A stretch of 57,415 bases of DNA from an uncultured Lachnospiraceae bacterium (GTDB taxonomy: Bacteria > Bacillota > Clostridia > Lachnospirales > Lachnospiraceae). The stretch lies in contig CAMVOY010000007.1 of assembly GCA_947169235.1 (NCBI GenBank), positions 1 through 57,415 of the forward strand. The letters run 5' to 3'. The translations under genes and the position numbers were made by a program. The notes beneath the pieces were generated by a model that had not been told where the DNA came from, searched no databases, and was given only the letters and a program-made list of their open reading frames with translations. Shown piece by piece: positions 1 to 57,415 of the stretch (positions within the stretch are counted from its first letter, which is position 1; the number at the start of each line of letters is the position of its first letter).

Positions 1-1
1 T

Positions 2-526
2 AACGAGATCATAAGCCGTGCTGCGAAGGAGAGCGGTTTCGCCGAGGCTGCCTTTGAGAATGCCGAGGAAAAGGCGACCAACAGCCTCCTGTATCAGATC
101 GCGATGGGTATGAACATCTTTACCGCGCAGGAGATTGGTTATGCGGGGATGTCGCTCGATGACCGCATCTACCTGGCTCAGGCAAACGTGGTGCGCAAGG
201 TGGCAGAGAGCGGCCCGTGTGTCATAGTCGGACGCTGCGCTGATTATATCCTCAGGGAGCGCGAGGATCTGATCAATCTGTTTATTTTTGCATCGGTGGA
301 TTTTCGTATCCATCGTTCCATAGAGATCGATATGCTGCCTCAGGCACATGCAGCTGAGATAGTTCTGAAAAAGGACAAGACACGCGCGAATTATTACAAA
401 TATCACGTAGGGGAGCGCTGGGACAATGTCATTAACTACGATCTTTCGATCAGGAGCGACTTGGCAGGTATCGACGGCACGGTCGCTGCTCTCAAGGCAT
501 ATCTGGATGCCCTCGATTCGGTTTGA
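2..526 (+). CDS. Cytidylate kinase-like protein (5' end outside window)
   Basis: The reading frame is open from the first bases of the window, so the N-terminus and the P-loop are missing. The visible 174 residues contain the GRCADYIL motif typical of the cytidylate kinase-like family (Cytidylate_kin2), followed by an aspartate- and arginine-rich stretch (FRIHRSIE, KKDKTRANYYKYH) that resembles the lid region of nucleoside monophosphate kinases. Family members are cytosolic and are presumed to phosphorylate nucleotides, but most are uncharacterised, so the substrate is not certain. An internal ATG at 104 lies within the conserved region and is not the true start. gltX follows 45 bases downstream in the same direction. 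Confidence 0.8.
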   Translation, partial: NEIISRAAKESGFAEAAFENAEEKATNSLLYQIAMGMNIFTAQEIGYAGMSLDDRIYLAQANVVRKVAESGPCVIVGRCADYILREREDLINLFIFASVDFRIHRSIEIDMLPQAHAAEIVLKKDKTRANYYKYHVGERWDNVINYDLSIRSDLAGIDGTVAALKAYLDALDSV

Positions 527-550
527 TCCGGATCACATATTCCGTATAAC
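523..550 (+). promoter_or_regulatory. Possible sigma-A promoter for gltX
   Basis: TTGATC at 523-528 and TATAAC at 545-550 are separated by 16 bases, and the -35 box overlaps the stop codon of the upstream gene. The spacing and hexamers are acceptable but not strong; gltX could equally be read through from upstream. Confidence 0.35.
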
Positions 551-571
551 AAAGACAGGAGAATACATATC

Positions 572-2041
572 ATGAGTAACAAAATCAGAACACGTTTTGC
601 GCCGAGTCCCACGGGAAGGATGCATGTTGGGAATCTGCGCACGGCACTTTACGCCTATCTGATCGCAAAACATGAGGGAGGAGATTTTCTGCTTCGTATC
701 GAGGATACGGATCAGGAGCGCTTCGTCGAGGGTGCGGTCGAGCTCATAAACAGAACCATGGCCAAGGCCGGCCTCGAACACGACGAGGGACCTGATAAGG
801 ACGGAGGAGTCGGCCCTTATGTTCAGAGCGAGCGAGTAGAGACGGGCGTATATATGAAATACGCAAAAGAACTCGTTGAGAAGGGAGAGGCCTACTACTG
901 CTTCTGTACGAAGGAGAGATTGGAGAAACTCCATGAGGATGCAAAGGAACGTGGAGAGGATGCTGCGAAATACGACAAGCACTGCCTCTCACTCTCAAAG
1001 GAAGAAATAGAGAAAAATCTCGCGGACGGCGTTCCTTACGTCATCAGACAGAACAATCCGACAGAGGGCGAGACGTCCTTTGACGATGTCATCTACGGAA
1101 CCATCACGGCTCCTAACGCGGAGCTTGACGATATGGTACTTATAAAGTCCGACGGATATCCGACCTACAATTTTGCAAATGTGGTCGATGATCACATGAT
1201 GGGTATCACACATGTGGTCAGAGGAAACGAGTATCTGTCTTCCGCACCGAAGTACAACCGCCTGTATCAGGCGTTCGGATGGGATATACCGGTTTATATC
1301 CACTGCCCGACCATCACTGACGAGGAGCACAAGAAGCTCTCAAAGAGATCCGGGGCATCATCATTTGAGGATCTGATGGAGCTGGGATTTTTGCCTGAGG
1401 CGGTAGTGAACTACGTGGCGCTCTTGGGATGGTCTCCCGACAGCGATCAGGAGATATACTCACTTTCCGAGCTTGTTAAGGTATTTGATTACAAGAGGAT
1501 CAACAAATCCCCGGCAGTCTTTGACATGACCAAGCTACGCTGGATGAACGGCGAGTATATCAAGGCTATGGATGATGAAACCTATTATGAATATGCGATG
1601 CCGGTGATCGATGAGGTCATCAAAAAAGACATGGACAAGCGTACCATCGCAGACCTCGTAAAGACGAGAATAGAGGTATTTCCGGACATCAAAGAGAAGA
1701 TTGACTTCTTTGAGGAGTTGCCTGACTACTCTGTAGAGATGTATACACACAAGAAAATGAAGACCAATTCCGAGAACTCACTTGCAGCGCTTACCGAGAT
1801 GCTGCCGGAGCTCGAGGCCATCACCGATTGGGGACATGATTCCATCGAGAAGGTCGCCATGGATTATGTAGCCGCACACGAATGCAAAAACGGTCAGGCG
1901 CTCTGGCCACTGAGGACAGCCGTGTCCGGCAAACAGATGACACCGGGAGGCGCGTACGAGATCATGGAGATCCTAGGGAAGGAAGAATCGTTAACCCGTA
2001 TCAGAGAGGGGATTAAAAAACTCAGTGCAGCAGTCGAATGA
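572..2041 (+). CDS. gltX: Glutamyl-tRNA synthetase
   Basis: This class I aminoacyl-tRNA synthetase charges tRNA-Glu with glutamate in the cytosol. The Rossmann catalytic core shows the HIGH-type signature as HVGN at residues 18-21, right after PSPTG, and the KMSKS-type loop as KKLSKR at about 254-259. The EDTDQ motif of the active site is also present. The length of 489 residues is normal for bacterial GltX, and the C-terminal helical anticodon-binding part is intact. An AGGAG sequence lies about 11 bases before the ATG. In many Clostridia this enzyme also serves tRNA-Gln, but that cannot be decided here. Its last 17 bases overlap the start of the helicase gene that follows. Confidence 0.97.
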
Positions 2042-3887
2042 GGCACAGTTTGAGGCCATCCATCACGGCGAAGGACCGATGATGGTTTTGGCCGGACCCG
2101 GTGCCGGGAAAACATTTGTCATAACAAACCGTGTTGCGTATTTGATCACGGAGTTAAAGGTGCCACCGGAAGAGATTCTGGTGGTTACTTTTTCACGTGC
2201 GGCAGCGGAGGAGATGAAGGAGCGTTTCGATGCACTCACGAACTATTCATGTTCCGGTGTCAGGTTCGGTACATTTCATTCGGTATTCTTTGAGATTCTG
2301 AAAAAAGCTTATCACTACGAGGCGAAGGACATAGTTACGGACAGCCTCAAATTCCGATTCATATCAGAAGCACTTACGGACTCCGGCTTTGATGTAGAGG
2401 ACAGGCAGGAGTTTTTGGAGGCCCTTGAAAAGGAGATATCAAAGGTCAAAGGTGACGGTATAGATGTGGAGAACTACTACTCGGCGTCATGTCCGGATGA
2501 GGTCTTTCGGAGTATTTTTAAGGGATATAGGGATAGGCTTCTGAAGCACAGGGCCCTTGATTTCGATGACATGGTGGTCTATACATATGAGCTTTTGACC
2601 AAAAGACACGATATCCTCAAAGCATGGCAGGAGAGGTTTAAGTATGTGCTCATCGATGAGTTCCAGGATATAAACAGATTGCAGTATGAGAATATAAAGA
2701 TGCTCGCGGCACCGCAGGATAACATATTTATCGTGGGTGATGATGACCAGTCGATATACGGATTCAGGGGAGCCAGACCGGATATCATGTTAAGTTTCCC
2801 TGAGCAGTACCCGCAGTCTGAGAAGGTGACGCTAAAGATCAATTATCGATGTTCACCACATATATTGGAGGCAGCGGGCAGGCTTATAGGGCACAATTCA
2901 AAAAGATATAAGAAGGATATCGAGGCTCTCGATCGCGAGACGGAGCCCGTGAAGATAAAGTATTACACGGATCTTGCTTCCGAGGCTGAGGGGATATGCG
3001 AGCAGATCAGAACATATCTGGGCCTCGGCATAAGACCCGGGCAGATCGCCGTTTTGTTCAGGACGAATCTCCAGATGAGGACGATAGCCGGGAAGCTTAT
3101 GGATCACAATATTCCTTTCCGTATGAAGGAGTCGATACCGAACCTTTTTAAAAGCTTTTTGGCAAAGGATATCATCGCATACCTGCAGATCGCGAGCGGT
3201 GATGATTCGAGGGAGACGTTTTTACAGATCATGAACAGGCCGCTGCGTTATATCAGCAGAAAAGCGCTTGATAAACCTGAGATTGATTTCCGCGAGATCA
3301 GGGATTATTATATGAGACAGAAGCAGCATTGGATGATAGAAAGGATACAAACCCTCGAAAAAGATATAAACTCCTTACAAAAAATGACACCGCTCACCGC
3401 AATCCATTATATTCGTAAGCAGATCGGGTACGAGGACTTTTTGAAAGAAAGAGCCGCTGAGCGCGGATTAAAGCCCGATGACTGGTTTGAGACTCTGGAG
3501 GAGATAGAGGAGTCCGCTGCGGGTATGACGTCCATAAGAGAGTGGCTCGAATATGTGGAAAGCTACGGAGAGGAACTCGAAAAACTGCAGAATGAAGACA
3601 AGAAGGATATGCCTGACGGAGTCGAGCTCATGACCATGCATGGAGCAAAGGGGCTCGAGTTCGATGTTGTCTTTATCCCGACCGTAAACGAAGGAGTGTG
3701 TCCGTACAGAAAGGCGTCTTTAGCGCCTGAGATAGAGGAGGAGAGGCGGATGCTCTATGTAGCGATGACCAGAGCGGGCTATCATCTGCATATGTCATAT
3801 GTGGGCAGACGTTTCAATAAAAAGGCAGAGCCGTCGAGATTTATCGCAGAGATCGAGCCTCATCCCGAGACATACTCCGATCAGTGA
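2025..3887 (+). CDS. UvrD/PcrA-type ATP-dependent DNA helicase
   Basis: This is a superfamily 1A 3'-5' DNA helicase. Walker A (AGPGAGKT) is at residues 23-30, motif II is DEFQD, motif III reads [12 protein letters not shown], motif V contains [12 protein letters not shown] and motif VI is [11 protein letters not shown]. At 620 residues it is about 100 shorter than typical PcrA/UvrD, mostly through a short C-terminus. The start is a GTG at 2025 preceded by GAGAGGGG at a proper distance, and the gene overlaps gltX by 17 bases, which suggests translational coupling. It probably acts in DNA repair or replication restart; which UvrD subfamily it belongs to is not certain. The gene ends only 5 bases from the convergent helicase on the other strand, with no visible terminator between them. 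Confidence 0.93.
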
Positions 3888-3892
3888 GCTTT

Positions 3893-6313
3893 TCAGTTGC
3901 TGTCGTCAGTGTCAGTTTCGTTCCAGAATCTGTCAAGCTTATCATTTAGTGTATCTATAGTGACTGTTTCATGGGAGTTCCATTCTCTGGGGAACTCCTT
4001 CATATATTCCTGACGCAAAAATCTCTCATCCAAAAGAAGTATCACGCCTCTGTCATCAGCTGTCCTGATCACGCGTCCGCCCGCCTGGAATACCTTACCG
4101 AGTCCCGGATAAAGGTAGGCGTAGTCGAAGCCGTTTCCTTTCTTTTCGTCGAAATATCTTCTGAACAGTTCCCTCTCATCACAGACCATGGGGAGTCCCG
4201 TGCCGACGATGGCGGCGCCTATGAGACGGTCGCCCGTCAGATCGATCCCCTCCGAGAATATCCCGCCCATCACGCACAGACCGACAACATTGTCCGAGTC
4301 AAAGGCAGCTAAGAAGTCTTCGCGTTCTTTTTCTCTCATGCTCCGTCCCTGTGTGAGCAGAGTGATATCATCAGGCAGATCGATGAAGGCGGCCACTTCT
4401 TCCATAAACTTATATGAAGGGAAAAATACGAGATAGTTTCCCTGCTTCGCGGTAACGAAACGCTCTATATAGGTTGCTATACGCTCGTACATCTTTGGTC
4501 CGCGGCTTTTATACAGGCTGGTCACATCCCGGGCTATGAGGATCAGACGCTGATCATCGGTAAAAGATGATCTGGCGTAGACCGCATCATCATCGGGATC
4601 GCCTCCGAGCTGTTCCTTGTAATAACGGATCGGGAGTAAGGTTGCCGAGAAAAATATCCCGGCTCTCGCCCTGTCGCATACCTCGCGAAGTCTCGTTGAG
4701 GGATCCATACACTGAAGTGTCACGCGGAAATTGCCATCGCTGTCGTAGTTTGCGTAAGTCAGATAATGATCATCATATTCTTCCCACACGACGGTCGCAC
4801 GTCTTACATTAAAATAAAACTCCAAAAACAGATCCCTGTCAGGAAGGATGGGATTCTCTGCTGCCATCAGTTCGTAGTTTGCGATAACTCTTAGGAGCTT
4901 AAACCCGATGGATGAGAAGTCTTTGACCTCCAGAAAGCTATCGCAGTTTCTTTTTAATTCCAACAGAGCTCTGTTCACGCTCTCAACAGAGCTTATAAAC
5001 TGTCTGAGTGAGTACACGGCGTCAGGACGGTGCTCTTTTTTAAGCATCGCTTTAGCTGCTCTGGCCACTGCCAGAAAGTCTTCCTTAACTATAGTGGCCG
5101 AGTACATCTCGCGACCGCGTTCCACGAGGTTGTGCGCCTCATCTATAAGGAGGACCATGCGGCCCTTTTTCTGCGGACTGAAAAACCGCCTCAGATATAC
5201 ATTCGGATCGAAAACGTAGTTATAATCCCCGATGACCGCGTCGGCGAACAGTGCTGCATCCAGACTCAGTTCAAACGGGCAGACTTCATGTTTGTCTGCA
5301 TATGAGATGACCGTGTCACGTGATATGCCGGTCTCGTGTATGAGCAGATCATAGAGGGCGTCGTTTACCCTGTCAAAGTGTCCTTTAGCTCGGGGGCAGG
5401 TGGCGGGATCGCAGGCGGGTTTATCAAGTATGCATAGCTTTTCCTTTGCAGTGAGGGTGATCGGTTTGAAGCACGCATCATCGCCTACAGAGTCCTTCAG
5501 CAGGCTGAAGCAATCCTCGGCTACCGTTCTGGTGATCGTCTTTGCCGTAAGGTAAAAAATCCGGTCTATGAGCCCTTCGCCCATGGCCTTTATGGATGGA
5601 AAGACCGTGGTTATCGTCTTTCCGACGCCGGTGGGCGCCTCTATGAACAGTCTTTTGCCTTCGTTTATCTTCTGATAGGTAAAGGCGGTCAGGTCGTCCT
5701 GACCGGGTCTGTATGGAAAAGGAAAGTCCATCTTTTCGATGGAGTCGGATCTTTTTTTCGCCCAGTCAAACTCATATACAGCCCATGGTTCGTAGCTTTT
5801 TATAAGGCCCGAAAACCAATCCGTGATCTCTTTGGATGAAAACGTCTCTTTGAATCTTTTTATCCGCTCGTTTTCCATGTTGCAGTATGTGATCTGAACA
5901 TCTATCTCGTCAAGCCCCTCATCGGCTGTCACCATATACGCATAGCATTTGGCCTGTGCTAGGTGGATGGGGTCGGGAGCATCTATCTCATCGAGATCTT
6001 TGTAAATCCCCTTGATCTCGTCGATCAGTACGACGTCATCATCCCTGAATATCCCGTCAGCCCTCCCCTCGACCGTAAGGCAGAACTTCTCTTTGGTCTC
6101 AGGCGAGGTGATATCTACGCACGTAAATAAAGGGACCTCGGCTTCATAACCGATGCCCATGGATGATTGGATCTTGCGATGGATACGGCTGCCCTCCTGC
6201 ATGGCTTCGAGATTCTGAACACCGGTTCCCGCGGAGGTCAGGTCTCCCGAACGCAGGATGAACTCAACCAGATTCCTTACGGATATCTTGACTGTTTGCG
6301 TTTTTTCGTTCAT
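3893..6313 (-). CDS. RecB-like nuclease fused to XPD/DinG-type helicase
   Basis: The 806-residue protein has two parts. The N-terminal part (about residues 75-140) has EGRADG, VVLIDEIKG and a following QAKCYAY, the pattern of a PD-(D/E)XK nuclease of the RecB/Cas4 type. The rest is a superfamily 2 helicase of the Rad3/XPD/DinG group: Walker A APTGVGKT near residue 225, four cysteines between about 290 and 345 that fit the XPD iron-sulfur cluster, a DEAH box near 390 and FSATLLP. It is expected to be a 5'-3' DNA helicase that can also cut DNA; the biological role is unknown. The ATG at 6313 was chosen because the -10 box lies immediately upstream; a longer frame to 6478 would run through that promoter. 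Confidence 0.88.
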   Translation of the reverse strand: MNEKTQTVKISVRNLVEFILRSGDLTSAGTGVQNLEAMQEGSRIHRKIQSSMGIGYEAEVPLFTCVDITSPETKEKFCLTVEGRADGIFRDDDVVLIDEIKGIYKDLDEIDAPDPIHLAQAKCYAYMVTADEGLDEIDVQITYCNMENERIKRFKETFSSKEITDWFSGLIKSYEPWAVYEFDWAKKRSDSIEKMDFPFPYRPGQDDLTAFTYQKINEGKRLFIEAPTGVGKTITTVFPSIKAMGEGLIDRIFYLTAKTITRTVAEDCFSLLKDSVGDDACFKPITLTAKEKLCILDKPACDPATCPRAKGHFDRVNDALYDLLIHETGISRDTVISYADKHEVCPFELSLDAALFADAVIGDYNYVFDPNVYLRRFFSPQKKGRMVLLIDEAHNLVERGREMYSATIVKEDFLAVARAAKAMLKKEHRPDAVYSLRQFISSVESVNRALLELKRNCDSFLEVKDFSSIGFKLLRVIANYELMAAENPILPDRDLFLEFYFNVRRATVVWEEYDDHYLTYANYDSDGNFRVTLQCMDPSTRLREVCDRARAGIFFSATLLPIRYYKEQLGGDPDDDAVYARSSFTDDQRLILIARDVTSLYKSRGPKMYERIATYIERFVTAKQGNYLVFFPSYKFMEEVAAFIDLPDDITLLTQGRSMREKEREDFLAAFDSDNVVGLCVMGGIFSEGIDLTGDRLIGAAIVGTGLPMVCDERELFRRYFDEKKGNGFDYAYLYPGLGKVFQAGGRVIRTADDRGVILLLDERFLRQEYMKEFPREWNSHETVTIDTLNDKLDRFWNETDTDDSN

Positions 6314-6320
6314 ACTATGG

Positions 6321-6349
6321 ATTATAAACTTTTTTAAAAATGTTTGCAA
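6321..6349 (-). promoter_or_regulatory. Sigma-A promoter giving a leaderless helicase mRNA
   Basis: On the minus strand TTGCAA (6349-6344) and TATAAT (6326-6321) are exactly 17 bases apart. The expected start of transcription is 6314 or 6313, which is the A of the ATG. No ribosome binding site is present. The TTGCAA box is palindromic and is part of a direct repeat TTTGCA at 6343-6348 and 6353-6358, one helical turn apart, which could be an operator in this divergent region. Confidence 0.75.
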
Positions 6350-6424
6350 CACTTTGCACGTAAGCTGCATCTTATAAGTGTAAACGATAAAAAGGAGCCG
6401 GATGCTCCGGAAGGAGGAATGCTT

Positions 6425-6937
6425 ATGACGGATATGGAATGGGCATTGGTCTCGCAGGCAAAGAAAGGGGACGCCCACGCATTTGCTCTGCTGTATGAAA
6501 AATACTACAAAGACCTTTACCGTTTTGCACTTTGCTATCTGAAAAATACCGCGCAGGCAGAGGATGCAGTGAGTCAGGCCGTGTTAAAAGCCTACGAAAA
6601 ATTGCCGAATCTTCAGAAAGAAACATCTTTTAAAAGTTGGTTGTTCCAGATTGCAGCGAATGAATGCAAGATGCTTTTCAGAAATAATAAAGAGGTTTCG
6701 CTTCCTGAGGACTTCGAACAGCAGACTACCGAGGAGGGTTACTCGGAGCCTGAGATCGATGAACTGCTGCAGGTACTGAGTGACGATGAGAGAATGGTGA
6801 TCACGCTGAGCGTGTTCTCAGGGTACAGATCCACGGAGATATCGAGGATGCTTACGATGAGACCCGGAACAGTGAGATCTTTAAAGAGCAGGGCGCTTGA
6901 CAAGCTTCGAACGGTCATGGCTCCTGCGATGAGTTGA
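6425..6937 (+). CDS. ECF-type RNA polymerase sigma factor
   Basis: The 170-residue protein has the two domains of an extracytoplasmic-function sigma factor. Region 2 covers about residues 17-80, with the FALLYEKYYKDLYRFAL core and the SWLFQIAANE end. Region 4 is the helix-turn-helix near the C-terminus (LSDDERMVITLSVFSG, STEISRMLTM). AAGGAGG at 6411-6417 sits 7 bases before the ATG at 6425, which fixes the start; the in-frame ATG at 6419 is too close. A small hairpin (GGAGC/GCTCC, 6393-6407) lies just upstream of the ribosome binding site. The next gene begins 20 bases downstream and encodes a membrane protein with an anti-sigma-like layout, so the two probably form a regulator pair. Confidence 0.9.
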   Translation: MTDMEWALVSQAKKGDAHAFALLYEKYYKDLYRFALCYLKNTAQAEDAVSQAVLKAYEKLPNLQKETSFKSWLFQIAANECKMLFRNNKEVSLPEDFEQQTTEEGYSEPEIDELLQVLSDDERMVITLSVFSGYRSTEISRMLTMRPGTVRSLKSRALDKLRTVMAPAMS

Positions 6938-6957
6938 GAAGGAAAGGAGGTAGAAAA

Positions 6958-9141
6958 ATGTCAGAATATAACGAAAACGATAAAAATATTACGAACAATG
7001 AAGAACCGAAGATCTGGTCGGCAGGAAATGATGCAGGACTTCCGCAGCCGGATCAGCTGACCGAAGAGGACATCTACCGGATCCTCCAGGATGATGCGCA
7101 GGATATCGAGCCGCCGGCATCACTCAGCCCGGCTCAGATAGAGAAAAAGCTTCAGAACGTGGTTCAGGATGAGACCCGAAAGAGATCCAAATGGGTTTAT
7201 ATTGCCGGAATGGCAGCATGCCTGGTGTTCGGAGTGATGGCAGGACTTATCACATTTTCTCTTATAAACAGAGGTGGAGACGAGCAGGGATCTAAGACTG
7301 TTTTTACCGATAAGGCAGTCGAGAGCGATGCATCTGTGGCTGAGGATACGGCTGGTGAAGTTGAGCCCGAGGAGCACGAGGGTTCACTAAGCTACGATGA
7401 GGTGTGCGATATCATAAATAAGTACAACGCAGAAAACCGCAGCGCTCGTGAAGAGATCATCGAAGATTACGCAGTTGGAGAAAGTAGTGATATGGCTGAG
7501 GAGGCCGCTCCGGCTACAAACGACTCCGCTCCGGCTTCGGATGATTCTAAGTCGGATTATGCAGGAGCAGCTGAAGACTACTCCGACACTGACAAGCAGG
7601 TTGAGGGCGTAGACGAAGGAGATATCGTTAAGACAGACGGAAAGCATATATTTACGGTGGAGCCGTCCACATTCGGGTTCAGGATCCATGTGATAGAGCC
7701 GAACGGAAACAAGTCAAAAGAGATCGGAAGAGTTGAGATCCCCGGCTGCAACTGTGAAGAGATGTATCTGGTAGGGGACAGGATTTTCGCGATCGGTCTC
7801 GAGTGGCGTAATGGCAATGAGAATATGCCCGGCATACGTGAAGGATTCAGCAGATATTATGGAGGTCGTGACCTTAGCGGAAGTCGTACGGTAACGACGG
7901 TAGTTGATATATCGGATCCGTCTGCACCAAAGATCGAAAAGACTCATACCCAGACAGGCAGATACAATACTTCACGCATCAGTGATCGTTTCCTGTATGT
8001 ATTCACCGAGGACTGGTATGAGAGAGAGACCGATTATGAAAAAGATAAGCCTGAGGAGTTCATACCACAGATCGATGGAGACATGTGTGAGCCGGGATGT
8101 ATCGTACGTGCCGGAGATCGTGATATAAACAATTATATGGTAATGACATCACTTTCCGTTGAGGATCCGGATAGGATCACAGACAGGCTTGCAGTACTGG
8201 GTGGAGGAGCGACTTACTATGTCAGTACGGAGAATATCTATATCGCCAGACCTGAGGCCGGAAACGACCGTGGATGGTTCTGGGATACGGCTTCGGATAT
8301 AACCTCCATAACGAAGTTCAGATACAATGACGGAAAGATCAAAAAGGTCGCTGAGACCACCTTCCGCGGATCAATATCAGACTCATACTATATGCATGAG
8401 TATCAGGGGAACTTCTGCTTCGTATATACGAGCAGAGGGAGAAGTGGTGCTACCACAAACGGTCTGTGTGTGGTTGACGGGGATTTGAAGCCCCTCGGTG
8501 AGATCGATAAGATAGGCGTGGGAGAGCAGATTTACGCATCTTACTTCATCGACAACATGGCATATTTTGTGACATACAGAAACACTGATCCGGTATTTGC
8601 TGTAGATATATCCGATCCGACCAGGCCTGAGTTAAAGAGTGAGCTGAAACTCCCGGGATTCTCGTCCTATCTGCACAGCTTCGGTACGGACAAGCTCATA
8701 GGAATAGGTTATGGCGACAATGAAACAGATGGCATGACCTGGGATGACACGACGAAGATATCGCTTTTTGAGATAGGAAAGGACTACGATATCAAAGAGC
8801 TTTCAAAAGTGTTTGCTGAAAAAGGGGCAAGAAACATTGCGGATTTCAATCATAAGGCAGTATTTGTTGATGAGGATAGAGAACTCGTGGGCTTTGCTCT
8901 GATGAGCTATGATTATGAAGATGGCGAGAATACGCATCTTGAGCATTACGTGGTATACAAGCTTAAAGGTGATAAGCTTGTAAAGGTAATGGATGAGAAA
9001 AATGACGGAGACGTAGATGGAGTCTCATTTCTCAATCTGAGGGGAGTGCGTATAGGAGAGACATTCTACGTATGCGATCCGACGGGAGTTCAGACTGCTT
9101 ACGCTATCTCGGGGGATGGAAGCAAGTGGAAGAAGGCTTGA
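6958..9141 (+). CDS. Membrane-anchored beta-propeller protein, possible anti-sigma factor
   Basis: The 727-residue protein has an acidic cytoplasmic N-terminus of about 78 residues, one transmembrane helix (about 80-101), a low-complexity Ala/Ser/Asp/Glu linker to about 220, and a large C-terminal domain that matches the secreted beta-propeller family (Beta_propel; GVDEGDIVKTDG, FLYVFTEDWY, DNMAYFVTYR, AVDISDPTRPELKSEL). An AAGGAGG lies 7 bases before the ATG. The position directly after an ECF sigma gene and the topology N-in, one helix, large outside domain are what a transmembrane anti-sigma factor with an external sensor looks like. That role is inferred; no ZAS zinc motif is seen in the N-terminus. 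A strong hairpin terminator follows. Confidence 0.8.
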   Translation: MSEYNENDKNITNNEEPKIWSAGNDAGLPQPDQLTEEDIYRILQDDAQDIEPPASLSPAQIEKKLQNVVQDETRKRSKWVYIAGMAACLVFGVMAGLITFSLINRGGDEQGSKTVFTDKAVESDASVAEDTAGEVEPEEHEGSLSYDEVCDIINKYNAENRSAREEIIEDYAVGESSDMAEEAAPATNDSAPASDDSKSDYAGAAEDYSDTDKQVEGVDEGDIVKTDGKHIFTVEPSTFGFRIHVIEPNGNKSKEIGRVEIPGCNCEEMYLVGDRIFAIGLEWRNGNENMPGIREGFSRYYGGRDLSGSRTVTTVVDISDPSAPKIEKTHTQTGRYNTSRISDRFLYVFTEDWYERETDYEKDKPEEFIPQIDGDMCEPGCIVRAGDRDINNYMVMTSLSVEDPDRITDRLAVLGGGATYYVSTENIYIARPEAGNDRGWFWDTASDITSITKFRYNDGKIKKVAETTFRGSISDSYYMHEYQGNFCFVYTSRGRSGATTNGLCVVDGDLKPLGEIDKIGVGEQIYASYFIDNMAYFVTYRNTDPVFAVDISDPTRPELKSELKLPGFSSYLHSFGTDKLIGIGYGDNETDGMTWDDTTKISLFEIGKDYDIKELSKVFAEKGARNIADFNHKAVFVDEDRELVGFALMSYDYEDGENTHLEHYVVYKLKGDKLVKVMDEKNDGDVDGVSFLNLRGVRIGETFYVCDPTGVQTAYAISGDGSKWKKA

Positions 9142-9182
9142 GAATAAGTCGGAGTTTAAGATAAGATGAACTCAGCCTTCAA

Positions 9183-9224
9183 AAAAGGGGGAGCTCTGAA
9201 AAATCAGAGCTCCTCCAGTTTTTT
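9183..9224. terminator. Bidirectional rho-independent terminator
   Basis: GGAGCTCTGA (9190-9199) and TCAGAGCTCC (9204-9213) form a perfect 10-base-pair stem with an AAAA loop. A run of T follows on the plus side (9219-9224) and a run of A precedes it (9181-9186), so it can stop transcription both ways. It contains the last codons and the stop codon of the minus-strand DUF1292 gene. Confidence 0.85.
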
Positions 9225-9626
9225 GTTTATGAACTGATCCCAATATGCATCATCGTCGTCTCCTGCGATCTTGTGCTCGTGTCCGCCCGCATTTGCATCG
9301 GTGGCTGACGGCTCGATCGTTACGCCCTCGGGCAGCTCGTCATCTGAGTTTTCTTCCATGATGTTCTCAAAGACTTGTGAGACTTCCTCGAGTACTGAGG
9401 GATCATCGATATTCTCGATGGTGAACTCGAACTCATCTCCCTGCTCCTCGATGGTCAGGCCGAACAGATAAGCCTCGGCGATATTCTCATCCGTAGGTGT
9501 CAGTGCCGCGTAGGCTTTGTCATCGTATTCAAACATACAGATGATCTGGCATTCGGTCTCGGTACCATCCTCCTCCTCGATTGTGACGATGATATCGTCA
9601 AGTTCGTTAAGATCGGGTAATTCCAT
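9204..9626 (-). CDS. DUF1292 family protein
   Basis: A very acidic 140-residue protein that matches DUF1292 (YrzB-like): residues 1-65 carry the pattern DDIIVTIEEEDGTETECQI, then CMFEYDDKAYAALTP. The C-terminal 40 residues are low in complexity and end with a helical KKLEEL. The function of the family is unknown; no signal peptide or membrane segment is seen. TAGGAGGAAAA upstream of the ATG is a strong ribosome binding site and overlaps the stop codon of the sugar transferase gene, so both are expressed together. In many Firmicutes DUF1292 genes sit near ruvX-like or housekeeping genes; here the neighbour is a polymer biosynthesis gene, which says little about its job. Confidence 0.85.
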   Translation of the reverse strand: MELPDLNELDDIIVTIEEEDGTETECQIICMFEYDDKAYAALTPTDENIAEAYLFGLTIEEQGDEFEFTIENIDDPSVLEEVSQVFENIMEENSDDELPEGVTIEPSATDANAGGHEHKIAGDDDDAYWDQFINKKLEEL

Positions 9627-9637
9627 TTTTTTTCCTC

Positions 9638-11062
9638 CTAATATGCATTTTTATTGACAAATCCTTTAAAGATGGTCAAAAACAGTATTTTTATATCCAG
9701 TCCCATGGACCAGTTTTCTACGTAGTACAGATCGTAATCTATCCTTTTTGGTATGGATGTATCTCCTCTGAAGCCGTTTATCTGGGCCCACCCGGTGATG
9801 CCCGGTCTGACCTGATGCTTTATCATATAGCGAGGGATCTTTGCACGGAACTTCTCCACAAACACGGGACGTTCCGGCCTGGGGCCGACGAGGCTCATTT
9901 TTCCTGAAAGCACGTTAAAAAACTGTGGGAACTCATCAAGGCTGGTTCTTCGGATAAATCTTCCGATCTTCGTCACGTTCGGATCATTTTTTACGGTCCA
10001 CTGTGCGTTATCTTCATCCTGCACCTTCAAAGATCTGAACTTGTACATGGTAAAGGGCTTGTTGTGAAGTCCTACCCTGGTCTGTTTAAAAAGGATGGGT
10101 CCCGGCGATGAAGCTTTGACCAGGATGGCTATTATGAGCATCGGGATCGAAGTGAGTATGATCAAAAGTATGGATCCTACGATGTCGAAAGTCCTTTTTA
10201 TGAATCTGTTTACGGTTAACGACAGAGGAACTTTCCTTACATGGATCACCGGAAGTCCGTCGAGGTCCTCGGTGTAGGGCCTGGTCGGTATCACATTTTT
10301 GTAATCCGGTACGAACTTCGTGTGGATACCGTGGTTCTCTGCGATATTTACTATGCTTTCGAGTTTGTCAAAGTGATCTATGGCCAGTGTGATCACGATC
10401 TCGTCATAATCATTTTCATTTAAAAATGTCTCGAGCTTGTCCGTGGTCCCGAGTACTTTAACGTCTTTGTAGTGCTTTGAGTCCCCGGCATTGTCATCGA
10501 GGATCCCATCTATGGTGTAACCCCATTCCGGGTTGGCTTTCAGTCTGTCAATATAGCCTTTGGCTGCATTTGAATATCCAACCAGAAGAACACGTTTTTT
10601 GTGCCGGCTGTTTTTCCTTATCTGACTTGCAACGACTGAGATCAGCAAACGGATAAGGCAGGTCGCGACCGTATTTGTGATAACAAAGATAAGCACAAAA
10701 AGACGCGCATAGCTGACGGTTCTGTAGAAGAAGAGTATAGCCGTAACTATGATTATCCCGACAAGGTTTGCGCCGATTACGGATGCTGATTCAGCGAGGT
10801 GTTTTTTAATCCGTCCGGGATCATAGAGTCTGAAAAACCAATAAGAAATGATATAACTCGGAACCAGCGCGACCAGACACTGCATGTAAACACCGAGATC
10901 CGGATAAAACCCATGAGGTTTTCTTATCAGGTGACAGACTAAAAGCGGGCTGTGCTTTGTATCAAAGCGAAGGAAATACGAAAGGATGAAGACGCCGATA
11001 ATAATGCCCGCATCTGTGATGACGCGAAACAAGATTAACAGCTTTTCGTTTTCCTTTATCAA
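9638..11062 (-). CDS. Polyprenyl-phosphate sugar-1-phosphate transferase
   Basis: The 474-residue membrane protein transfers a sugar-1-phosphate to undecaprenyl phosphate, the first step of an exopolysaccharide or wall polymer. It has four N-terminal membrane helices, a Rossmann-like CoA-binding-type domain (KKRVLLVGYSNAAKGYI) and the C-terminal bacterial sugar transferase domain with its own helix (KRTFDIVGSILLIIL), FKQTRVG, MYKFRSL, SLDEFPQFFNVL and SLVGPRPERP. The start is a TTG at 11062 with GGAGGGG 6 bases upstream; a longer ATG-started frame to 11152 would include the promoter. A second enzyme of this family lies at 27400. The sugar is not predictable with confidence. Confidence 0.9.
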   Translation of the reverse strand: MIKENEKLLILFRVITDAGIIIGVFILSYFLRFDTKHSPLLVCHLIRKPHGFYPDLGVYMQCLVALVPSYIISYWFFRLYDPGRIKKHLAESASVIGANLVGIIIVTAILFFYRTVSYARLFVLIFVITNTVATCLIRLLISVVASQIRKNSRHKKRVLLVGYSNAAKGYIDRLKANPEWGYTIDGILDDNAGDSKHYKDVKVLGTTDKLETFLNENDYDEIVITLAIDHFDKLESIVNIAENHGIHTKFVPDYKNVIPTRPYTEDLDGLPVIHVRKVPLSLTVNRFIKRTFDIVGSILLIILTSIPMLIIAILVKASSPGPILFKQTRVGLHNKPFTMYKFRSLKVQDEDNAQWTVKNDPNVTKIGRFIRRTSLDEFPQFFNVLSGKMSLVGPRPERPVFVEKFRAKIPRYMIKHQVRPGITGWAQINGFRGDTSIPKRIDYDLYYVENWSMGLDIKILFLTIFKGFVNKNAY

Positions 11063-11095
11063 ATATAACCCCTCCAATCTTTTTGCATCTACACA

Positions 11096-11124
11096 ATTAT
11101 AATACATTTTATTCACAAAGTAAA
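11096..11124 (-). promoter_or_regulatory. Sigma-A promoter of the sugar transferase gene
   Basis: On the minus strand TTTACT (11124-11119) and TATAAT (11101-11096) are 17 bases apart. It lies 34 bases before the TTG start and supports that start choice. The htrA gene starts divergently at 11209; on that strand a TGCTAGAAT at 11135-11143 may be an extended -10 box, without a convincing -35. Confidence 0.7.
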
Positions 11125-11208
11125 CACAAATTACTGCTAGAATTGCAAACATAAACAGGAAAACAACGTGTTTAAAGCGCTTATCAAAACAAAGGAAGGT
11201 GAAAAGAT

Positions 11209-12747
11209 ATGGAGAATCAGGAAGGACGTTATATCATCGAGTATGACACCCAGACGGGTGAGCCTATCTATAGCGACGGCTACAGAGAGGGCAGACAGCA
11301 GAATGAATACAGGTCTTCCGAGACCGGACCGGAGTACAGAGCGCGCGAGCCGGAGTACAGAGCGCCGGAGCCGCAGCCGATGCCTGAAGGAAATGTATAT
11401 CGTTTCCAGAACGCTGAGGCAGTGAGACCTAAAAAGGTCAAGAAGGGCTGGACGATGCCGAAGGTGGCACTCGGAGCTGTGATGTTCGGAGTGATCGCGG
11501 CGGGATGTTTTTTCGGAGTGAATGCCGGACTGAATGCACTTACGGGTGGTGCAGGTGAAAGTAAGCCTGCAGAGGAGATCTCGCAGACACGCGTCGAGGC
11601 GCATACGGATGACTCGAAGGCTACGGGAACATCGGCAACGGATGTTTCTGATATAGTAGAAGCAGTGATGCCTTCGGTAGTCGGAGTCGCAAATACTACG
11701 GTCGTTCAGAACTTCTTCGGTCAGCAGTATGAATCAAAGGGTGAGGGTAGCGGTTTTATTGTAAAGCAGGATGGCGATGAGTTGTTGGTAGTGACCAACG
11801 CGCATGTGGTCGAGAACGCAAAGGAGCTTGAGGTCACATTCTGTGATAATGAAAAGGTGAAGGCCGAAGTAAAGGGCACCAGCGAGTCAAATGACATCGC
11901 GCTTCTCACCGTCGACATGAAAAAGATCAAGGACTCCACCAAAAAGGAGATCAAGGCTGCGACCTTGAGATCAACGGATGATGTAAAGGTCGGAGAGATG
12001 GCCATCGCCATCGGAAATGCGAACGGAAGCGGACAGTCAGTGACCGTAGGATATGTGAGCGCCAAGGATCGTACATTCGTGATCGGAACCACGGATTCGA
12101 ACGGAAGGAGCAATACCCGTCCGATGCTTCAGACGGATGCGGCCATCAACCCGGGTAACTCGGGCGGACCGCTGATCGATTCGAAGGGACGTGTTATTGG
12201 TATCACGACATCCAAGGAGTTTTCGGCGGTCGATGGAAGAGATATAGTTGGAATGAACTATGCTATCCCGATGTCTGACGGAGTTTCGATCATCAATGAC
12301 CTGATGAACCGTGAGGTGCTTAAGGACAGAGAGAAGGGATACCTTGGTATCACCGGTGAAGACATCGACTCTGAGGCTTCCAAAAAATACAACATGCCTG
12401 AGGGAGTATATGTAAAATCACTCTCCGATACCGGAGCTGCCGCAAAGTCGGGCATCTATCAGGGTGACATCATAACAAAGATCGACGGCACCGCAGTGAA
12501 AAAGATCGAGGATGTCAGAGAGATAGTGAACTCAAGACGTGTCGGAACTACGATCGAGGTCACCGTACAGCGCAGCGATGGTAAGAAGTACGAGGAGAAA
12601 AAGATCAAAGTGACTCTCGCATCAAAAGATACTCTGGATGGTCTTCCGGAGGAAGAATACGATGATGGTTCTGATCAGTATCAGGAGCAGCAACAGCCGC
12701 AGCCAAACGGTGGCGACCAGATCATCCCATGGGGATTCTTCCAGTAA
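11209..12747 (+). CDS. HtrA/DegP-type membrane-anchored serine protease
   Basis: A 512-residue S1C serine protease for quality control outside the membrane. The N-terminal 75 residues are cytoplasmic and rich in Glu, Arg and Pro, with a repeat EYRA; one transmembrane helix covers about 84-108. The trypsin-like domain has the catalytic triad His199 (TNAHVVEN), Asp229 (SNDIALL) and Ser318 (GNSGGPL). A single PDZ domain follows (about 385-480), with GYLGITG and KSGIYQGDIITKI. The C-terminal tail is Gln-rich and ends in an aromatic WGFFQ. AAGGAAGG precedes the ATG. It is monocistronic: a terminator follows directly. The gene could be called htrA or degP; the paralog is not resolved. Confidence 0.93.
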   Translation: MENQEGRYIIEYDTQTGEPIYSDGYREGRQQNEYRSSETGPEYRAREPEYRAPEPQPMPEGNVYRFQNAEAVRPKKVKKGWTMPKVALGAVMFGVIAAGCFFGVNAGLNALTGGAGESKPAEEISQTRVEAHTDDSKATGTSATDVSDIVEAVMPSVVGVANTTVVQNFFGQQYESKGEGSGFIVKQDGDELLVVTNAHVVENAKELEVTFCDNEKVKAEVKGTSESNDIALLTVDMKKIKDSTKKEIKAATLRSTDDVKVGEMAIAIGNANGSGQSVTVGYVSAKDRTFVIGTTDSNGRSNTRPMLQTDAAINPGNSGGPLIDSKGRVIGITTSKEFSAVDGRDIVGMNYAIPMSDGVSIINDLMNREVLKDREKGYLGITGEDIDSEASKKYNMPEGVYVKSLSDTGAAAKSGIYQGDIITKIDGTAVKKIEDVREIVNSRRVGTTIEVTVQRSDGKKYEEKKIKVTLASKDTLDGLPEEEYDDGSDQYQEQQQPQPNGGDQIIPWGFFQ

Positions 12748-12756
12748 AACTGATAC

Positions 12757-12785
12757 TTGCAAGAAAGCGATAATTAAGGTATAAT
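12757..12785 (+). promoter_or_regulatory. Sigma-A promoter of hisC, overlapping the htrA terminator
   Basis: TTGCAA (12757-12762) and TATAAT (12780-12785) are 17 bases apart. Transcription should start near 12792, inside the 5' arm of the terminator hairpin at 12787-12812. The hisC transcript therefore carries only a part of that hairpin. The hexamers are the same as those of the helicase promoter at 6321-6349. Confidence 0.7.
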
Positions 12786-12786
12786 T

Positions 12787-12818
12787 AACCCGTCGGTGTT
12801 TGCCGGCGGGTTTTGTTT
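12787..12818 (+). terminator. Rho-independent terminator after htrA
   Basis: AACCCGTCGG (12787-12796) pairs with CCGGCGGGTT (12803-12812) through 10 base pairs with one G-U wobble and a 6-base loop; TTTTGTTT follows. Confidence 0.8.
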
Positions 12819-12838
12819 AACAATGCTTGGAGGGCGTT

Positions 12839-13921
12839 ATGTATAAATGGGAGGAAAACCTTAGGGAAGTAGAACCTTATGTTCCCGGCACGCAGCCGAG
12901 ACAGAAGGATGTAATAAAGCTTAATACAAACGAGAATCCGTATCCACCGTCTGAAAAGGTGATACAGGCGATACGTGAGGCTGATCTGGATAACTCCATG
13001 AGAAAATATCCGGATCCGACTTCGAACGAGCTCACAAAAGCCTTAAAGGAATACTACGGACTTGAGGATCAGCAGGTGTTCGTGGGAACGGGTTCGGATG
13101 ATGTTTTGTCCATAGCATTTTTAACGTGTTTCAATTCTGATAAGCCCATCATTTTTCCGGATGTAACGTATTCATTTTATCCGGTTTGGGCGAAGGTCTA
13201 TCGTATACCGTATCGCGAGATCCCCGTGGATGAAGGGATGAGAGTGAGGATTGAGGATTACGGAGTAGGAGAAGGAAAACACGAGCCGAATGGGGGAGTG
13301 GTGATAGCAAATCCGAACGCTCCTACCGGTATAGCACTTTCACGCAAGGAGATCCTTCAGATCGTGGAGGCAAATCCTGATGTGGTCGTGATCGTGGATG
13401 AGGCGTATGTGGATTATTCGGGAGAGAGTGCGTTGCCTCTTTTGATGGATCACAAGAATCTGTTGATCGTGAGGACATTCTCGAAGTCAAGAGCCATGGC
13501 AGGGGCACGCATAGGCTTTGCGATCGGATCGCCGGAGCTGATTAAGGCCATGAATGATGTCGCACAGTCGATAAACTCATATACCAAGCCGACATTGTCT
13601 CTGACGGCAGCGGTTGCATCCATAGGGGATGAGGAGTATTTCAGGGCCAGGATAGACGATGTTTTGAGAACCCGCGCGAGGACCGTGCTCGAGTTGAAAA
13701 AGAGAGGCTTTTCCGTACTGCCTTCATCGACCAATTTCGTGTTTGCCGCACCCGGCAGGATAGATGCGGGGCTGCTTTATGAGGAGCTGGTCGACAGAAA
13801 TATATACGTAAGATTTTTCAATGCCGAAAAGACGAAAAAATATCTCCGTATAACCATAGGTACCGACCGGGAGATGGATGCCCTTTTTGCTGCGATAGAT
13901 GAGATCATTCACACATATTGA
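12839..13921 (+). CDS. hisC: Histidinol-phosphate aminotransferase
   Basis: A 360-residue class I/II aminotransferase that uses pyridoxal phosphate to convert imidazole acetol phosphate and glutamate to histidinol phosphate in histidine synthesis. The N-terminus has KLNTNENPYPPS, the family hallmark. ANPNAPTG and VDEAYVDYS are the cofactor-binding motifs, and the lysine of TFSKSRAMAGAR (about residue 216) is the Schiff-base lysine. The ATG at 12839 follows GGAGGG; a TTG 12 bases earlier would include this ribosome binding site. No other his gene is present in the window. Proteins of this family can also act on phenylalanine, tyrosine or L-threonine-phosphate, so the name is likely but not proven. 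Confidence 0.85.
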   Translation: MYKWEENLREVEPYVPGTQPRQKDVIKLNTNENPYPPSEKVIQAIREADLDNSMRKYPDPTSNELTKALKEYYGLEDQQVFVGTGSDDVLSIAFLTCFNSDKPIIFPDVTYSFYPVWAKVYRIPYREIPVDEGMRVRIEDYGVGEGKHEPNGGVVIANPNAPTGIALSRKEILQIVEANPDVVVIVDEAYVDYSGESALPLLMDHKNLLIVRTFSKSRAMAGARIGFAIGSPELIKAMNDVAQSINSYTKPTLSLTAAVASIGDEEYFRARIDDVLRTRARTVLELKKRGFSVLPSSTNFVFAAPGRIDAGLLYEELVDRNIYVRFFNAEKTKKYLRITIGTDREMDALFAAIDEIIHTY

Positions 13922-13959
13922 TGGTCGGTTTGTTTCAATGACAACTGTTGGAGGGGTGT

Positions 13960-16900
13960 ATGCCGGGAGATTTTTTTGAAAAAAGGGTGGCAAACCCGAG
14001 CGTGTTTATGGAGAACAGACTTCATCCGCACGCGGAGTTTGAGACCTTCATAGACGGGAAGACCAATCGAATCCTAAGTCTGGATGGCGAGTGGTCTTTT
14101 TCCTATGCTGACAGCCCGGCTGGTGCGACTGATGGGTTTTGGACGGAGGATTTTGACCATAGCGCATGGGACGCTATACAGGTCCCCGGACATATACAGT
14201 TGCAGGGCTATGATAAGCCTCATTACACCAACATAGCATATCCGTGGGACGGAGTAGAGGCGCTCGGACGCGGCTGGACACCCGAGGAGTTCAACCCGGT
14301 TGCGGAGTATATAAAGACATTTGAAATAAACAAAAAACTCGTCGGGCAAACCATGAGACTGTCATTCCAGGGCGTGGAGAGCTGCGCCGGAGTATGGCTG
14401 AACGGAGAGTACGTAGGATACTTTGAGAACAGTTTTGATCCTGCGGAGTTCGATATAACGAAGTTTATAAAAAGAGGGAAAAACAAGCTTGCCGTGCGCG
14501 TATATAAATGGTGCGCAGGCAGCTGGTGTGAGGATCAGGATTTCTTCAGGTTTTCCGGGATATATCGTTCGGTTTATATCTATACCGTACCTGATGTGCA
14601 TATGGAGGACATCAGGATAAGGGCTATCCCCGATGAAGCTTTCAAGGACGGTACACTCGAGGTAAAGGTCAGTGTGTCGAATCCGGGGAGCGTGAGATTT
14701 TTGCTCACCGAGCCCTCTGAGACGGAGGAAGACGAGGACAAGGTCGTATATGACTCGGGCGAGCATCCCGTGGGGCAGGAGCCCGGAAAAGCCGATCTGT
14801 ACACGATGAAGATATCGTCGCCGAAATTGTGGAGCGCGGAAAAACCGAACCTCTACAAACTCGGTGTGTTTGTGAAGGATCCGAGCGGAAAAAAGGAAGA
14901 GTATTCGTCGTTTAATGTGGGCTTCAGAAAGTTCGAGCTCAAAGGCGGACTGATGCTGTTAAACGGCAAAAGGATCGTTTTTAAGGGTGTGAACAGACAT
15001 GAGTTTTCTTCGGATAAAGGCCGCAGGGTCTCTGACGAGGAACTTCTTACAGACATCCTTACGATGAAGAAAAACAATATAAATGCGATCAGGACGAGTC
15101 ACTATCCTGATGATGTGAGGATATATGATCTCTGTGATAAATACGGATTGTATATGATCGCCGAGAACAACATGGAGACTCATGGAACCTGGCAGATGTA
15201 CGACCCCATCGCGCAACCGGACTGCAAAGGTCCTTTGGATTTTGAGAACATAAATACACATGCTGCGCAGGTCATCGACAAGGTGATCCCGGGAGATGAT
15301 GAGAGGTGGGCGCCGATGCTTCTCGACAGAGTGAGCTCCTGTTATCATAGGGATAAGAATCACCCGTCGATCCTCATCTGGTCGATTGGAAACGAATCCT
15401 TTGGCGGGTCAGTGCTTCAGAGTATGACGGATCTTTTTCATGCACTCGATCCCGACAGACTTGTCCACTACGAGGGGATATTCCACGACAGGAGATATCC
15501 GAACACGAGTGATATAGAGAGTCAGATGTATCCGTCCGTAGAGGATATCGAGGCGTTTTTGGCAGAACATAAAGAAAAACCTTTTATCTGCTGTGAGTAT
15601 ACCCATGCCATGGGAAACAGCTGTGGAGGGATGCACAAATACACGGATCTTGCTGAGAGGGAGCCGAGGTATCAGGGTGGTTTCATCTGGGATTATATAG
15701 ATCAGTCTCTCGATGCGGAGACTGCTTATGGTGAACCTTATCAGGCTTATGGTGGTGATTTCGGGGACAGGCCGTCATCGTATGAGTTTTCCGGAAACGG
15801 CATAGTTTATGCTTCGGACAGGACCCCTTCACCCAAGATGCAGGAGGTTAAGGCAAACTATCAGGGGATACACGTGGAGTTTTTCGATGAGGGACTCAGG
15901 CGTGGTAAAAAGCCCCTTTTGCCCGGTATGATGAGGATAGTGAATAACAATCTTTTCACCTCCACATCCGAATACATGTGTCGTGTGGATCTGCTTTTCG
16001 AGGGTGAGCGTATCGATATGGAGGTTATAGATACCGATGTGGCGCCCATGAGTGAAAAGGTGATGAAGATCCCATTCTACGGAGACGAGAAAAAGGCCGG
16101 AGAGTATGCATTTATAATATCCTTCATGGAGAAGCAGGACAGGCCGTGGTGTAAGGCCGGATATGTGGCTGCGTTCTCGCAGTGGTGCTATACCGTGGAG
16201 TATGATATCGCTGAAGAAGAGGAGGAAGTTACGGATGAGACCGTGCCGGATACCGTCTTTGGTATCGAGAAGGCCGGCAGTCTCGAGATCATCCGTGGCG
16301 AGGAAAACATAGGCGTCAGAGGAAGCGGCTTTTCCATATTGTTCTCGGGACCGATGGGAGGACTTGTCTCCTACAACTGCAGGGGGAGAGAGCTGATAGG
16401 GTGCGTACCGAAGCCGAATTTCTGGAGAGCTCCCACTGATAACGACAGGGGAGCGTTCTCGCAGATGAGGTATGCTCAGTGGAAGACGGCAAGCCTGTAC
16501 CATAGGCCGATCTATGCCGGACAGGAGAGAGTTATCTACCCATGGATGGTGGATTATGAGAAAAATTATGGGATCGGAGCAAAAAAACGTAGCGACGGAA
16601 CATTTTTCATAAGATATGCATATATTATCGCTACGGTTCCGGAAACAAAAGTGGATGTCAGCTATACTGTATATCAGGATGGCAGGATAAAGATGGAGCT
16701 TGATTATGATCCGTCTAAAAAAATGACGGAGATGCCGGAGTTCGGGCTTATGTTCACTCTGGATGCCGCCTTCGACAGGCTGGAGTGGTACGGTCTCGGC
16801 CCTGAGGAAACCTACGCGGACAGAAAGAGAGGCGGCAGGCTGGGCATCTGGAAAAACATGGTTAAGGATAATATGGCACGCTATCTGGTTCCGCAGGAGT

Positions 16901-17196
16901 GTGGAAACAAGGAGGATGTGCGATATATAAAGGTGATGGATAAAAACGGCTACGGGCTTGTGTTTACCGCGTGCGAGGGTTCGATGAGTGCTTCGGCACT
17001 GCCCTATACGCCGCATCAGCTGGAGACAGCGTCACATCTGTACGAACTGCCGAAAGCGTGCAACACGATAGTCCGGCTCTCAAAGGCTCAGATGGGAGTC
17101 GGAGGTGATGACAGCTGGGGTGCCCGTGTCCATCCCGAGTATCTGCTCGATGTGAGCGGACATATGCATTTTGAGGTGATGATTGGAGGCTTATAA
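13960..17196 (+). CDS. lacZ: Beta-galactosidase, glycoside hydrolase family 2
   Basis: The 1078-residue enzyme is a LacZ-type GH2 protein without a signal peptide, so it should hydrolyse beta-galactosides in the cytosol. Domains in order: jelly-roll sugar-binding domain (about 60-225), immunoglobulin-like domain, TIM barrel with FKGVNRHEF and NAIRTSHYPDD, a second Ig-like domain, and the large C-terminal beta-sandwich (Bgal_small_N). The acid/base Glu is in IGNESFG (about Glu479) and the nucleophile in CCEYTHAMGNS (about Glu546). GGAGGGG precedes the ATG at 13960. No lac permease or regulator is nearby; it sits between hisC and clpX, and its stop codon shares one base with the clpX start codon. 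Confidence 0.93.
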   Translation: MPGDFFEKRVANPSVFMENRLHPHAEFETFIDGKTNRILSLDGEWSFSYADSPAGATDGFWTEDFDHSAWDAIQVPGHIQLQGYDKPHYTNIAYPWDGVEALGRGWTPEEFNPVAEYIKTFEINKKLVGQTMRLSFQGVESCAGVWLNGEYVGYFENSFDPAEFDITKFIKRGKNKLAVRVYKWCAGSWCEDQDFFRFSGIYRSVYIYTVPDVHMEDIRIRAIPDEAFKDGTLEVKVSVSNPGSVRFLLTEPSETEEDEDKVVYDSGEHPVGQEPGKADLYTMKISSPKLWSAEKPNLYKLGVFVKDPSGKKEEYSSFNVGFRKFELKGGLMLLNGKRIVFKGVNRHEFSSDKGRRVSDEELLTDILTMKKNNINAIRTSHYPDDVRIYDLCDKYGLYMIAENNMETHGTWQMYDPIAQPDCKGPLDFENINTHAAQVIDKVIPGDDERWAPMLLDRVSSCYHRDKNHPSILIWSIGNESFGGSVLQSMTDLFHALDPDRLVHYEGIFHDRRYPNTSDIESQMYPSVEDIEAFLAEHKEKPFICCEYTHAMGNSCGGMHKYTDLAEREPRYQGGFIWDYIDQSLDAETAYGEPYQAYGGDFGDRPSSYEFSGNGIVYASDRTPSPKMQEVKANYQGIHVEFFDEGLRRGKKPLLPGMMRIVNNNLFTSTSEYMCRVDLLFEGERIDMEVIDTDVAPMSEKVMKIPFYGDEKKAGEYAFIISFMEKQDRPWCKAGYVAAFSQWCYTVEYDIAEEEEEVTDETVPDTVFGIEKAGSLEIIRGEENIGVRGSGFSILFSGPMGGLVSYNCRGRELIGCVPKPNFWRAPTDNDRGAFSQMRYAQWKTASLYHRPIYAGQERVIYPWMVDYEKNYGIGAKKRSDGTFFIRYAYIIATVPETKVDVSYTVYQDGRIKMELDYDPSKKMTEMPEFGLMFTLDAAFDRLEWYGLGPEETYADRKRGGRLGIWKNMVKDNMARYLVPQECGNKEDVRYIKVMDKNGYGLVFTACEGSMSASALPYTPHQLETASHLYELPKACNTIVRLSKAQMGVGGDDSWGARVHPEYLLDVSGHMHFEVMIGGL

Positions 17197-18647
17197 TGAG
17201 TGAGAATGAAGTAAATACTACAAATAGTGATTCAGGAAACGGTGGGAGTGGCGATAACGGCGGCTATGAGCGCGTATGCTATATGTGCCACCGTCCTGAG
17301 AGCAAGGTCGACAAGATGATCGTGATCCCGAACAATATCTGTATCTGTTCGGACTGCATGCAGAACACTCTCGACCAGATATCCGCATCCGGATTTCCGG
17401 GTATGCAGGGACTTTCTCCCCAGGATATCATGAACATCAGCGGGATGGGGATCGTGCCGCCTGATGAGTTCCAGATGAAGCATGCCGTTAAAAAGAAAAA
17501 GAAAAAGGAAGAGCCGAAAGAATCACCGGCTTTGGATATCAAGAATCTCCCTGCTCCTCACGTGATCAAAGGAAATCTCGATGAGTACGTAGTGGGACAG
17601 GAACATGCGAAAAAGGTCCTCGCAGTCGGTGTCTACAACCATTACAAGCGCGTCATGGCTGAGATATCCGAGAACGAAGAAGCAAACGATGAGTCGACCG
17701 TTAAAAAGGGTGTGAAGCTCGACGGTATCGAGATCGAGAAGTCAAACATGCTCATGCTCGGACCGACCGGTAGCGGAAAGACGTTTATGGTAAAGACCAT
17801 GGCGAAACTTTTGCAGGTACCGCTCGCGATCACGGATGCGACGGCCCTCACTGAGGCCGGATATATCGGTGATGACGTGGAGAGCGTGATCAGCAAGCTT
17901 CTTTCCAACGCGGGGAATGATGTCGAGCTCGCAGAACGCGGGATCGTCTATATCGACGAGATAGACAAGATCGCAAAGAAGGCAAATGCCCACAACCGCG
18001 ATGTATCGGGTGAAGCCGTGCAGCAGGCGCTCCTAAAACTTTTGGAGGGCGCCGATATAGAGGTGCCTGTGGGCGCTACAAATAAAAATGCCATGGTACC
18101 GATGACCACGGTCAACACCAGCCATATCCTCTTCATCTGCGGGGGTGCGTTCCCGGGCCTTGAGGATATCATCAAGAAAAGGCTGTTAAGCAGCGGAACC
18201 ATGGGCTTTGGCTCAGTTCTCAAGGACAAATATGATGAAGATAATGATATTTTTAGTAAGGTTGAGACAGAAGATATCCGTGAGTTTGGACTGATTCCGG
18301 AGTTCATAGGAAGGTTACCGATCGTCTTTTCTCTGGCTGATCTTGATGAGGATATGCTCGTAAAGGTTCTCACTGAGCCGAGAAACGCCATCGTCAAACA
18401 GTATCAGAAACTCCTCGAGATGGATGAGGTTAAGCTGACGTTCGAGGATGATGCGCTCAGAGAGGTGGCCAAAAAGGCTGTTGAAAAGAAGACCGGAGCG
18501 AGAGCACTCCGCTCCATCATAGAGGACTTCATGATGGATATCATGTACGAGATACCGAAGGATGATTCCATCGGAGAGGTTACGATCACCAGAGATTATA
18601 TCCTCGGAAAAGGTGCTCCGCAGATAAGGATGCGCGGAAGCTATTGA
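17196..18647 (+). CDS. clpX: ATP-dependent Clp protease ATP-binding subunit ClpX
   Basis: A 483-residue AAA+ unfoldase that feeds proteins to ClpP. The N-terminal zinc-binding domain has Cys28, Cys31, Cys51 and Cys54. Walker A is GPTGSGKT near residue 189, Walker B is IVYIDEID, the pore loop is AGYIGDDV, and the sensor/arginine region with EFIGRLPIVF and TGARALRSI is intact. The ClpP-contacting IGF loop reads MGF (GTMGFGSV). It is longer than E. coli ClpX because of an N-terminal Ser/Asn/Gly stretch of about 23 residues and a Lys-rich linker (about 90-115). The ATG overlaps the lacZ stop codon by one base after GGAGGC. clpP and tig, common neighbours, are absent, so clpX is read with lacZ. 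Confidence 0.94.
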   Translation: MSENEVNTTNSDSGNGGSGDNGGYERVCYMCHRPESKVDKMIVIPNNICICSDCMQNTLDQISASGFPGMQGLSPQDIMNISGMGIVPPDEFQMKHAVKKKKKKEEPKESPALDIKNLPAPHVIKGNLDEYVVGQEHAKKVLAVGVYNHYKRVMAEISENEEANDESTVKKGVKLDGIEIEKSNMLMLGPTGSGKTFMVKTMAKLLQVPLAITDATALTEAGYIGDDVESVISKLLSNAGNDVELAERGIVYIDEIDKIAKKANAHNRDVSGEAVQQALLKLLEGADIEVPVGATNKNAMVPMTTVNTSHILFICGGAFPGLEDIIKKRLLSSGTMGFGSVLKDKYDEDNDIFSKVETEDIREFGLIPEFIGRLPIVFSLADLDEDMLVKVLTEPRNAIVKQYQKLLEMDEVKLTFEDDALREVAKKAVEKKTGARALRSIIEDFMMDIMYEIPKDDSIGEVTITRDYILGKGAPQIRMRGSY

Positions 18648-18672
18648 TTTTCACTAAAAGATATGATATAGT
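18644..18672 (+). promoter_or_regulatory. Promoter of tRNA-Gln
   Basis: TTGATT (18644-18649) and TATAGT (18667-18672) are 17 bases apart, with a TGA extension just before the -10 box. The -35 box overlaps the clpX stop codon. Transcription should start near 18679, 15 bases before the tRNA. Confidence 0.7.
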
Positions 18673-18693
18673 GATGTAGTTTGTTACAAACGT

Positions 18694-18765
18694 TGGCCCA
18701 TCGCCAAGCGGTAAGGCACAGGACTTTGACTCCTGCATTCGTGGGTTCGAATCCCGCTGGGCCAG
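18694..18765 (+). tRNA. tRNA-Gln (anticodon TTG)
   Basis: A full cloverleaf can be drawn: acceptor arms TGGCCCA and TGGGCCA, D-arm GCCAAGCGGTAAGGC, anticodon stem CAGGA/TCCTG with loop CTTTGAC (anticodon TTG at 18726-18728), and T-arm GTGGG-TTCGAAT-CCCGC. The 3' CCA is not encoded. Confidence 0.97.
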
Positions 18766-18781
18766 TGTATTATCAAAAGAA

Positions 18782-18822
18782 CAAGGCGCTAAACCTGATC
18801 GGTTTATGCGCCTTGCTTTTTT
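18782..18822. terminator. Terminator of tRNA-Gln, probably bidirectional
   Basis: CAAGGCGC-TAAACC pairs with GGTTTA-T-GCGCCTTG (14 base pairs, one bulged T), followed by CTTTTTT. On the minus strand TTCTTTTG follows the same stem, so it can also end the minus-strand gene that stops at 18851. Confidence 0.88.
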
Positions 18823-18850
18823 GTTGAATATTCGTTTAGCTTGTTATTTG

Positions 18851-19816
18851 TTATGCGGCAAGCTCATAAGCGTACTTTACGCCTGTTATCTCTGCGCTGA
18901 GATCCGGCTTGATCGCTACATCAACAAATGCGTATGAAGGATTGTCTCCCGGATCGCTGTTCGGGATCTCGTACTCGCAGATCACCTTGTATGTGCCTGT
19001 GGAAGCCTGGTTCTCAACGATTGCTACCGGCTTGAGGTTTGCTTCTGTGTATGAGGCGAACAGTGTAGCTGCTGCAGTTTTTACTGCCGCCGGGATTGAA
19101 ACATCCTTAGCTCTCTCCCAACCGCCCGGGATAACTTCCTCGGGAGCAGCCTCAAGACTCATATCGAACACACCACCTGTTAATCCCTGCTCAACGGGAC
19201 TTGCGTTGCCCTCGAGATCTACGTAGAACTCAACGATCGAGTAGGTAGTTTTCTTTGCGGGGGTGGTTACGTTTTTTCTGCAGAGAACTCTGTAGTTTGT
19301 TCCTGCTACGACCTGTGTAGCCAAAAGAGCTACCGGCTCATATGAAACGCCGTTGTTAGGATCTTTGAGAAGGAAATCGATAAAGCCCGCAAGATCACTT
19401 ACGTCTCCCGGAGCTTCACATGTTTCCCATCCGCCGTCAATAGCCGGTGCGGCGATAACGGTTACCTTACACTTCAGAGTGAACTTTGTTACTTTTTTCT
19501 TTCCCTTGGCAACAGCCTTAACAGTAGCTGTGATGGTTGCCTTACCCGGAGCAATAGCCTCTACAACTCCCTTTTTGTTAACCTTTGCTACGGTCTTGTC
19601 GCTGGATGCCCAATTGATGGACTTGATCGTGAAGCCGTTCTTTTTTACGGAGAGCTCATCTGCCAGACCTTCTTCGATCCTGGTTGTTGACTTGTTAAGC
19701 TTTGGCTTCTTGGCGCTCTTTGCAGCGGATACCACAGGGCTTACAGCCAGAGCCATCGCGCATACGAGAACGATAGCCAGTGATTTTTTCGCAAAAGCTG
19801 AGATTGTGTTTTTCAT
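18851..19816 (-). CDS. Secreted Big2 protein with two cystatin-like modules
   Basis: The 321-residue precursor has a signal peptide (KKSLAIVLVCAMALAVSP, cut after VSAA near residue 32) and then a Lys-rich bacterial Ig-like Big2 domain to about residue 125 (WASSDKTVAKVNKKGVVEAI, KATITATV). Two tandem modules of about 100 residues follow. Each begins with GGW (128-130 and 231-233) and has a central Q-x-x-x-G turn: QVVAGTNY at 168-175 and QASTGTYK at 270-277. GG near the start and QxVxG in a hairpin are the hallmarks of cystatins, inhibitors of papain-like cysteine proteases. The likeness is seen in motifs only; inhibition is inference. The ATG at 19816 follows GGAGG; a longer frame to 19858 has no ribosome binding site. 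No LPXTG anchor is present. Confidence 0.8.
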   Translation of the reverse strand: MKNTISAFAKKSLAIVLVCAMALAVSPVVSAAKSAKKPKLNKSTTRIEEGLADELSVKKNGFTIKSINWASSDKTVAKVNKKGVVEAIAPGKATITATVKAVAKGKKKVTKFTLKCKVTVIAAPAIDGGWETCEAPGDVSDLAGFIDFLLKDPNNGVSYEPVALLATQVVAGTNYRVLCRKNVTTPAKKTTYSIVEFYVDLEGNASPVEQGLTGGVFDMSLEAAPEEVIPGGWERAKDVSIPAAVKTAAATLFASYTEANLKPVAIVENQASTGTYKVICEYEIPNSDPGDNPSYAFVDVAIKPDLSAEITGVKYAYELAA

Positions 19817-19865
19817 ACTTACTACCTCCTGGTTCTGAATGATAATGGAACAATACAACAGTTAA

Positions 19866-19894
19866 AGTATATCATCGTACGAAACGGATGTCAA
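19866..19894 (-). promoter_or_regulatory. Sigma-A promoter of the Big2/cystatin-like gene
   Basis: On the minus strand TTGACA (19894-19889) and TATACT (19871-19866) are 17 bases apart and a TGA precedes the -10 box. Transcription should start near 19859. It lies between this gene and the S41-like gene upstream, so the gene has its own promoter. Confidence 0.8.
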
Positions 19895-19901
19895 ACAATG
19901 A

Positions 19902-22034
19902 TTATACTACCTTTATCTTTACAGTGACTGTTTTAGTGGCCGGAAGGAAGTTTTTGTTTCCGGCAGCAGCGATATTTACCTTCACCTTCAAAACGGTGCC
20001 TGCTTTGTACTTGCCTTTTTTGATGGTGATCGTGCCGTTTTTGTCGATAGAATACTTCTTCGATGTGCATTTGTAGGTCACCTTTCCCTTGGCGCTTTTC
20101 ACCTTGATCGCCTTTTTGATGGCCACATTAGCTTTTTTCAGCTTTATGGATTTAATAGTCTTTGTATCGGCCTTAACAGTCATCTTCTGTTGTTTTATGG
20201 ACGGGTTAGCGGCCGCTTTGCCGAGAACATCCAGGTCGTAGAAAAGTGAATAATCCTTATTTCCTTTTGCGTCAGTCTGTACGAGGTTAACGTTTACGGG
20301 TGCTCCGCCGTCTAAATCTGTTTTTCCGTCGGAATGCATAGATTTTATCGGACCTGAGATTAAATTGCACGTGTAATCAGACATATGCATGATACTTAAC
20401 ATGCAGGTTCCGCCGGAGCTTTTTTCCCCTATGATGGGAATACCGACCTCCGAGGCCAGACACGGGAGGGTGTTTGCCGATGAATATGAATACTCTGACG
20501 TGAGAATCGCAAAATCGAAATCATATTGAAGCTCCTTGTCTGCTTCATCAAATTTTCCATCCAGGTTCAAATCGTAATCACATGCGTCGTAAGCCAACGA
20601 TCCGGATATGGCATCTATGCTAACATCTGTGAATATCGTATTCTTCGTATTGTTTTTGCTTTTATCAAGGATGGTACACATATAGTAACAGTCTGAGACC
20701 AGTCCACCTCCGTTATTTCCGAGATCGATTATGAAACTCCCTGCGCCCTTTTCCTTGGCCAGATCCAGAGCCTCTTTAAACGCATATATACTCGCTTTAT
20801 CAAACTCATCAAAGGAGAACAGTGCAGTCGTACCTTCCATTATGAGTACCTGACCGCCTTTTCCTGCATTTATCGAAGCTATACCACCATTCCACTCTTT
20901 GAGAACAGTATTTTTGCCATACGCGTCATCAAATGCATGTAAACGTATATCGGTCAGACCGGAAGCCTTATTCGCGACCTCCGCCGAAGTATCTACACCG
21001 AGACGTGCAGCCTGTGCAAGAGGATCCTTTCCGGGATTCATAATCTTATCAATAAACCCCTTATACACCGGGCTTTCCCTGTACTGACCCAAACTTCCTG
21101 CTAAGTTCGTATGTCCCTGGTCGTAGAAATAATTCATGAGAGCGAGCATGGCAAGATTGTTTTCAACACGGTTAGTGCTTTTAAGCGAAGCCTTCAATCC
21201 CGGGACTTCTTTATCCAGCTCATCAAGAGTTTTATCAAGCCCCACAGACTCAACGGATGAAGCAATCTTTGCCTGAGTAGGCTTGCCATATATATGATCT
21301 ATCATAAAGCAAAACTCGTTATAATTGAAAGCGGCAAACGTCTCTGAAAACTCGGATGATTCATAGAGCGACGACTGCTCCTCGGCGCAGTAGACAGGTG
21401 TCCCGCCTGACATACCTTCTAACAAATCCATTGTATGTATGAAATACAGTTTTCCGTTTAAGTACTCTGCTGCGTTGTAGGTAGCTACAAACAGATCGTT
21501 CAGCGTCGGCAGAGGCAGATAAGCCTTATCATCCTTTTCTATGAGATCTATACCATAGTCGCTCATGGCAAGAGTTACCGGCTTGGCGGATATATGAGAT
21601 AAATCGGCTACTCCCCTGACCGGAAGATCAGCTTTGTCTTCGATACCATAGTGGTTAGCCCTGTTGCCGCAAATGAATACATAAATTGAACTGGAACTCA
21701 GGCTATCTTTGTTTACGTCGATCGTCATAGTCGCGTCATGGTCGTCCTTTATCTCGTAAACCCCGGAATCTGTCTTTTTCTCTTTGAAATCGGTTTCATA
21801 TATCGTATCGAGGTAGTTCTCCACGCTTACGTAGGGAACCTCAGGAAGGTCGCTCGGGATATAAATATCCATCTTTCCTGTTTTTTCTTTGCTGAAAAGA
21901 TACGTAGTTACCGATTTCTTTTCATAGGTTAACTTTTCTTCTGCTGCTATGGCATGCTTCGTAGCAGGGATGCTCGCAATCGTACCGAATACCAGCGAGA
22001 ACATGAGCAGCAAAGACATTAGTTTTCTCTTCAT
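19902..22034 (-). CDS. Secreted S41-peptidase-like protein
   Basis: The 710-residue precursor has a signal peptide (MSLLLMFSLVFGTIASIP) cut near residue 30. The middle and second half match the S41/tail-specific protease fold: GGQVLIMEGTTALFSFDEFD, then SFIIDLGNNGGGLVSD, and the nucleophile region SYSSANTLPCLASEVG (about 513-528) with GEKSSGGT after it. In CtpA-type enzymes a lysine occupies the position where this protein has Gly-Gly, so it may use another catalytic arrangement (as in tricorn-type S41 proteins) or be inactive. The last 90 residues are a Lys-rich beta domain ending NKNFLPATKTVTVKIKVV, found on many secreted clostridial proteins and perhaps wall binding. AGGAGG precedes the ATG. 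Confidence 0.78.
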   Translation of the reverse strand: MKRKLMSLLLMFSLVFGTIASIPATKHAIAAEEKLTYEKKSVTTYLFSKEKTGKMDIYIPSDLPEVPYVSVENYLDTIYETDFKEKKTDSGVYEIKDDHDATMTIDVNKDSLSSSSIYVFICGNRANHYGIEDKADLPVRGVADLSHISAKPVTLAMSDYGIDLIEKDDKAYLPLPTLNDLFVATYNAAEYLNGKLYFIHTMDLLEGMSGGTPVYCAEEQSSLYESSEFSETFAAFNYNEFCFMIDHIYGKPTQAKIASSVESVGLDKTLDELDKEVPGLKASLKSTNRVENNLAMLALMNYFYDQGHTNLAGSLGQYRESPVYKGFIDKIMNPGKDPLAQAARLGVDTSAEVANKASGLTDIRLHAFDDAYGKNTVLKEWNGGIASINAGKGGQVLIMEGTTALFSFDEFDKASIYAFKEALDLAKEKGAGSFIIDLGNNGGGLVSDCYYMCTILDKSKNNTKNTIFTDVSIDAISGSLAYDACDYDLNLDGKFDEADKELQYDFDFAILTSEYSYSSANTLPCLASEVGIPIIGEKSSGGTCMLSIMHMSDYTCNLISGPIKSMHSDGKTDLDGGAPVNVNLVQTDAKGNKDYSLFYDLDVLGKAAANPSIKQQKMTVKADTKTIKSIKLKKANVAIKKAIKVKSAKGKVTYKCTSKKYSIDKNGTITIKKGKYKAGTVLKVKVNIAAAGNKNFLPATKTVTVKIKVV

Positions 22035-22082
22035 ATGAATCCTCCTGAATAGTTATATCAAAACACAAGTGTCATTAACAGA

Positions 22083-22112
22083 AGTGTATCATGTTTTCTC
22101 TTGTTTTGTCAA
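22083..22112 (-). promoter_or_regulatory. Promoter of the S41-like gene
   Basis: On the minus strand TTGACA (22112-22107) and TACACT (22088-22083) are 18 bases apart; TGA precedes the -10 box, giving an extended -10. The divergent promoter of the aldo/keto reductase (22113-22142) abuts it directly. Confidence 0.6.
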
Positions 22113-22142
22113 TTTACATGTGATATAGTTTATATATGTAAT
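22113..22142 (+). promoter_or_regulatory. Possible promoter of the aldo/keto reductase gene
   Basis: TTTACA (22113-22118) and TGTAAT (22137-22142) are 18 bases apart. Transcription would start near 22149, about 29 bases before the ATG at 22178. Confidence 0.5.
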
Positions 22143-22177
22143 CGTATTTGTTTATCGTTATGAAGGGAAGGTGCTCT

Positions 22178-23315
22178 ATGGATTTCAGACCAGAAAAAAA
22201 AACTCGGTTTCGGCCTGATGCGTATGCCGCAGCTGGACCCGGAGGATGCAGCAAAGGTTGATGTCGATCAGGTTTGTAAGATGGTCGATATGTTTATCGA
22301 AAACGGTTTTACCTATTTCGATACGGCGTGGATGTACAACGGATTTGCAAGTGAGAGTGTTGCGAAAAAGGCTCTCGTCGACAGACATGATAGAGACAGC
22401 TTTACATTGTCAACGAAGCTCCACTGCGGATTTTTTGATTCAGAAGCAGAGCGCGAAAAATACTTCGAGACTCAGCTTACAAATACCGGGGCAGGATTCT
22501 TTGATTATTATCTCATACACGGAATAGAAGGAGAGATGATAGATAAGTACGAGAAGTTTGACTGCTTCGGTTGGCTTTTGGAAAAGGTAAAGGAGGGATA
22601 TGTACGTCATCCGGGATTCTCGTTCCACGATAAGCCGGAGCTTTTGGACAAGATCCTTACTGATCATCCCGAGATGGAGTTTGTTCAGTTGCAGATCAAC
22701 TATCTCGACTGGGAGAGCGAGTGGGTCAGATCAAGGGAATGCTATGAGGTCGCCGTAAAACACGGAAAGCCTGTCATCGTGATGGAGCCTGTCAAGGGCG
22801 GAACCCTGGCAAACGTACCTGCTGAGGCAAAGGCTCTGTTTGATGAGCTTGATCCGTCCATGAGCGTTCCGAGCTGGGGGATCCGATTCGCGGCGAGCCT
22901 GCCCGGTGTCATGCTGGTACTCTCGGGAATGTCAAATATAGCTCAGATGCAGGATAACATGAGTTATATGAAAGACTTCACCCCGCTTACCGAGGATGAG
23001 AAAAAGGTATGCTTTAAGGTGGCTGACATTATCAACTCACAGATCACCGTGCCGTGTACCGCATGCTCGTATTGTACCGGCGGATGTCCGCAAAAGATAG
23101 CCATCCCTCAGTATTTTTCCATGTATAATGAGGATATGCGAGAGAACATGGATGAGAAGGGTTGGACCGTTAATATGTCGAATTACGAAACACTTACCCA
23201 CTCGTTTGGAAGCGCGGGTGAGTGTATAGAATGCGGACAGTGTGAGAGCGTCTGCCCGCAGCATCTGACGATCATAAAATATCTGAAGGATGTCGCGGCT
23301 TACTACGGAAAGTAA
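22178..23315 (+). pseudogene. 4Fe-4S aldo/keto reductase with a frameshift at an A9 run
   Basis: The only start with a ribosome binding site (AAGGGAAGG at 22163-22171) is the ATG at 22178. Its frame reads MDFRPEKK and then enters nine adenines (22194-22202); as written it stops at 22259-22261. With one A less it joins the long frame as KKLGFGLMRMPQLD, the normal start of this family, and gives about 378 residues. The body is a complete aldo/keto reductase barrel (YFDTAWMYNG, LSTKLHCG, YLIHGIEGE) plus a C-terminal ferredoxin domain with two full cysteine sets, CTACSYCTGGCP and CIECGQCESVCP. An ATG at 22218 could start the long frame but has no ribosome binding site and cuts the first strand. 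It may be a true frameshift, a phase switch, polymerase slippage or a sequencing error. Confidence 0.8.
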
Positions 23316-23325
23316 CGGAAAACAC

Positions 23326-23355
23326 AGGGGGAGACTTAAGTCTCCCCACTTTTTG
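23326..23355 (+). terminator. Rho-independent terminator after the aldo/keto reductase gene
   Basis: GGGGAGACTT and AAGTCTCCCC form a perfect inverted repeat (23327-23347) followed by ACTTTTTG. Confidence 0.85.
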
Positions 23356-23369
23356 ACAGTGAGAGCTAT

Positions 23370-23398
23370 TTGACAAAAATAAGCCGATAGTGTAGTAT
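23370..23398 (+). promoter_or_regulatory. Promoter giving a leaderless MATE mRNA
   Basis: TTGACA (23370-23375) and TAGTAT (23393-23398) are 17 bases apart. The predicted first transcribed base, 23405, is the A of an in-frame ATG. A second TTGACA at 23353-23358 is too far from this -10 box. No ribosome binding site is found before either ATG (23399 or 23405). Confidence 0.6.
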
Positions 23399-23404
23399 AT
23401 GTCT

Positions 23405-25165
23405 ATGATTAAAAAAGTATTCAAGCAGATGATATGGACTCAAATACTGTCCGCCATGACGGTTACGCTCTGCCTTTTGGTAGACAACATCATGATCGGG
23501 CGTTTTTTGGGTGAGGATTCCATAGCGGCATACGGACTCACATCTCCGGTGCTGCTGATTTTCGCTGCGTTCGGAGCCATGGTCTCGGCAGGGATCCAGG
23601 TGGTATGCTCGAAGACCATAGGAAAAGGTGACGAAAAAGGTACAGATGCCTGCTATACCGTGTCTGTTCTTCTGAGCGTGGGGATATCTCTTGTAGCGTT
23701 AGCACTGGTTTTCATCATGCCGGATCAGATATGTACGCTGTTGGGAGCCGGATCTCCGACAGCCGGTAATACCGTATTCTGGCTGACAAAAGATTATCTG
23801 ATAGGTTTTATCATAGGTGCTCCCGCGTTTATCTTCGCACAGATAATGGTGCCGTATGTACAGATAGTGGGAGAGCAGAAAAGACTTATACTGGCAGTTG
23901 TCGCCATGACGATCGCCGATATCGGGCTGGATCTTTTGAACGTGCTTTTGGTGAAGGCCGGCATGTTCGGAATGGGGCTGGCTTCCTCGATCAGTTATTT
24001 CATCGCGGTTGGAGTCGGGTTAACGTATTTCTTCAGCAGTAAGTGCATATTTACATTCCGCATAGTAAAGGATAAGATGTTAAAGACGGCCGGAGGTCTT
24101 TTAAAGCAGGGCTTCCCGACGGTAGTTAACCAGATAAGCCTTGTTCTTTTGGTATATGTACTAAACAGACTTCTTTTGGATGTATCGGGTAACTCCGGAG
24201 TTGCGGCCTATGCGGTCATATCGACGGTGTCAAACATATGCTACTGTTTCGGCTCCGGTATAGCAGCTGTCGCACTCACGTTATCCTCGATGTTCTATGT
24301 AGAGCAGGACAAGACATCGCTTTATGAAGTGGTCAGGACTATGACCAAATACGGTGTTGTCATAAACGCCATAGTCACGGTGATCGTACTTTTGATCGCT
24401 CCGATTCTCATTGGTATATTCCTTAATGATTCGACATCCGGAGTGAAGGAAATGGCAGTATTCGGAGTGAGGCTGTTTTCGTTATCATTAGTATCGTGTG
24501 CTATGTGTACCACGTTGAAAAACTATTATCAGGGCACTGCCCGCACAGGATTCACACAACTGATCTCGATACTTCAGAACTTTGTATTTGTTGTTTTGTT
24601 TGCGTTTATACTCAGCAGATTTATCGGAACAACAGGAATCTGGATATCGTTCTTTGCGGGCGAGACGATGACATTTTTAGTGACACTTTGTATCATCTTT
24701 TATAAAAGAAAAAAGATCGCTGTTAACACTGAAGCATTGGCTCTTTTGGACGAAGATTTCGGCGTTCCGGATGAGGATATTTTTGAGTCGGAAGTAACTA
24801 CAATAGAGGAGATATCCGCTTCGTCAATCGCTCTCGGAGAGTTCTGTAAAGATCATGGTGAGGACGATAAAACAAGTTATTATATATCGCTTTGTATGGA
24901 AGAGATAACGGCGAATATTATCAAGCACGGATTTGGAAAAGACAACAAGGATCACAGGATAGATATCAGATATGTGATTAAAAAGAAAAAGAGAACGCTC
25001 CGCATCAGGGATGACTGTCAGATATTCGATCCGGTCAGCTATTTCGAGCTTCACGAGAATGATGCTCCGTCAGAGACTATCGGAATAAGAGTGGTCATGT
25101 CTCTCGCAAAAGATGCGAATTATATCAATTTACTCGGACTTAATAACCTTACATTGGTGTTCTGA
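23405..25165 (+). CDS. MATE-family transporter fused to a GHKL ATPase domain
   Basis: The first 440 of 586 residues are a MATE (multidrug and toxin extrusion) transporter with about twelve membrane helices; LLVDNIMIGRFLG, AAYGLTSPV and SAGIQVVCSKTIGKG are typical of the N-terminal half. The last 130 residues are cytoplasmic and match the HATPase_c_2/RsbW type of GHKL ATPase: EEITANIIKHGFG at about 499-511 is the N box, IRDDCQIFDP the G1 box, and ETIGIRVVMSLA the G2 region. In RsbW-like proteins this domain binds ATP and phosphorylates or sequesters a partner; here it may gate transport or signal from the transporter. Substrate and partner are unknown. The GH3 lipoprotein gene follows after 31 bases and may be co-transcribed. 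Confidence 0.88.
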   Translation: MIKKVFKQMIWTQILSAMTVTLCLLVDNIMIGRFLGEDSIAAYGLTSPVLLIFAAFGAMVSAGIQVVCSKTIGKGDEKGTDACYTVSVLLSVGISLVALALVFIMPDQICTLLGAGSPTAGNTVFWLTKDYLIGFIIGAPAFIFAQIMVPYVQIVGEQKRLILAVVAMTIADIGLDLLNVLLVKAGMFGMGLASSISYFIAVGVGLTYFFSSKCIFTFRIVKDKMLKTAGGLLKQGFPTVVNQISLVLLVYVLNRLLLDVSGNSGVAAYAVISTVSNICYCFGSGIAAVALTLSSMFYVEQDKTSLYEVVRTMTKYGVVINAIVTVIVLLIAPILIGIFLNDSTSGVKEMAVFGVRLFSLSLVSCAMCTTLKNYYQGTARTGFTQLISILQNFVFVVLFAFILSRFIGTTGIWISFFAGETMTFLVTLCIIFYKRKKIAVNTEALALLDEDFGVPDEDIFESEVTTIEEISASSIALGEFCKDHGEDDKTSYYISLCMEEITANIIKHGFGKDNKDHRIDIRYVIKKKKRTLRIRDDCQIFDPVSYFELHENDAPSETIGIRVVMSLAKDANYINLLGLNNLTLVF

Positions 25166-25196
25166 TAATATATCGGAATAAAGGAAGGAAAGTCAT

Positions 25197-27089
25197 ATGA
25201 AGATGAAAAGATTTTTATCTTTATTTCTTACGCTGATACTGGCAGTGTCTTTGGCAGGCTGTGGTGAGGAAGAAAAAAAGCAGAGTACGGCGAGCGGCAC
25301 TGCTGCGACCGTTGAAACAGATGCCGAGGAGGTATCCGAAGAGGCTTCCGAGGAGGTTTCCGCGGACGGTAACAGATACGCAGGGAAGACTCCCGAGGAG
25401 ATACTGTCGAAGCTTACTCTCGAGCAGAAGGCAGCTCAGATGGTACAGCCTGCCATCTACATCCTGGATGATCCCGAGGATCAGATGTCAAAGCATGATT
25501 ACGGAAGTATCCTTTCCAAATTTGACTCGCTCACGGCGCCATCATGGATGGATCTGATCGACAGTCTGCAGAAGGCGGCACTCTCATCGGAATCAGGCGT
25601 TCCGTTTGTATACGGACAGGATGATGTTCACGGAGTTAACTATTGTTCCGGAAGTGTGATCTTCCCTCACAATATAGGTATGGGGGCTACAGGTGATGAA
25701 GATCTGATGCATGAGGTAGGTCTTGCCACTGCCGATGAGGCGAAGCTCTGTCGTATGCTGTGGAATTTCGCACCCTGTGTGGCACAGTCCGTAGATCCCA
25801 GATGGGGACGTACTTACGAGAGCTACGGATCGGATCTGGAGTCTATCAAAAAGCTCAGCGTGGCATATACAAAGGGACTTATAGAAGGCGGGATCATAGC
25901 CTGCCCGAAGCACTTTTTCGGAGATGGAAACGTTCAGTACGGAACAGGAGAAAAATCCGATACGGCACGTCTCATAGACCGAGGAGACGCCGAGCTGAAT
26001 GATGATGAGATAAACGATCTTCTCAGTGTATACCAGGCGCAGATCGACGCCGGGGCGCAGACGATCATGATCAGCCATTCTTCCGTAAACGGTGTAAAGA
26101 TGCATGAAAACGAAAAGTATATCCAAAAGCTGAAAAATGAGATGGGCTTTAAAGGATTCATCGTCAGCGACTGGGATTCGATTCAGAACCTGAAACTGAA
26201 CTCCTATGAGGATCAGGTCGTAACTGCGATCAACTCAGGGATAGACATGCTGATGGAGGTTGAGAGATTCGAGGAGGCCAGAACGATAATCGTGGCAGCC
26301 GTAAATGACGGCAGGATCGCGGAGGATCGTGTGGACGATGCAGTGCTTCGCATACTTCGCGTAAAGAAGGAAGCAGGTATCATCGATGATCCCCTCGGTG
26401 AAAAAATGCAGACCAAGCAGATGGAGACCGGATCCGAGGAGTACAGAGAGGTTGCCAGACGTGCCGTGGAGGAGAGCCTGGTCCTTCTTAAAAATAAAAA
26501 AAATGTCCTCCCGCTTAAAAAGGACACAAAGGTATATATCATGGGACCGGCAGCGGACAGTGCCAGAGCACAGTGCGGAGGATGGACCATTGACTGGAAT
26601 CAGAGTCCGAGTGAGATCATTGACGGAGTCACCACGATCAGAGCAGCCTTTGATCAGGCGGCAGGTGAGTTTGGGGTCACCGTAACTGATGATCCCGATG
26701 ATGCGGATGTGGTTATCCTTGCAGTAGGAGAAAGATCATACGCTGAGTGGAACGGAGATACTCAGGATATGGATCTGTGCGGCGATATGGCATTGGATGG
26801 AAATAAGAAAGCCATCAAAGAGGCAAAGAGGCTTCGTGAGTCCGGCAAGAAGGTTGTTGCCTGCCTCATAGCAGGGCGTCAGATCCTCATAGACAAATAC
26901 ATAAACGACTGGGACGGAGCGGTTATGTGCTACCTTCCGGGCTCCGAGGGAACGGGTATTGTAAACGTTCTTTGCGGAAAGTCCGATTTTACAGGAAAGC
27001 TCCCGAGCCCGTGGTACAAAAACCTCGAACAGCTCGGCACGGATGAGTGCGAGTGGAAGGTTGGATACGGCTTGACTTATAAAGGTTAA
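25197..27089 (+). CDS. Beta-glucosidase-type GH3 lipoprotein
   Basis: A 630-residue glycoside hydrolase family 3 enzyme anchored outside the membrane: the signal peptide ends in the lipobox LAGC, with the lipid cysteine at about residue 22, and a Glu/Ala/Ser-rich linker follows. The (beta/alpha)8 domain has GQDDVHGVNY, DPRWGRTYESYG and CPKHFFGDG; the nucleophile is the Asp of VSDWDSI (about Asp325). The C-terminal alpha/beta sandwich has ESLVLLKNKKNVLPL, GGWTIDW and GKLPSPWYK. It lacks the fibronectin-like third domain of long GH3 enzymes and resembles ExoP-type exo-beta-glucanases. It probably removes glucose from beta-glucans outside the cell. AAGGAAGG precedes the ATG. Confidence 0.92.
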   Translation: MKMKRFLSLFLTLILAVSLAGCGEEEKKQSTASGTAATVETDAEEVSEEASEEVSADGNRYAGKTPEEILSKLTLEQKAAQMVQPAIYILDDPEDQMSKHDYGSILSKFDSLTAPSWMDLIDSLQKAALSSESGVPFVYGQDDVHGVNYCSGSVIFPHNIGMGATGDEDLMHEVGLATADEAKLCRMLWNFAPCVAQSVDPRWGRTYESYGSDLESIKKLSVAYTKGLIEGGIIACPKHFFGDGNVQYGTGEKSDTARLIDRGDAELNDDEINDLLSVYQAQIDAGAQTIMISHSSVNGVKMHENEKYIQKLKNEMGFKGFIVSDWDSIQNLKLNSYEDQVVTAINSGIDMLMEVERFEEARTIIVAAVNDGRIAEDRVDDAVLRILRVKKEAGIIDDPLGEKMQTKQMETGSEEYREVARRAVEESLVLLKNKKNVLPLKKDTKVYIMGPAADSARAQCGGWTIDWNQSPSEIIDGVTTIRAAFDQAAGEFGVTVTDDPDDADVVILAVGERSYAEWNGDTQDMDLCGDMALDGNKKAIKEAKRLRESGKKVVACLIAGRQILIDKYINDWDGAVMCYLPGSEGTGIVNVLCGKSDFTGKLPSPWYKNLEQLGTDECEWKVGYGLTYKG

Positions 27090-27096
27090 AAAGTTA

Positions 27097-27125
27097 TTGA
27101 CTTGACAGAAAAAAAGTGTTATAAT
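27097..27125 (+). promoter_or_regulatory. Promoter and leader of tRNA-Pro
   Basis: TTGACT (27097-27102) and TATAAT (27120-27125) are 17 bases apart; a TTGACA at 27102-27107 is too close to serve. The leader (27132-27167) contains the hairpin GTAGCCG-TCTA-CGGCTAC (27138-27155) inside a CACGC/GCGTG pair (27126-27130, 27160-27164), probably removed during tRNA processing. Confidence 0.75.
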
Positions 27126-27167
27126 CACGCATGTTGTGTAGCCGTCTACGGCTACGGCGGCGTGCAT

Positions 27168-27242
27168 CGGGGTATAGCTCAGCTTGGCTAGAGTGCTTGA
27201 TTTGGGATCAAGAGGCCGCAGGTTCGAATCCTGTTACCCCGA
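27168..27242 (+). tRNA. tRNA-Pro (anticodon TGG)
   Basis: Acceptor arms CGGGGTA and TACCCCG, D-arm GCTCAGCTTGGCTAGAGT, anticodon stem CTTGA/TCAAG with loop TTTGGGA (anticodon TGG at 27203-27205), T-arm GCAGG-TTCGAAT-CCTGT. The CCA end is not encoded. Confidence 0.97.
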
Positions 27243-27252
27243 GGTGAAAACG

Positions 27253-27298
27253 GTCCTTGAAATCTCGTGAAATCTGCGGGATTTCAAGGACGTTTTTT
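27253..27298 (+). terminator. Rho-independent terminator after tRNA-Pro
   Basis: A 15-base-pair stem (27253-27267 with 27277-27291, one G-U wobble) with a 9-base loop is followed by GTTTTTT. Confidence 0.9.
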
Positions 27299-27323
27299 CT
27301 TATGTTAATGTATGCGTGATTTC

Positions 27324-27352
27324 TTGACATTCGTACACATGTAGTGTATAAT
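27324..27352 (+). promoter_or_regulatory. Consensus sigma-A promoter of the surface polymer cluster
   Basis: TTGACA (27324-27329) and TATAAT (27347-27352) are exactly 17 bases apart, a perfect consensus. Transcription should start near 27359, leaving a 41-base leader before the ATG at 27400. Confidence 0.9.
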
Positions 27353-27399
27353 ACGAAGGAATATACCACTTTTTGAGTTTTGATCGAGAGGAAAGATAG

Positions 27400-28815
27400 A
27401 TGAACGATCTTCATAGAAAGAGATTCGTAGCTGCCAAGCTTCTTCATATGGTGCTATCTATCGGTGTTTTTTACGTCGCATGGCTTTTGTTCAGGTACGG
27501 TCAGTTTTGGTATAGAGGTGATATCGCCTACCGTTACAATTACTATGTATGTGCAGGTTATGCGGTCGTTCTGTATCTCTTTAGCAGAACCTACAATGCA
27601 TATCTTCTCGGTTTCAGCAGGATCAGATCGCTCGCGATATCGCAGTTCTTTGCGCAGGTCTTCAGCGTGGGAGCGATCTATTTCGTAGTCAGTCTGAGCT
27701 GGAATCAGTTCAAGAATCCCCTTGTATTCATACCTATGCTTTTCGGGCAGGCAGTGATCGACTGTTTCTGGTCGTACTTTGCGAGCATGATCTATTACAA
27801 ATCAAATCCGCCGAAAAGGACTATCCTGATCTATCGAAGCGAGATAGACAAAAGGAGATTCGGCTCGGTCATGGGTAAGCCTGTAGGACGTATATACAAA
27901 GTTGTTGAGGAGTTCGAGTACTCCGGAGACAAATTCCATGAGGTCAGAGACAGGATCGAAGGATTCGAGGCGATATTCGTTGCGGGCGTAAGGAGCAGAT
28001 GCCGAAACGGTATCTCAAAGTATTGCGTCGAGAACAATATCCCGGGCTTCTTTCTCCCGCATATCGGAGATGTCCTGATGCGCGGAGCTACGCATATTCA
28101 GACGTTCTCCTCACCGGTGCTTTTTTTCTCACACAAACAGATAGAGCCGGAATACATTTTCATAAAGAGAGTATTTGATTTCTCATTCGCATTGGTCGGC
28201 ATCATCATCGCATCACCGGTCATGCTCATCACCGCACTTGCGATCAAACTCTATGACAGAGGTCCTGCCATCTACAAGCAGGTCAGACTCACAAAGGACG
28301 GAAAGAAATTCAACATTTATAAATTCAGGAGCATGAGGGTTGATGCCGAGAAGGACGGTGTTGCCAGACTCTCCACCGGCGAGAACGATGACAGAGTCAC
28401 TCCTATAGGTAAGTTTGTAAGAAAATGCAGGATAGATGAGATCCCGCAGCTTTTTAACATATTAAAGGGTGACATGAGCTTCGTAGGTCCCAGACCTGAG
28501 CGACCGGAGATTGCGGAACAGTATTATGAGCAGTTCCCGAGTTTCAAGCTCAGACTCCAGGTGAAGGCGGGACTTACGGGATATGCACAGGTTTACGGCA
28601 AATACAGCTCCGATCCCTATGAGAAACTCGAGTTCGATCTCCTTTACATCAATGATATCAGTCTGGCGACCGATCTCAGACTGATATTCGCCACATTCAG
28701 TATCCTCGGAAAGAAAGAGAGTACCGAAGGTATCAAGGAAGGCGAGACGACGGCAGCTGACTTTACGGTGACGCAGGAGGTTGATGAGAGCAAGGTCGAA
28801 GGAGAAGAGAACTGA
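27400..28815 (+). CDS. Initiating polyprenyl-phosphate sugar transferase
   Basis: The 471-residue membrane enzyme starts a polymer by moving a sugar-1-phosphate to undecaprenyl phosphate. The N-terminal half has four to five membrane helices and a degenerate Rossmann-like domain (KRTILIYRSEIDKRRFG). The C-terminal bacterial sugar transferase domain has the anchoring helix FDFSFALVGIIIASPV, YKQVRLTKDGKKF, IYKFRSMR, RIDEIPQLFNILKG, SFVGPRPERP and GLTGYAQVYG. The last 35 residues are acidic and outside the domain. GAGAGGAAAG precedes the ATG. It is the first gene of the cluster and overlaps the next by one base (TGATG), so it probably builds the first sugar of the polymer made by the genes downstream. 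Confidence 0.92.
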   Translation: MNDLHRKRFVAAKLLHMVLSIGVFYVAWLLFRYGQFWYRGDIAYRYNYYVCAGYAVVLYLFSRTYNAYLLGFSRIRSLAISQFFAQVFSVGAIYFVVSLSWNQFKNPLVFIPMLFGQAVIDCFWSYFASMIYYKSNPPKRTILIYRSEIDKRRFGSVMGKPVGRIYKVVEEFEYSGDKFHEVRDRIEGFEAIFVAGVRSRCRNGISKYCVENNIPGFFLPHIGDVLMRGATHIQTFSSPVLFFSHKQIEPEYIFIKRVFDFSFALVGIIIASPVMLITALAIKLYDRGPAIYKQVRLTKDGKKFNIYKFRSMRVDAEKDGVARLSTGENDDRVTPIGKFVRKCRIDEIPQLFNILKGDMSFVGPRPERPEIAEQYYEQFPSFKLRLQVKAGLTGYAQVYGKYSSDPYEKLEFDLLYINDISLATDLRLIFATFSILGKKESTEGIKEGETTAADFTVTQEVDESKVEGEEN

Positions 28816-29561
28816 TGGGCACCTGTGATGTATCCGTAGTGATACCTGTTTACAATGGCGAGAAATACATCAGACAGGCTGTGGAGTCCGTGCTCGTTCA
28901 GGATGTGAGCCTCGATGTGTTTGTGATAGATGACGGCTCGACCGACGGGACGGCTGATGTGATGAGTTCGTTTTCCGATGATGAGCGGGTACATTATTTA
29001 AAAAATGACCGAAACCTCGGTGTGGCACAGACCAGAAACAGAGGAGTAAAACTTGCGGATGCAGAGTACGTCGCATTCCTCGATGCGGATGACTGGTGGG
29101 AACCGGGCAAACTCTCCGCACAGCTTTCGCTCATGCGAGAAAAGAACGCTGTTCTTTGCGCGACGGCGAGAGAGCTTATAAATGCCGACGGGAGTACTAC
29201 CGGCAGAGTGATAGGGATCCCCGAAAGGATCGGGTACAAGGATATATTAAAGCACAACATGATCCCCTGCTCCGCGGTACTTGTAAAAAAAGAAGCCATG
29301 TTGAAATATCCCATGGAGCATGATGACAGCCATGAGGATTATATAACCTGGATAAAGATGATCAGAGAATACGGATTTGCGGTAGGTATTGACAAGCCGT
29401 TTCTGAAATACAGACTGAGTGAGAACAGCAAATCCGGTTCCAAGTTTAAATCAGCGCGTATGACATACACGGCATTCAGATATGCCGGGCTGGGTGTTTT
29501 TTCATCAATGCTTCACTTCGTATCATACGCATTTAATGGAGTTAAAAAATACTATGGCTAA
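28815..29561 (+). CDS. Family 2 glycosyltransferase
   Basis: A 248-residue inverting GT-A glycosyltransferase. The N-terminus carries VSVVIPVYNGEKYI, the nucleotide-binding VIDDGSTDGTAD and the metal-binding FLDADDWW around residues 90-100. The acceptor half has EDYITWIKMI, which provides the catalytic base, and KYRLSENSKS. No membrane helix is seen. The ATG overlaps the stop codon of the sugar transferase gene, and the next gene begins inside its last codons, so the three are translated together. It should add the second sugar of the lipid-linked chain; donor and linkage are not predictable. Confidence 0.92.
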   Translation: MGTCDVSVVIPVYNGEKYIRQAVESVLVQDVSLDVFVIDDGSTDGTADVMSSFSDDERVHYLKNDRNLGVAQTRNRGVKLADAEYVAFLDADDWWEPGKLSAQLSLMREKNAVLCATARELINADGSTTGRVIGIPERIGYKDILKHNMIPCSAVLVKKEAMLKYPMEHDDSHEDYITWIKMIREYGFAVGIDKPFLKYRLSENSKSGSKFKSARMTYTAFRYAGLGVFSSMLHFVSYAFNGVKKYYG

Positions 29562-30684
29562 GTCCGGATTTGCGATCAGGCAAAGGTTAAAGATGTTCAT
29601 GCAGAGCGTGGTCCTGCCTCTGGTATACAGAGTCGGGTGCATCCGAAAAGTTGACAAAAAATTAGTTGTATTTTGCGATGCGCATCACAACTCCAGACCC
29701 GTCAGCATGGACAGGCTCGTCAGAGCCATGCGCGCGGGACACCCCGAGAGACGTATCGTTGAGAGATACAGAGACTATGCGGACCTCGGTTATGTGGGTC
29801 AGCTTAAGGATTCCGTCAGATTCATGTGGCTGTATGCGATGTCGGGATGCGTTGTTATATGTGACAATTATATGCCTGTGGCCGCCTGCAAAAAAAGAAA
29901 AGCGACAAAGGTTATCCAGCTCTGGCACGGTCCGGGTGCTTACAAAAGATTCGGCTATGATTCGTCGGATGATATCCCGCCATATTACAAAGGGAATGTG
30001 TTCAAAAACTACAATCTGGTAACGGTATCAGGTGAAAAATGTATCGGACCGTTTACCTCGGCGATGCGACAGAAAAAGGGCATCGTACGTGACGTCGGGA
30101 TCAGTCGTATGGACGACTATCTGTCCGAGAGATATGTGAGGGAGTGCCGGGAGATTTTTTATGAAAAATACCCCGAGGCCAAAGGCAAAAAAGTAGTTGT
30201 CTGGGCGCCGACCTTCAGAGGGAATGCCGGTGAGCCGAGACTCGAAGGACTGGCTGATATAGATAGGCTGGAGAATGAACTTGGTGATGAGTGGTGTGTG
30301 ATAAAAAGTATCCATCCGCACCTTTTTCACAAGTATGACAGAGAGGATCTCAAAGGGCGGATACCCACGGAAAAGATGCTTCCTTTGGCGGATGTGTTTA
30401 TCACGGATTATTCATCGATACTGTATGACGCGTGTATACATCGTTGCAAGATGCTGATGTTTGCGCCGGATCTTAAGGAGTTCGAGAGAGCCAGAGGGAC
30501 TTACATGAAGATGAGCGAGTTTCCGGGAGAGATCATCACTGACGGAAGGGAGCTTTCGGCCGGAGTAAAGAGAGCATATGACAGCTATGACAGAGAAGCT
30601 CAGAATAAGTTTATCGAGGGATACCTCGGAGCCTGTGACGGTCATGCGACAGAACGAATAATACACTATATAACCAAAACTTGA
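29554..30684 (+). CDS. CDP-glycerol glycerophosphotransferase family protein
   Basis: The 376-residue protein belongs to the TagB/TagF/TarL group (Glyphos_transf), which transfers glycerol phosphate or ribitol phosphate from a CDP-activated donor to a teichoic acid primer on the inner face of the membrane. IQLWHGPGAYKRFG, TVSGEKC, VVWAPTFRGN, VIKSIHPHLF and VFITDYSSILYDA are the family motifs. The size fits a single-domain primase (TagB) more than a polymerase (TagF, longer). The ATG at 29554 overlaps the end of the GT2 gene; an ATG at 29536 in frame is a possible alternative. The -35 box of the next promoter overlaps its stop codon. Confidence 0.88.
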   Translation: MAKSGFAIRQRLKMFMQSVVLPLVYRVGCIRKVDKKLVVFCDAHHNSRPVSMDRLVRAMRAGHPERRIVERYRDYADLGYVGQLKDSVRFMWLYAMSGCVVICDNYMPVAACKKRKATKVIQLWHGPGAYKRFGYDSSDDIPPYYKGNVFKNYNLVTVSGEKCIGPFTSAMRQKKGIVRDVGISRMDDYLSERYVRECREIFYEKYPEAKGKKVVVWAPTFRGNAGEPRLEGLADIDRLENELGDEWCVIKSIHPHLFHKYDREDLKGRIPTEKMLPLADVFITDYSSILYDACIHRCKMLMFAPDLKEFERARGTYMKMSEFPGEIITDGRELSAGVKRAYDSYDREAQNKFIEGYLGACDGHATERIIHYITKT

Positions 30685-30709
30685 CCGACACCACAAAGTA
30701 TGGTATAAT
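30681..30709 (+). promoter_or_regulatory. Internal promoter before the ABC exporter genes
   Basis: TTGACC (30681-30686) and TATAAT (30704-30709) are 17 bases apart; the -35 box overlaps the stop codon of the upstream gene. The exporter and the genes after it can be expressed apart from the first three. Confidence 0.8.
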
Positions 30710-30761
30710 ACGCGATGATTGTGTGAAGCAGAAAAAGTGAAATGAGAGGTGTTTGATTCTA

Positions 30762-31541
30762 ATGACGCAGGGCATGAAAAGTTTTTGGAAATACAGATTT
30801 CTGATGAGGGAGCTCGTGATAAAGGGTATCCGTCTGAAGTACCGCAAATCTTATCTCGGTATCATCTGGTCTCTGATCGAGCCGTTGATGACTACATTCG
30901 TACTCGTGCTCGTGTTCGGTACTCTCTTTAACAAGTTCAAAGATCATACATTCGCAGTGTATATCATGTGCGGAAGACTTTTATATTCATTCTTTTCGTC
31001 TGCAACTAAGGGCTCCTGCAAGGAGATACGCAAGCAGGCTTCCATGATCAAAAAAGTTTATGTTCCCAAATATCTATACCCGTTATCAAACGTGGTTTTC
31101 AACTTCGTGATATTTTTGATATCATTGGTCGTACTGATCCCGGTCATGATCTATTCGCAACAGATGCCGACATGGATGATCTGGCAGGTGTTCCCGGCGC
31201 TTATCGAGCTGTTTATATTGTCGTTGGGACTGGGACTTATACTGGCCGTGCTCGATGTGTATTTCAGGGATACCGAGTATCTTTGGAACGTCATATGTAT
31301 GGTCATCATGTATATGAGTGCCATATTCTATCCTGTTGAGAGGCTCGCGAAGAGCGGACATGCATGGATATTAAAATACAATCCTCTGTACTGCATCATC
31401 GACCAGATGAGAGGAGGAATGCTTGGTTATCAGGTCAGCCTGTGGGAGTATCTGTTTCCCGCCGCGGTTGCAGTGGTAGTTCTGGCGATCGGAATATTTG
31501 TTTTCAAAAAGAAGCAGGATAATTTTATCCTTTACATATAG
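30762..31541 (+). CDS. Polymer exporter permease, TagG-like ABC-2 type
   Basis: A 259-residue integral membrane protein with six membrane helices of the ABC-2 family used for O-antigen, capsule and teichoic acid export. WKYRFLMRELVIKGIRLKYR before the first helix and LGIIWSLIEPLMT are typical of TagG/KpsM/Wzm proteins, and FRDTEYLWNVI is the conserved loop of the family. GAGAGG lies 12 bases before the ATG at 30762; a TTG at 30753 is closer to it and cannot be excluded. The stop codon abuts the ribosome binding site of the ATPase gene. With that ATPase it should form the exporter for the polymer of this cluster. Confidence 0.92.
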   Translation: MTQGMKSFWKYRFLMRELVIKGIRLKYRKSYLGIIWSLIEPLMTTFVLVLVFGTLFNKFKDHTFAVYIMCGRLLYSFFSSATKGSCKEIRKQASMIKKVYVPKYLYPLSNVVFNFVIFLISLVVLIPVMIYSQQMPTWMIWQVFPALIELFILSLGLGLILAVLDVYFRDTEYLWNVICMVIMYMSAIFYPVERLAKSGHAWILKYNPLYCIIDQMRGGMLGYQVSLWEYLFPAAVAVVVLAIGIFVFKKKQDNFILYI

Positions 31542-31552
31542 GAGGAAGGCAG

Positions 31553-32533
31553 TTGGCTGCGAAGAAAAAACCAACCATCGAGGTTGCAGGCCTCAGCATG
31601 AGGTTCAATCTGAGTCAGGAGAAGCATGACTCACTGAAGGAAGCATTCATAAATATTTTCCGCTCCAAATCAAAACGTGAAGGAGAGGAGTTTTGGGCGC
31701 TTCAGGATGTGAGCTTCAAGCTTTATGCCGGAGACAGGATCGGGATACTGGGACTCAACGGCGCCGGAAAGAGTACATTGTTGAAGGCTATCGCCGGCGT
31801 TTATAAACCGACTGAGGGTCTCGTCAAGCGCAGAGGGAGCATAGCACCTTTGCTTGAGTTGGGTGCAGGTTTTGACAAGGAGTATACCGCCAGAGAGAAC
31901 ATATATCTTTACGGTGCGGTGCTCGGATATACCAGAGAGTTTATCGACTCAAAGTTCGATGAGATAATCAAGTTTGCTGAGCTGCAGGATTTCGTGGATG
32001 TTCCGCTGAAAAACTATTCATCCGGAATGAAGTCCAGACTCGGCTTTGCTATATGTACCGCCGTTCACCCTGATATCCTTATCCTCGATGAGGTACTCTC
32101 CGTAGGCGATGCCAGATTCAGGAAAAAGAGTGAGATGAGGATCAGGGAGATGTTCGAGGGAGATGTAACGGTACTCTTCGTATCACATTCGCTCGCGCAG
32201 GTCAGAAACATCTGTAACAAAGCGATGATACTCGATCACGGAAGGCTCGCTCATTTCGGTGATATCGAAGAGATATCCGAGATATATGAGGCGATGATCG
32301 CAAATGATGAAGAATCTCAGAAGGCTCTCGCCATCGAGCGCAGGAGCAAGAGAAGGATCAAACGTCAGGCGAGATTTGTCGACGCGTACAGGATCATGCA
32401 AAAGATGAACCTGTCTGTCGATGAGGTCCTCGATCTGATGGATATTCCTGAGGCAAAAAGACAGCACTATGTTGAAGGTATAGAAAAAGAAAAAGCAAAA
32501 GCAGAAAAGAATAAAGAAAAGAATAAAGGGTAA
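31553..32533 (+). CDS. Polymer exporter ATPase, TagH-like
   Basis: The 326-residue ABC ATPase partners the permease before it. Walker A is GLNGAGKST, the Q-loop region follows with PLLELGAGFDKEYTARENI (typical of TagH/Wzt/KpsT), the signature is YSSGMKSRLGF, Walker B is ILILDEVLSVGD and the switch histidine is in FVSHSLAQV. The C-terminal 100 residues are basic and helical and end in a Lys/Glu run; there is no long carbohydrate-binding Wzt domain. The start is a TTG with GGAGGAAGG upstream. The energy of ATP drives transport of the lipid-linked polymer across the membrane. Confidence 0.93.
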   Translation: MAAKKKPTIEVAGLSMRFNLSQEKHDSLKEAFINIFRSKSKREGEEFWALQDVSFKLYAGDRIGILGLNGAGKSTLLKAIAGVYKPTEGLVKRRGSIAPLLELGAGFDKEYTARENIYLYGAVLGYTREFIDSKFDEIIKFAELQDFVDVPLKNYSSGMKSRLGFAICTAVHPDILILDEVLSVGDARFRKKSEMRIREMFEGDVTVLFVSHSLAQVRNICNKAMILDHGRLAHFGDIEEISEIYEAMIANDEESQKALAIERRSKRRIKRQARFVDAYRIMQKMNLSVDEVLDLMDIPEAKRQHYVEGIEKEKAKAEKNKEKNKG

Positions 32534-32537
32534 TAAT

Positions 32538-33371
32538 ATGGAGATTCAGCTTACAAAAGAGCAGCTGCACCAAGAGCTCTTTGATATGCTATGTAAATAT
32601 GTCGACTTCTGCGAAGCGCATGGACTGAGATACTATCTGGTCGGAGGAACGCTTCTCGGTGCGGTCAGACACAAGGGTTTCATCCCCTGGGATGACGATA
32701 TCGATGTCGGCATGCCGAGACCGGATTACGAGAAGTTTTTGGAACTCGTGGCTCGTGAGCCCATAGGACCGAATCTGGTAGTCAGATCGAACAGGGATCA
32801 TTCCTTCCCGAATCCCTATGCCGAGCTTCACAACGACAACATCCGACTCGAGCGCCGCTCGTCCAAATATATCGAGAATGAGTACCAGGTATTCAGCATG
32901 TTCCTTGATATTTTTCCGGAGGACGGATGGCCTGCAAATGAAAAAAAAGCCCGCAGGATCGCAAAGCTGATGATAGCTCTCAGATATATGAATACGTTTT
33001 CGAGAGCGAGATTTTTCCATGGGACGACGAAGTTCCGTGCCATTACCAAAACACCTATCATACTTTTGGCAAAGATCATTTCCAATCGCAGGATAGTCGC
33101 GCTGATGGAGAACATCGCGCTCAAATATCCTTTTGAAAAATGTAAATACGTCGGAGCCCTGACATACGGTCTGTACGGCTTCGGAGAGAGATGCCTGAAG
33201 AAAGACTTCGTTAAAGAAAGAACAGTAACATTTGAAGGGAGACAGTTCAAAGCGCCCGGATGTATAGAGGATTATCTTACGGGCCTGTATGGTGATTATA
33301 TGCAGATACCGCCTGAGTCCGAGAGAGAGGATCACGGACTGGTGGTTTGGAAGAAAGAAGAAAGGAAGTAA
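32538..33371 (+). CDS. LicD family phosphotransferase (first copy)
   Basis: A 277-residue LicD-type protein. LicD enzymes transfer phosphocholine from CDP-choline to teichoic acid or lipopolysaccharide sugars, and related eukaryotic proteins (fukutin, FKRP) transfer ribitol phosphate from CDP-ribitol. The N-terminal core has HGLRYYLVGGTLLGAVRHKG and then the metal-binding WDDDIDVGMPRPDYEKF; LDIFPEDGWP is also typical. It has no signal peptide. It starts 4 bases after the ATPase gene. The gene that follows is a paralog of it with the same core motifs, so a duplication followed by change of donor or acceptor is likely. Confidence 0.9.
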   Translation: MEIQLTKEQLHQELFDMLCKYVDFCEAHGLRYYLVGGTLLGAVRHKGFIPWDDDIDVGMPRPDYEKFLELVAREPIGPNLVVRSNRDHSFPNPYAELHNDNIRLERRSSKYIENEYQVFSMFLDIFPEDGWPANEKKARRIAKLMIALRYMNTFSRARFFHGTTKFRAITKTPIILLAKIISNRRIVALMENIALKYPFEKCKYVGALTYGLYGFGERCLKKDFVKERTVTFEGRQFKAPGCIEDYLTGLYGDYMQIPPESEREDHGLVVWKKEERK

Positions 33372-33375
33372 GACG

Positions 33376-34296
33376 ATGAGAACTTACAATTATGACAACC
33401 TGGCTGATCTCGCAACGCCCGAACAGCACAAGGCAAATCTCGTAAAGATGATAAACGAGTTTGACAGGTTCTGCAAGGAAAACGGCCTCAGATATTATCT
33501 GTCCGGAGGAACTCTTCTCGGTGCCGTAAGACACAAAGGGATCATCCCGTGGGACGATGATATCGATATCAACATGCCACGTCCCGACTGCGAAAAAATG
33601 CAGGAGATCGCGAAGGGACACATCGGACCGTATGAGCTTTTGGAGCCTAACTACAGCCAGATGTTTCATGCTTATCACTGGAAGCTGTATGATGATTCCA
33701 TCCTTGTGGGTAAGAGAGTCGGAAACAGCGGAAAGCTCGGTAAAAAGGTTTATCCGATCTTCATGGATATATTCCCGATCGACGGACTCCCGTCAACTGA
33801 GGAAGAAAATATAAAGCATTATGATCAGATCAAATACAAAAAGAAATGGGCAAATCTCAACTGGCAGAAAAACCCATATAAAAACCCGATTAAAAAGATC
33901 AAAAGAGCGCTCTTAAGAATAGTTGCAAAAAGAAAGGGCGTGGAGAAATGTTTCAATGCGGTCATAGACCATGCAAAGTCAATCCCGTTTGATGAGGCTG
34001 AGTACATCGGAGTTATGATGACGAATGTTCACACCACGGAGGAGCGCGTCAAAAAAGACGAGTATCTACCCGTAGTAGAGGTGGAGTTCGAGGGAGGTAT
34101 GTTCCCGGCACCTGCCAACTACGATACATATCTTCGTCAGCTGTACGGAGACAAATACATGGAGCTTCCGCCGGTACATCAGCGTATAACCAGACATGCG
34201 CTCATACCGTTCATCTCGGTTCTCGATGATTCGAATACGACCGGTGACGGAGGAGCGGATGATGAAGACTGGAATCCTGAGGATGATGACGAATAA
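33376..34296 (+). CDS. LicD family phosphotransferase (second copy)
   Basis: A 306-residue LicD protein closely built like the one before it: NGLRYYLSGGTLLGAVRHKG, WDDDIDINMPRPDCEKM and MDIFPIDGLPS. The middle is more basic (KKKWANLNWQKNPYKNPIKK) and the C-terminus ends in an acidic tail (DDEDWNPEDDDE) absent from the first copy. The ATG at 33376 follows AAAGGAAG; the open frame extends further back into the first licD gene but without a ribosome binding site. The two copies probably modify different positions or use different CDP donors. Confidence 0.9.
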   Translation: MRTYNYDNLADLATPEQHKANLVKMINEFDRFCKENGLRYYLSGGTLLGAVRHKGIIPWDDDIDINMPRPDCEKMQEIAKGHIGPYELLEPNYSQMFHAYHWKLYDDSILVGKRVGNSGKLGKKVYPIFMDIFPIDGLPSTEEENIKHYDQIKYKKKWANLNWQKNPYKNPIKKIKRALLRIVAKRKGVEKCFNAVIDHAKSIPFDEAEYIGVMMTNVHTTEERVKKDEYLPVVEVEFEGGMFPAPANYDTYLRQLYGDKYMELPPVHQRITRHALIPFISVLDDSNTTGDGGADDEDWNPEDDDE

Positions 34297-34311
34297 AAAG
34301 GGGATTTGTAA

Positions 34312-35586
34312 ATGAAAATTGCAATATGCGGTTTGATCAAAAGTGAGAATATCGGAGAGCAGTTCATAGCCAGGAGTCTCGAGTATCTGATCGAGACCGA
34401 GGCCAAGAAAAGAAACCCCGACATCGATATCGAGTTTGTCGAGGTGGATCTTTTGGGGCGAAACGACGAAGTCATAGAGGCTATCGATCCGTTGGAAAAA
34501 AGACTGCTTAATTACTATGGCTACAAAGAGAGCGGTCTTTTTATGGAGAGAGCCAATCTCAAACTTAAAAGAATGTGGGCAGCCTCTGACAATCAGCTTT
34601 ACAAAAATCTCATCGCCAGGAGCAGACACAGCATCTGGAAACATGGTGCGAACTTCAGAAAAAGGATGAGAGCATTTTTCAATATGAGACTCGAGGGAGT
34701 CGACTTCATCGTGGTGGATGGAGCGGGACTTCTTGAGTACAGTTACAACGAGTATCATTGGGCGCTCATGCTCATCAGTGAGTATGCTGAGAAGCACGGA
34801 CTGAATGTCGTTTATAATGCGATAGGACGTGCGGGTGCGTTCAACGAAAAAGACTTCGGTACGAAGACATTAAAAAGAGCATTGCAGTCCGACGCCGTTA
34901 AGTATGTTTCGGCCAGAGACAGTGTTGAGACCGTGCAGATATGTGCGGGGGACAAACATAAGGTAAAGCTTTTGGCCGATGCGGCCTTCTGGATGAAGGA
35001 AACCTACGACATGAAGCCGGCACCGGAAAACAACAAGATAGGTATCGGACTTATCAGAGGAAACTCTCTTACGGGATACGGAGTTGATTTCAACGGCAAA
35101 GCATGGACGACTCTTTTTGCGGGGATCGCGACCGAACTCGAAAAGAGAGGATATGAATACGAGTTCTTCACCAACGGACTTCCGGGTGATGTGAAGCTCG
35201 GAGAAAAGGTGTTAAAAAGGATGGGGCTTCCACCGGAGAAGCTGGTAAAAAGGCCTCTTGTGGATACGGAACTTTATGACACCATAAACGGTTACAAGGC
35301 TTTGGTCACATGCAGGATGCATTCTTCCATCGCAGCCTTCACGATGAAGATCCCGGCAGTGATCCTGTCGTGGAACGATAAGGTTGACAAGCTGATGGAT
35401 ATCATAGGCTATCCTGACAGAGCCATACCTCTTTCGGATTTCGAGCCGGTACACATAGTGGATATGATGGAAAAAGCCATAAACGAGGGTGTATCCGACG
35501 AGAAGCTTAACGCTATAAAGGCAAAATCACTTGAAAGTGTAGATGATTATATTGATCTGATCCTGGAGGTAGGATCGGCAAAATGA
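34312..35586 (+). CDS. Polysaccharide pyruvyl transferase family protein
   Basis: The 424-residue protein has the GT-B-like fold of PS_pyruv_trans enzymes (CsaB, WcaK, EpsI), which move pyruvate from phosphoenolpyruvate to a sugar and form a ketal. Seen here: KIAICGLIKSENIGEQF at the N-terminus, VDGAGLLEYSYNEYHW, YVSARDSVETV, IGIGLIRGN, and CRMHSSIAAFTMKIPAV with SWNDKVDKLM near the end, the part that binds the donor. The family is diverse, so the acceptor is unknown. Pyruvyl groups on wall polymers add charge and can serve as anchors for SLH-domain proteins; no SLH protein is encoded here. Confidence 0.85.
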   Translation: MKIAICGLIKSENIGEQFIARSLEYLIETEAKKRNPDIDIEFVEVDLLGRNDEVIEAIDPLEKRLLNYYGYKESGLFMERANLKLKRMWAASDNQLYKNLIARSRHSIWKHGANFRKRMRAFFNMRLEGVDFIVVDGAGLLEYSYNEYHWALMLISEYAEKHGLNVVYNAIGRAGAFNEKDFGTKTLKRALQSDAVKYVSARDSVETVQICAGDKHKVKLLADAAFWMKETYDMKPAPENNKIGIGLIRGNSLTGYGVDFNGKAWTTLFAGIATELEKRGYEYEFFTNGLPGDVKLGEKVLKRMGLPPEKLVKRPLVDTELYDTINGYKALVTCRMHSSIAAFTMKIPAVILSWNDKVDKLMDIIGYPDRAIPLSDFEPVHIVDMMEKAINEGVSDEKLNAIKAKSLESVDDYIDLILEVGSAK

Positions 35587-35599
35587 AAGGAGATATATC

Positions 35600-36322
35600 A
35601 TGACTATTGCACTACTGACTGCAGCCGGTACAGGCTCGAGAATGCATCAGGAGATTCCGAAGCAGTTCATCCACGTGGAGAACAAGCCTCTCATCATTCA
35701 CACTCTTGAGAAATTTCAGAATCATCCGAGTATTGATGCGATCATCGTGGTAACTCTGCCGAACTGGACAGAGGTTTTGCAGGCTTATGCAAGACAGTTT
35801 GGCATCACGAAGCTTCGCTGGGTTGTTCCGGGAGGAGCGACTGGTCAGGAGTCCATACACAACGGCCTTATGAAGCTGAAAGAAGAGGTCGGTGAGGATA
35901 ACGTTGTAATGATCCATGACGGAAACAGATGCATGGTTTCATCAGAGATCATCTCGAACAGTATCGTATGTTACAAGGAGCACGGAAGTGCCGTTGCTGC
36001 CATCCCCTGTGTGGAGGCGGTGTTCAGGAGTAATGATGACGGACAGTCTTCTACGGTATCCATCCCGAGAGAGCAGCTGTTCAGAACACAGACACCTCAC
36101 ACCTATGATCTTTCAAAGCTTCTCTGGGCGCATGAGGAGGCTGCTAAGCGCGGGATCAAGGAGACCGCTGCTTCATGCGTGCTGATGTGCGAGCTCGGAG
36201 AGACGGTATATTTTTCTGACGGATCTGAGGAAAATATCAAGATCACAACGCAGGATGATCTGCGCATCATGAAAGCATTTTTGAAGTCACACAAATCGGA
36301 CGGAAGTATGGATGTCTTCTGA
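35600..36322 (+). CDS. IspD/TarI family cytidylyltransferase
   Basis: A 240-residue nucleotidyltransferase that couples CTP to a phosphorylated polyol. LLTAAGTGSRM and PKQF form the CTP loop, DAIIVVTLP and GGATGQESIHNGL follow, and IHDGNRCMVSS contains the metal-binding Asp. Sequence motifs do not separate IspD (methylerythritol phosphate) from TarI (ribitol 5-phosphate). The DG N in IHDGNR differs from the DAARP usual in IspD and TarI. Its place among LicD and CDP-glycerol-type transferase genes argues for making a CDP-activated polyol for the polymer. No TarJ-like reductase is in the window. GGAG precedes the ATG. Confidence 0.85.
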   Translation: MTIALLTAAGTGSRMHQEIPKQFIHVENKPLIIHTLEKFQNHPSIDAIIVVTLPNWTEVLQAYARQFGITKLRWVVPGGATGQESIHNGLMKLKEEVGEDNVVMIHDGNRCMVSSEIISNSIVCYKEHGSAVAAIPCVEAVFRSNDDGQSSTVSIPREQLFRTQTPHTYDLSKLLWAHEEAAKRGIKETAASCVLMCELGETVYFSDGSEENIKITTQDDLRIMKAFLKSHKSDGSMDVF

Positions 36323-36337
36323 TAGGAAGTGATCGTA

Positions 36338-37327
36338 ATGAGTGACATCGTTTCTGTCATAATACCTGCTTATAATGCAGCCAAAACTATGCCTCGTATG
36401 CTCAGGTGTATCACCGGTCAGACATACGAGGCATTGGAGATAATACTGGTAAATGACGGGTCAAAGGACCGTACGGCGAAGATAATGTTCGACGCTGCCG
36501 ATACGGACCCTCGTATCGTGGTCATAGACAAGGATCACGGTGGAGTCGGAAGTGCCAGGAACGCCGGAATTGATCGTGCCACAGGTAAGTATATCTGCTT
36601 TTTTGATGCGGATGATGCCGTGCCCCCCAGAGCGGTGGCGCGCATGGTCAGAGTGGCAAAAAGAACTCACGCGGATCTGGTTATCGGCAAAGTAAAATAC
36701 ATGGACTATGAGGACAAGTCCGTGACCGCCTCTACCGAGAGACTTGGTGACAGCGAACGTATCGGCAAATACAATCACAATATCATAGCAAATCTTTCGA
36801 TATGGAACAAACTCTTTAGGGGAGATATTATCAGAGATAATAATATACGTTTCAACAGTACAAGACGAGGGGAGGATAGCGTCTTTTTCTTTTATTATTG
36901 GCAGTACTGTACGAAAATATCCGGCTGCCCGTATGTGGTATATCACTACGAGAGGAGAAAGATAAGAGGGAAAAAATCCCTTAGTCAAAAGACTACATTA
37001 AGCGCGCTTGAGCAGATGCATCACAATTATAAAGAGATGATCGCGGTCATAGATTCTGCAATAGAAAACGACAATCCTTCCGAAGAACTGAAAGAAAAGA
37101 AAGAAAGACTTAATTCATTCAGATCGCTGTTATGCAGAAAGGCGATCCTGACATTGGTAAACAAATACTTCGGAGCCATACCTGAACCATCACCGACAAG
37201 GATAAAAACAGTTGAGAGAATGGTTCGCGTTTACAGGAAAAAAATATCCGATGCCGACTGGGATCTGGTAGTTACAAAGACAGATGGTATCATGGACAGT
37301 GAAGGAAGGCTCTTATATAAGGTATAA
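36338..37327 (+). CDS. Family 2 glycosyltransferase
   Basis: The 329-residue GT-A enzyme has VSVIIPAYNAAKTM, LVNDGSKDRTAKIM, GVGSARNAGIDRATG and CFFDADDAVPP in the first 100 residues, then the RRGEDSVFFFYYW region that supplies the catalytic base. The C-terminal 100 residues are basic and helical. No membrane helix is seen. AGGAAG lies 8 bases before the ATG at 36338; a GTG at 36329 would overlap this site. It should add one sugar unit to the polymer or a side branch; donor unknown. Confidence 0.9.
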   Translation: MSDIVSVIIPAYNAAKTMPRMLRCITGQTYEALEIILVNDGSKDRTAKIMFDAADTDPRIVVIDKDHGGVGSARNAGIDRATGKYICFFDADDAVPPRAVARMVRVAKRTHADLVIGKVKYMDYEDKSVTASTERLGDSERIGKYNHNIIANLSIWNKLFRGDIIRDNNIRFNSTRRGEDSVFFFYYWQYCTKISGCPYVVYHYERRKIRGKKSLSQKTTLSALEQMHHNYKEMIAVIDSAIENDNPSEELKEKKERLNSFRSLLCRKAILTLVNKYFGAIPEPSPTRIKTVERMVRVYRKKISDADWDLVVTKTDGIMDSEGRLLYKV

Positions 37328-37351
37328 TAAATAAAGGTGGAGAGAAGTATC

Positions 37352-40300
37352 ATGAAAAGGACTATAATTCTGACAGCTTTTATTGTGTTAGTATTGCCGT
37401 TATTATTTACACCAAAAAAAGCGGTGGCAAAGTTCGACGGAGTAGCTTATCTTAAAGTGTTATCAACGACTGATCTGCACGGACAGAGTATCAGATACAG
37501 TTATGATTCCGCTTCCGATCATGTGGGCAGTCTCGCTCAGATCTCAACAGTTGTAAAACAGGAAAAAAAGAAAAATAAAAAGCACGGGACAACACTTTTG
37601 GTTGACTCCGGTGATGTCCTTTTCGGCCGTGCTGCAGAGGGTATCAGAAACGGAGAGTTCTCCGGAACCCAGTATATGTACAAGATAATGAAGAACATGG
37701 GTTACGACGCCATGACGCTCGGAAACCATGACTTTGACTATGGATTCTCACATACAAAAGAAGCCCTTTTGCAGGCGGGACTCTCCGACAAGGTAGTCCT
37801 TTCCAATGTCGTAAATGCAAAAACAAAGAAAAAGATCTATGCGACCAGCAGGATAATAAAAAGAAAAGTAAAGACAACAAAGGGAAAGAAAAGGATTGTA
37901 AGGATCGGTATAACAGGCTGTGTGACTCCCAACCTCGGAACGTTCTCGGATCTAACCGGTGAGGTGCAGACTCAGGATATAATAAGCTGTGTAAAAGCAG
38001 AGGTTAGAAAGCTTAAAAAGAAAAAGGCGGATGTCGTTATCGTTCTGTCGCACAGCGGTATGGGACCGCAGAGAAAACAGAAAAAAATGCAGACGAACGT
38101 GAGCTACAGGATAGCTTTACTTGACGACGTGGATCTGGTGTGTGCGGGACATTCTCATTTTGACTATCCGAGTACCACCAGCGGAAACGCAAAGGTGCTT
38201 GATTATGACATGGTGGATCCCGATACGGGAATGGTCGATGAAACACTTTTGGTAGAGGAGGCTGATCACGGAGCTTCACTCGGTATATCCTCCATCGCTC
38301 TTAAGTTCTACGGCAAGGAAGTAGAGGTAGTCACAAAGAGTTCGAAGATCAGAAAGATAAAGGATACAGATAAAGAGGATCCGAATGTAATAAAGTGGAA
38401 CAGTGCATATGACAAGACCTACAGAAAAATGTATGATGCTCCGCTCGCGACCATGGGCGGTATCACGAATAACTACTTCGGAATGCTCGAAGATAACTCG
38501 CTCATACAGCTGGCTAATGAAGCGAAGATTTCCTACGGAATAAAGCTTAAACAGGAGCTGCCGGAGGAGTTTTCAAACTGCCCGGTCATTGCTGCTACCG
38601 TATACAAGAACGCAGGTGGTATTTCAGGTTCTGACTATATCGCATCAGAGGGTAGTATCAGTTACGGAACTCTGTTGAAGCTTCAGACATACGGACAGAA
38701 GCTCGCCAGAGCTCACTATCTGACGGGAGCACAGCTCAGGGAATGTTTGGAGTGGTGCGCCGCATCGGTATACAACGATCCTAACAGTGAGCTGCCTTAT
38801 TCCGGATCTGATTTCAACATGAAAACACTAGCGGAGATAGGAAAGATCACACCTTTGGTGTCCCCTGAATGGGAAAACTGGAAGGGTATGCTGGTATTCG
38901 ACGGGATCGAATACTCCATAGATGCGACCAAACCGCCGAGATACAACAAGGCCGGTACGCAGATGATAAATGATTCTCACAGGATCAAATCGATAACGAT
39001 AAACAATGTTCCTCTTAAGGATACTGACAGAGTGATCCTGATATCAAATACCGTACAGCCGGAGGACGGTATCCTTCCTGCATTGAAAAACCAGATAGCG
39101 GATCAGCTCGTCATGAATACGAGCGGTGAGCATCTGACTGAGATATTGGAGAACTATCTCGCAGAGCAGAGTATGGGTGGCGATGTCCCGGTAGAGGAGG
39201 ATTCGAACTGGTCAGTCGAGTTCGATCCCGAAAGGAACTACCTGCTCAGATCCTCCGAGTCATCACAGCAGCATGGCATGGGCAAGCGCTGGTATCAGAA
39301 TATCATGCTCAACAGCGGCGGATATACATATTATATCTCACGTTTTGATAACCTGTATGAGGATACATCGGGCCCGATGCTCGCCGTATCAAAGCTTACC
39401 GATGACATCCAGGGTGAGCCTATCGGGATAGGCGTGCAGGCATCCGATGCATCAGGTATCAGCTCCCTCGAGTACAGGCTCGGAACATATTCATATACCG
39501 ACGAATGGACGGGTGGAATAAGGATAATAAATAACTATTTCCGTGTCGGTGAAAACGGCATATATACGGTGCGAGCAGTGGACGGGAAAGGCAATATATC
39601 CATCCGATATGTGGCTGTAACCAACCTTGATACCGATGTTGCAAATACACCAAAGGTAAACAGTATCACGAACAGAGGCAGGTTGATCTCGGGAATCGTA
39701 TCCCCGAACGCGACCGCATACATAAAAACAGAGAATGATACGCTCGAGACCGTGGCGGATGAAGAAGGTTATTTTGAGTGCGCGACCGATTATCTTCCGG
39801 CTGAGTCTGTCATCAAGGTATGGCAGGTGGACGAGATCGGCAGAACGAGCGTGACCGTGGATGTTGTAGTAGAAAGAGAGTGCGCTAACTTCCCTACGGT
39901 TTCTGATGTTACCAATAAAAATACCGTGATCACCGGCAAGCTTGATGACTCGAAATACTGTAAGATAGCAGTTGTCAGAGGAAATACGGTATATGTTCCC
40001 GAGGGACAGGAAAAGATAGTAAAGGCGGCCTATTTTTACAAAAAGACAATGGATGTCGAAGAGGTCAAATATAAGTTCAACGAGAAAAAGAAAAAGTTCG
40101 CGATAAGGATACCGAAGCTCTATGCGGACCAGAAGGTAGATGTGTACTCATTTGACTGGCTCGGAAGATCGTCAGATGTTACCGAAAGATCGGTGGCAGA
40201 CGTCGCTCCGAATGCACCTGTGGTTGACAGGGTCATCTCCGAGGAGGGCTTCGTTTACGGACGCATACCGGGCTTCAAACCTGAAACCGCATACACGGTG

Positions 40301-40996
40301 AATGTGATCGTAAAGGATGATATTTACTCCGGAAAGGTAGATGAGAACGGATATTTCACGGTACGTACTTCAGGGATCAATTCAGGAGATACTGTCAAGG
40401 TATCCGCATCTGACTCACTTGACGGCGAGATCAGAAACAGTATAAGCACCGCGAAGAAGGCGGGATCATTTACAAAGATATCAGATGAGGAGTTCGTTAA
40501 CGCGCGTATAGAAAGGACTACAAACAAAGACACTATAATCCTGGGTAAGATCGGAAAGAATTATGGAACAAAGGTACAGATCCTGTATGGAAATCATCAC
40601 AAGGTACTCGAGATCGATGATGACGGAGAGTTCGCTTTCAAGCCTGAAAAGGAGCTCAAGGTAGGTACCAAGATAGGTGTGATCTCAAGATCGGTAAACG
40701 GAGATATCAACACGTTCAGATATACCACCGTTAAACTTGCGAAGCCGGATGCACCTGAGTTTGTGACGAAGGACATAACCGAGGATACAACTAAGGTTGT
40801 TCTGAAGGCCGTTGACAGAGCAGATGCTTATCTGAGGATAGGCAAAAAGAAATACAAGCCTGTCAAGATCAAAAAGAGAAAGACTTATTATGTGTATAAG
40901 TTTGAAGTTAAGGATGTAAAGGAAGGAAATCTCGTGATAGCCTACCTCAGAAACAAGGCAGGCGCAAGCGAGAAATCAAGATTTGGAAGAGTCTAA
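37352..40996 (+). CDS. Secreted 5'-nucleotidase-like phosphoesterase with Ig-like repeats
   Basis: A 1214-residue secreted protein: signal peptide (TIILTAFIVLVLPLLF, cut near AVA at about residue 27), calcineurin-like metallophosphoesterase domain (TTDLHGQS, LLVDSGDVLFG, TLGNHDFDYG, VIVLSHSGMG, VCAGHSHFDYP) and the 5'-nucleotidase C-terminal substrate domain (NAGGISGSDY, YLTGAQLRECLEW) to about residue 620. From about 760 there are five Ig-like beta modules of 80-110 residues. Relatives cleave 5'-nucleotides or 2',3'-cyclic nucleotides. There is no sortase motif. Its gene ends the polymer cluster, so it may also act on a phosphorylated polymer, which is inference. The last 21 bases overlap the convergent epimerase gene. 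Confidence 0.85.
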   Translation: MKRTIILTAFIVLVLPLLFTPKKAVAKFDGVAYLKVLSTTDLHGQSIRYSYDSASDHVGSLAQISTVVKQEKKKNKKHGTTLLVDSGDVLFGRAAEGIRNGEFSGTQYMYKIMKNMGYDAMTLGNHDFDYGFSHTKEALLQAGLSDKVVLSNVVNAKTKKKIYATSRIIKRKVKTTKGKKRIVRIGITGCVTPNLGTFSDLTGEVQTQDIISCVKAEVRKLKKKKADVVIVLSHSGMGPQRKQKKMQTNVSYRIALLDDVDLVCAGHSHFDYPSTTSGNAKVLDYDMVDPDTGMVDETLLVEEADHGASLGISSIALKFYGKEVEVVTKSSKIRKIKDTDKEDPNVIKWNSAYDKTYRKMYDAPLATMGGITNNYFGMLEDNSLIQLANEAKISYGIKLKQELPEEFSNCPVIAATVYKNAGGISGSDYIASEGSISYGTLLKLQTYGQKLARAHYLTGAQLRECLEWCAASVYNDPNSELPYSGSDFNMKTLAEIGKITPLVSPEWENWKGMLVFDGIEYSIDATKPPRYNKAGTQMINDSHRIKSITINNVPLKDTDRVILISNTVQPEDGILPALKNQIADQLVMNTSGEHLTEILENYLAEQSMGGDVPVEEDSNWSVEFDPERNYLLRSSESSQQHGMGKRWYQNIMLNSGGYTYYISRFDNLYEDTSGPMLAVSKLTDDIQGEPIGIGVQASDASGISSLEYRLGTYSYTDEWTGGIRIINNYFRVGENGIYTVRAVDGKGNISIRYVAVTNLDTDVANTPKVNSITNRGRLISGIVSPNATAYIKTENDTLETVADEEGYFECATDYLPAESVIKVWQVDEIGRTSVTVDVVVERECANFPTVSDVTNKNTVITGKLDDSKYCKIAVVRGNTVYVPEGQEKIVKAAYFYKKTMDVEEVKYKFNEKKKKFAIRIPKLYADQKVDVYSFDWLGRSSDVTERSVADVAPNAPVVDRVISEEGFVYGRIPGFKPETAYTVNVIVKDDIYSGKVDENGYFTVRTSGINSGDTVKVSASDSLDGEIRNSISTAKKAGSFTKISDEEFVNARIERTTNKDTIILGKIGKNYGTKVQILYGNHHKVLEIDDDGEFAFKPEKELKVGTKIGVISRSVNGDINTFRYTTVKLAKPDAPEFVTKDITEDTTKVVLKAVDRADAYLRIGKKKYKPVKIKKRKTYYVYKFEVKDVKEGNLVIAYLRNKAGASEKSRFGRV

Positions 40997-42061
40997 AAGA
41001 CATTTGATCATGGACTCTGTTCCCTGACGAAGATCAAAGCATCCCTTCCATCCGAGGCCGGCGAGTTTGTCGCCGGTCAGAGCCGAATTACTCATCGGGT
41101 TATAGCTTTTGAGCTCGGACTCATCCGGGATATCAAATACGACTTTTCTTCCGGATGCTGCAGCGATCGCCTCCGCGATCTGCCTGATGGTGCATACGGA
41201 CTCAGGGTTGGAAATATTATATGCATTCTGAGCCTCGCCTGAGGTCAGGATGCTGAGCATGGCACTGGCGCAATCAAGGCTGTAGCAGTAGGACCTGAGC
41301 TGAGCGCCCGTGCTTTTCATTACTATATCTCTGCCGTTAAGGACATCTCTGGTAAACTGCGCAGTGGCGCGGTTGTCGTTCTTGGTGATGGCGGGACCGT
41401 AGATGTGTCCCGGGCGTACGATGACGGAGTTGATACCGTATTCCATTCCGTACGCGATCGTCAGTGTCTCTCCGGCTCTCTTTGCGGAAGGGTAGGAGGA
41501 ACGCTCGCCGAGTATGTCCACGTAGCCGTAATCATTCTCGCCGTATGGCTCCATATTGTCCTTCTGACCGTATACCTCACTGGATGAAACATACATAAGT
41601 CGTTCGGAACATTTTTCTTTTGCGAGACGGAGCATCACCTCGAGTCCTGTCAGGTTTGCCATCATGGTCTCGACGGGCTCTCTCATATAAGCAGCCGGAT
41701 TGGCATTGCTCGCTGCGTGGATGATGTAGTCGATATCGCCGTCCACTTTGAGATCATCGGTAGAGGTGGCGTCGTAGCTTAGGTAAGACAGCCCGAGCGT
41801 ATATGCATCCTCGCCGAATCTGTCAGTGATGCGGTCTTTGGTCCTGGCAGCGGCTATCACGCGAATGCCGGCATCCTTCCCAGAGTTTAGCATCAGGAGC
41901 TGGTCGATGATCGATGAAGCGATGAGCCCCGCAGCACCCGTGATGAGGATGGTCTTGCCATACAGTTTTTCGGGCTCAATTATTGATGCTAACGATGTGG
42001 TTATATCCTGATCATATGACGGTCCGAAGATGGATCTGTAGCTATCGCGTGAAGTTGACAT
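40976..42061 (-). CDS. NAD-dependent epimerase/dehydratase
   Basis: A 361-residue extended short-chain dehydrogenase acting on nucleotide sugars. The Rossmann motif is ITGAAGLIASSI, the catalytic pair is in SSYPSAKRAGE (Tyr and Lys), with the serine in YVSSSEVYG, and VRPGHIYGP follows. It resembles dTDP-glucose 4,6-dehydratases and UDP-glucuronate decarboxylases, but the substrate cannot be read from the sequence. TAAGGAGG precedes the ATG. It probably makes a sugar donor for the neighbouring polymer cluster although it lies on the other strand with its own promoter. Confidence 0.88.
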   Translation of the reverse strand: MSTSRDSYRSIFGPSYDQDITTSLASIIEPEKLYGKTILITGAAGLIASSIIDQLLMLNSGKDAGIRVIAAARTKDRITDRFGEDAYTLGLSYLSYDATSTDDLKVDGDIDYIIHAASNANPAAYMREPVETMMANLTGLEVMLRLAKEKCSERLMYVSSSEVYGQKDNMEPYGENDYGYVDILGERSSYPSAKRAGETLTIAYGMEYGINSVIVRPGHIYGPAITKNDNRATAQFTRDVLNGRDIVMKSTGAQLRSYCYSLDCASAMLSILTSGEAQNAYNISNPESVCTIRQIAEAIAAASGRKVVFDIPDESELKSYNPMSNSALTGDKLAGLGWKGCFDLRQGTESMIKCLLDSSKS

Positions 42062-42083
42062 GTGAAGCCTCCTTAGGTATAAT
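42055..42083 (+). promoter_or_regulatory. Consensus promoter of the phosphatase gene
   Basis: TTGACA (42055-42060) and TATAAT (42078-42083) are 17 bases apart, a perfect consensus. The -35 box overlaps the start codon of the minus-strand epimerase gene. Transcription should start near 42090, giving a 55-base leader. Confidence 0.85.
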
Positions 42084-42096
42084 TATTAACACATGT

Positions 42097-42125
42097 ATTG
42101 TAACACAACAGGGTAACTAAATCAA
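42097..42125 (-). promoter_or_regulatory. Promoter of the epimerase gene
   Basis: On the minus strand TTGATT (42125-42120) and TACAAT (42102-42097) are 17 bases apart, with a TGT extension before the -10 box. It fires towards and across the divergent consensus promoter at 42055-42083, so the two transcripts overlap at their 5' ends. Confidence 0.75.
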
Positions 42126-42144
42126 GGAATATAAGAGAGGATAA

Positions 42145-43317
42145 ATGAAAGCATTTTTGAGAAAAATACCAGGCAGGAGTTTGTTGATAAGGGCAGTCGT
42201 TGCGGCATGCGTTTTTTGTATGTTTCTGTGCGCGAGCGGATGCGTAAACGCAGATGACATCGCCCGCGCTGCAAAGAAAAAGACCGTAAATACCACCTTA
42301 TCAACTATTATTTCAACAGTTGATAAGGACGGTTCTCTCATACTGAAGATCTCCAAAAAGTCTCTCACACAGGCAGGATTTAAGGTCGGAGATCTCGTGA
42401 GAGTTACGATCAAAAAGCCAAAGCGCGAGTACCTGGTGCCCATCTGGAAAAAGGACCTGGGCTGGGGGAAGACTAGCCTTGATATCAGCAGCTCCAAGGT
42501 AAAGCTTATCAGGTTCAAAAGAAATCTCGCCCGCCGTGAGGGTATTTCGAAGGCAAAGGCGAAAGGAGCCAAAGTCACGATAACCCTTGCAAAAAAGGGT
42601 GGCTACAGCCTCCCGGACGTGACCGACGATATCAGTGATTACGGAAACGACGAGGAGAGGTTTGCTAATTTCAGAGCGGTAGCTACGGGAGATATAGCCC
42701 CTCATACACTCTACAGATCCTACAGTCCGATATCGGATCACTCACAGTTCGGCGGTAGGACCCGCATCGTGAACTCGCTGATGCAGAGAGAGGGGATCAG
42801 GACGGTGCTGTCTTTAAACATGGATGAGGGGAGTCTTTCACAGTACTTAAACACGGGGATATGTGACTATTATCGCTCGCTTCATGACGCAGGCGGCATC
42901 TCCGCGATCCGCATCGTCGGAAATGATATATCCGCCAAGGAGTTCAGAGAGCCACTCGCTACTCATCTCAGATTCATGATAAACCACGAGGGACCGTATC
43001 TCGTCCACTGCGCCATCGGCCGCGACAGGACAGGCTTTGTTATAGGCCTTTTGGAGGCACTCATGGGCGCCGGTTACGACGAGATCGCCGAGGACTACGC
43101 GATCACCTACAGAAACTATTATAACGTGAAAAAGAACTCCATACTTGACACATATTTCAAAACCTATTTCGACGACAACATCGTCGAGTGGACCGGCGGA
43201 AAAGGGTATATAGACGTCCACACCACCGATCTGAAAAAAGCCGCAGAAAACTATCTGAAGAACAAACTCAAGCTCTCAGAAGAGGAAATCACGAAAATAC
43301 GCGAGAGACTACGCTGA
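42145..43317 (+). CDS. Secreted tyrosine-phosphatase-like lipoprotein
   Basis: The 390-residue precursor has a basic N-terminus, a hydrophobic stretch and a lipobox-like ASGC, so it is probably a lipoprotein with the lipid Cys at about residue 32. Residues 60-155 form a Lys-rich beta domain. The C-terminal half is a protein-tyrosine or inositol phosphatase of the Y_phosphatase3 type: TLYRSYSPISD near 190 and the P-loop VHCAIGRDRTGF with the nucleophile Cys289. Secreted relatives in Firmicutes act on phosphotyrosine or phytate; the substrate here is unknown. The gene has a consensus promoter and stands alone between the epimerase and the giant operon; no terminator is obvious after it. Confidence 0.82.
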   Translation: MKAFLRKIPGRSLLIRAVVAACVFCMFLCASGCVNADDIARAAKKKTVNTTLSTIISTVDKDGSLILKISKKSLTQAGFKVGDLVRVTIKKPKREYLVPIWKKDLGWGKTSLDISSSKVKLIRFKRNLARREGISKAKAKGAKVTITLAKKGGYSLPDVTDDISDYGNDEERFANFRAVATGDIAPHTLYRSYSPISDHSQFGGRTRIVNSLMQREGIRTVLSLNMDEGSLSQYLNTGICDYYRSLHDAGGISAIRIVGNDISAKEFREPLATHLRFMINHEGPYLVHCAIGRDRTGFVIGLLEALMGAGYDEIAEDYAITYRNYYNVKKNSILDTYFKTYFDDNIVEWTGGKGYIDVHTTDLKKAAENYLKNKLKLSEEEITKIRERLR

Positions 43318-43348
43318 TGATTCCAAGAGTTTCACGTTTTAAATGCGT

Positions 43349-43378
43349 TTGACAGGAGGGGGAAGTTGGTGGTATAAT
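43349..43378 (+). promoter_or_regulatory. Strong extended -10 promoter of the giant protein/exporter operon
   Basis: TTGACA (43349-43354) and TATAAT (43373-43378) are 18 bases apart, and TGG before the -10 box gives an extended -10. Transcription should start near 43385, with a 53-base leader ending in GAGGAGGGG. I see no other good promoter in the 14 kb up to the end of the operon. Confidence 0.85.
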
Positions 43379-43437
43379 GTACAAGTTACATGGTGTGATA
43401 AATAAGCAATTACCTATAACAAACGAGGAGGGGATAT

Positions 43438-46400
43438 ATGAAAAAAGTTTCCGGGTCAACAAGGCGGATAATGAGTATTTTTCTCATTGCCGCTTTTTTG
43501 TTTACTGATTTTGCAGGAGTGGGTGCCGACTATGCTTCAAAGGCTACCGCAAAGAGGGAGCGACTGGAGGCTTCCGAGGCTGCCTTACGGAGGAAATTGG
43601 CGAAGACTACAGAACGATATCCGAATGGTGCCTTTGATCTGCTGGAGACACAGCTTCAGGTGAATGAGAGCATAGAGAAAAAAGGGACTATAGCCATTGT
43701 TCGTGAGGGCGGTCTTGACAGCGAGGCAACTGTTACCGTAAAAGCGGTTGATGTGACAGCAGCCTATGATGAGGACTATAGGTTGTATGTGGATGGTGAG
43801 GCATTGAAAAAGCCGGAGAATGCGGTGTCCATGCTGGAACTGTTCGGTGATTCTATCACGGCTGATTACGCTGATGGCCCGGCAAAAAAAAGATCGAAGG
43901 ATGGCGCAGTGTCCGGAGGGAGTGCGGCTGTTGCTGCATCAGCGTCAAAAGCAAAGGAGAAAGTACCCGAGATAAAGAAAGTTAAAGAGGACAGTCTGAG
44001 TCCGCTCCAGCGGGGTGTCAGGGCACAGACCGGAAAGGCGGAAACACAGAAGGACTGGAGGGAGATTACCGAAACCGACCCTGACTACAGTGAGGCCGGA
44101 CAGGCAATGGAGCAGGGCGCCTCGAATATACAAAAGATCGCAGAGGCTATCGAGGGTACAAGTGTAACACTTACTTTTGAAAAAGGTGAGTATAAAAAGG
44201 AAATCGAGGTCGAGGTTCTTGATGATGATATTTCTGAGGGAGAGGAGCAGATCGCTCTTATTCTGTCAAATCCGGTTGGGAGTGAACTCGGAGCAAAGTA
44301 TCATGGATATCTGAATATCGAGGACGATGAGGAAGAGGCTCCCGTAAGCTATGAGATCAGAAAGCGCGTTTATACGGTCGGAGCCGGTGAAGATGAGGCG
44401 CATGTTACGATCGTAAAAAAAGGTGCTGCTGACCGAATGACCGTGACAGATGTCGCGTGTGCAGACGGTACAGCAAAAGCAGGAGAGAACTATGCGTGGG
44501 AGACGCAGCCGGTTGTATTTGTTCCGGGTGAGACTGAAAAAGAGATTATAATACCTGTCAGGAATCTGTCTACAAAAAAGGATATTGACTTTACGGTAGG
44601 AGTGAATAGCGGAGCCGGAAAGGCGGAGGGTGACAGTTCGTTTGCGGTTGTCAAATTGAAAAAGAGAGAAAAGCCGAAAAAGGTCGAGAAGGCCGATGCT
44701 TCGAACGGTGATATGACTCGTAAGAAGTCAGATTCTCGCCGAAAAAGTGGTTATAGGTCTAACTTTACCGGAGGAGCTAAGTTCTCAATAGATGAGAAAT
44801 CGGATACTAATTACAGGATCAAGAAATACGAAGGCTATCGAGTTCCGGATAGCGTTGTCTGCAAGGATAATGTCATCGAATACCTTAACAGTGATGAGCA
44901 TAAAAATGTTGATGACAGATTTGATCGTTGGATAGATATTCCGTTGTCTGATAGTGAAAATCATGAGGGATTGGATATCGATTTTACAAATGTGAGTCAT
45001 ATTGAAATCGAGTTTTCGTCAAAATGGAACGAAGGAAAGCATTATACAAAAAGGACGTGGATATTTAAAAAGAAGAGCTATTATATTCAGGACAGAGAGA
45101 TAGATTTTTGCATCAATGGAGACGGCAAGAAGAACTTTATCGTAAAAAAGGAATCCACCGGAAAGATCAAGAAAACGACATGCACATTGAAACCGAACGG
45201 AAAATTTAAAGGCTATGGCAGATTGCAGTATCTGGTCAAAGGTACGGGAGGAAACAAAAAAGACGGAGCAAGTATCGAGATTTATAAGGTCAGAATCTAT
45301 TATAAAAAATTAAACGTTGTTGTTTATAATAAGGACTATGACAACTCTAATTTTTATATGGAAAAAATCTACAGAGGTGATAAGAAAAAAGAGGATGGGG
45401 TAGCGTTCAATCCAATCGGTCAGGTAACTGTAGATGACAAGGAGGTAGAAGAGAATAATATCAGTGGACCTGTACAGGTTGTGGAAAAAGATGACAGCTT
45501 TCGATTGACACCTTCATATAACACACAAAAACAAACGAATGCAGGATTGTCTCCAAATGAGAACAATACGGATTTTTTGGGGTATATGGTTTTGGATAAA
45601 AAGAACCATCCCCTAGCGGATTCTACCCTGCCACTAAAAGACAGAGTGGATATCTGCGCAAAAGACGACGGGAATTACAGTTTGTCAGATATCGTTGATT
45701 ACTATGATTATGCTCACGATTTTAATGGTAAGAAAAACTGTATTGTATTGGTCCCCGTATTTGTACCCAAAAGAGTAAAGTATATCTTCCAGAGTATAGA
45801 TGGTTCTATTTATAACGGATATAAGATGAACCGATCTGAGGACAAGGCGCTGGAGATCTCCATGCTTGACACTGTTAAAGTGCATGCAGCTCCGAAGAAT
45901 AAAGGTACATCGGTATCGAATTATTCTGCTGTTGATGATGAAGGTGTCGCACTGGATGTGAAGATGGATCCCGTTTCTCAAGAGGGAACGATTGATATTA
46001 CGCCGGCTTTGGATTCATGGAACAGAATAGTAACATGGACTGAGGAGAGGGCAATTAAGAATCCTTTAAAAGGAATTTGGAACATTATTACGAAAGGAAA
46101 ATGGGGGACAACCAAAGTTGATGTTACCGGGAAACGTAGGGGTACTCCCGTTGTTACCGTAAACACCGTACTGGATAAGCTCATGCTTACGGTAATGCCG
46201 CGTCCGGTATCTTCGAAAGAGGCTGATACGCGGAATCTGGATAAGATGGCCGTTGCTTATATCGATCCGAACGGAAAAGAAGCTTATATCACGGATAAGG
46301 ATTCGGAATATCAGTTCACGATCAGTGATTCATTGGCCAATGGAAGTGAGTGCACTCTGGTGGGTGTTGGTAGCTCGGATACGGGTACTAAGGACTCTTC

Positions 46401-49400
46401 CGATCATTATACAATAGTCTGGCAGGATGCAACCTGTGATACGGATAATGACGGAAAGATCAGTGCGGAAGAGATGAAGAAAATGTACGGTACCACTGAT
46501 CAGAGCAAGATATCAGATATCCAGATCCACTCCGGAGACGCGTGGAAGTATACGGTGAATAAGAACTATACAAAGTTGTATTATCAGGTCCGGAAAGTAA
46601 ATCCCGATCCGGGGATGAAGATTGCCGGCGCTGTTTGTGTGAAGGATAGCGAAATATATACAGGGAAGGAGATTAAGGAGTATGTAAACGGCGCAACGGT
46701 AGTGATGGGAGGCGACTCTGCTACCACCAAAAGGACGGAGCCTACTGATTATTATAAACAAGGCGGAAACGGATATTATGCAATGGATGGCGGCGGATTC
46801 CTGGAGTGGCAGGGGAGATATAATGTCTCGGTCAATTACAGTCCCGGGGACGGTTCCACCATGCATGGACATGTGTATACAAGTCCGAATACATTTACAG
46901 AGGTGTCGTTGTTGACTGATTCTGTGATGAAGATATCCGGTGGTTCTCTGCAGGTTGAAAAAGAGAAAGAGTATGTGAATCAAACAGATACAAAATGGGA
47001 TACGCTGCTTGATTACAACCAGATCGATAATTCTAATCACAACTTTAAACTGAACTTTACGGTAGCCAGCAGTGATCCGAATCGGATCCCGAAGAAAGCT
47101 TATTTGCGGTTTTACAGCAAGGAGGGGAATCCGATCACTCTTGGTGAAAAGGATAGCATACCGGCTGATATCGATGCTGACGGGAAAGTATCCTTTATAT
47201 TTAATCCACAGGAGCTGGGACTTGCACCCGGAACCACTATCCGTATTCAGGTTGAGGATCAGATGAAGGAGAGTCCCGATTCTGAGGGTGGAACACTGTA
47301 TCCGGAGAGGAGAACAGGTATATGTCTGAAGAAAGCGCTTGATCAGTTTATGCTGATGAGTTCTTTCGTTTTTGGTGCGGATACATTGGTTGTGGACATC
47401 CTGGGAGCTATCAGTGGCGCGTTTGATCTGGGTAGCGCGGTGGATCTCAATTTTAAGACGGAAAGCGGTGTGTTTTCATCTGTGGACAGCGGTGAAAGGA
47501 ATATGTCCGCCGACGAGATAGAGTACTTCAAACGAACAGCAAATAAAGAAGGCATTGGTGAGGAACTGGATTTTGATAACAATCCGCAGCTCAGTTATGT
47601 TACTGTCAGCATGGGATGGGATAAGCCCAAAGCTATCAGCAAGGATTTCTTTAAGAAAAAAGATGCAGCGAAGAAGAAGGCGGAAGCGGATGAAGAATAT
47701 GCTACTGCCCGCATGAAAAATGAGATTATAGCAGATTGCAAGAATAACCATAAACCGATACCGACCGATAAGGAAGGGAATAAATACGAGGAAACATCCC
47801 CGGAAGATCTGGCTGAGTTGGAAGAGAAGGTAAAGAGTGCTCAGTCGGATTTTGACACGCAGATCAAAAACGATCTGGAGGGGAAAAAGGAAAAGAAGAG
47901 TATTTCGGCCAATCTGAAGATTAACCTGAAGTTTTATTTTGTATTGAACTTTTATAGGGACCCTCTCCGAACCAACAATCCGCTTTATTTCGACAGTTTT
48001 ATGCTTTGTGTTGAGGGAGATGGGAACTACTCCATCAATTCGAGTTTTATGCTTCCGATCGGAATCACCATCAATATCGGTTTCAGCGTGGGTGGGAATA
48101 CAGGTGCAGCTTTTATAGTTGAGAGCCCGCTGGATGATTCACATACGCGCTACTATATGGAGAAATTGGAGGATTCTGGGAGCGCGGCTTCGGGATCGGC
48201 TGCCACTGTGGAACCTTCCGCTACACCTACACCTACACCTACACCTACGGCACCGGTAGCAACGGCCACCGCAACACCAACCGAGACAGAGTCACCGGAG
48301 TCTACGCAGATACCTGCGGCATCTGCATCACCGGAAGTTGTGGAGACATCAGGGAAAAAATCTCATTCACAGCGGAAAATGGCCAGTGCAGGGAATGTTA
48401 TACAGATGGAGACCATCGATGATGTTGAGTATTTGAATATATTCAGGATGATTAAAAATCATGATGACTTTGAGGCGTCCGGCGTGTTTGAGGTCAATCC
48501 GGATGTGACTCTGACAGCGGGTGCCGGTTATGGAAGTGGGGTACTCAGTATCGGTGCGGAAGTGGGAGGAAAAGCTCACTTCAAGATGAACTTTTTTACC
48601 GGTCACCGTTCGAAGCTAAACGATAATTACGGGACGGTTACGCTTGAGGCACATGTTACTGCGAATGTTTCTGTATTCAGTAAAACATGGAGGTGGAAGA
48701 CAGACCCGGTACCTCTGTTCGGAACTGCGCCGCTGTCAAAGAAGGGATTCGATAACAGAAAGTATATAGCCGAGGACGCGTCCGTCATGAAACCGGTCGA
48801 CTTTGATTACATGGATCAACGAAGCGGATGGCAGGGCGATGACGGGATGGCTGTCAATGAGAATAACCGTGTTTTCAGGGCAGCGAAAAAAACTACTCCC
48901 GGTGTGTTGATGAAGACCTTGCAGCAGCAGGTGTATGCCGGTACACGTGTGGATATCAAGAGTATTGGCGGGGGAGATTACATGGCAGTGTTCCTGGATG
49001 CGGATCCGGGGATCAAACTGGATATCAATCGTGTTACCGCCTACTACTCTATCTATAAAGGTTCGACCGGAAAATGGAGCAGACCGATCAGACTGGACAA
49101 TGACAAGACCGGTGATGAGGATGTAAAGATAGTAGATCTCGGTGAACGAGGGATGATCGTACTGTGGGTGGATTCTTCGGAGGTGTTTAGCAACAAAACA
49201 CCTAAAACCACTGTGATGGCCAAGAAAAATCTCAGCGGACGATTTTTCGATAAGTCCTCAAAAACCTTTGGACAGGTTATGGCGATCACGAGGGAGACAA
49301 AAGAAGATCCGACTGCAACTAACTACGGATACGATCTGTCAGCAGATCTCAAACCGAATATCGTATATAGCGATTCGAAAAAGAGTATGATCTGTTATTA

Positions 49401-51927
49401 TACCAAGTGTGAGTATGATTATAATAAATCAGCAGGTGAGAAGATAGGCGATATCACATATCCGACGTATGCCAAGATGGCTTATCGTGAGTATAGGTTC
49501 AGTGGCGACACCGGAACGGACGGTGAGTGGATTGAGGATTATACTAAACTGACGGATCAGAGTATACAAAAAGATATCACAAACGACGGGAAAGATCTGA
49601 CACGCTATCAGAAGATCTGGTACGGACAGGTGACATTTGAGACAATGCCCGATGTGTATATCGAGGAGTCTTTGGATGAGGAAGGTTACTGGACGGCGGA
49701 TATGCTTGACAAAAACGGAAAGCTGTCCGAGAGTCGTATATTTAAAGGCCATAAGGTGAATGGAGGATCACAGAAGCTGGCCGGATCGCGCAGCAATGCC
49801 GGCGTGATAACAGAGAATACCAAAGTAAGTGGTTCACAGGTTGCTGTAGAAAGTGCGCCGAGGATTGTCGATACGGATGCCATCAGCTATAGAAATTCAG
49901 CCGGCGATGATTACGGACTGTTTGCTTATACAGTGGATTATGATCAGGATTTGGGAACGGTTAAGGACAGGGATATTTATCTGCAGTATTTTGATTTTAA
50001 AAATGGATATTTGATCCATCCGATCGTTCTTACAAGTGATGATCTGTGTGACTGTAATGTTAGATTTGTGAAAAATGATAGCGGAACCTATCTGGCATGG
50101 ATTCATGACGGGGATCTCGTGATGTTTTCACTGCATAATCTCGAGGATCATCTGATCAAACGGACGAAAGGCAAAAATACTTATTACATTCTTGATAAGA
50201 CAGCACCTCAGGTTACGAAAGCGATGACGGAGGAGGAAAGGACGGCTGCATATGAAAAAGCCTATATTCCCACTCAGATGATCGTAGACGGTCATCGTCA
50301 TATCAAAGAGACGGTGCTGTATCCGGGCGATGAGGGATATCCCGAAAACAAGACTGACGGTGCTCCGTACTATCCGGATGGACGGGATGAGTCAGAGGGT
50401 GTCATAACTGACTTTGATGTATCGGCAACCGGTGATACCACATTTTTCACATGGACAGAGACCGTTACGAAGCTAAAGAAAGGAATCAGTAAAAACAGTA
50501 TAAAAGCTACACTTCCGAAAAATCAGCTTATCGAGTCACAGATTTGGATGACACGTATTAAATCCGGAAATGATTCAACGGACGGAGAGATTACTGAGCC
50601 GGTAAAGGTGACGAATTATGCCGGTGCTAATTTCGGTAGGGTGACAACTGAGGTTACCAAGGCCGGAGGAGTTAAGCTGATCGCGATCAAAGCGGGTACG
50701 AAAGTTGTTAAAAACAAGAAGAAGGCAGCATATGCGTCTGTTTCCGACAAGAAGGATCTGGTGGCTATGGATGTTGTCCCGGATTCAAAGCCGGAGGTTG
50801 TTGCCGGCAAGGATATACTGAAAAATGTCAAGGCAGGAGAGACCGGAGGGTTCTCACTGGGAGTTCATAACAATGGACTGGCGCGTTCCGGAAAGGTACA
50901 TGTGACGGCTGTTGACAAGGAGGGTGTATCTGTACTCACGGAGATGGCTGATGCTGGGGGAACGGTAGCGGCGCAGAGAGTTGGTGAGATCGTACTGGAC
51001 AACTTGTTAGGGGGAACCACGCAGGAGATTGCCTGTGAGATAACTCCGAAAAAGAGTGCTAAGAGTGTTTCAGTCACGGTTACTCTGAATGATGACAGCG
51101 GCCATGTGCTGGACAAAAGAGTGATAAAACAAGAGCTTAGGGAGTCCACCGAGGTGTCGGATCTGTCAATGACCGAGACAAATAAAAGGGATCGATTTGT
51201 AGCCGGATTTACCGTGTCCAATGTGGGTGCACGTCGCAGTAAAGCACGCAAAGCAACGATTGGTATCATCAGAAATAAAAAGAAGATCAAACTAAAGACT
51301 GTTTCGGTGAAGGCTATGGAAGTAGGTCAGAGTTACTACTATGAGTGCCCTGTAAAAGTGAAATCGTCAAAGCAGTTTGTATCAAAGAGAGAGAAAAACG
51401 GAGATATTCGGGAAACGGGAGTATTCTATGTTGAGTTCGCAGGTGATTCAGTAAAAACGATGGTCACGCGTGAAGCAACCGCGCTTCAAGTCAAACAGAT
51501 CACACAGCTGGCGGACAAGCCGGCAGGCGGAAACAAGGCCAATATAGCAATCGGTCAACAATATTACGGATTGGGATTAAGGTCAAAAAGGAAGTCCCGG
51601 GAAAAGAATATAGAAATTCCGGGTGTCAAAGTAATCTATGTTTCCGAGGATCCGACGATAGCCGGCGTTTCATCAACCGGTGTTATAACAGGATGGAAAA
51701 AAGGCACGACAAAAGTTAAGGTTATAGCAATGCCGGAGGATGACGTGAGCGTGGTTCCATCGAGTTATAACGGAAACGGCCGAGGGGCCGGATACTTTGC
51801 CAATCAGGTAGACGGCTATGTATCATGGCCAACCAAGGCTCTCAAGATTTATTCGGTTACTGTCAATGTGGCAGGTGGTTCGAAATCATCTGCCAAAAAA
51901 AAGAAGGGAGTGTTACGTTATGAATGA
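43438..51927 (+). CDS. Giant secreted multidomain protein of the exporter operon
   Basis: The 2829-residue protein has a Sec-type signal peptide (RIMSIFLIAAFLFTDFAGVGA). The N-terminal 450 residues hold two Calx-beta-like domains; in the first, LLETQLQVNESI and GTIAIVREGG are parted from LTFEKGEYKKEIEVEVLDDD by a charged insert of about 100 residues. An EF-hand-like loop DTDNDGKISAEE lies at about 1001 and a partial one (DIDADGKVSF) near 1245. A Ser/Thr/Pro linker with TP repeats follows at about 1590-1655. Residues 1800-2400 look like propeller-type repeats (IVLWVDSSE, YLAWIHDGD), then two CARDB-like modules and a Big2 domain near 2715-2815. No LPXTG or transmembrane anchor is seen, and the tail is basic. 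Function is unknown; calcium-stabilised adhesion is a guess. Confidence 0.85.
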   Translation: MKKVSGSTRRIMSIFLIAAFLFTDFAGVGADYASKATAKRERLEASEAALRRKLAKTTERYPNGAFDLLETQLQVNESIEKKGTIAIVREGGLDSEATVTVKAVDVTAAYDEDYRLYVDGEALKKPENAVSMLELFGDSITADYADGPAKKRSKDGAVSGGSAAVAASASKAKEKVPEIKKVKEDSLSPLQRGVRAQTGKAETQKDWREITETDPDYSEAGQAMEQGASNIQKIAEAIEGTSVTLTFEKGEYKKEIEVEVLDDDISEGEEQIALILSNPVGSELGAKYHGYLNIEDDEEEAPVSYEIRKRVYTVGAGEDEAHVTIVKKGAADRMTVTDVACADGTAKAGENYAWETQPVVFVPGETEKEIIIPVRNLSTKKDIDFTVGVNSGAGKAEGDSSFAVVKLKKREKPKKVEKADASNGDMTRKKSDSRRKSGYRSNFTGGAKFSIDEKSDTNYRIKKYEGYRVPDSVVCKDNVIEYLNSDEHKNVDDRFDRWIDIPLSDSENHEGLDIDFTNVSHIEIEFSSKWNEGKHYTKRTWIFKKKSYYIQDREIDFCINGDGKKNFIVKKESTGKIKKTTCTLKPNGKFKGYGRLQYLVKGTGGNKKDGASIEIYKVRIYYKKLNVVVYNKDYDNSNFYMEKIYRGDKKKEDGVAFNPIGQVTVDDKEVEENNISGPVQVVEKDDSFRLTPSYNTQKQTNAGLSPNENNTDFLGYMVLDKKNHPLADSTLPLKDRVDICAKDDGNYSLSDIVDYYDYAHDFNGKKNCIVLVPVFVPKRVKYIFQSIDGSIYNGYKMNRSEDKALEISMLDTVKVHAAPKNKGTSVSNYSAVDDEGVALDVKMDPVSQEGTIDITPALDSWNRIVTWTEERAIKNPLKGIWNIITKGKWGTTKVDVTGKRRGTPVVTVNTVLDKLMLTVMPRPVSSKEADTRNLDKMAVAYIDPNGKEAYITDKDSEYQFTISDSLANGSECTLVGVGSSDTGTKDSSDHYTIVWQDATCDTDNDGKISAEEMKKMYGTTDQSKISDIQIHSGDAWKYTVNKNYTKLYYQVRKVNPDPGMKIAGAVCVKDSEIYTGKEIKEYVNGATVVMGGDSATTKRTEPTDYYKQGGNGYYAMDGGGFLEWQGRYNVSVNYSPGDGSTMHGHVYTSPNTFTEVSLLTDSVMKISGGSLQVEKEKEYVNQTDTKWDTLLDYNQIDNSNHNFKLNFTVASSDPNRIPKKAYLRFYSKEGNPITLGEKDSIPADIDADGKVSFIFNPQELGLAPGTTIRIQVEDQMKESPDSEGGTLYPERRTGICLKKALDQFMLMSSFVFGADTLVVDILGAISGAFDLGSAVDLNFKTESGVFSSVDSGERNMSADEIEYFKRTANKEGIGEELDFDNNPQLSYVTVSMGWDKPKAISKDFFKKKDAAKKKAEADEEYATARMKNEIIADCKNNHKPIPTDKEGNKYEETSPEDLAELEEKVKSAQSDFDTQIKNDLEGKKEKKSISANLKINLKFYFVLNFYRDPLRTNNPLYFDSFMLCVEGDGNYSINSSFMLPIGITINIGFSVGGNTGAAFIVESPLDDSHTRYYMEKLEDSGSAASGSAATVEPSATPTPTPTPTAPVATATATPTETESPESTQIPAASASPEVVETSGKKSHSQRKMASAGNVIQMETIDDVEYLNIFRMIKNHDDFEASGVFEVNPDVTLTAGAGYGSGVLSIGAEVGGKAHFKMNFFTGHRSKLNDNYGTVTLEAHVTANVSVFSKTWRWKTDPVPLFGTAPLSKKGFDNRKYIAEDASVMKPVDFDYMDQRSGWQGDDGMAVNENNRVFRAAKKTTPGVLMKTLQQQVYAGTRVDIKSIGGGDYMAVFLDADPGIKLDINRVTAYYSIYKGSTGKWSRPIRLDNDKTGDEDVKIVDLGERGMIVLWVDSSEVFSNKTPKTTVMAKKNLSGRFFDKSSKTFGQVMAITRETKEDPTATNYGYDLSADLKPNIVYSDSKKSMICYYTKCEYDYNKSAGEKIGDITYPTYAKMAYREYRFSGDTGTDGEWIEDYTKLTDQSIQKDITNDGKDLTRYQKIWYGQVTFETMPDVYIEESLDEEGYWTADMLDKNGKLSESRIFKGHKVNGGSQKLAGSRSNAGVITENTKVSGSQVAVESAPRIVDTDAISYRNSAGDDYGLFAYTVDYDQDLGTVKDRDIYLQYFDFKNGYLIHPIVLTSDDLCDCNVRFVKNDSGTYLAWIHDGDLVMFSLHNLEDHLIKRTKGKNTYYILDKTAPQVTKAMTEEERTAAYEKAYIPTQMIVDGHRHIKETVLYPGDEGYPENKTDGAPYYPDGRDESEGVITDFDVSATGDTTFFTWTETVTKLKKGISKNSIKATLPKNQLIESQIWMTRIKSGNDSTDGEITEPVKVTNYAGANFGRVTTEVTKAGGVKLIAIKAGTKVVKNKKKAAYASVSDKKDLVAMDVVPDSKPEVVAGKDILKNVKAGETGGFSLGVHNNGLARSGKVHVTAVDKEGVSVLTEMADAGGTVAAQRVGEIVLDNLLGGTTQEIACEITPKKSAKSVSVTVTLNDDSGHVLDKRVIKQELRESTEVSDLSMTETNKRDRFVAGFTVSNVGARRSKARKATIGIIRNKKKIKLKTVSVKAMEVGQSYYYECPVKVKSSKQFVSKREKNGDIRETGVFYVEFAGDSVKTMVTREATALQVKQITQLADKPAGGNKANIAIGQQYYGLGLRSKRKSREKNIEIPGVKVIYVSEDPTIAGVSSTGVITGWKKGTTKVKVIAMPEDDVSVVPSSYNGNGRGAGYFANQVDGYVSWPTKALKIYSVTVNVAGGSKSSAKKKKGVLRYE
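48223..48248 (+). repeat. Hexanucleotide repeat coding for Thr-Pro
   Basis: The unit ACACCT is repeated a little over four times and encodes a Thr-Pro run in the linker of the giant protein. Because the unit is six bases, gain or loss of copies would keep the reading frame. Confidence 0.85.
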
Positions 51928-52069
51928 AGAAAAAAATCAGGAAACAAAACCCGAAGAAAAACCGGGAGCGATCAGTCTTGATGACTTGGAAAACCTGAGT
52001 GGCGGTGGTGGGTTGCGCGGTGCAACGACATCAAGTACGCATGATCTGTCAGAAGGGGCGACCAAATAA
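51920..52069 (+). CDS. 49-residue double-glycine leader peptide
   Basis: This short gene begins with an ATG inside the last codons of the giant gene (8-base overlap) with GGGAG 9 bases upstream and ends one base into the start codon of the adaptor gene. The first 20 residues are Glu/Lys/Pro-rich. Then comes ISLDDLENLSGG, which fits the double-glycine leader pattern for C39 peptidases: Ile -12, Ser -11, Asp -8, Leu -7, Leu -4, Gly -2, Gly -1. Two further glycines follow, so the released peptide is 18 or 20 residues, ending LSEGATK. It is rich in Thr, Ser and Gly and has no Cys, so no disulfide, lanthionine or sactionine can form. It is the probable cargo of the exporter downstream. Confidence 0.8.
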   Translation: MNEEKNQETKPEEKPGAISLDDLENLSGGGGLRGATTSSTHDLSEGATK

Positions 52070-53037
52070 TGGCTATCATGTTTCGTGAATCGGCAAAACA
52101 TAATAACCGATCAGCAAAAAGAGTTGACAAGGACATCCGACTGGTCTCTGTCAGAATGTGGATCCTGTTGATCGTATCGGCTTTGTGGATCGGAGGCCTT
52201 CTTGCGTGGGGATTCTTTGGTCGGGTTCCCATCACAACGGATGTTATCGGAGTATATACGTATTCGTTGGGAAAGATCCAGTTTCGAGCGGATAAAAGCG
52301 GGACTATCAACGCGGTTGTTTGTCCGCAGGCATATCTTTACGAGGGATCACATATATGTGCATTGACAAATGGTCAAAAGATCGATTCTGCTGTAGAATG
52401 CACAATTACAGATGTGTATGTCCAAAAAGGAGACTGGGTAGATAAGGGGGATATGCTTTGTTCCGGAAGTGTGGTGCCGTCGGATGGCGTTTATGTGGAA
52501 CGGGCATATCTGTATGTGCCTTATGATCAAACCTATCTTTTTGACGGAAATCTGCCGGTTCAGTTGGATGCTGTGGGGATATCAGAGGACTCTACTCTGT
52601 TAAAGGGATTTCTATCCAGCGAAAGTACCGACAATGTCGTGACAAGAGAGGATGTCGAAAGAAAATACGGAAAAGAACTGGTTGAGGATATCATCACGGA
52701 TAATAAACCCTGGGTGGAACTTCGTTGTTCTCCGATGGGCCGTGGCAGTAAAGAGCATTTCTTTTATTCCGAAGAAGAAGATCAGACGCTGGAGTATATG
52801 GAGTGGAGAGATAAGCTTAACGAAAATGGATATGACGCATTTCCGGACTTTACACTTGTTAAGGGGACGGTAACACTCGAGTATCGGCGTCCGATCACAT
52901 TGCTGATACCGGCTTTGGAGAGTGTTTTTAAACCGATTCCTGCGGGGTATGATCGTGAGGAATTGGATGACCAACGACCTTATGAACCTAATGGTGATGA
53001 TATCACCTGGTTGTTATTGGATACGTTAAAAGATTGA
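52069..53037 (+). CDS. HlyD-like adaptor of a NHLM-type peptide exporter
   Basis: A 322-residue protein with a short basic cytoplasmic N-terminus, one membrane helix (MWILLIVSALWIGGLLAWGFF, about 30-51) and an extracellular part. GRVPITTDVIGVYTYS right after the helix and the half-lipoyl motif VYVQKGDWVDKGDML are those of membrane fusion proteins, best fitting the NHLM bacteriocin system secretion protein family (NHLM_micro_HlyD). It is shorter than usual HlyD proteins and has no long coiled coil. The start codon shares a base with the stop codon of the peptide gene; an ATG 9 bases on is also possible. It should link the ABC exporters to the outside. Confidence 0.8.
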   Translation: MAIMFRESAKHNNRSAKRVDKDIRLVSVRMWILLIVSALWIGGLLAWGFFGRVPITTDVIGVYTYSLGKIQFRADKSGTINAVVCPQAYLYEGSHICALTNGQKIDSAVECTITDVYVQKGDWVDKGDMLCSGSVVPSDGVYVERAYLYVPYDQTYLFDGNLPVQLDAVGISEDSTLLKGFLSSESTDNVVTREDVERKYGKELVEDIITDNKPWVELRCSPMGRGSKEHFFYSEEEDQTLEYMEWRDKLNENGYDAFPDFTLVKGTVTLEYRRPITLLIPALESVFKPIPAGYDREELDDQRPYEPNGDDITWLLLDTLKD

Positions 53038-53068
53038 ATGCGGTTTTGTATCTCAGATAGAGGTTGAT

Positions 53069-55207
53069 ATGGGGAAGATCAAAAAAACATCCACAATTTT
53101 GCAGATGGAGTCGACAGAGTGCGGTGCGGCTTCCCTGGGTATGATATTAAAGTACTATGGGTGTTCCGTACCGTTAGAGGAACTACGCGTTGCAACCGGT
53201 GTATCCCGAAACGGGTGCAATGCGAAAAGGATCATCTTAGCCGCCAGGAATTATGGATTAAGCGCGAATGCGTATCAGCGTGATCTGACAGATATGGATC
53301 AGGTGTCAACCCCTTGCATTTTGTACTGGGGATTTGATCATTTTGTGGTTTTTGAGGGAAAGAAAAATCATCAGTATTATATTAATGATCCGGCATATGG
53401 CCGAAGAAGGGTTGACGAGGAGGAGATGGATCAGCTTTTTACCGGAATAACTCTGGAGTTTGAACCGGGTACGATCCGTCCCCAAAAAACACATGAAAAG
53501 TCGATAGTGCGTTCATCGTGGGCTCGTATAAAAGGTGAACAGGGGACTGTCATACCTCTCCTGCTTTTCGGTCTGTTTGCCGTGCTTCCGGGTTTGACGG
53601 TTCCTGCAATGTCACAGGTTTTTGTTGATCAGGTTATCGTAGGCGATCAATTTCAGTGGGTTCATATCATACTGATTGGTCTGTTGGTGTCAATAGTGAT
53701 GCGGGTGATCTACCTCGAAGCTAAAAATATTTTATTGTCTAATCTTCAGACTAAGATCAGTTGTTCTTCTACACATTCATTTTTGGAAAAACTGTTATTT
53801 CTGCCTATATTTTTCTTTGAACAAAGGATGCCGGGCGAGCTGGCTTCACGTACAAAAAACAACGATATTGCAAGTCGTTTTTTTGCCGGACGATATCTGG
53901 ATGTTCTCCTTGATGCTGCAATGACATTGTTGTATCTGTTTTTGATGGCTTATTATTCGATCTGGATGACAATCATGGTCGTTGCGATAAGAGGGCTGAG
54001 TCTGGGGCTTCAGATCATGTTGAACCGACGGCTCAAGGAACATACGATGCGTTGGCAAAATGAGATGGCAGGACTTACGGGTGTTCTGAACAGCGGACTG
54101 CGCATCCTGTCCTCCCTTCGGGCTGCCGGCGCAGAGGAAGTATATGTAAAACGGTTATTGGGAAGGTCTTCAATTGAGATGAAGGCTGCTTCCGACAGAG
54201 AAAAGAGTTCTTATTTCATCAATGCGTTACCGGTAACTACAGATGGTATCGTCCTGATCAGTTGTTTGGGAGTCGGCAGTTGGTGTGTGTTGTCAATGAA
54301 TTATTCCGTGGGATATCTGGTTGCATTTCTCATGTTGGAAGCGCTTTTCTCCGGACCGTTCAACCATCTGGCAAGTCTGTCGGGTGAAAGTGAACTGTTG
54401 CGGAACCACCTCCTACGTATAGATGATATCATGGATTATCCATCGGATGATGAGGGTGTGGTCTATGCCGATTTGCCGGAGAAACGTCTTGAAGGAGAAG
54501 TGGAGTTTAGAAATATCAGCTTTGGCTACAGCAAGGTGGATGAACCTGTGATCCGGGGTTTTTCTTTAAAAATTCCAGTGGGAAAGATGGTGGCGGTTGT
54601 AGGACGATCCGGGTGCGGAAAGTCGACGCTTGTGAAGCTGCTGACCGGAATGCACCATCCGTCCGAAGGGGATATATATATAGATGGTATACCGTTCCGC
54701 GAGATTCCTGTTGGTATCCGCACGGAGAGTATTGCCGGTGTATCCCAGGAGATCACACTTTTTTCCGGGACGATTCGTGACAATATCACGCTATGGGATC
54801 CGGATATATCTGACAAAGAAGTGATGGAAGCAGCTGCTGATGCCTGCATCCATCGTGAGATACTAGGACGTGGAGGCGGGTATGAATATCTTTTGTCCGA
54901 GGGAGGGAACAATCTCTCCGGAGGTCAGAGGCAACGAATCGAGATAGCAAGAGCGCTGTTAAAACGTCCGTCGGTTCTTGTTCTTGATGAGGCCACCAGT
55001 GCTTTGGATCCTGTTGTGGAGGAGCGTGTCATGAAACAAATCAGGGAGCGGGGATGCACATGTTTTGTTGTGGCGCATCGTCTTTCATCAATCAGGGATT
55101 GTGATGAGATCATCGTTTTGGATGAAGGCTGTATCGCAGAGAGAGGTACACATGAGGAACTGATGCAAAAGAACGGAGTCTATGCAAATCTGGTTAAGGA
55201 GCAGTAA
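53069..55207 (+). CDS. C39-peptidase ABC exporter (NHLM type, ABC1)
   Basis: A 712-residue peptide exporter that cleaves and exports double-glycine leader peptides. The N-terminal C39 cysteine protease has Gln12, Cys18 (ESTECGAASLGM), His91 (GFDHFVVF) and Asp107 (YINDPAYG), all catalytic residues being present. A six-helix ABC membrane domain follows at about 155-435, then the ATPase: Walker A GRSGCGKST, signature NLSGGQRQR, Walker B VLVLDEATSAL and VAHRLSS. It fits the NHLM_micro_ABC1 family of peptidase/permease/ATPase exporters. AGAGG precedes the ATG. The small peptide gene 1 kb upstream offers a matching substrate. Confidence 0.92.
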   Translation: MGKIKKTSTILQMESTECGAASLGMILKYYGCSVPLEELRVATGVSRNGCNAKRIILAARNYGLSANAYQRDLTDMDQVSTPCILYWGFDHFVVFEGKKNHQYYINDPAYGRRRVDEEEMDQLFTGITLEFEPGTIRPQKTHEKSIVRSSWARIKGEQGTVIPLLLFGLFAVLPGLTVPAMSQVFVDQVIVGDQFQWVHIILIGLLVSIVMRVIYLEAKNILLSNLQTKISCSSTHSFLEKLLFLPIFFFEQRMPGELASRTKNNDIASRFFAGRYLDVLLDAAMTLLYLFLMAYYSIWMTIMVVAIRGLSLGLQIMLNRRLKEHTMRWQNEMAGLTGVLNSGLRILSSLRAAGAEEVYVKRLLGRSSIEMKAASDREKSSYFINALPVTTDGIVLISCLGVGSWCVLSMNYSVGYLVAFLMLEALFSGPFNHLASLSGESELLRNHLLRIDDIMDYPSDDEGVVYADLPEKRLEGEVEFRNISFGYSKVDEPVIRGFSLKIPVGKMVAVVGRSGCGKSTLVKLLTGMHHPSEGDIYIDGIPFREIPVGIRTESIAGVSQEITLFSGTIRDNITLWDPDISDKEVMEAAADACIHREILGRGGGYEYLLSEGGNNLSGGQRQRIEIARALLKRPSVLVLDEATSALDPVVEERVMKQIRERGCTCFVVAHRLSSIRDCDEIIVLDEGCIAERGTHEELMQKNGVYANLVKEQ

Positions 55208-55211
55208 AGAT

Positions 55212-57269
55212 ATGAAAGGAACCCCACTTTACAATGCTGTGGAATTGGCAGCCAATATGCTCGGACAGGAGATAGTTGCTTTTCATCGTCTCAATGACAC
55301 CTACGATGGGGACTTTACAGTTGAGGATATCGCCAGATTATCACACATACCGTGCCGACAGGTGGTGCTTGACAATGATATAGGAAAAGATCTATTCGGG
55401 ACCTATATCGTCTTTGATGCGGAAACTGATGAGCCGGGTGTACTTGTACAGAGTGGACGTAACCACCTGCTCTACAGGCAGGATAAACCGGTGGAGCGCG
55501 TTACGACGTTGACGGGACATGGGCTTAGTCAGAGAGCTTATGTCATGTATGAGCCACTTCCGGAAAATGAGGTTGGCAGTAGAGAACTGTTTCGTTATTT
55601 TCTGCGAGGGTGTTCTTGTGGAGACAGTAAATGGTTTATACTGTTTGGTATGATCTCATTATTTGTTGGCATTTTACTTCCTGTTGTAACACGCCTTTTT
55701 TATGATTATATGTTACCAAGGGACGATGTCAGTTTGATAGCACAGATATTGACGGTTGTATTTGGTTGCATACTGGCAGGGTATGTGTTTTCGATCGCCT
55801 CGGACACATTTTTATATCGTATGATGTCCCGTGGAGAGTATCGTATGAAGGCTGCGTTGTTGGATCGTGTATTCCGTTTGCCTCCGGAGGTCTATGATCG
55901 ATATGATTCCTCGGATCTGACGGCAAGAGCGGTCGAACTTCCGGAGATGCTTCGGGAAGCGATGACCACGATCTTTAAAGCGTGTTTCGGGTTGCTGTTT
56001 TCGGTGTTTTATATTGTTTCGATGTTTCGTATTCGGGTTGGAGTTACACTTGTCGCATTAGCTTGCCTCGCAGTCATGACGATAGTTTTGCTTGTGTTGA
56101 GCAATCGACAGAAAAAGCGGGCAATCTATATCAAGGATCAGGAGACAAAGAGCCAGTCATTTTTATTTCAGATAATAGGAGGGATAAGCAGGCTTCGCAT
56201 ATCCGGAGCGGAGCATCAGGCTCTGGATGCATATATGGATATGTATGAGAAGCCGATAAAGAAACGTATACGTTCGGAGCGAACGCGAGGCTTTGCATAT
56301 ATCATACAACTGATTTCTTCCTCAGTTATCCTGTGGATGCTGATTCTTTTTGTTTATAATGATGAATACACGGTCGGTGAATATGCGGCGTTTACAACGC
56401 TTTTTGGGATGCTGTCAACTGCTGTTTTTTATGCGCTGGAACAGATCATGAGCGTTTATTCGCAAAGGCCGGTGTTTGACAGGGCGCAGGTTATCCTTCA
56501 GAATCTTCCGGAATCCGGAAGTTCTATCCTGGTTCCTAAACCGTTTGTCGGACGTGTAAAGGTGGAAAATGTTTTCTTTTCCTATCAGGGGCTGGAAAAA
56601 CCTGTGCTTAACGGTATCTCCTTTGAGGTCATGCCCGGTGAGTATATCGGGGTGGTAGGCGCCTCCGGTTGCGGAAAATCAACTCTGATGAAGCTTTTGC
56701 TGGGATTCATGAAACCGGATGAGGGTAAAATACTCTATGATGGATTGGATCTGGAGTATTTGGACAAGCCGGAGCTTCGCAGAAGAATGGGAGTTGTTTT
56801 ACAGGAGGGAATGCTCATCGCCGGAACGGTAGCGGAAAATGTTGCGGTGACAAAACCGGATGCGTCCGATGAGGAGATCATGGATGTTCTCGACCAAGTG
56901 GGGATGTCGGAAGATATCTGTCGGATGCCTATGGGATTGCAGACGATACTCAGTGAGATGTCGGAGACTGTTTCCGGTGGGCAGCGTCAACGATTACTGA
57001 TCGCGCGCGCTATCATCGCCGGTCCCAGGGTATTGCTTATGGATGAGGCAACAAGCGCTTTGGATAACCGGTCGCAGAGCAAGGTAACTGAGGCATTGGC
57101 CAAACTAAACATGACGCGTATCGTCATCGCACATCGTCTGTCTACGATACGTGAGTGTGATCGCATCCTCGTTCTGGAGAATGGAGTCATCACCCAGATG
57201 GGTACCTACGATGAATTGATGACTCAGGATGGATTTTTCCGTAAGCTGGCGGAGAGACAGCTTGCGTAG
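55212..57269 (+). CDS. Second ABC exporter without peptidase activity (NHLM type, ABC2)
   Basis: The 685-residue protein is an ABC exporter with a non-peptidase N-terminal extension of about 140 residues (no C39 cysteine motif). It has six membrane helices (about 140-440) and an ATPase domain with GASGCGKST, VSGGQRQRLL, VLLMDEATSAL and IAHRLSTI. The layout matches the NHLM_micro_ABC2 family, which usually sits next to ABC1 and HlyD in NHLM-type microcin clusters. AAGGAG lies 10 bases before the ATG, 4 bases after the end of the ABC1 gene. Whether ABC1 and ABC2 form a heterodimer is not known. It is the last gene of the operon. Confidence 0.88.
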   Translation: MKGTPLYNAVELAANMLGQEIVAFHRLNDTYDGDFTVEDIARLSHIPCRQVVLDNDIGKDLFGTYIVFDAETDEPGVLVQSGRNHLLYRQDKPVERVTTLTGHGLSQRAYVMYEPLPENEVGSRELFRYFLRGCSCGDSKWFILFGMISLFVGILLPVVTRLFYDYMLPRDDVSLIAQILTVVFGCILAGYVFSIASDTFLYRMMSRGEYRMKAALLDRVFRLPPEVYDRYDSSDLTARAVELPEMLREAMTTIFKACFGLLFSVFYIVSMFRIRVGVTLVALACLAVMTIVLLVLSNRQKKRAIYIKDQETKSQSFLFQIIGGISRLRISGAEHQALDAYMDMYEKPIKKRIRSERTRGFAYIIQLISSSVILWMLILFVYNDEYTVGEYAAFTTLFGMLSTAVFYALEQIMSVYSQRPVFDRAQVILQNLPESGSSILVPKPFVGRVKVENVFFSYQGLEKPVLNGISFEVMPGEYIGVVGASGCGKSTLMKLLLGFMKPDEGKILYDGLDLEYLDKPELRRRMGVVLQEGMLIAGTVAENVAVTKPDASDEEIMDVLDQVGMSEDICRMPMGLQTILSEMSETVSGGQRQRLLIARAIIAGPRVLLMDEATSALDNRSQSKVTEALAKLNMTRIVIAHRLSTIRECDRILVLENGVITQMGTYDELMTQDGFFRKLAERQLA

Positions 57270-57309
57270 GACATTAATAAAAAAGGAGTTTTTTGGTTCT
57301 GTTCTACGC
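57264..57309 (+). other. Inverted repeat at the operon end, possible terminator
   Basis: GCGTAGGACA (57264-57273, including the stop codon) pairs with TGTTCTACGC (57300-57309) over 10 base pairs with one G-U wobble; between them AAAAAA-GGAG-TTTTTT (57279-57294) can form an inner stem. No T-run follows the outer stem, so termination is uncertain. Confidence 0.45.
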
Positions 57310-57317
57310 CAAAATGC

Positions 57318-57346
57318 TTGACATCGCCCGAAAAAGATGTTATAAT
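57318..57346 (+). promoter_or_regulatory. Perfect consensus promoter at the window end, stable-RNA type
   Basis: TTGACA (57318-57323) and TATAAT (57341-57346) are exactly 17 bases apart and are followed by CACG, as in the tRNA-Pro promoter. The transcript, starting near 57353, has no ribosome binding site and can fold: TTCGTGC-GAA-GCACGAA (57371-57387) in the centre and a GTTG/CAAC pair (57353-57356, 57402-57405) at the base. A tRNA, rRNA or other RNA gene may lie beyond the window. Confidence 0.7.
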
Positions 57347-57415
57347 CACGGAGTTGTTTATGCGGAACTCTTCGTGCGAAGCACGAACTATAGTTTTCCA
57401 AGCAACTGATTTTGA

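Follow-up and report, generated by a model that had tools for sequence, protein, structure and literature searches.

What unites a giant secreted protein, a GG-leader peptide and a set of export genes in one run of DNA? As a rule, a GG-leader peptide encoded next to a C39 exporter is classed as a bacteriocin or a RiPP. In the window, i.e., the whole 57,415-nucleotide stretch of DNA that we analysed, five ORFs of a gut-type bacterium follow one another on the + strand: a giant secreted protein (2829 aa, 43438..51927), a GG-leader peptide (49 aa, 51920..52069), a HlyD-like adaptor (322 aa, 52069..53037), a C39-peptidase ABC exporter or ABC1 (712 aa, 53069..55207) and a second ABC exporter or ABC2 (695 aa, 55182..57269). 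The peptide ATG at 51920, with GGGAG upstream, overlaps the stop codon of the giant, while the peptide's own stop codon (52067-52069) shares its final base with the HlyD-like ATG, where it serves as the A. Upstream of the giant lies a predicted promoter-like site (43349..43378, + strand), composed of TTGACA, an 18-nt spacer and TATAAT, with TG before the -10 and 12 of 12 consensus matches. Four terminator-like sites were found on the + strand between 42500 and 57415, three of them intragenic and one (57371) past the last gene, and Rfam gave no match between 41000 and 57415. The content and order of the five genes claimed by an initial sequence-only reading are confirmed by these ORFs, coordinates and overlaps, and the predicted site is a candidate for the strong promoter that it claimed. 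The exact five-gene order was seen at five loci, all from a single genus, with a contig end cutting one of them.

As for the giant, it starts with a hydrophobic stretch that is signal-like by eye and displays three Calx-beta stretches (PF03160, 75 bits, above the cut-off of 27). Since the latter make up about the first 400 residues, the calcium-type repeat character originally ascribed to the protein is confined there and does not hold for the remainder; the RTX nonapeptide repeat is absent from the eight Pfam families that the giant matches at E <= 1. A beta-rich region in the middle (about residues 1345-1760) has a predicted structure of mixed confidence, and a Big_2 match is weak and under cut-off. 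A lectin/sialidase-like beta-propeller lies at about residues 1840-2440. It may be related to GH33 sialidases: Foldseek gives a match at E 1e-6 and BNR_2 is found in 1 of 19 members, but the window giant itself matches no sialidase family in Pfam. The window giant also lacks the LRR tail that its nearest relatives carry.

The export genes proved to be the loose part of the arrangement. The transporters had been described as fitting the NHLM families, and NHLM models are indeed the best matches of all three, but each falls under its curated cut-off: TIGR03794 scores 46.5 bits against 156.2 for the HlyD-like protein (best stretch, residues 15-83), TIGR03796 818.8 against 853.3 for ABC1, and TIGR03797 625.5 against 709.4 for ABC2, which has no C39 match. 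The resemblance therefore stands, while family membership does not. In relatives, TIGR03796 is over cut-off for the ABC1 of L048, L077 and L116 and under it for L037; TIGR03794 is over cut-off for the HlyD of L048 and L077 and under it for L037 and L116; and TIGR03797 is under cut-off for the ABC2 of both L048 (633.1) and L116 (665.7). ABC1 itself is a C39 peptidase-containing ABC exporter, with a C39 domain (Peptidase_C39, 124.6 bits for a cut-off of 22), ABC domains (ABC_tran, 104.9/25; ABC_membrane, 60/28) and an ECGAASL stretch, which we take to be the C39 catalytic Cys motif. However, of 31 strong giant homologues, 16 have an exporter no farther than 6 kb away, a lower bound because some contigs end early. 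Thirteen genomes with no exporter seen next to the giant were checked, and 12 of them encode a C39 exporter at another place. Roughly every second giant thus has no adjacent exporter, and we rejected the idea of an exporter as obligate neighbour. The view of the five genes as one fixed system falls with it, while the peptide is nearly always kept; giants mostly without the exporter had been named as an outcome that would speak against the original proposal, and the count comes near to it for the exporter, not for the peptide.

The peptide, by contrast, is the giant's regular companion. It directly adjoins 20 of the 24 complete strong giant homologues (A1 >= 300 bits), or 22 homologues when two broken giants are included, where it sits beside the other half. 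In the control, from which three C39 loci of the window's own genome without a giant (L038-L040) were excluded, a GG peptide lies beside 8 of 343 other genes, and three of those eight are giant fragments. This shows that giant-peptide adjacency exceeds chance, and it bears out the coupling of the two that was claimed at the outset. Against a strict pairing, a peptide accompanies only 10 of 15 complete giants in the weaker range of 112-300 bits and one of nine giants below 112 bits, and one complete strong giant (L154) has no peptide under the rule used. The position of the peptide can vary: 5 of 34 pairs have it ahead of the giant, with a peptide on both sides in one of these five, and it stays beside the giant even where the exporter is elsewhere. 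The genome of V9D3004 encodes three or more giants, every one accompanied by a peptide of its own. When a peptide profile was run on 392 genomes, all eight matches at E <= 2e-5 adjoined giants, five of them outside the set from which the profile was built. Among 99 relatives, the nine matches that reach the end of the core all adjoin giants, but eight of the nine were profile members, so that this set demonstrates exclusivity only. A further 35 peptide places match more weakly; 19 of them end no later than model position 35, the other 16 extend beyond it, and the context was covered for those lying in loci analysed for other reasons.

The properties of the peptide point away from a classic bacteriocin. 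The window peptide (MNEEKNQETKPEEKPGAISLDDLENLSGG / GGLRGATTSSTHDLSEGATK, the exact cleavage point being the one that we infer) matches no NCBIfam family at E <= 1, which agrees with the earlier view that its leader is neither nitrile-hydratase-like nor of the Nif11 type; Nif11 matches are found in 2 of 15 A2 peptides, and they are weak (best E 0.056). An ordinary unmodified bacteriocin with its exporter, the giant being a carrier, receptor or bystander, would account for the GG leader, the C39 exporter and the weak matches of A2 peptides to TIGR01847 (8 of 15, best E 0.0043) and PF10439 (7 of 15), two models that the window peptide does not match at E <= 1. The part after the GG, however, is conserved (pooled pN/pS 0.24, from 12 pairs that are not fully independent) and hydrophilic by eye, and the peptide is tied to the giant across many genera, which makes this explanation highly improbable; the best reading is that the giant-peptide pair is not a classic bacteriocin. 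Conserved short cores that are poor in Cys (present in 1 of 36; median length 21 residues), together with weak ComC-like leader matches for 7 of the 15 peptides (lowest E 0.0052), might instead suit a pheromone-like message to neighbours or to the giant, the pair forming a co-regulated surface behaviour. Neither a sensor kinase nor a regulator was found among the neighbour genes that were scanned, which were part of the total, and we regard such a signal as unlikely.

Over 36 pairs, from which the L050, L076 and L157 peptides fall outside, distances between cores correlate with those between giants (rho 0.66) more than distances between leaders do (0.34). With the exporter controlled for in 18 pairs, the values are 0.49 for core and giant, 0.03 for leader and giant, with 0.46 for leader and exporter; on removal of three near-duplicates (L042, L044, L119), they become 0.40, -0.05 and 0.40, respectively. 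Five of these 18 pairs have an exporter that is not next to the giant and was assigned from the same genome; in the 10 pairs left without these five and the duplicates, the values are 0.39, -0.04 and 0.53. This shows that core divergence follows the giant, while leader divergence follows the exporter. The core also tracks the exporter (rho 0.40, with a partial value of 0.40 that falls to 0.31 without duplicates), so shared ancestry accounts for part of the signal. Within the giant, the segment that best tracks the core is residues 2101-2350 (rho 0.72), which is also among the best conserved, and the propeller as a putative binding site is therefore a hint only. The idea that the core copies part of the giant was rejected after 30 cores had been locally aligned, each with the giant that it accompanies (mean z 0.03). 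A single core, that of L080, stood out in these alignments (z 3.6).

One-to-one adjacency and core-giant tracking also weigh against an explanation in which the giant joins an extracellular matrix that the peptide builds or seeds, with no one-to-one binding. There is a precedent in Synechococcus elongatus, where EbfG1-4 are reported to carry GG motifs and to depend on the C39-type exporter PteB for efficient secretion, biofilm development likewise requiring PteB (PMC4997328), with EbfG4 located at the cell surface and EbfG1-3 forming amyloid (PMC9981879). Since the peptides described here keep to individual giants, we find a matrix role distinctly unlikely.

Members of the set come from several families of Clostridia and from one Paenibacillaceae MAG. 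A wide spread as judged by the peptide profile was rejected: 4 of 398 genomes of the phylum have a match at E <= 1e-4, the strong range being reached only in the window's own genome and one G814 place reaching model position 52 (E 5e-5), and in the family of the Paenibacillaceae MAG the profile matches 1 of 104 genomes, the MAG itself. The distribution of the pair is therefore patchy. The P6B14 and V9D3004 records carry no metagenome-assembly label, so culture work may be possible. Loci of other lineages include NRPS modules, Lgt-like proteins, subtilases and lipoproteins. A RiPP-like modified peptide, or a lipid- or NRPS-linked product whose enzymes act from elsewhere in the genome, could thus be envisaged: by BLAST, 16 loci of the set have NRPS-type and 13 have Lgt-like proteins (several of these loci share one genome, and L070 and L222 contain the same genes), L116, L118 and L119 have Lgt-like and substrate-binding parts in a single ORF, and radical SAM and ATP-grasp proteins lie beside the L077 member. 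The claim that modifying enzymes are missing consequently holds for the scanned window ORFs (40976-57269), where none was found, and fails for some relatives. A search for NRPS condensation domains (E <= 1e-6) was negative for the window's genome as well as for G016, G002, G065, G452 and G457, and a second Lgt copy is likewise present in G014 and G028, which belong to the genus but have no giant match. We therefore rejected NRPS and Lgt-like proteins as parts of a minimal system, treating them as accessory, and consider a modified product very unlikely.

Together, a small peptide that adjoins its own giant and changes in step with it, in many relatives, suggests a two-part cell-surface system that is so far undescribed. 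The original idea of an unmodified peptide and a large surface protein working as one system is retained in that the two belong together, and given up in that the exporter is no fixed member. We estimate at roughly 55% the probability that the exported peptide is the dedicated partner of the giant in such a system, most likely binding it, a model whose observed basis is gene order, adjacency in many genera, the conserved core and the tracking of giant by core and of exporter by leader. The giant would leave the cell via its own N-terminal signal, as its sequence suggests, while the peptide would be cleaved after the GG and leave through the C39 ABC exporter, together with the HlyD-like protein and the second ABC as export partners, as family knowledge predicts. 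Outside the cell, the core of ~20 residues would act as the giant's dedicated partner, most likely binding it, perhaps at the propeller, and binding may complete, cap or switch an adhesive surface protein. More tentatively, and with odds somewhat short of even, each giant might be served by a ligand of its own, an exported peptide dedicated to it. Such peptide-giant pairs, several of which would share a single GG exporter within a cell, would then form a new class of surface machine in Bacillota. If the core does bind the giant, such peptides need a new reading, and binding itself can be tested with short synthetic peptides and single domains.

How does this set compare with known systems? Titles and abstract openings in the open literature, preprints aside, do not name a giant-protein/GG-peptide pair, which is weak evidence of absence, and the part of PMC3482391 covered holds nothing bearing on one. 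Calx-beta proteins and proteins with lectin/sialidase-like propellers resemble the giant by domain, but the window giant differs in its 2829 residues, its lack of a Pfam sialidase match and its paired peptide. The leader type and C39 export are shared with class II bacteriocins and ComC-type peptides (TIGR01847, PF10439, PF03047), whereas the window peptide goes unmatched by any model at E <= 1 and its core is conserved with the giant. The NHLM/NHLP export set (TIGR03794, TIGR03796, TIGR03797; PMC2887384) is similar in its HlyD-like protein, C39 ABC, second ABC and GG peptide. In contrast to it, the window has no NHLP or Nif11 leader match and its transporters are under cut-offs; the parts of the paper covered give NHLP precursors a hypervariable core (Haft et al. 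2010, PMC2887384), while the core in the window is conserved and tied to a giant. EbfG/PteB is similar in its GG-motif small proteins, its C39-type exporter and a role at the surface or in biofilms instead of killing, although it occurs in other organisms, excerpts of the two papers name no dedicated giant partner, and the likeness is one of description (PMC4997328, PMC9981879). A set with a conserved core that follows a neighbouring giant surface protein may depart from the usual filing of such peptides under bacteriocins or RiPPs.

The five-gene set at 43438-57269 of the window (a giant secreted protein, a double-glycine (GG) peptide, an HlyD-like adaptor and the ABC exporters ABC1 and ABC2), which had been read from sequence alone, was borne out. 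The stop of the giant gene (43438-51927) is overlapped by the start of the peptide gene (51920-52069), the stop of which is in turn overlapped by the HlyD-like start. One full-consensus promoter-like site lies 5' of the giant. The + strand here has four terminator-like sites: three fall within genes and the other (57371) past the last gene. The contig end (57318-57387) holds a second 12-of-12 promoter-like site, then a short hairpin. Immediately 5' of the giant is a tyrosine-phosphatase-family gene (42145-43317; 65.1 bits vs. a cut-off of 22.2), for which BLAST gave no match in any other locus of the set. The arrangement occurs a second time in the window's own genome assembly (2.37 Mb, 106 contigs, 96.55% complete), on contig C5.

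As for recurrence of this gene order in relatives, it was seen within one genus (five loci, four genomes): the order is uninterrupted in the window, L037, L042 and L044, and in L041 as far as the contig end. However, an exporter lies ≤6 kb from only 16/31 strong giants (homologues with a score, A1, ≥300 bits), a lower bound because some contigs end early. We searched for distant exporters in 13 genomes, picked since none was seen beside the giant, with that of L047 (G065) left out. Twelve, among them G220 and G452 with cut matches, have an NHLM-like exporter match beginning at the C39 end of the model, and in three of these (G269, G447 and G451) the exporter is on the same contig as the giant, ~10-25 kb off; in G453, every match listed begins beyond the C39 part. 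It looks like the unit that holds together is giant plus peptide, while the exporter may be near or far.

We then scored adjacency for 62 giant ORFs, a peptide being an ORF of ≤110 aa with a GG motif and a charged leader, on the same strand and ≤400 bp away. An adjoining peptide was found for 20/31 strong giants (20/24 complete), 12/19 at 112-300 bits (10/15 complete) and 2/12 below 112 bits (1/9 complete), counts that, given close relatedness among some of the source genomes, are not all independent events. Of the four complete strong ORFs lacking a peptide by this rule, the giant in L046 and L216 is split in two ORFs, the peptide adjoining the other half, and in L076 the peptide is one gene off. 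On whether giant and peptide always co-occur, a check raised by the sequence-only reading, most complete strong giants have the peptide, L154 (complete and ≥300 bits) has none by this rule, and weaker giants have it less often. As a control, drawn from the giant loci themselves and not from whole genomes, the rule picked out 27/343 other genes of 250+ residues; for 19 of these the sole peptide also adjoins a giant, and three of the other eight are giant fragments.

Run over 392 genomes of the order, the peptide profile matched 31 of them at E ≤ 0.01. All eight places at E ≤ 2e-5, five of them peptides absent from the profile, adjoin giants found in the same genomes by a separate profile, and 19/35 weaker places end at about the GG (model position ≤35). 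In 99 relatives, the core end was reached at nine places in eight genomes, each beside a giant, although eight of the nine were part of the profile; the remaining matches (G033, beside another giant fragment; G062; G002:C37) are partial.

Mantel tests on 36 pairs gave rho of 0.66 for giant-core, 0.34 for giant-leader and 0.41 for leader-core (0/2000 permutations each). For 18 pairs, each assigned an exporter from the same genome, the values were 0.49 (giant-core), 0.11 (giant-exporter), 0.40 (core-exporter), 0.46 (leader-exporter), 0.08 (leader-giant) and 0.35 (leader-core); partial rho was 0.49 for giant-core, 0.46 for leader-exporter, 0.40 for core-exporter and 0.03 for leader-giant. With three near-duplicates dropped (L042, L044 and L119), these became 0.40 (27/2000), 0.40 (7/2000), 0.31 (94/2000) and -0.05, respectively. 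Therefore, the leader tracks the exporter, while for the core tracking of the giant predominates and that of the exporter is less firm. The best explanation is that the peptide is a giant-specific partner, with a putative binding role.

In 15 aligned giant-adjacent peptides, the GG is invariant and the core is of the type LRxxxxxKTxDIS......I. Peptides of other giants have cores of the types ANPFAxxKRVENHxIDDELKKNI (L214, similar in L217) and LNPxRVDIHPYDDDVKxRM (L120 and L162), and next to the giant of L071 a single ORF (14124-14351) holds two tandem leader-core units. Pooled pN/pS is 0.24 for cores and 0.31 for leaders, from 12 close pairs that are not all independent, several with synonymous sites near saturation. 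The 22 named loci, several sharing genomes with other loci of the set, are assigned by record title to Lachnospiraceae (14), other Clostridia or Eubacterium (seven) and Paenibacillaceae (one).

Accessory genes differ between lineages. In the window's clade, proteins near the exporter or giant have HAD/zeta-toxin-like domains (L037, L042 and L044) or are BspA-LRR proteins with an ADP-ribosyltransferase-like domain (L044, 3533-6640 (-); L041, 11850-14000 (-)); BLAST with accessory proteins gave no match to window ORFs from 36001 on. Subtilase matches occur in 9/31 strong-giant loci, and FKBP/trigger-factor-like, Peripla_BP_6-type, MFS, Lgt-like and single-module NRPS proteins recur in other lineages. 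Lgt-like and Peripla_BP_6 parts share one ORF in L116 (10185-12023, by Pfam), L118 (1752-3590 (-), by BLAST) and L119 (10278-12137, by BLAST), as do Lgt-like and subtilase parts in L071 (18079-20673 (-)). Between giant and exporter, L077 (14719-16907) encodes a lysine-2,3-aminomutase-like radical SAM protein and a D-Ala-D-Ala-ligase-like ATP-grasp protein.

GG peptides also occur near exporters, as a tandem of five ORFs in L219 (12359-13883 (-)) and, in the window's own genome, adjoining ABC1/ABC2 exporters on C40 (L038, 2057-2305 (-)), with a core that is C2H2-zinc-finger-like by eye. Near another ABC1/ABC2 pair of that genome, on C66, a peptide ORF (L039, 4309-4524 (-)) has a long leader, Nif11-like in appearance, and GGAA. 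As for the window's own export set, assigned to the NHLM families by the sequence-only reading, the likeness stands, but its proteins fall below the curated cut-offs, and we therefore class the exporter not as a member but as NHLM-like.
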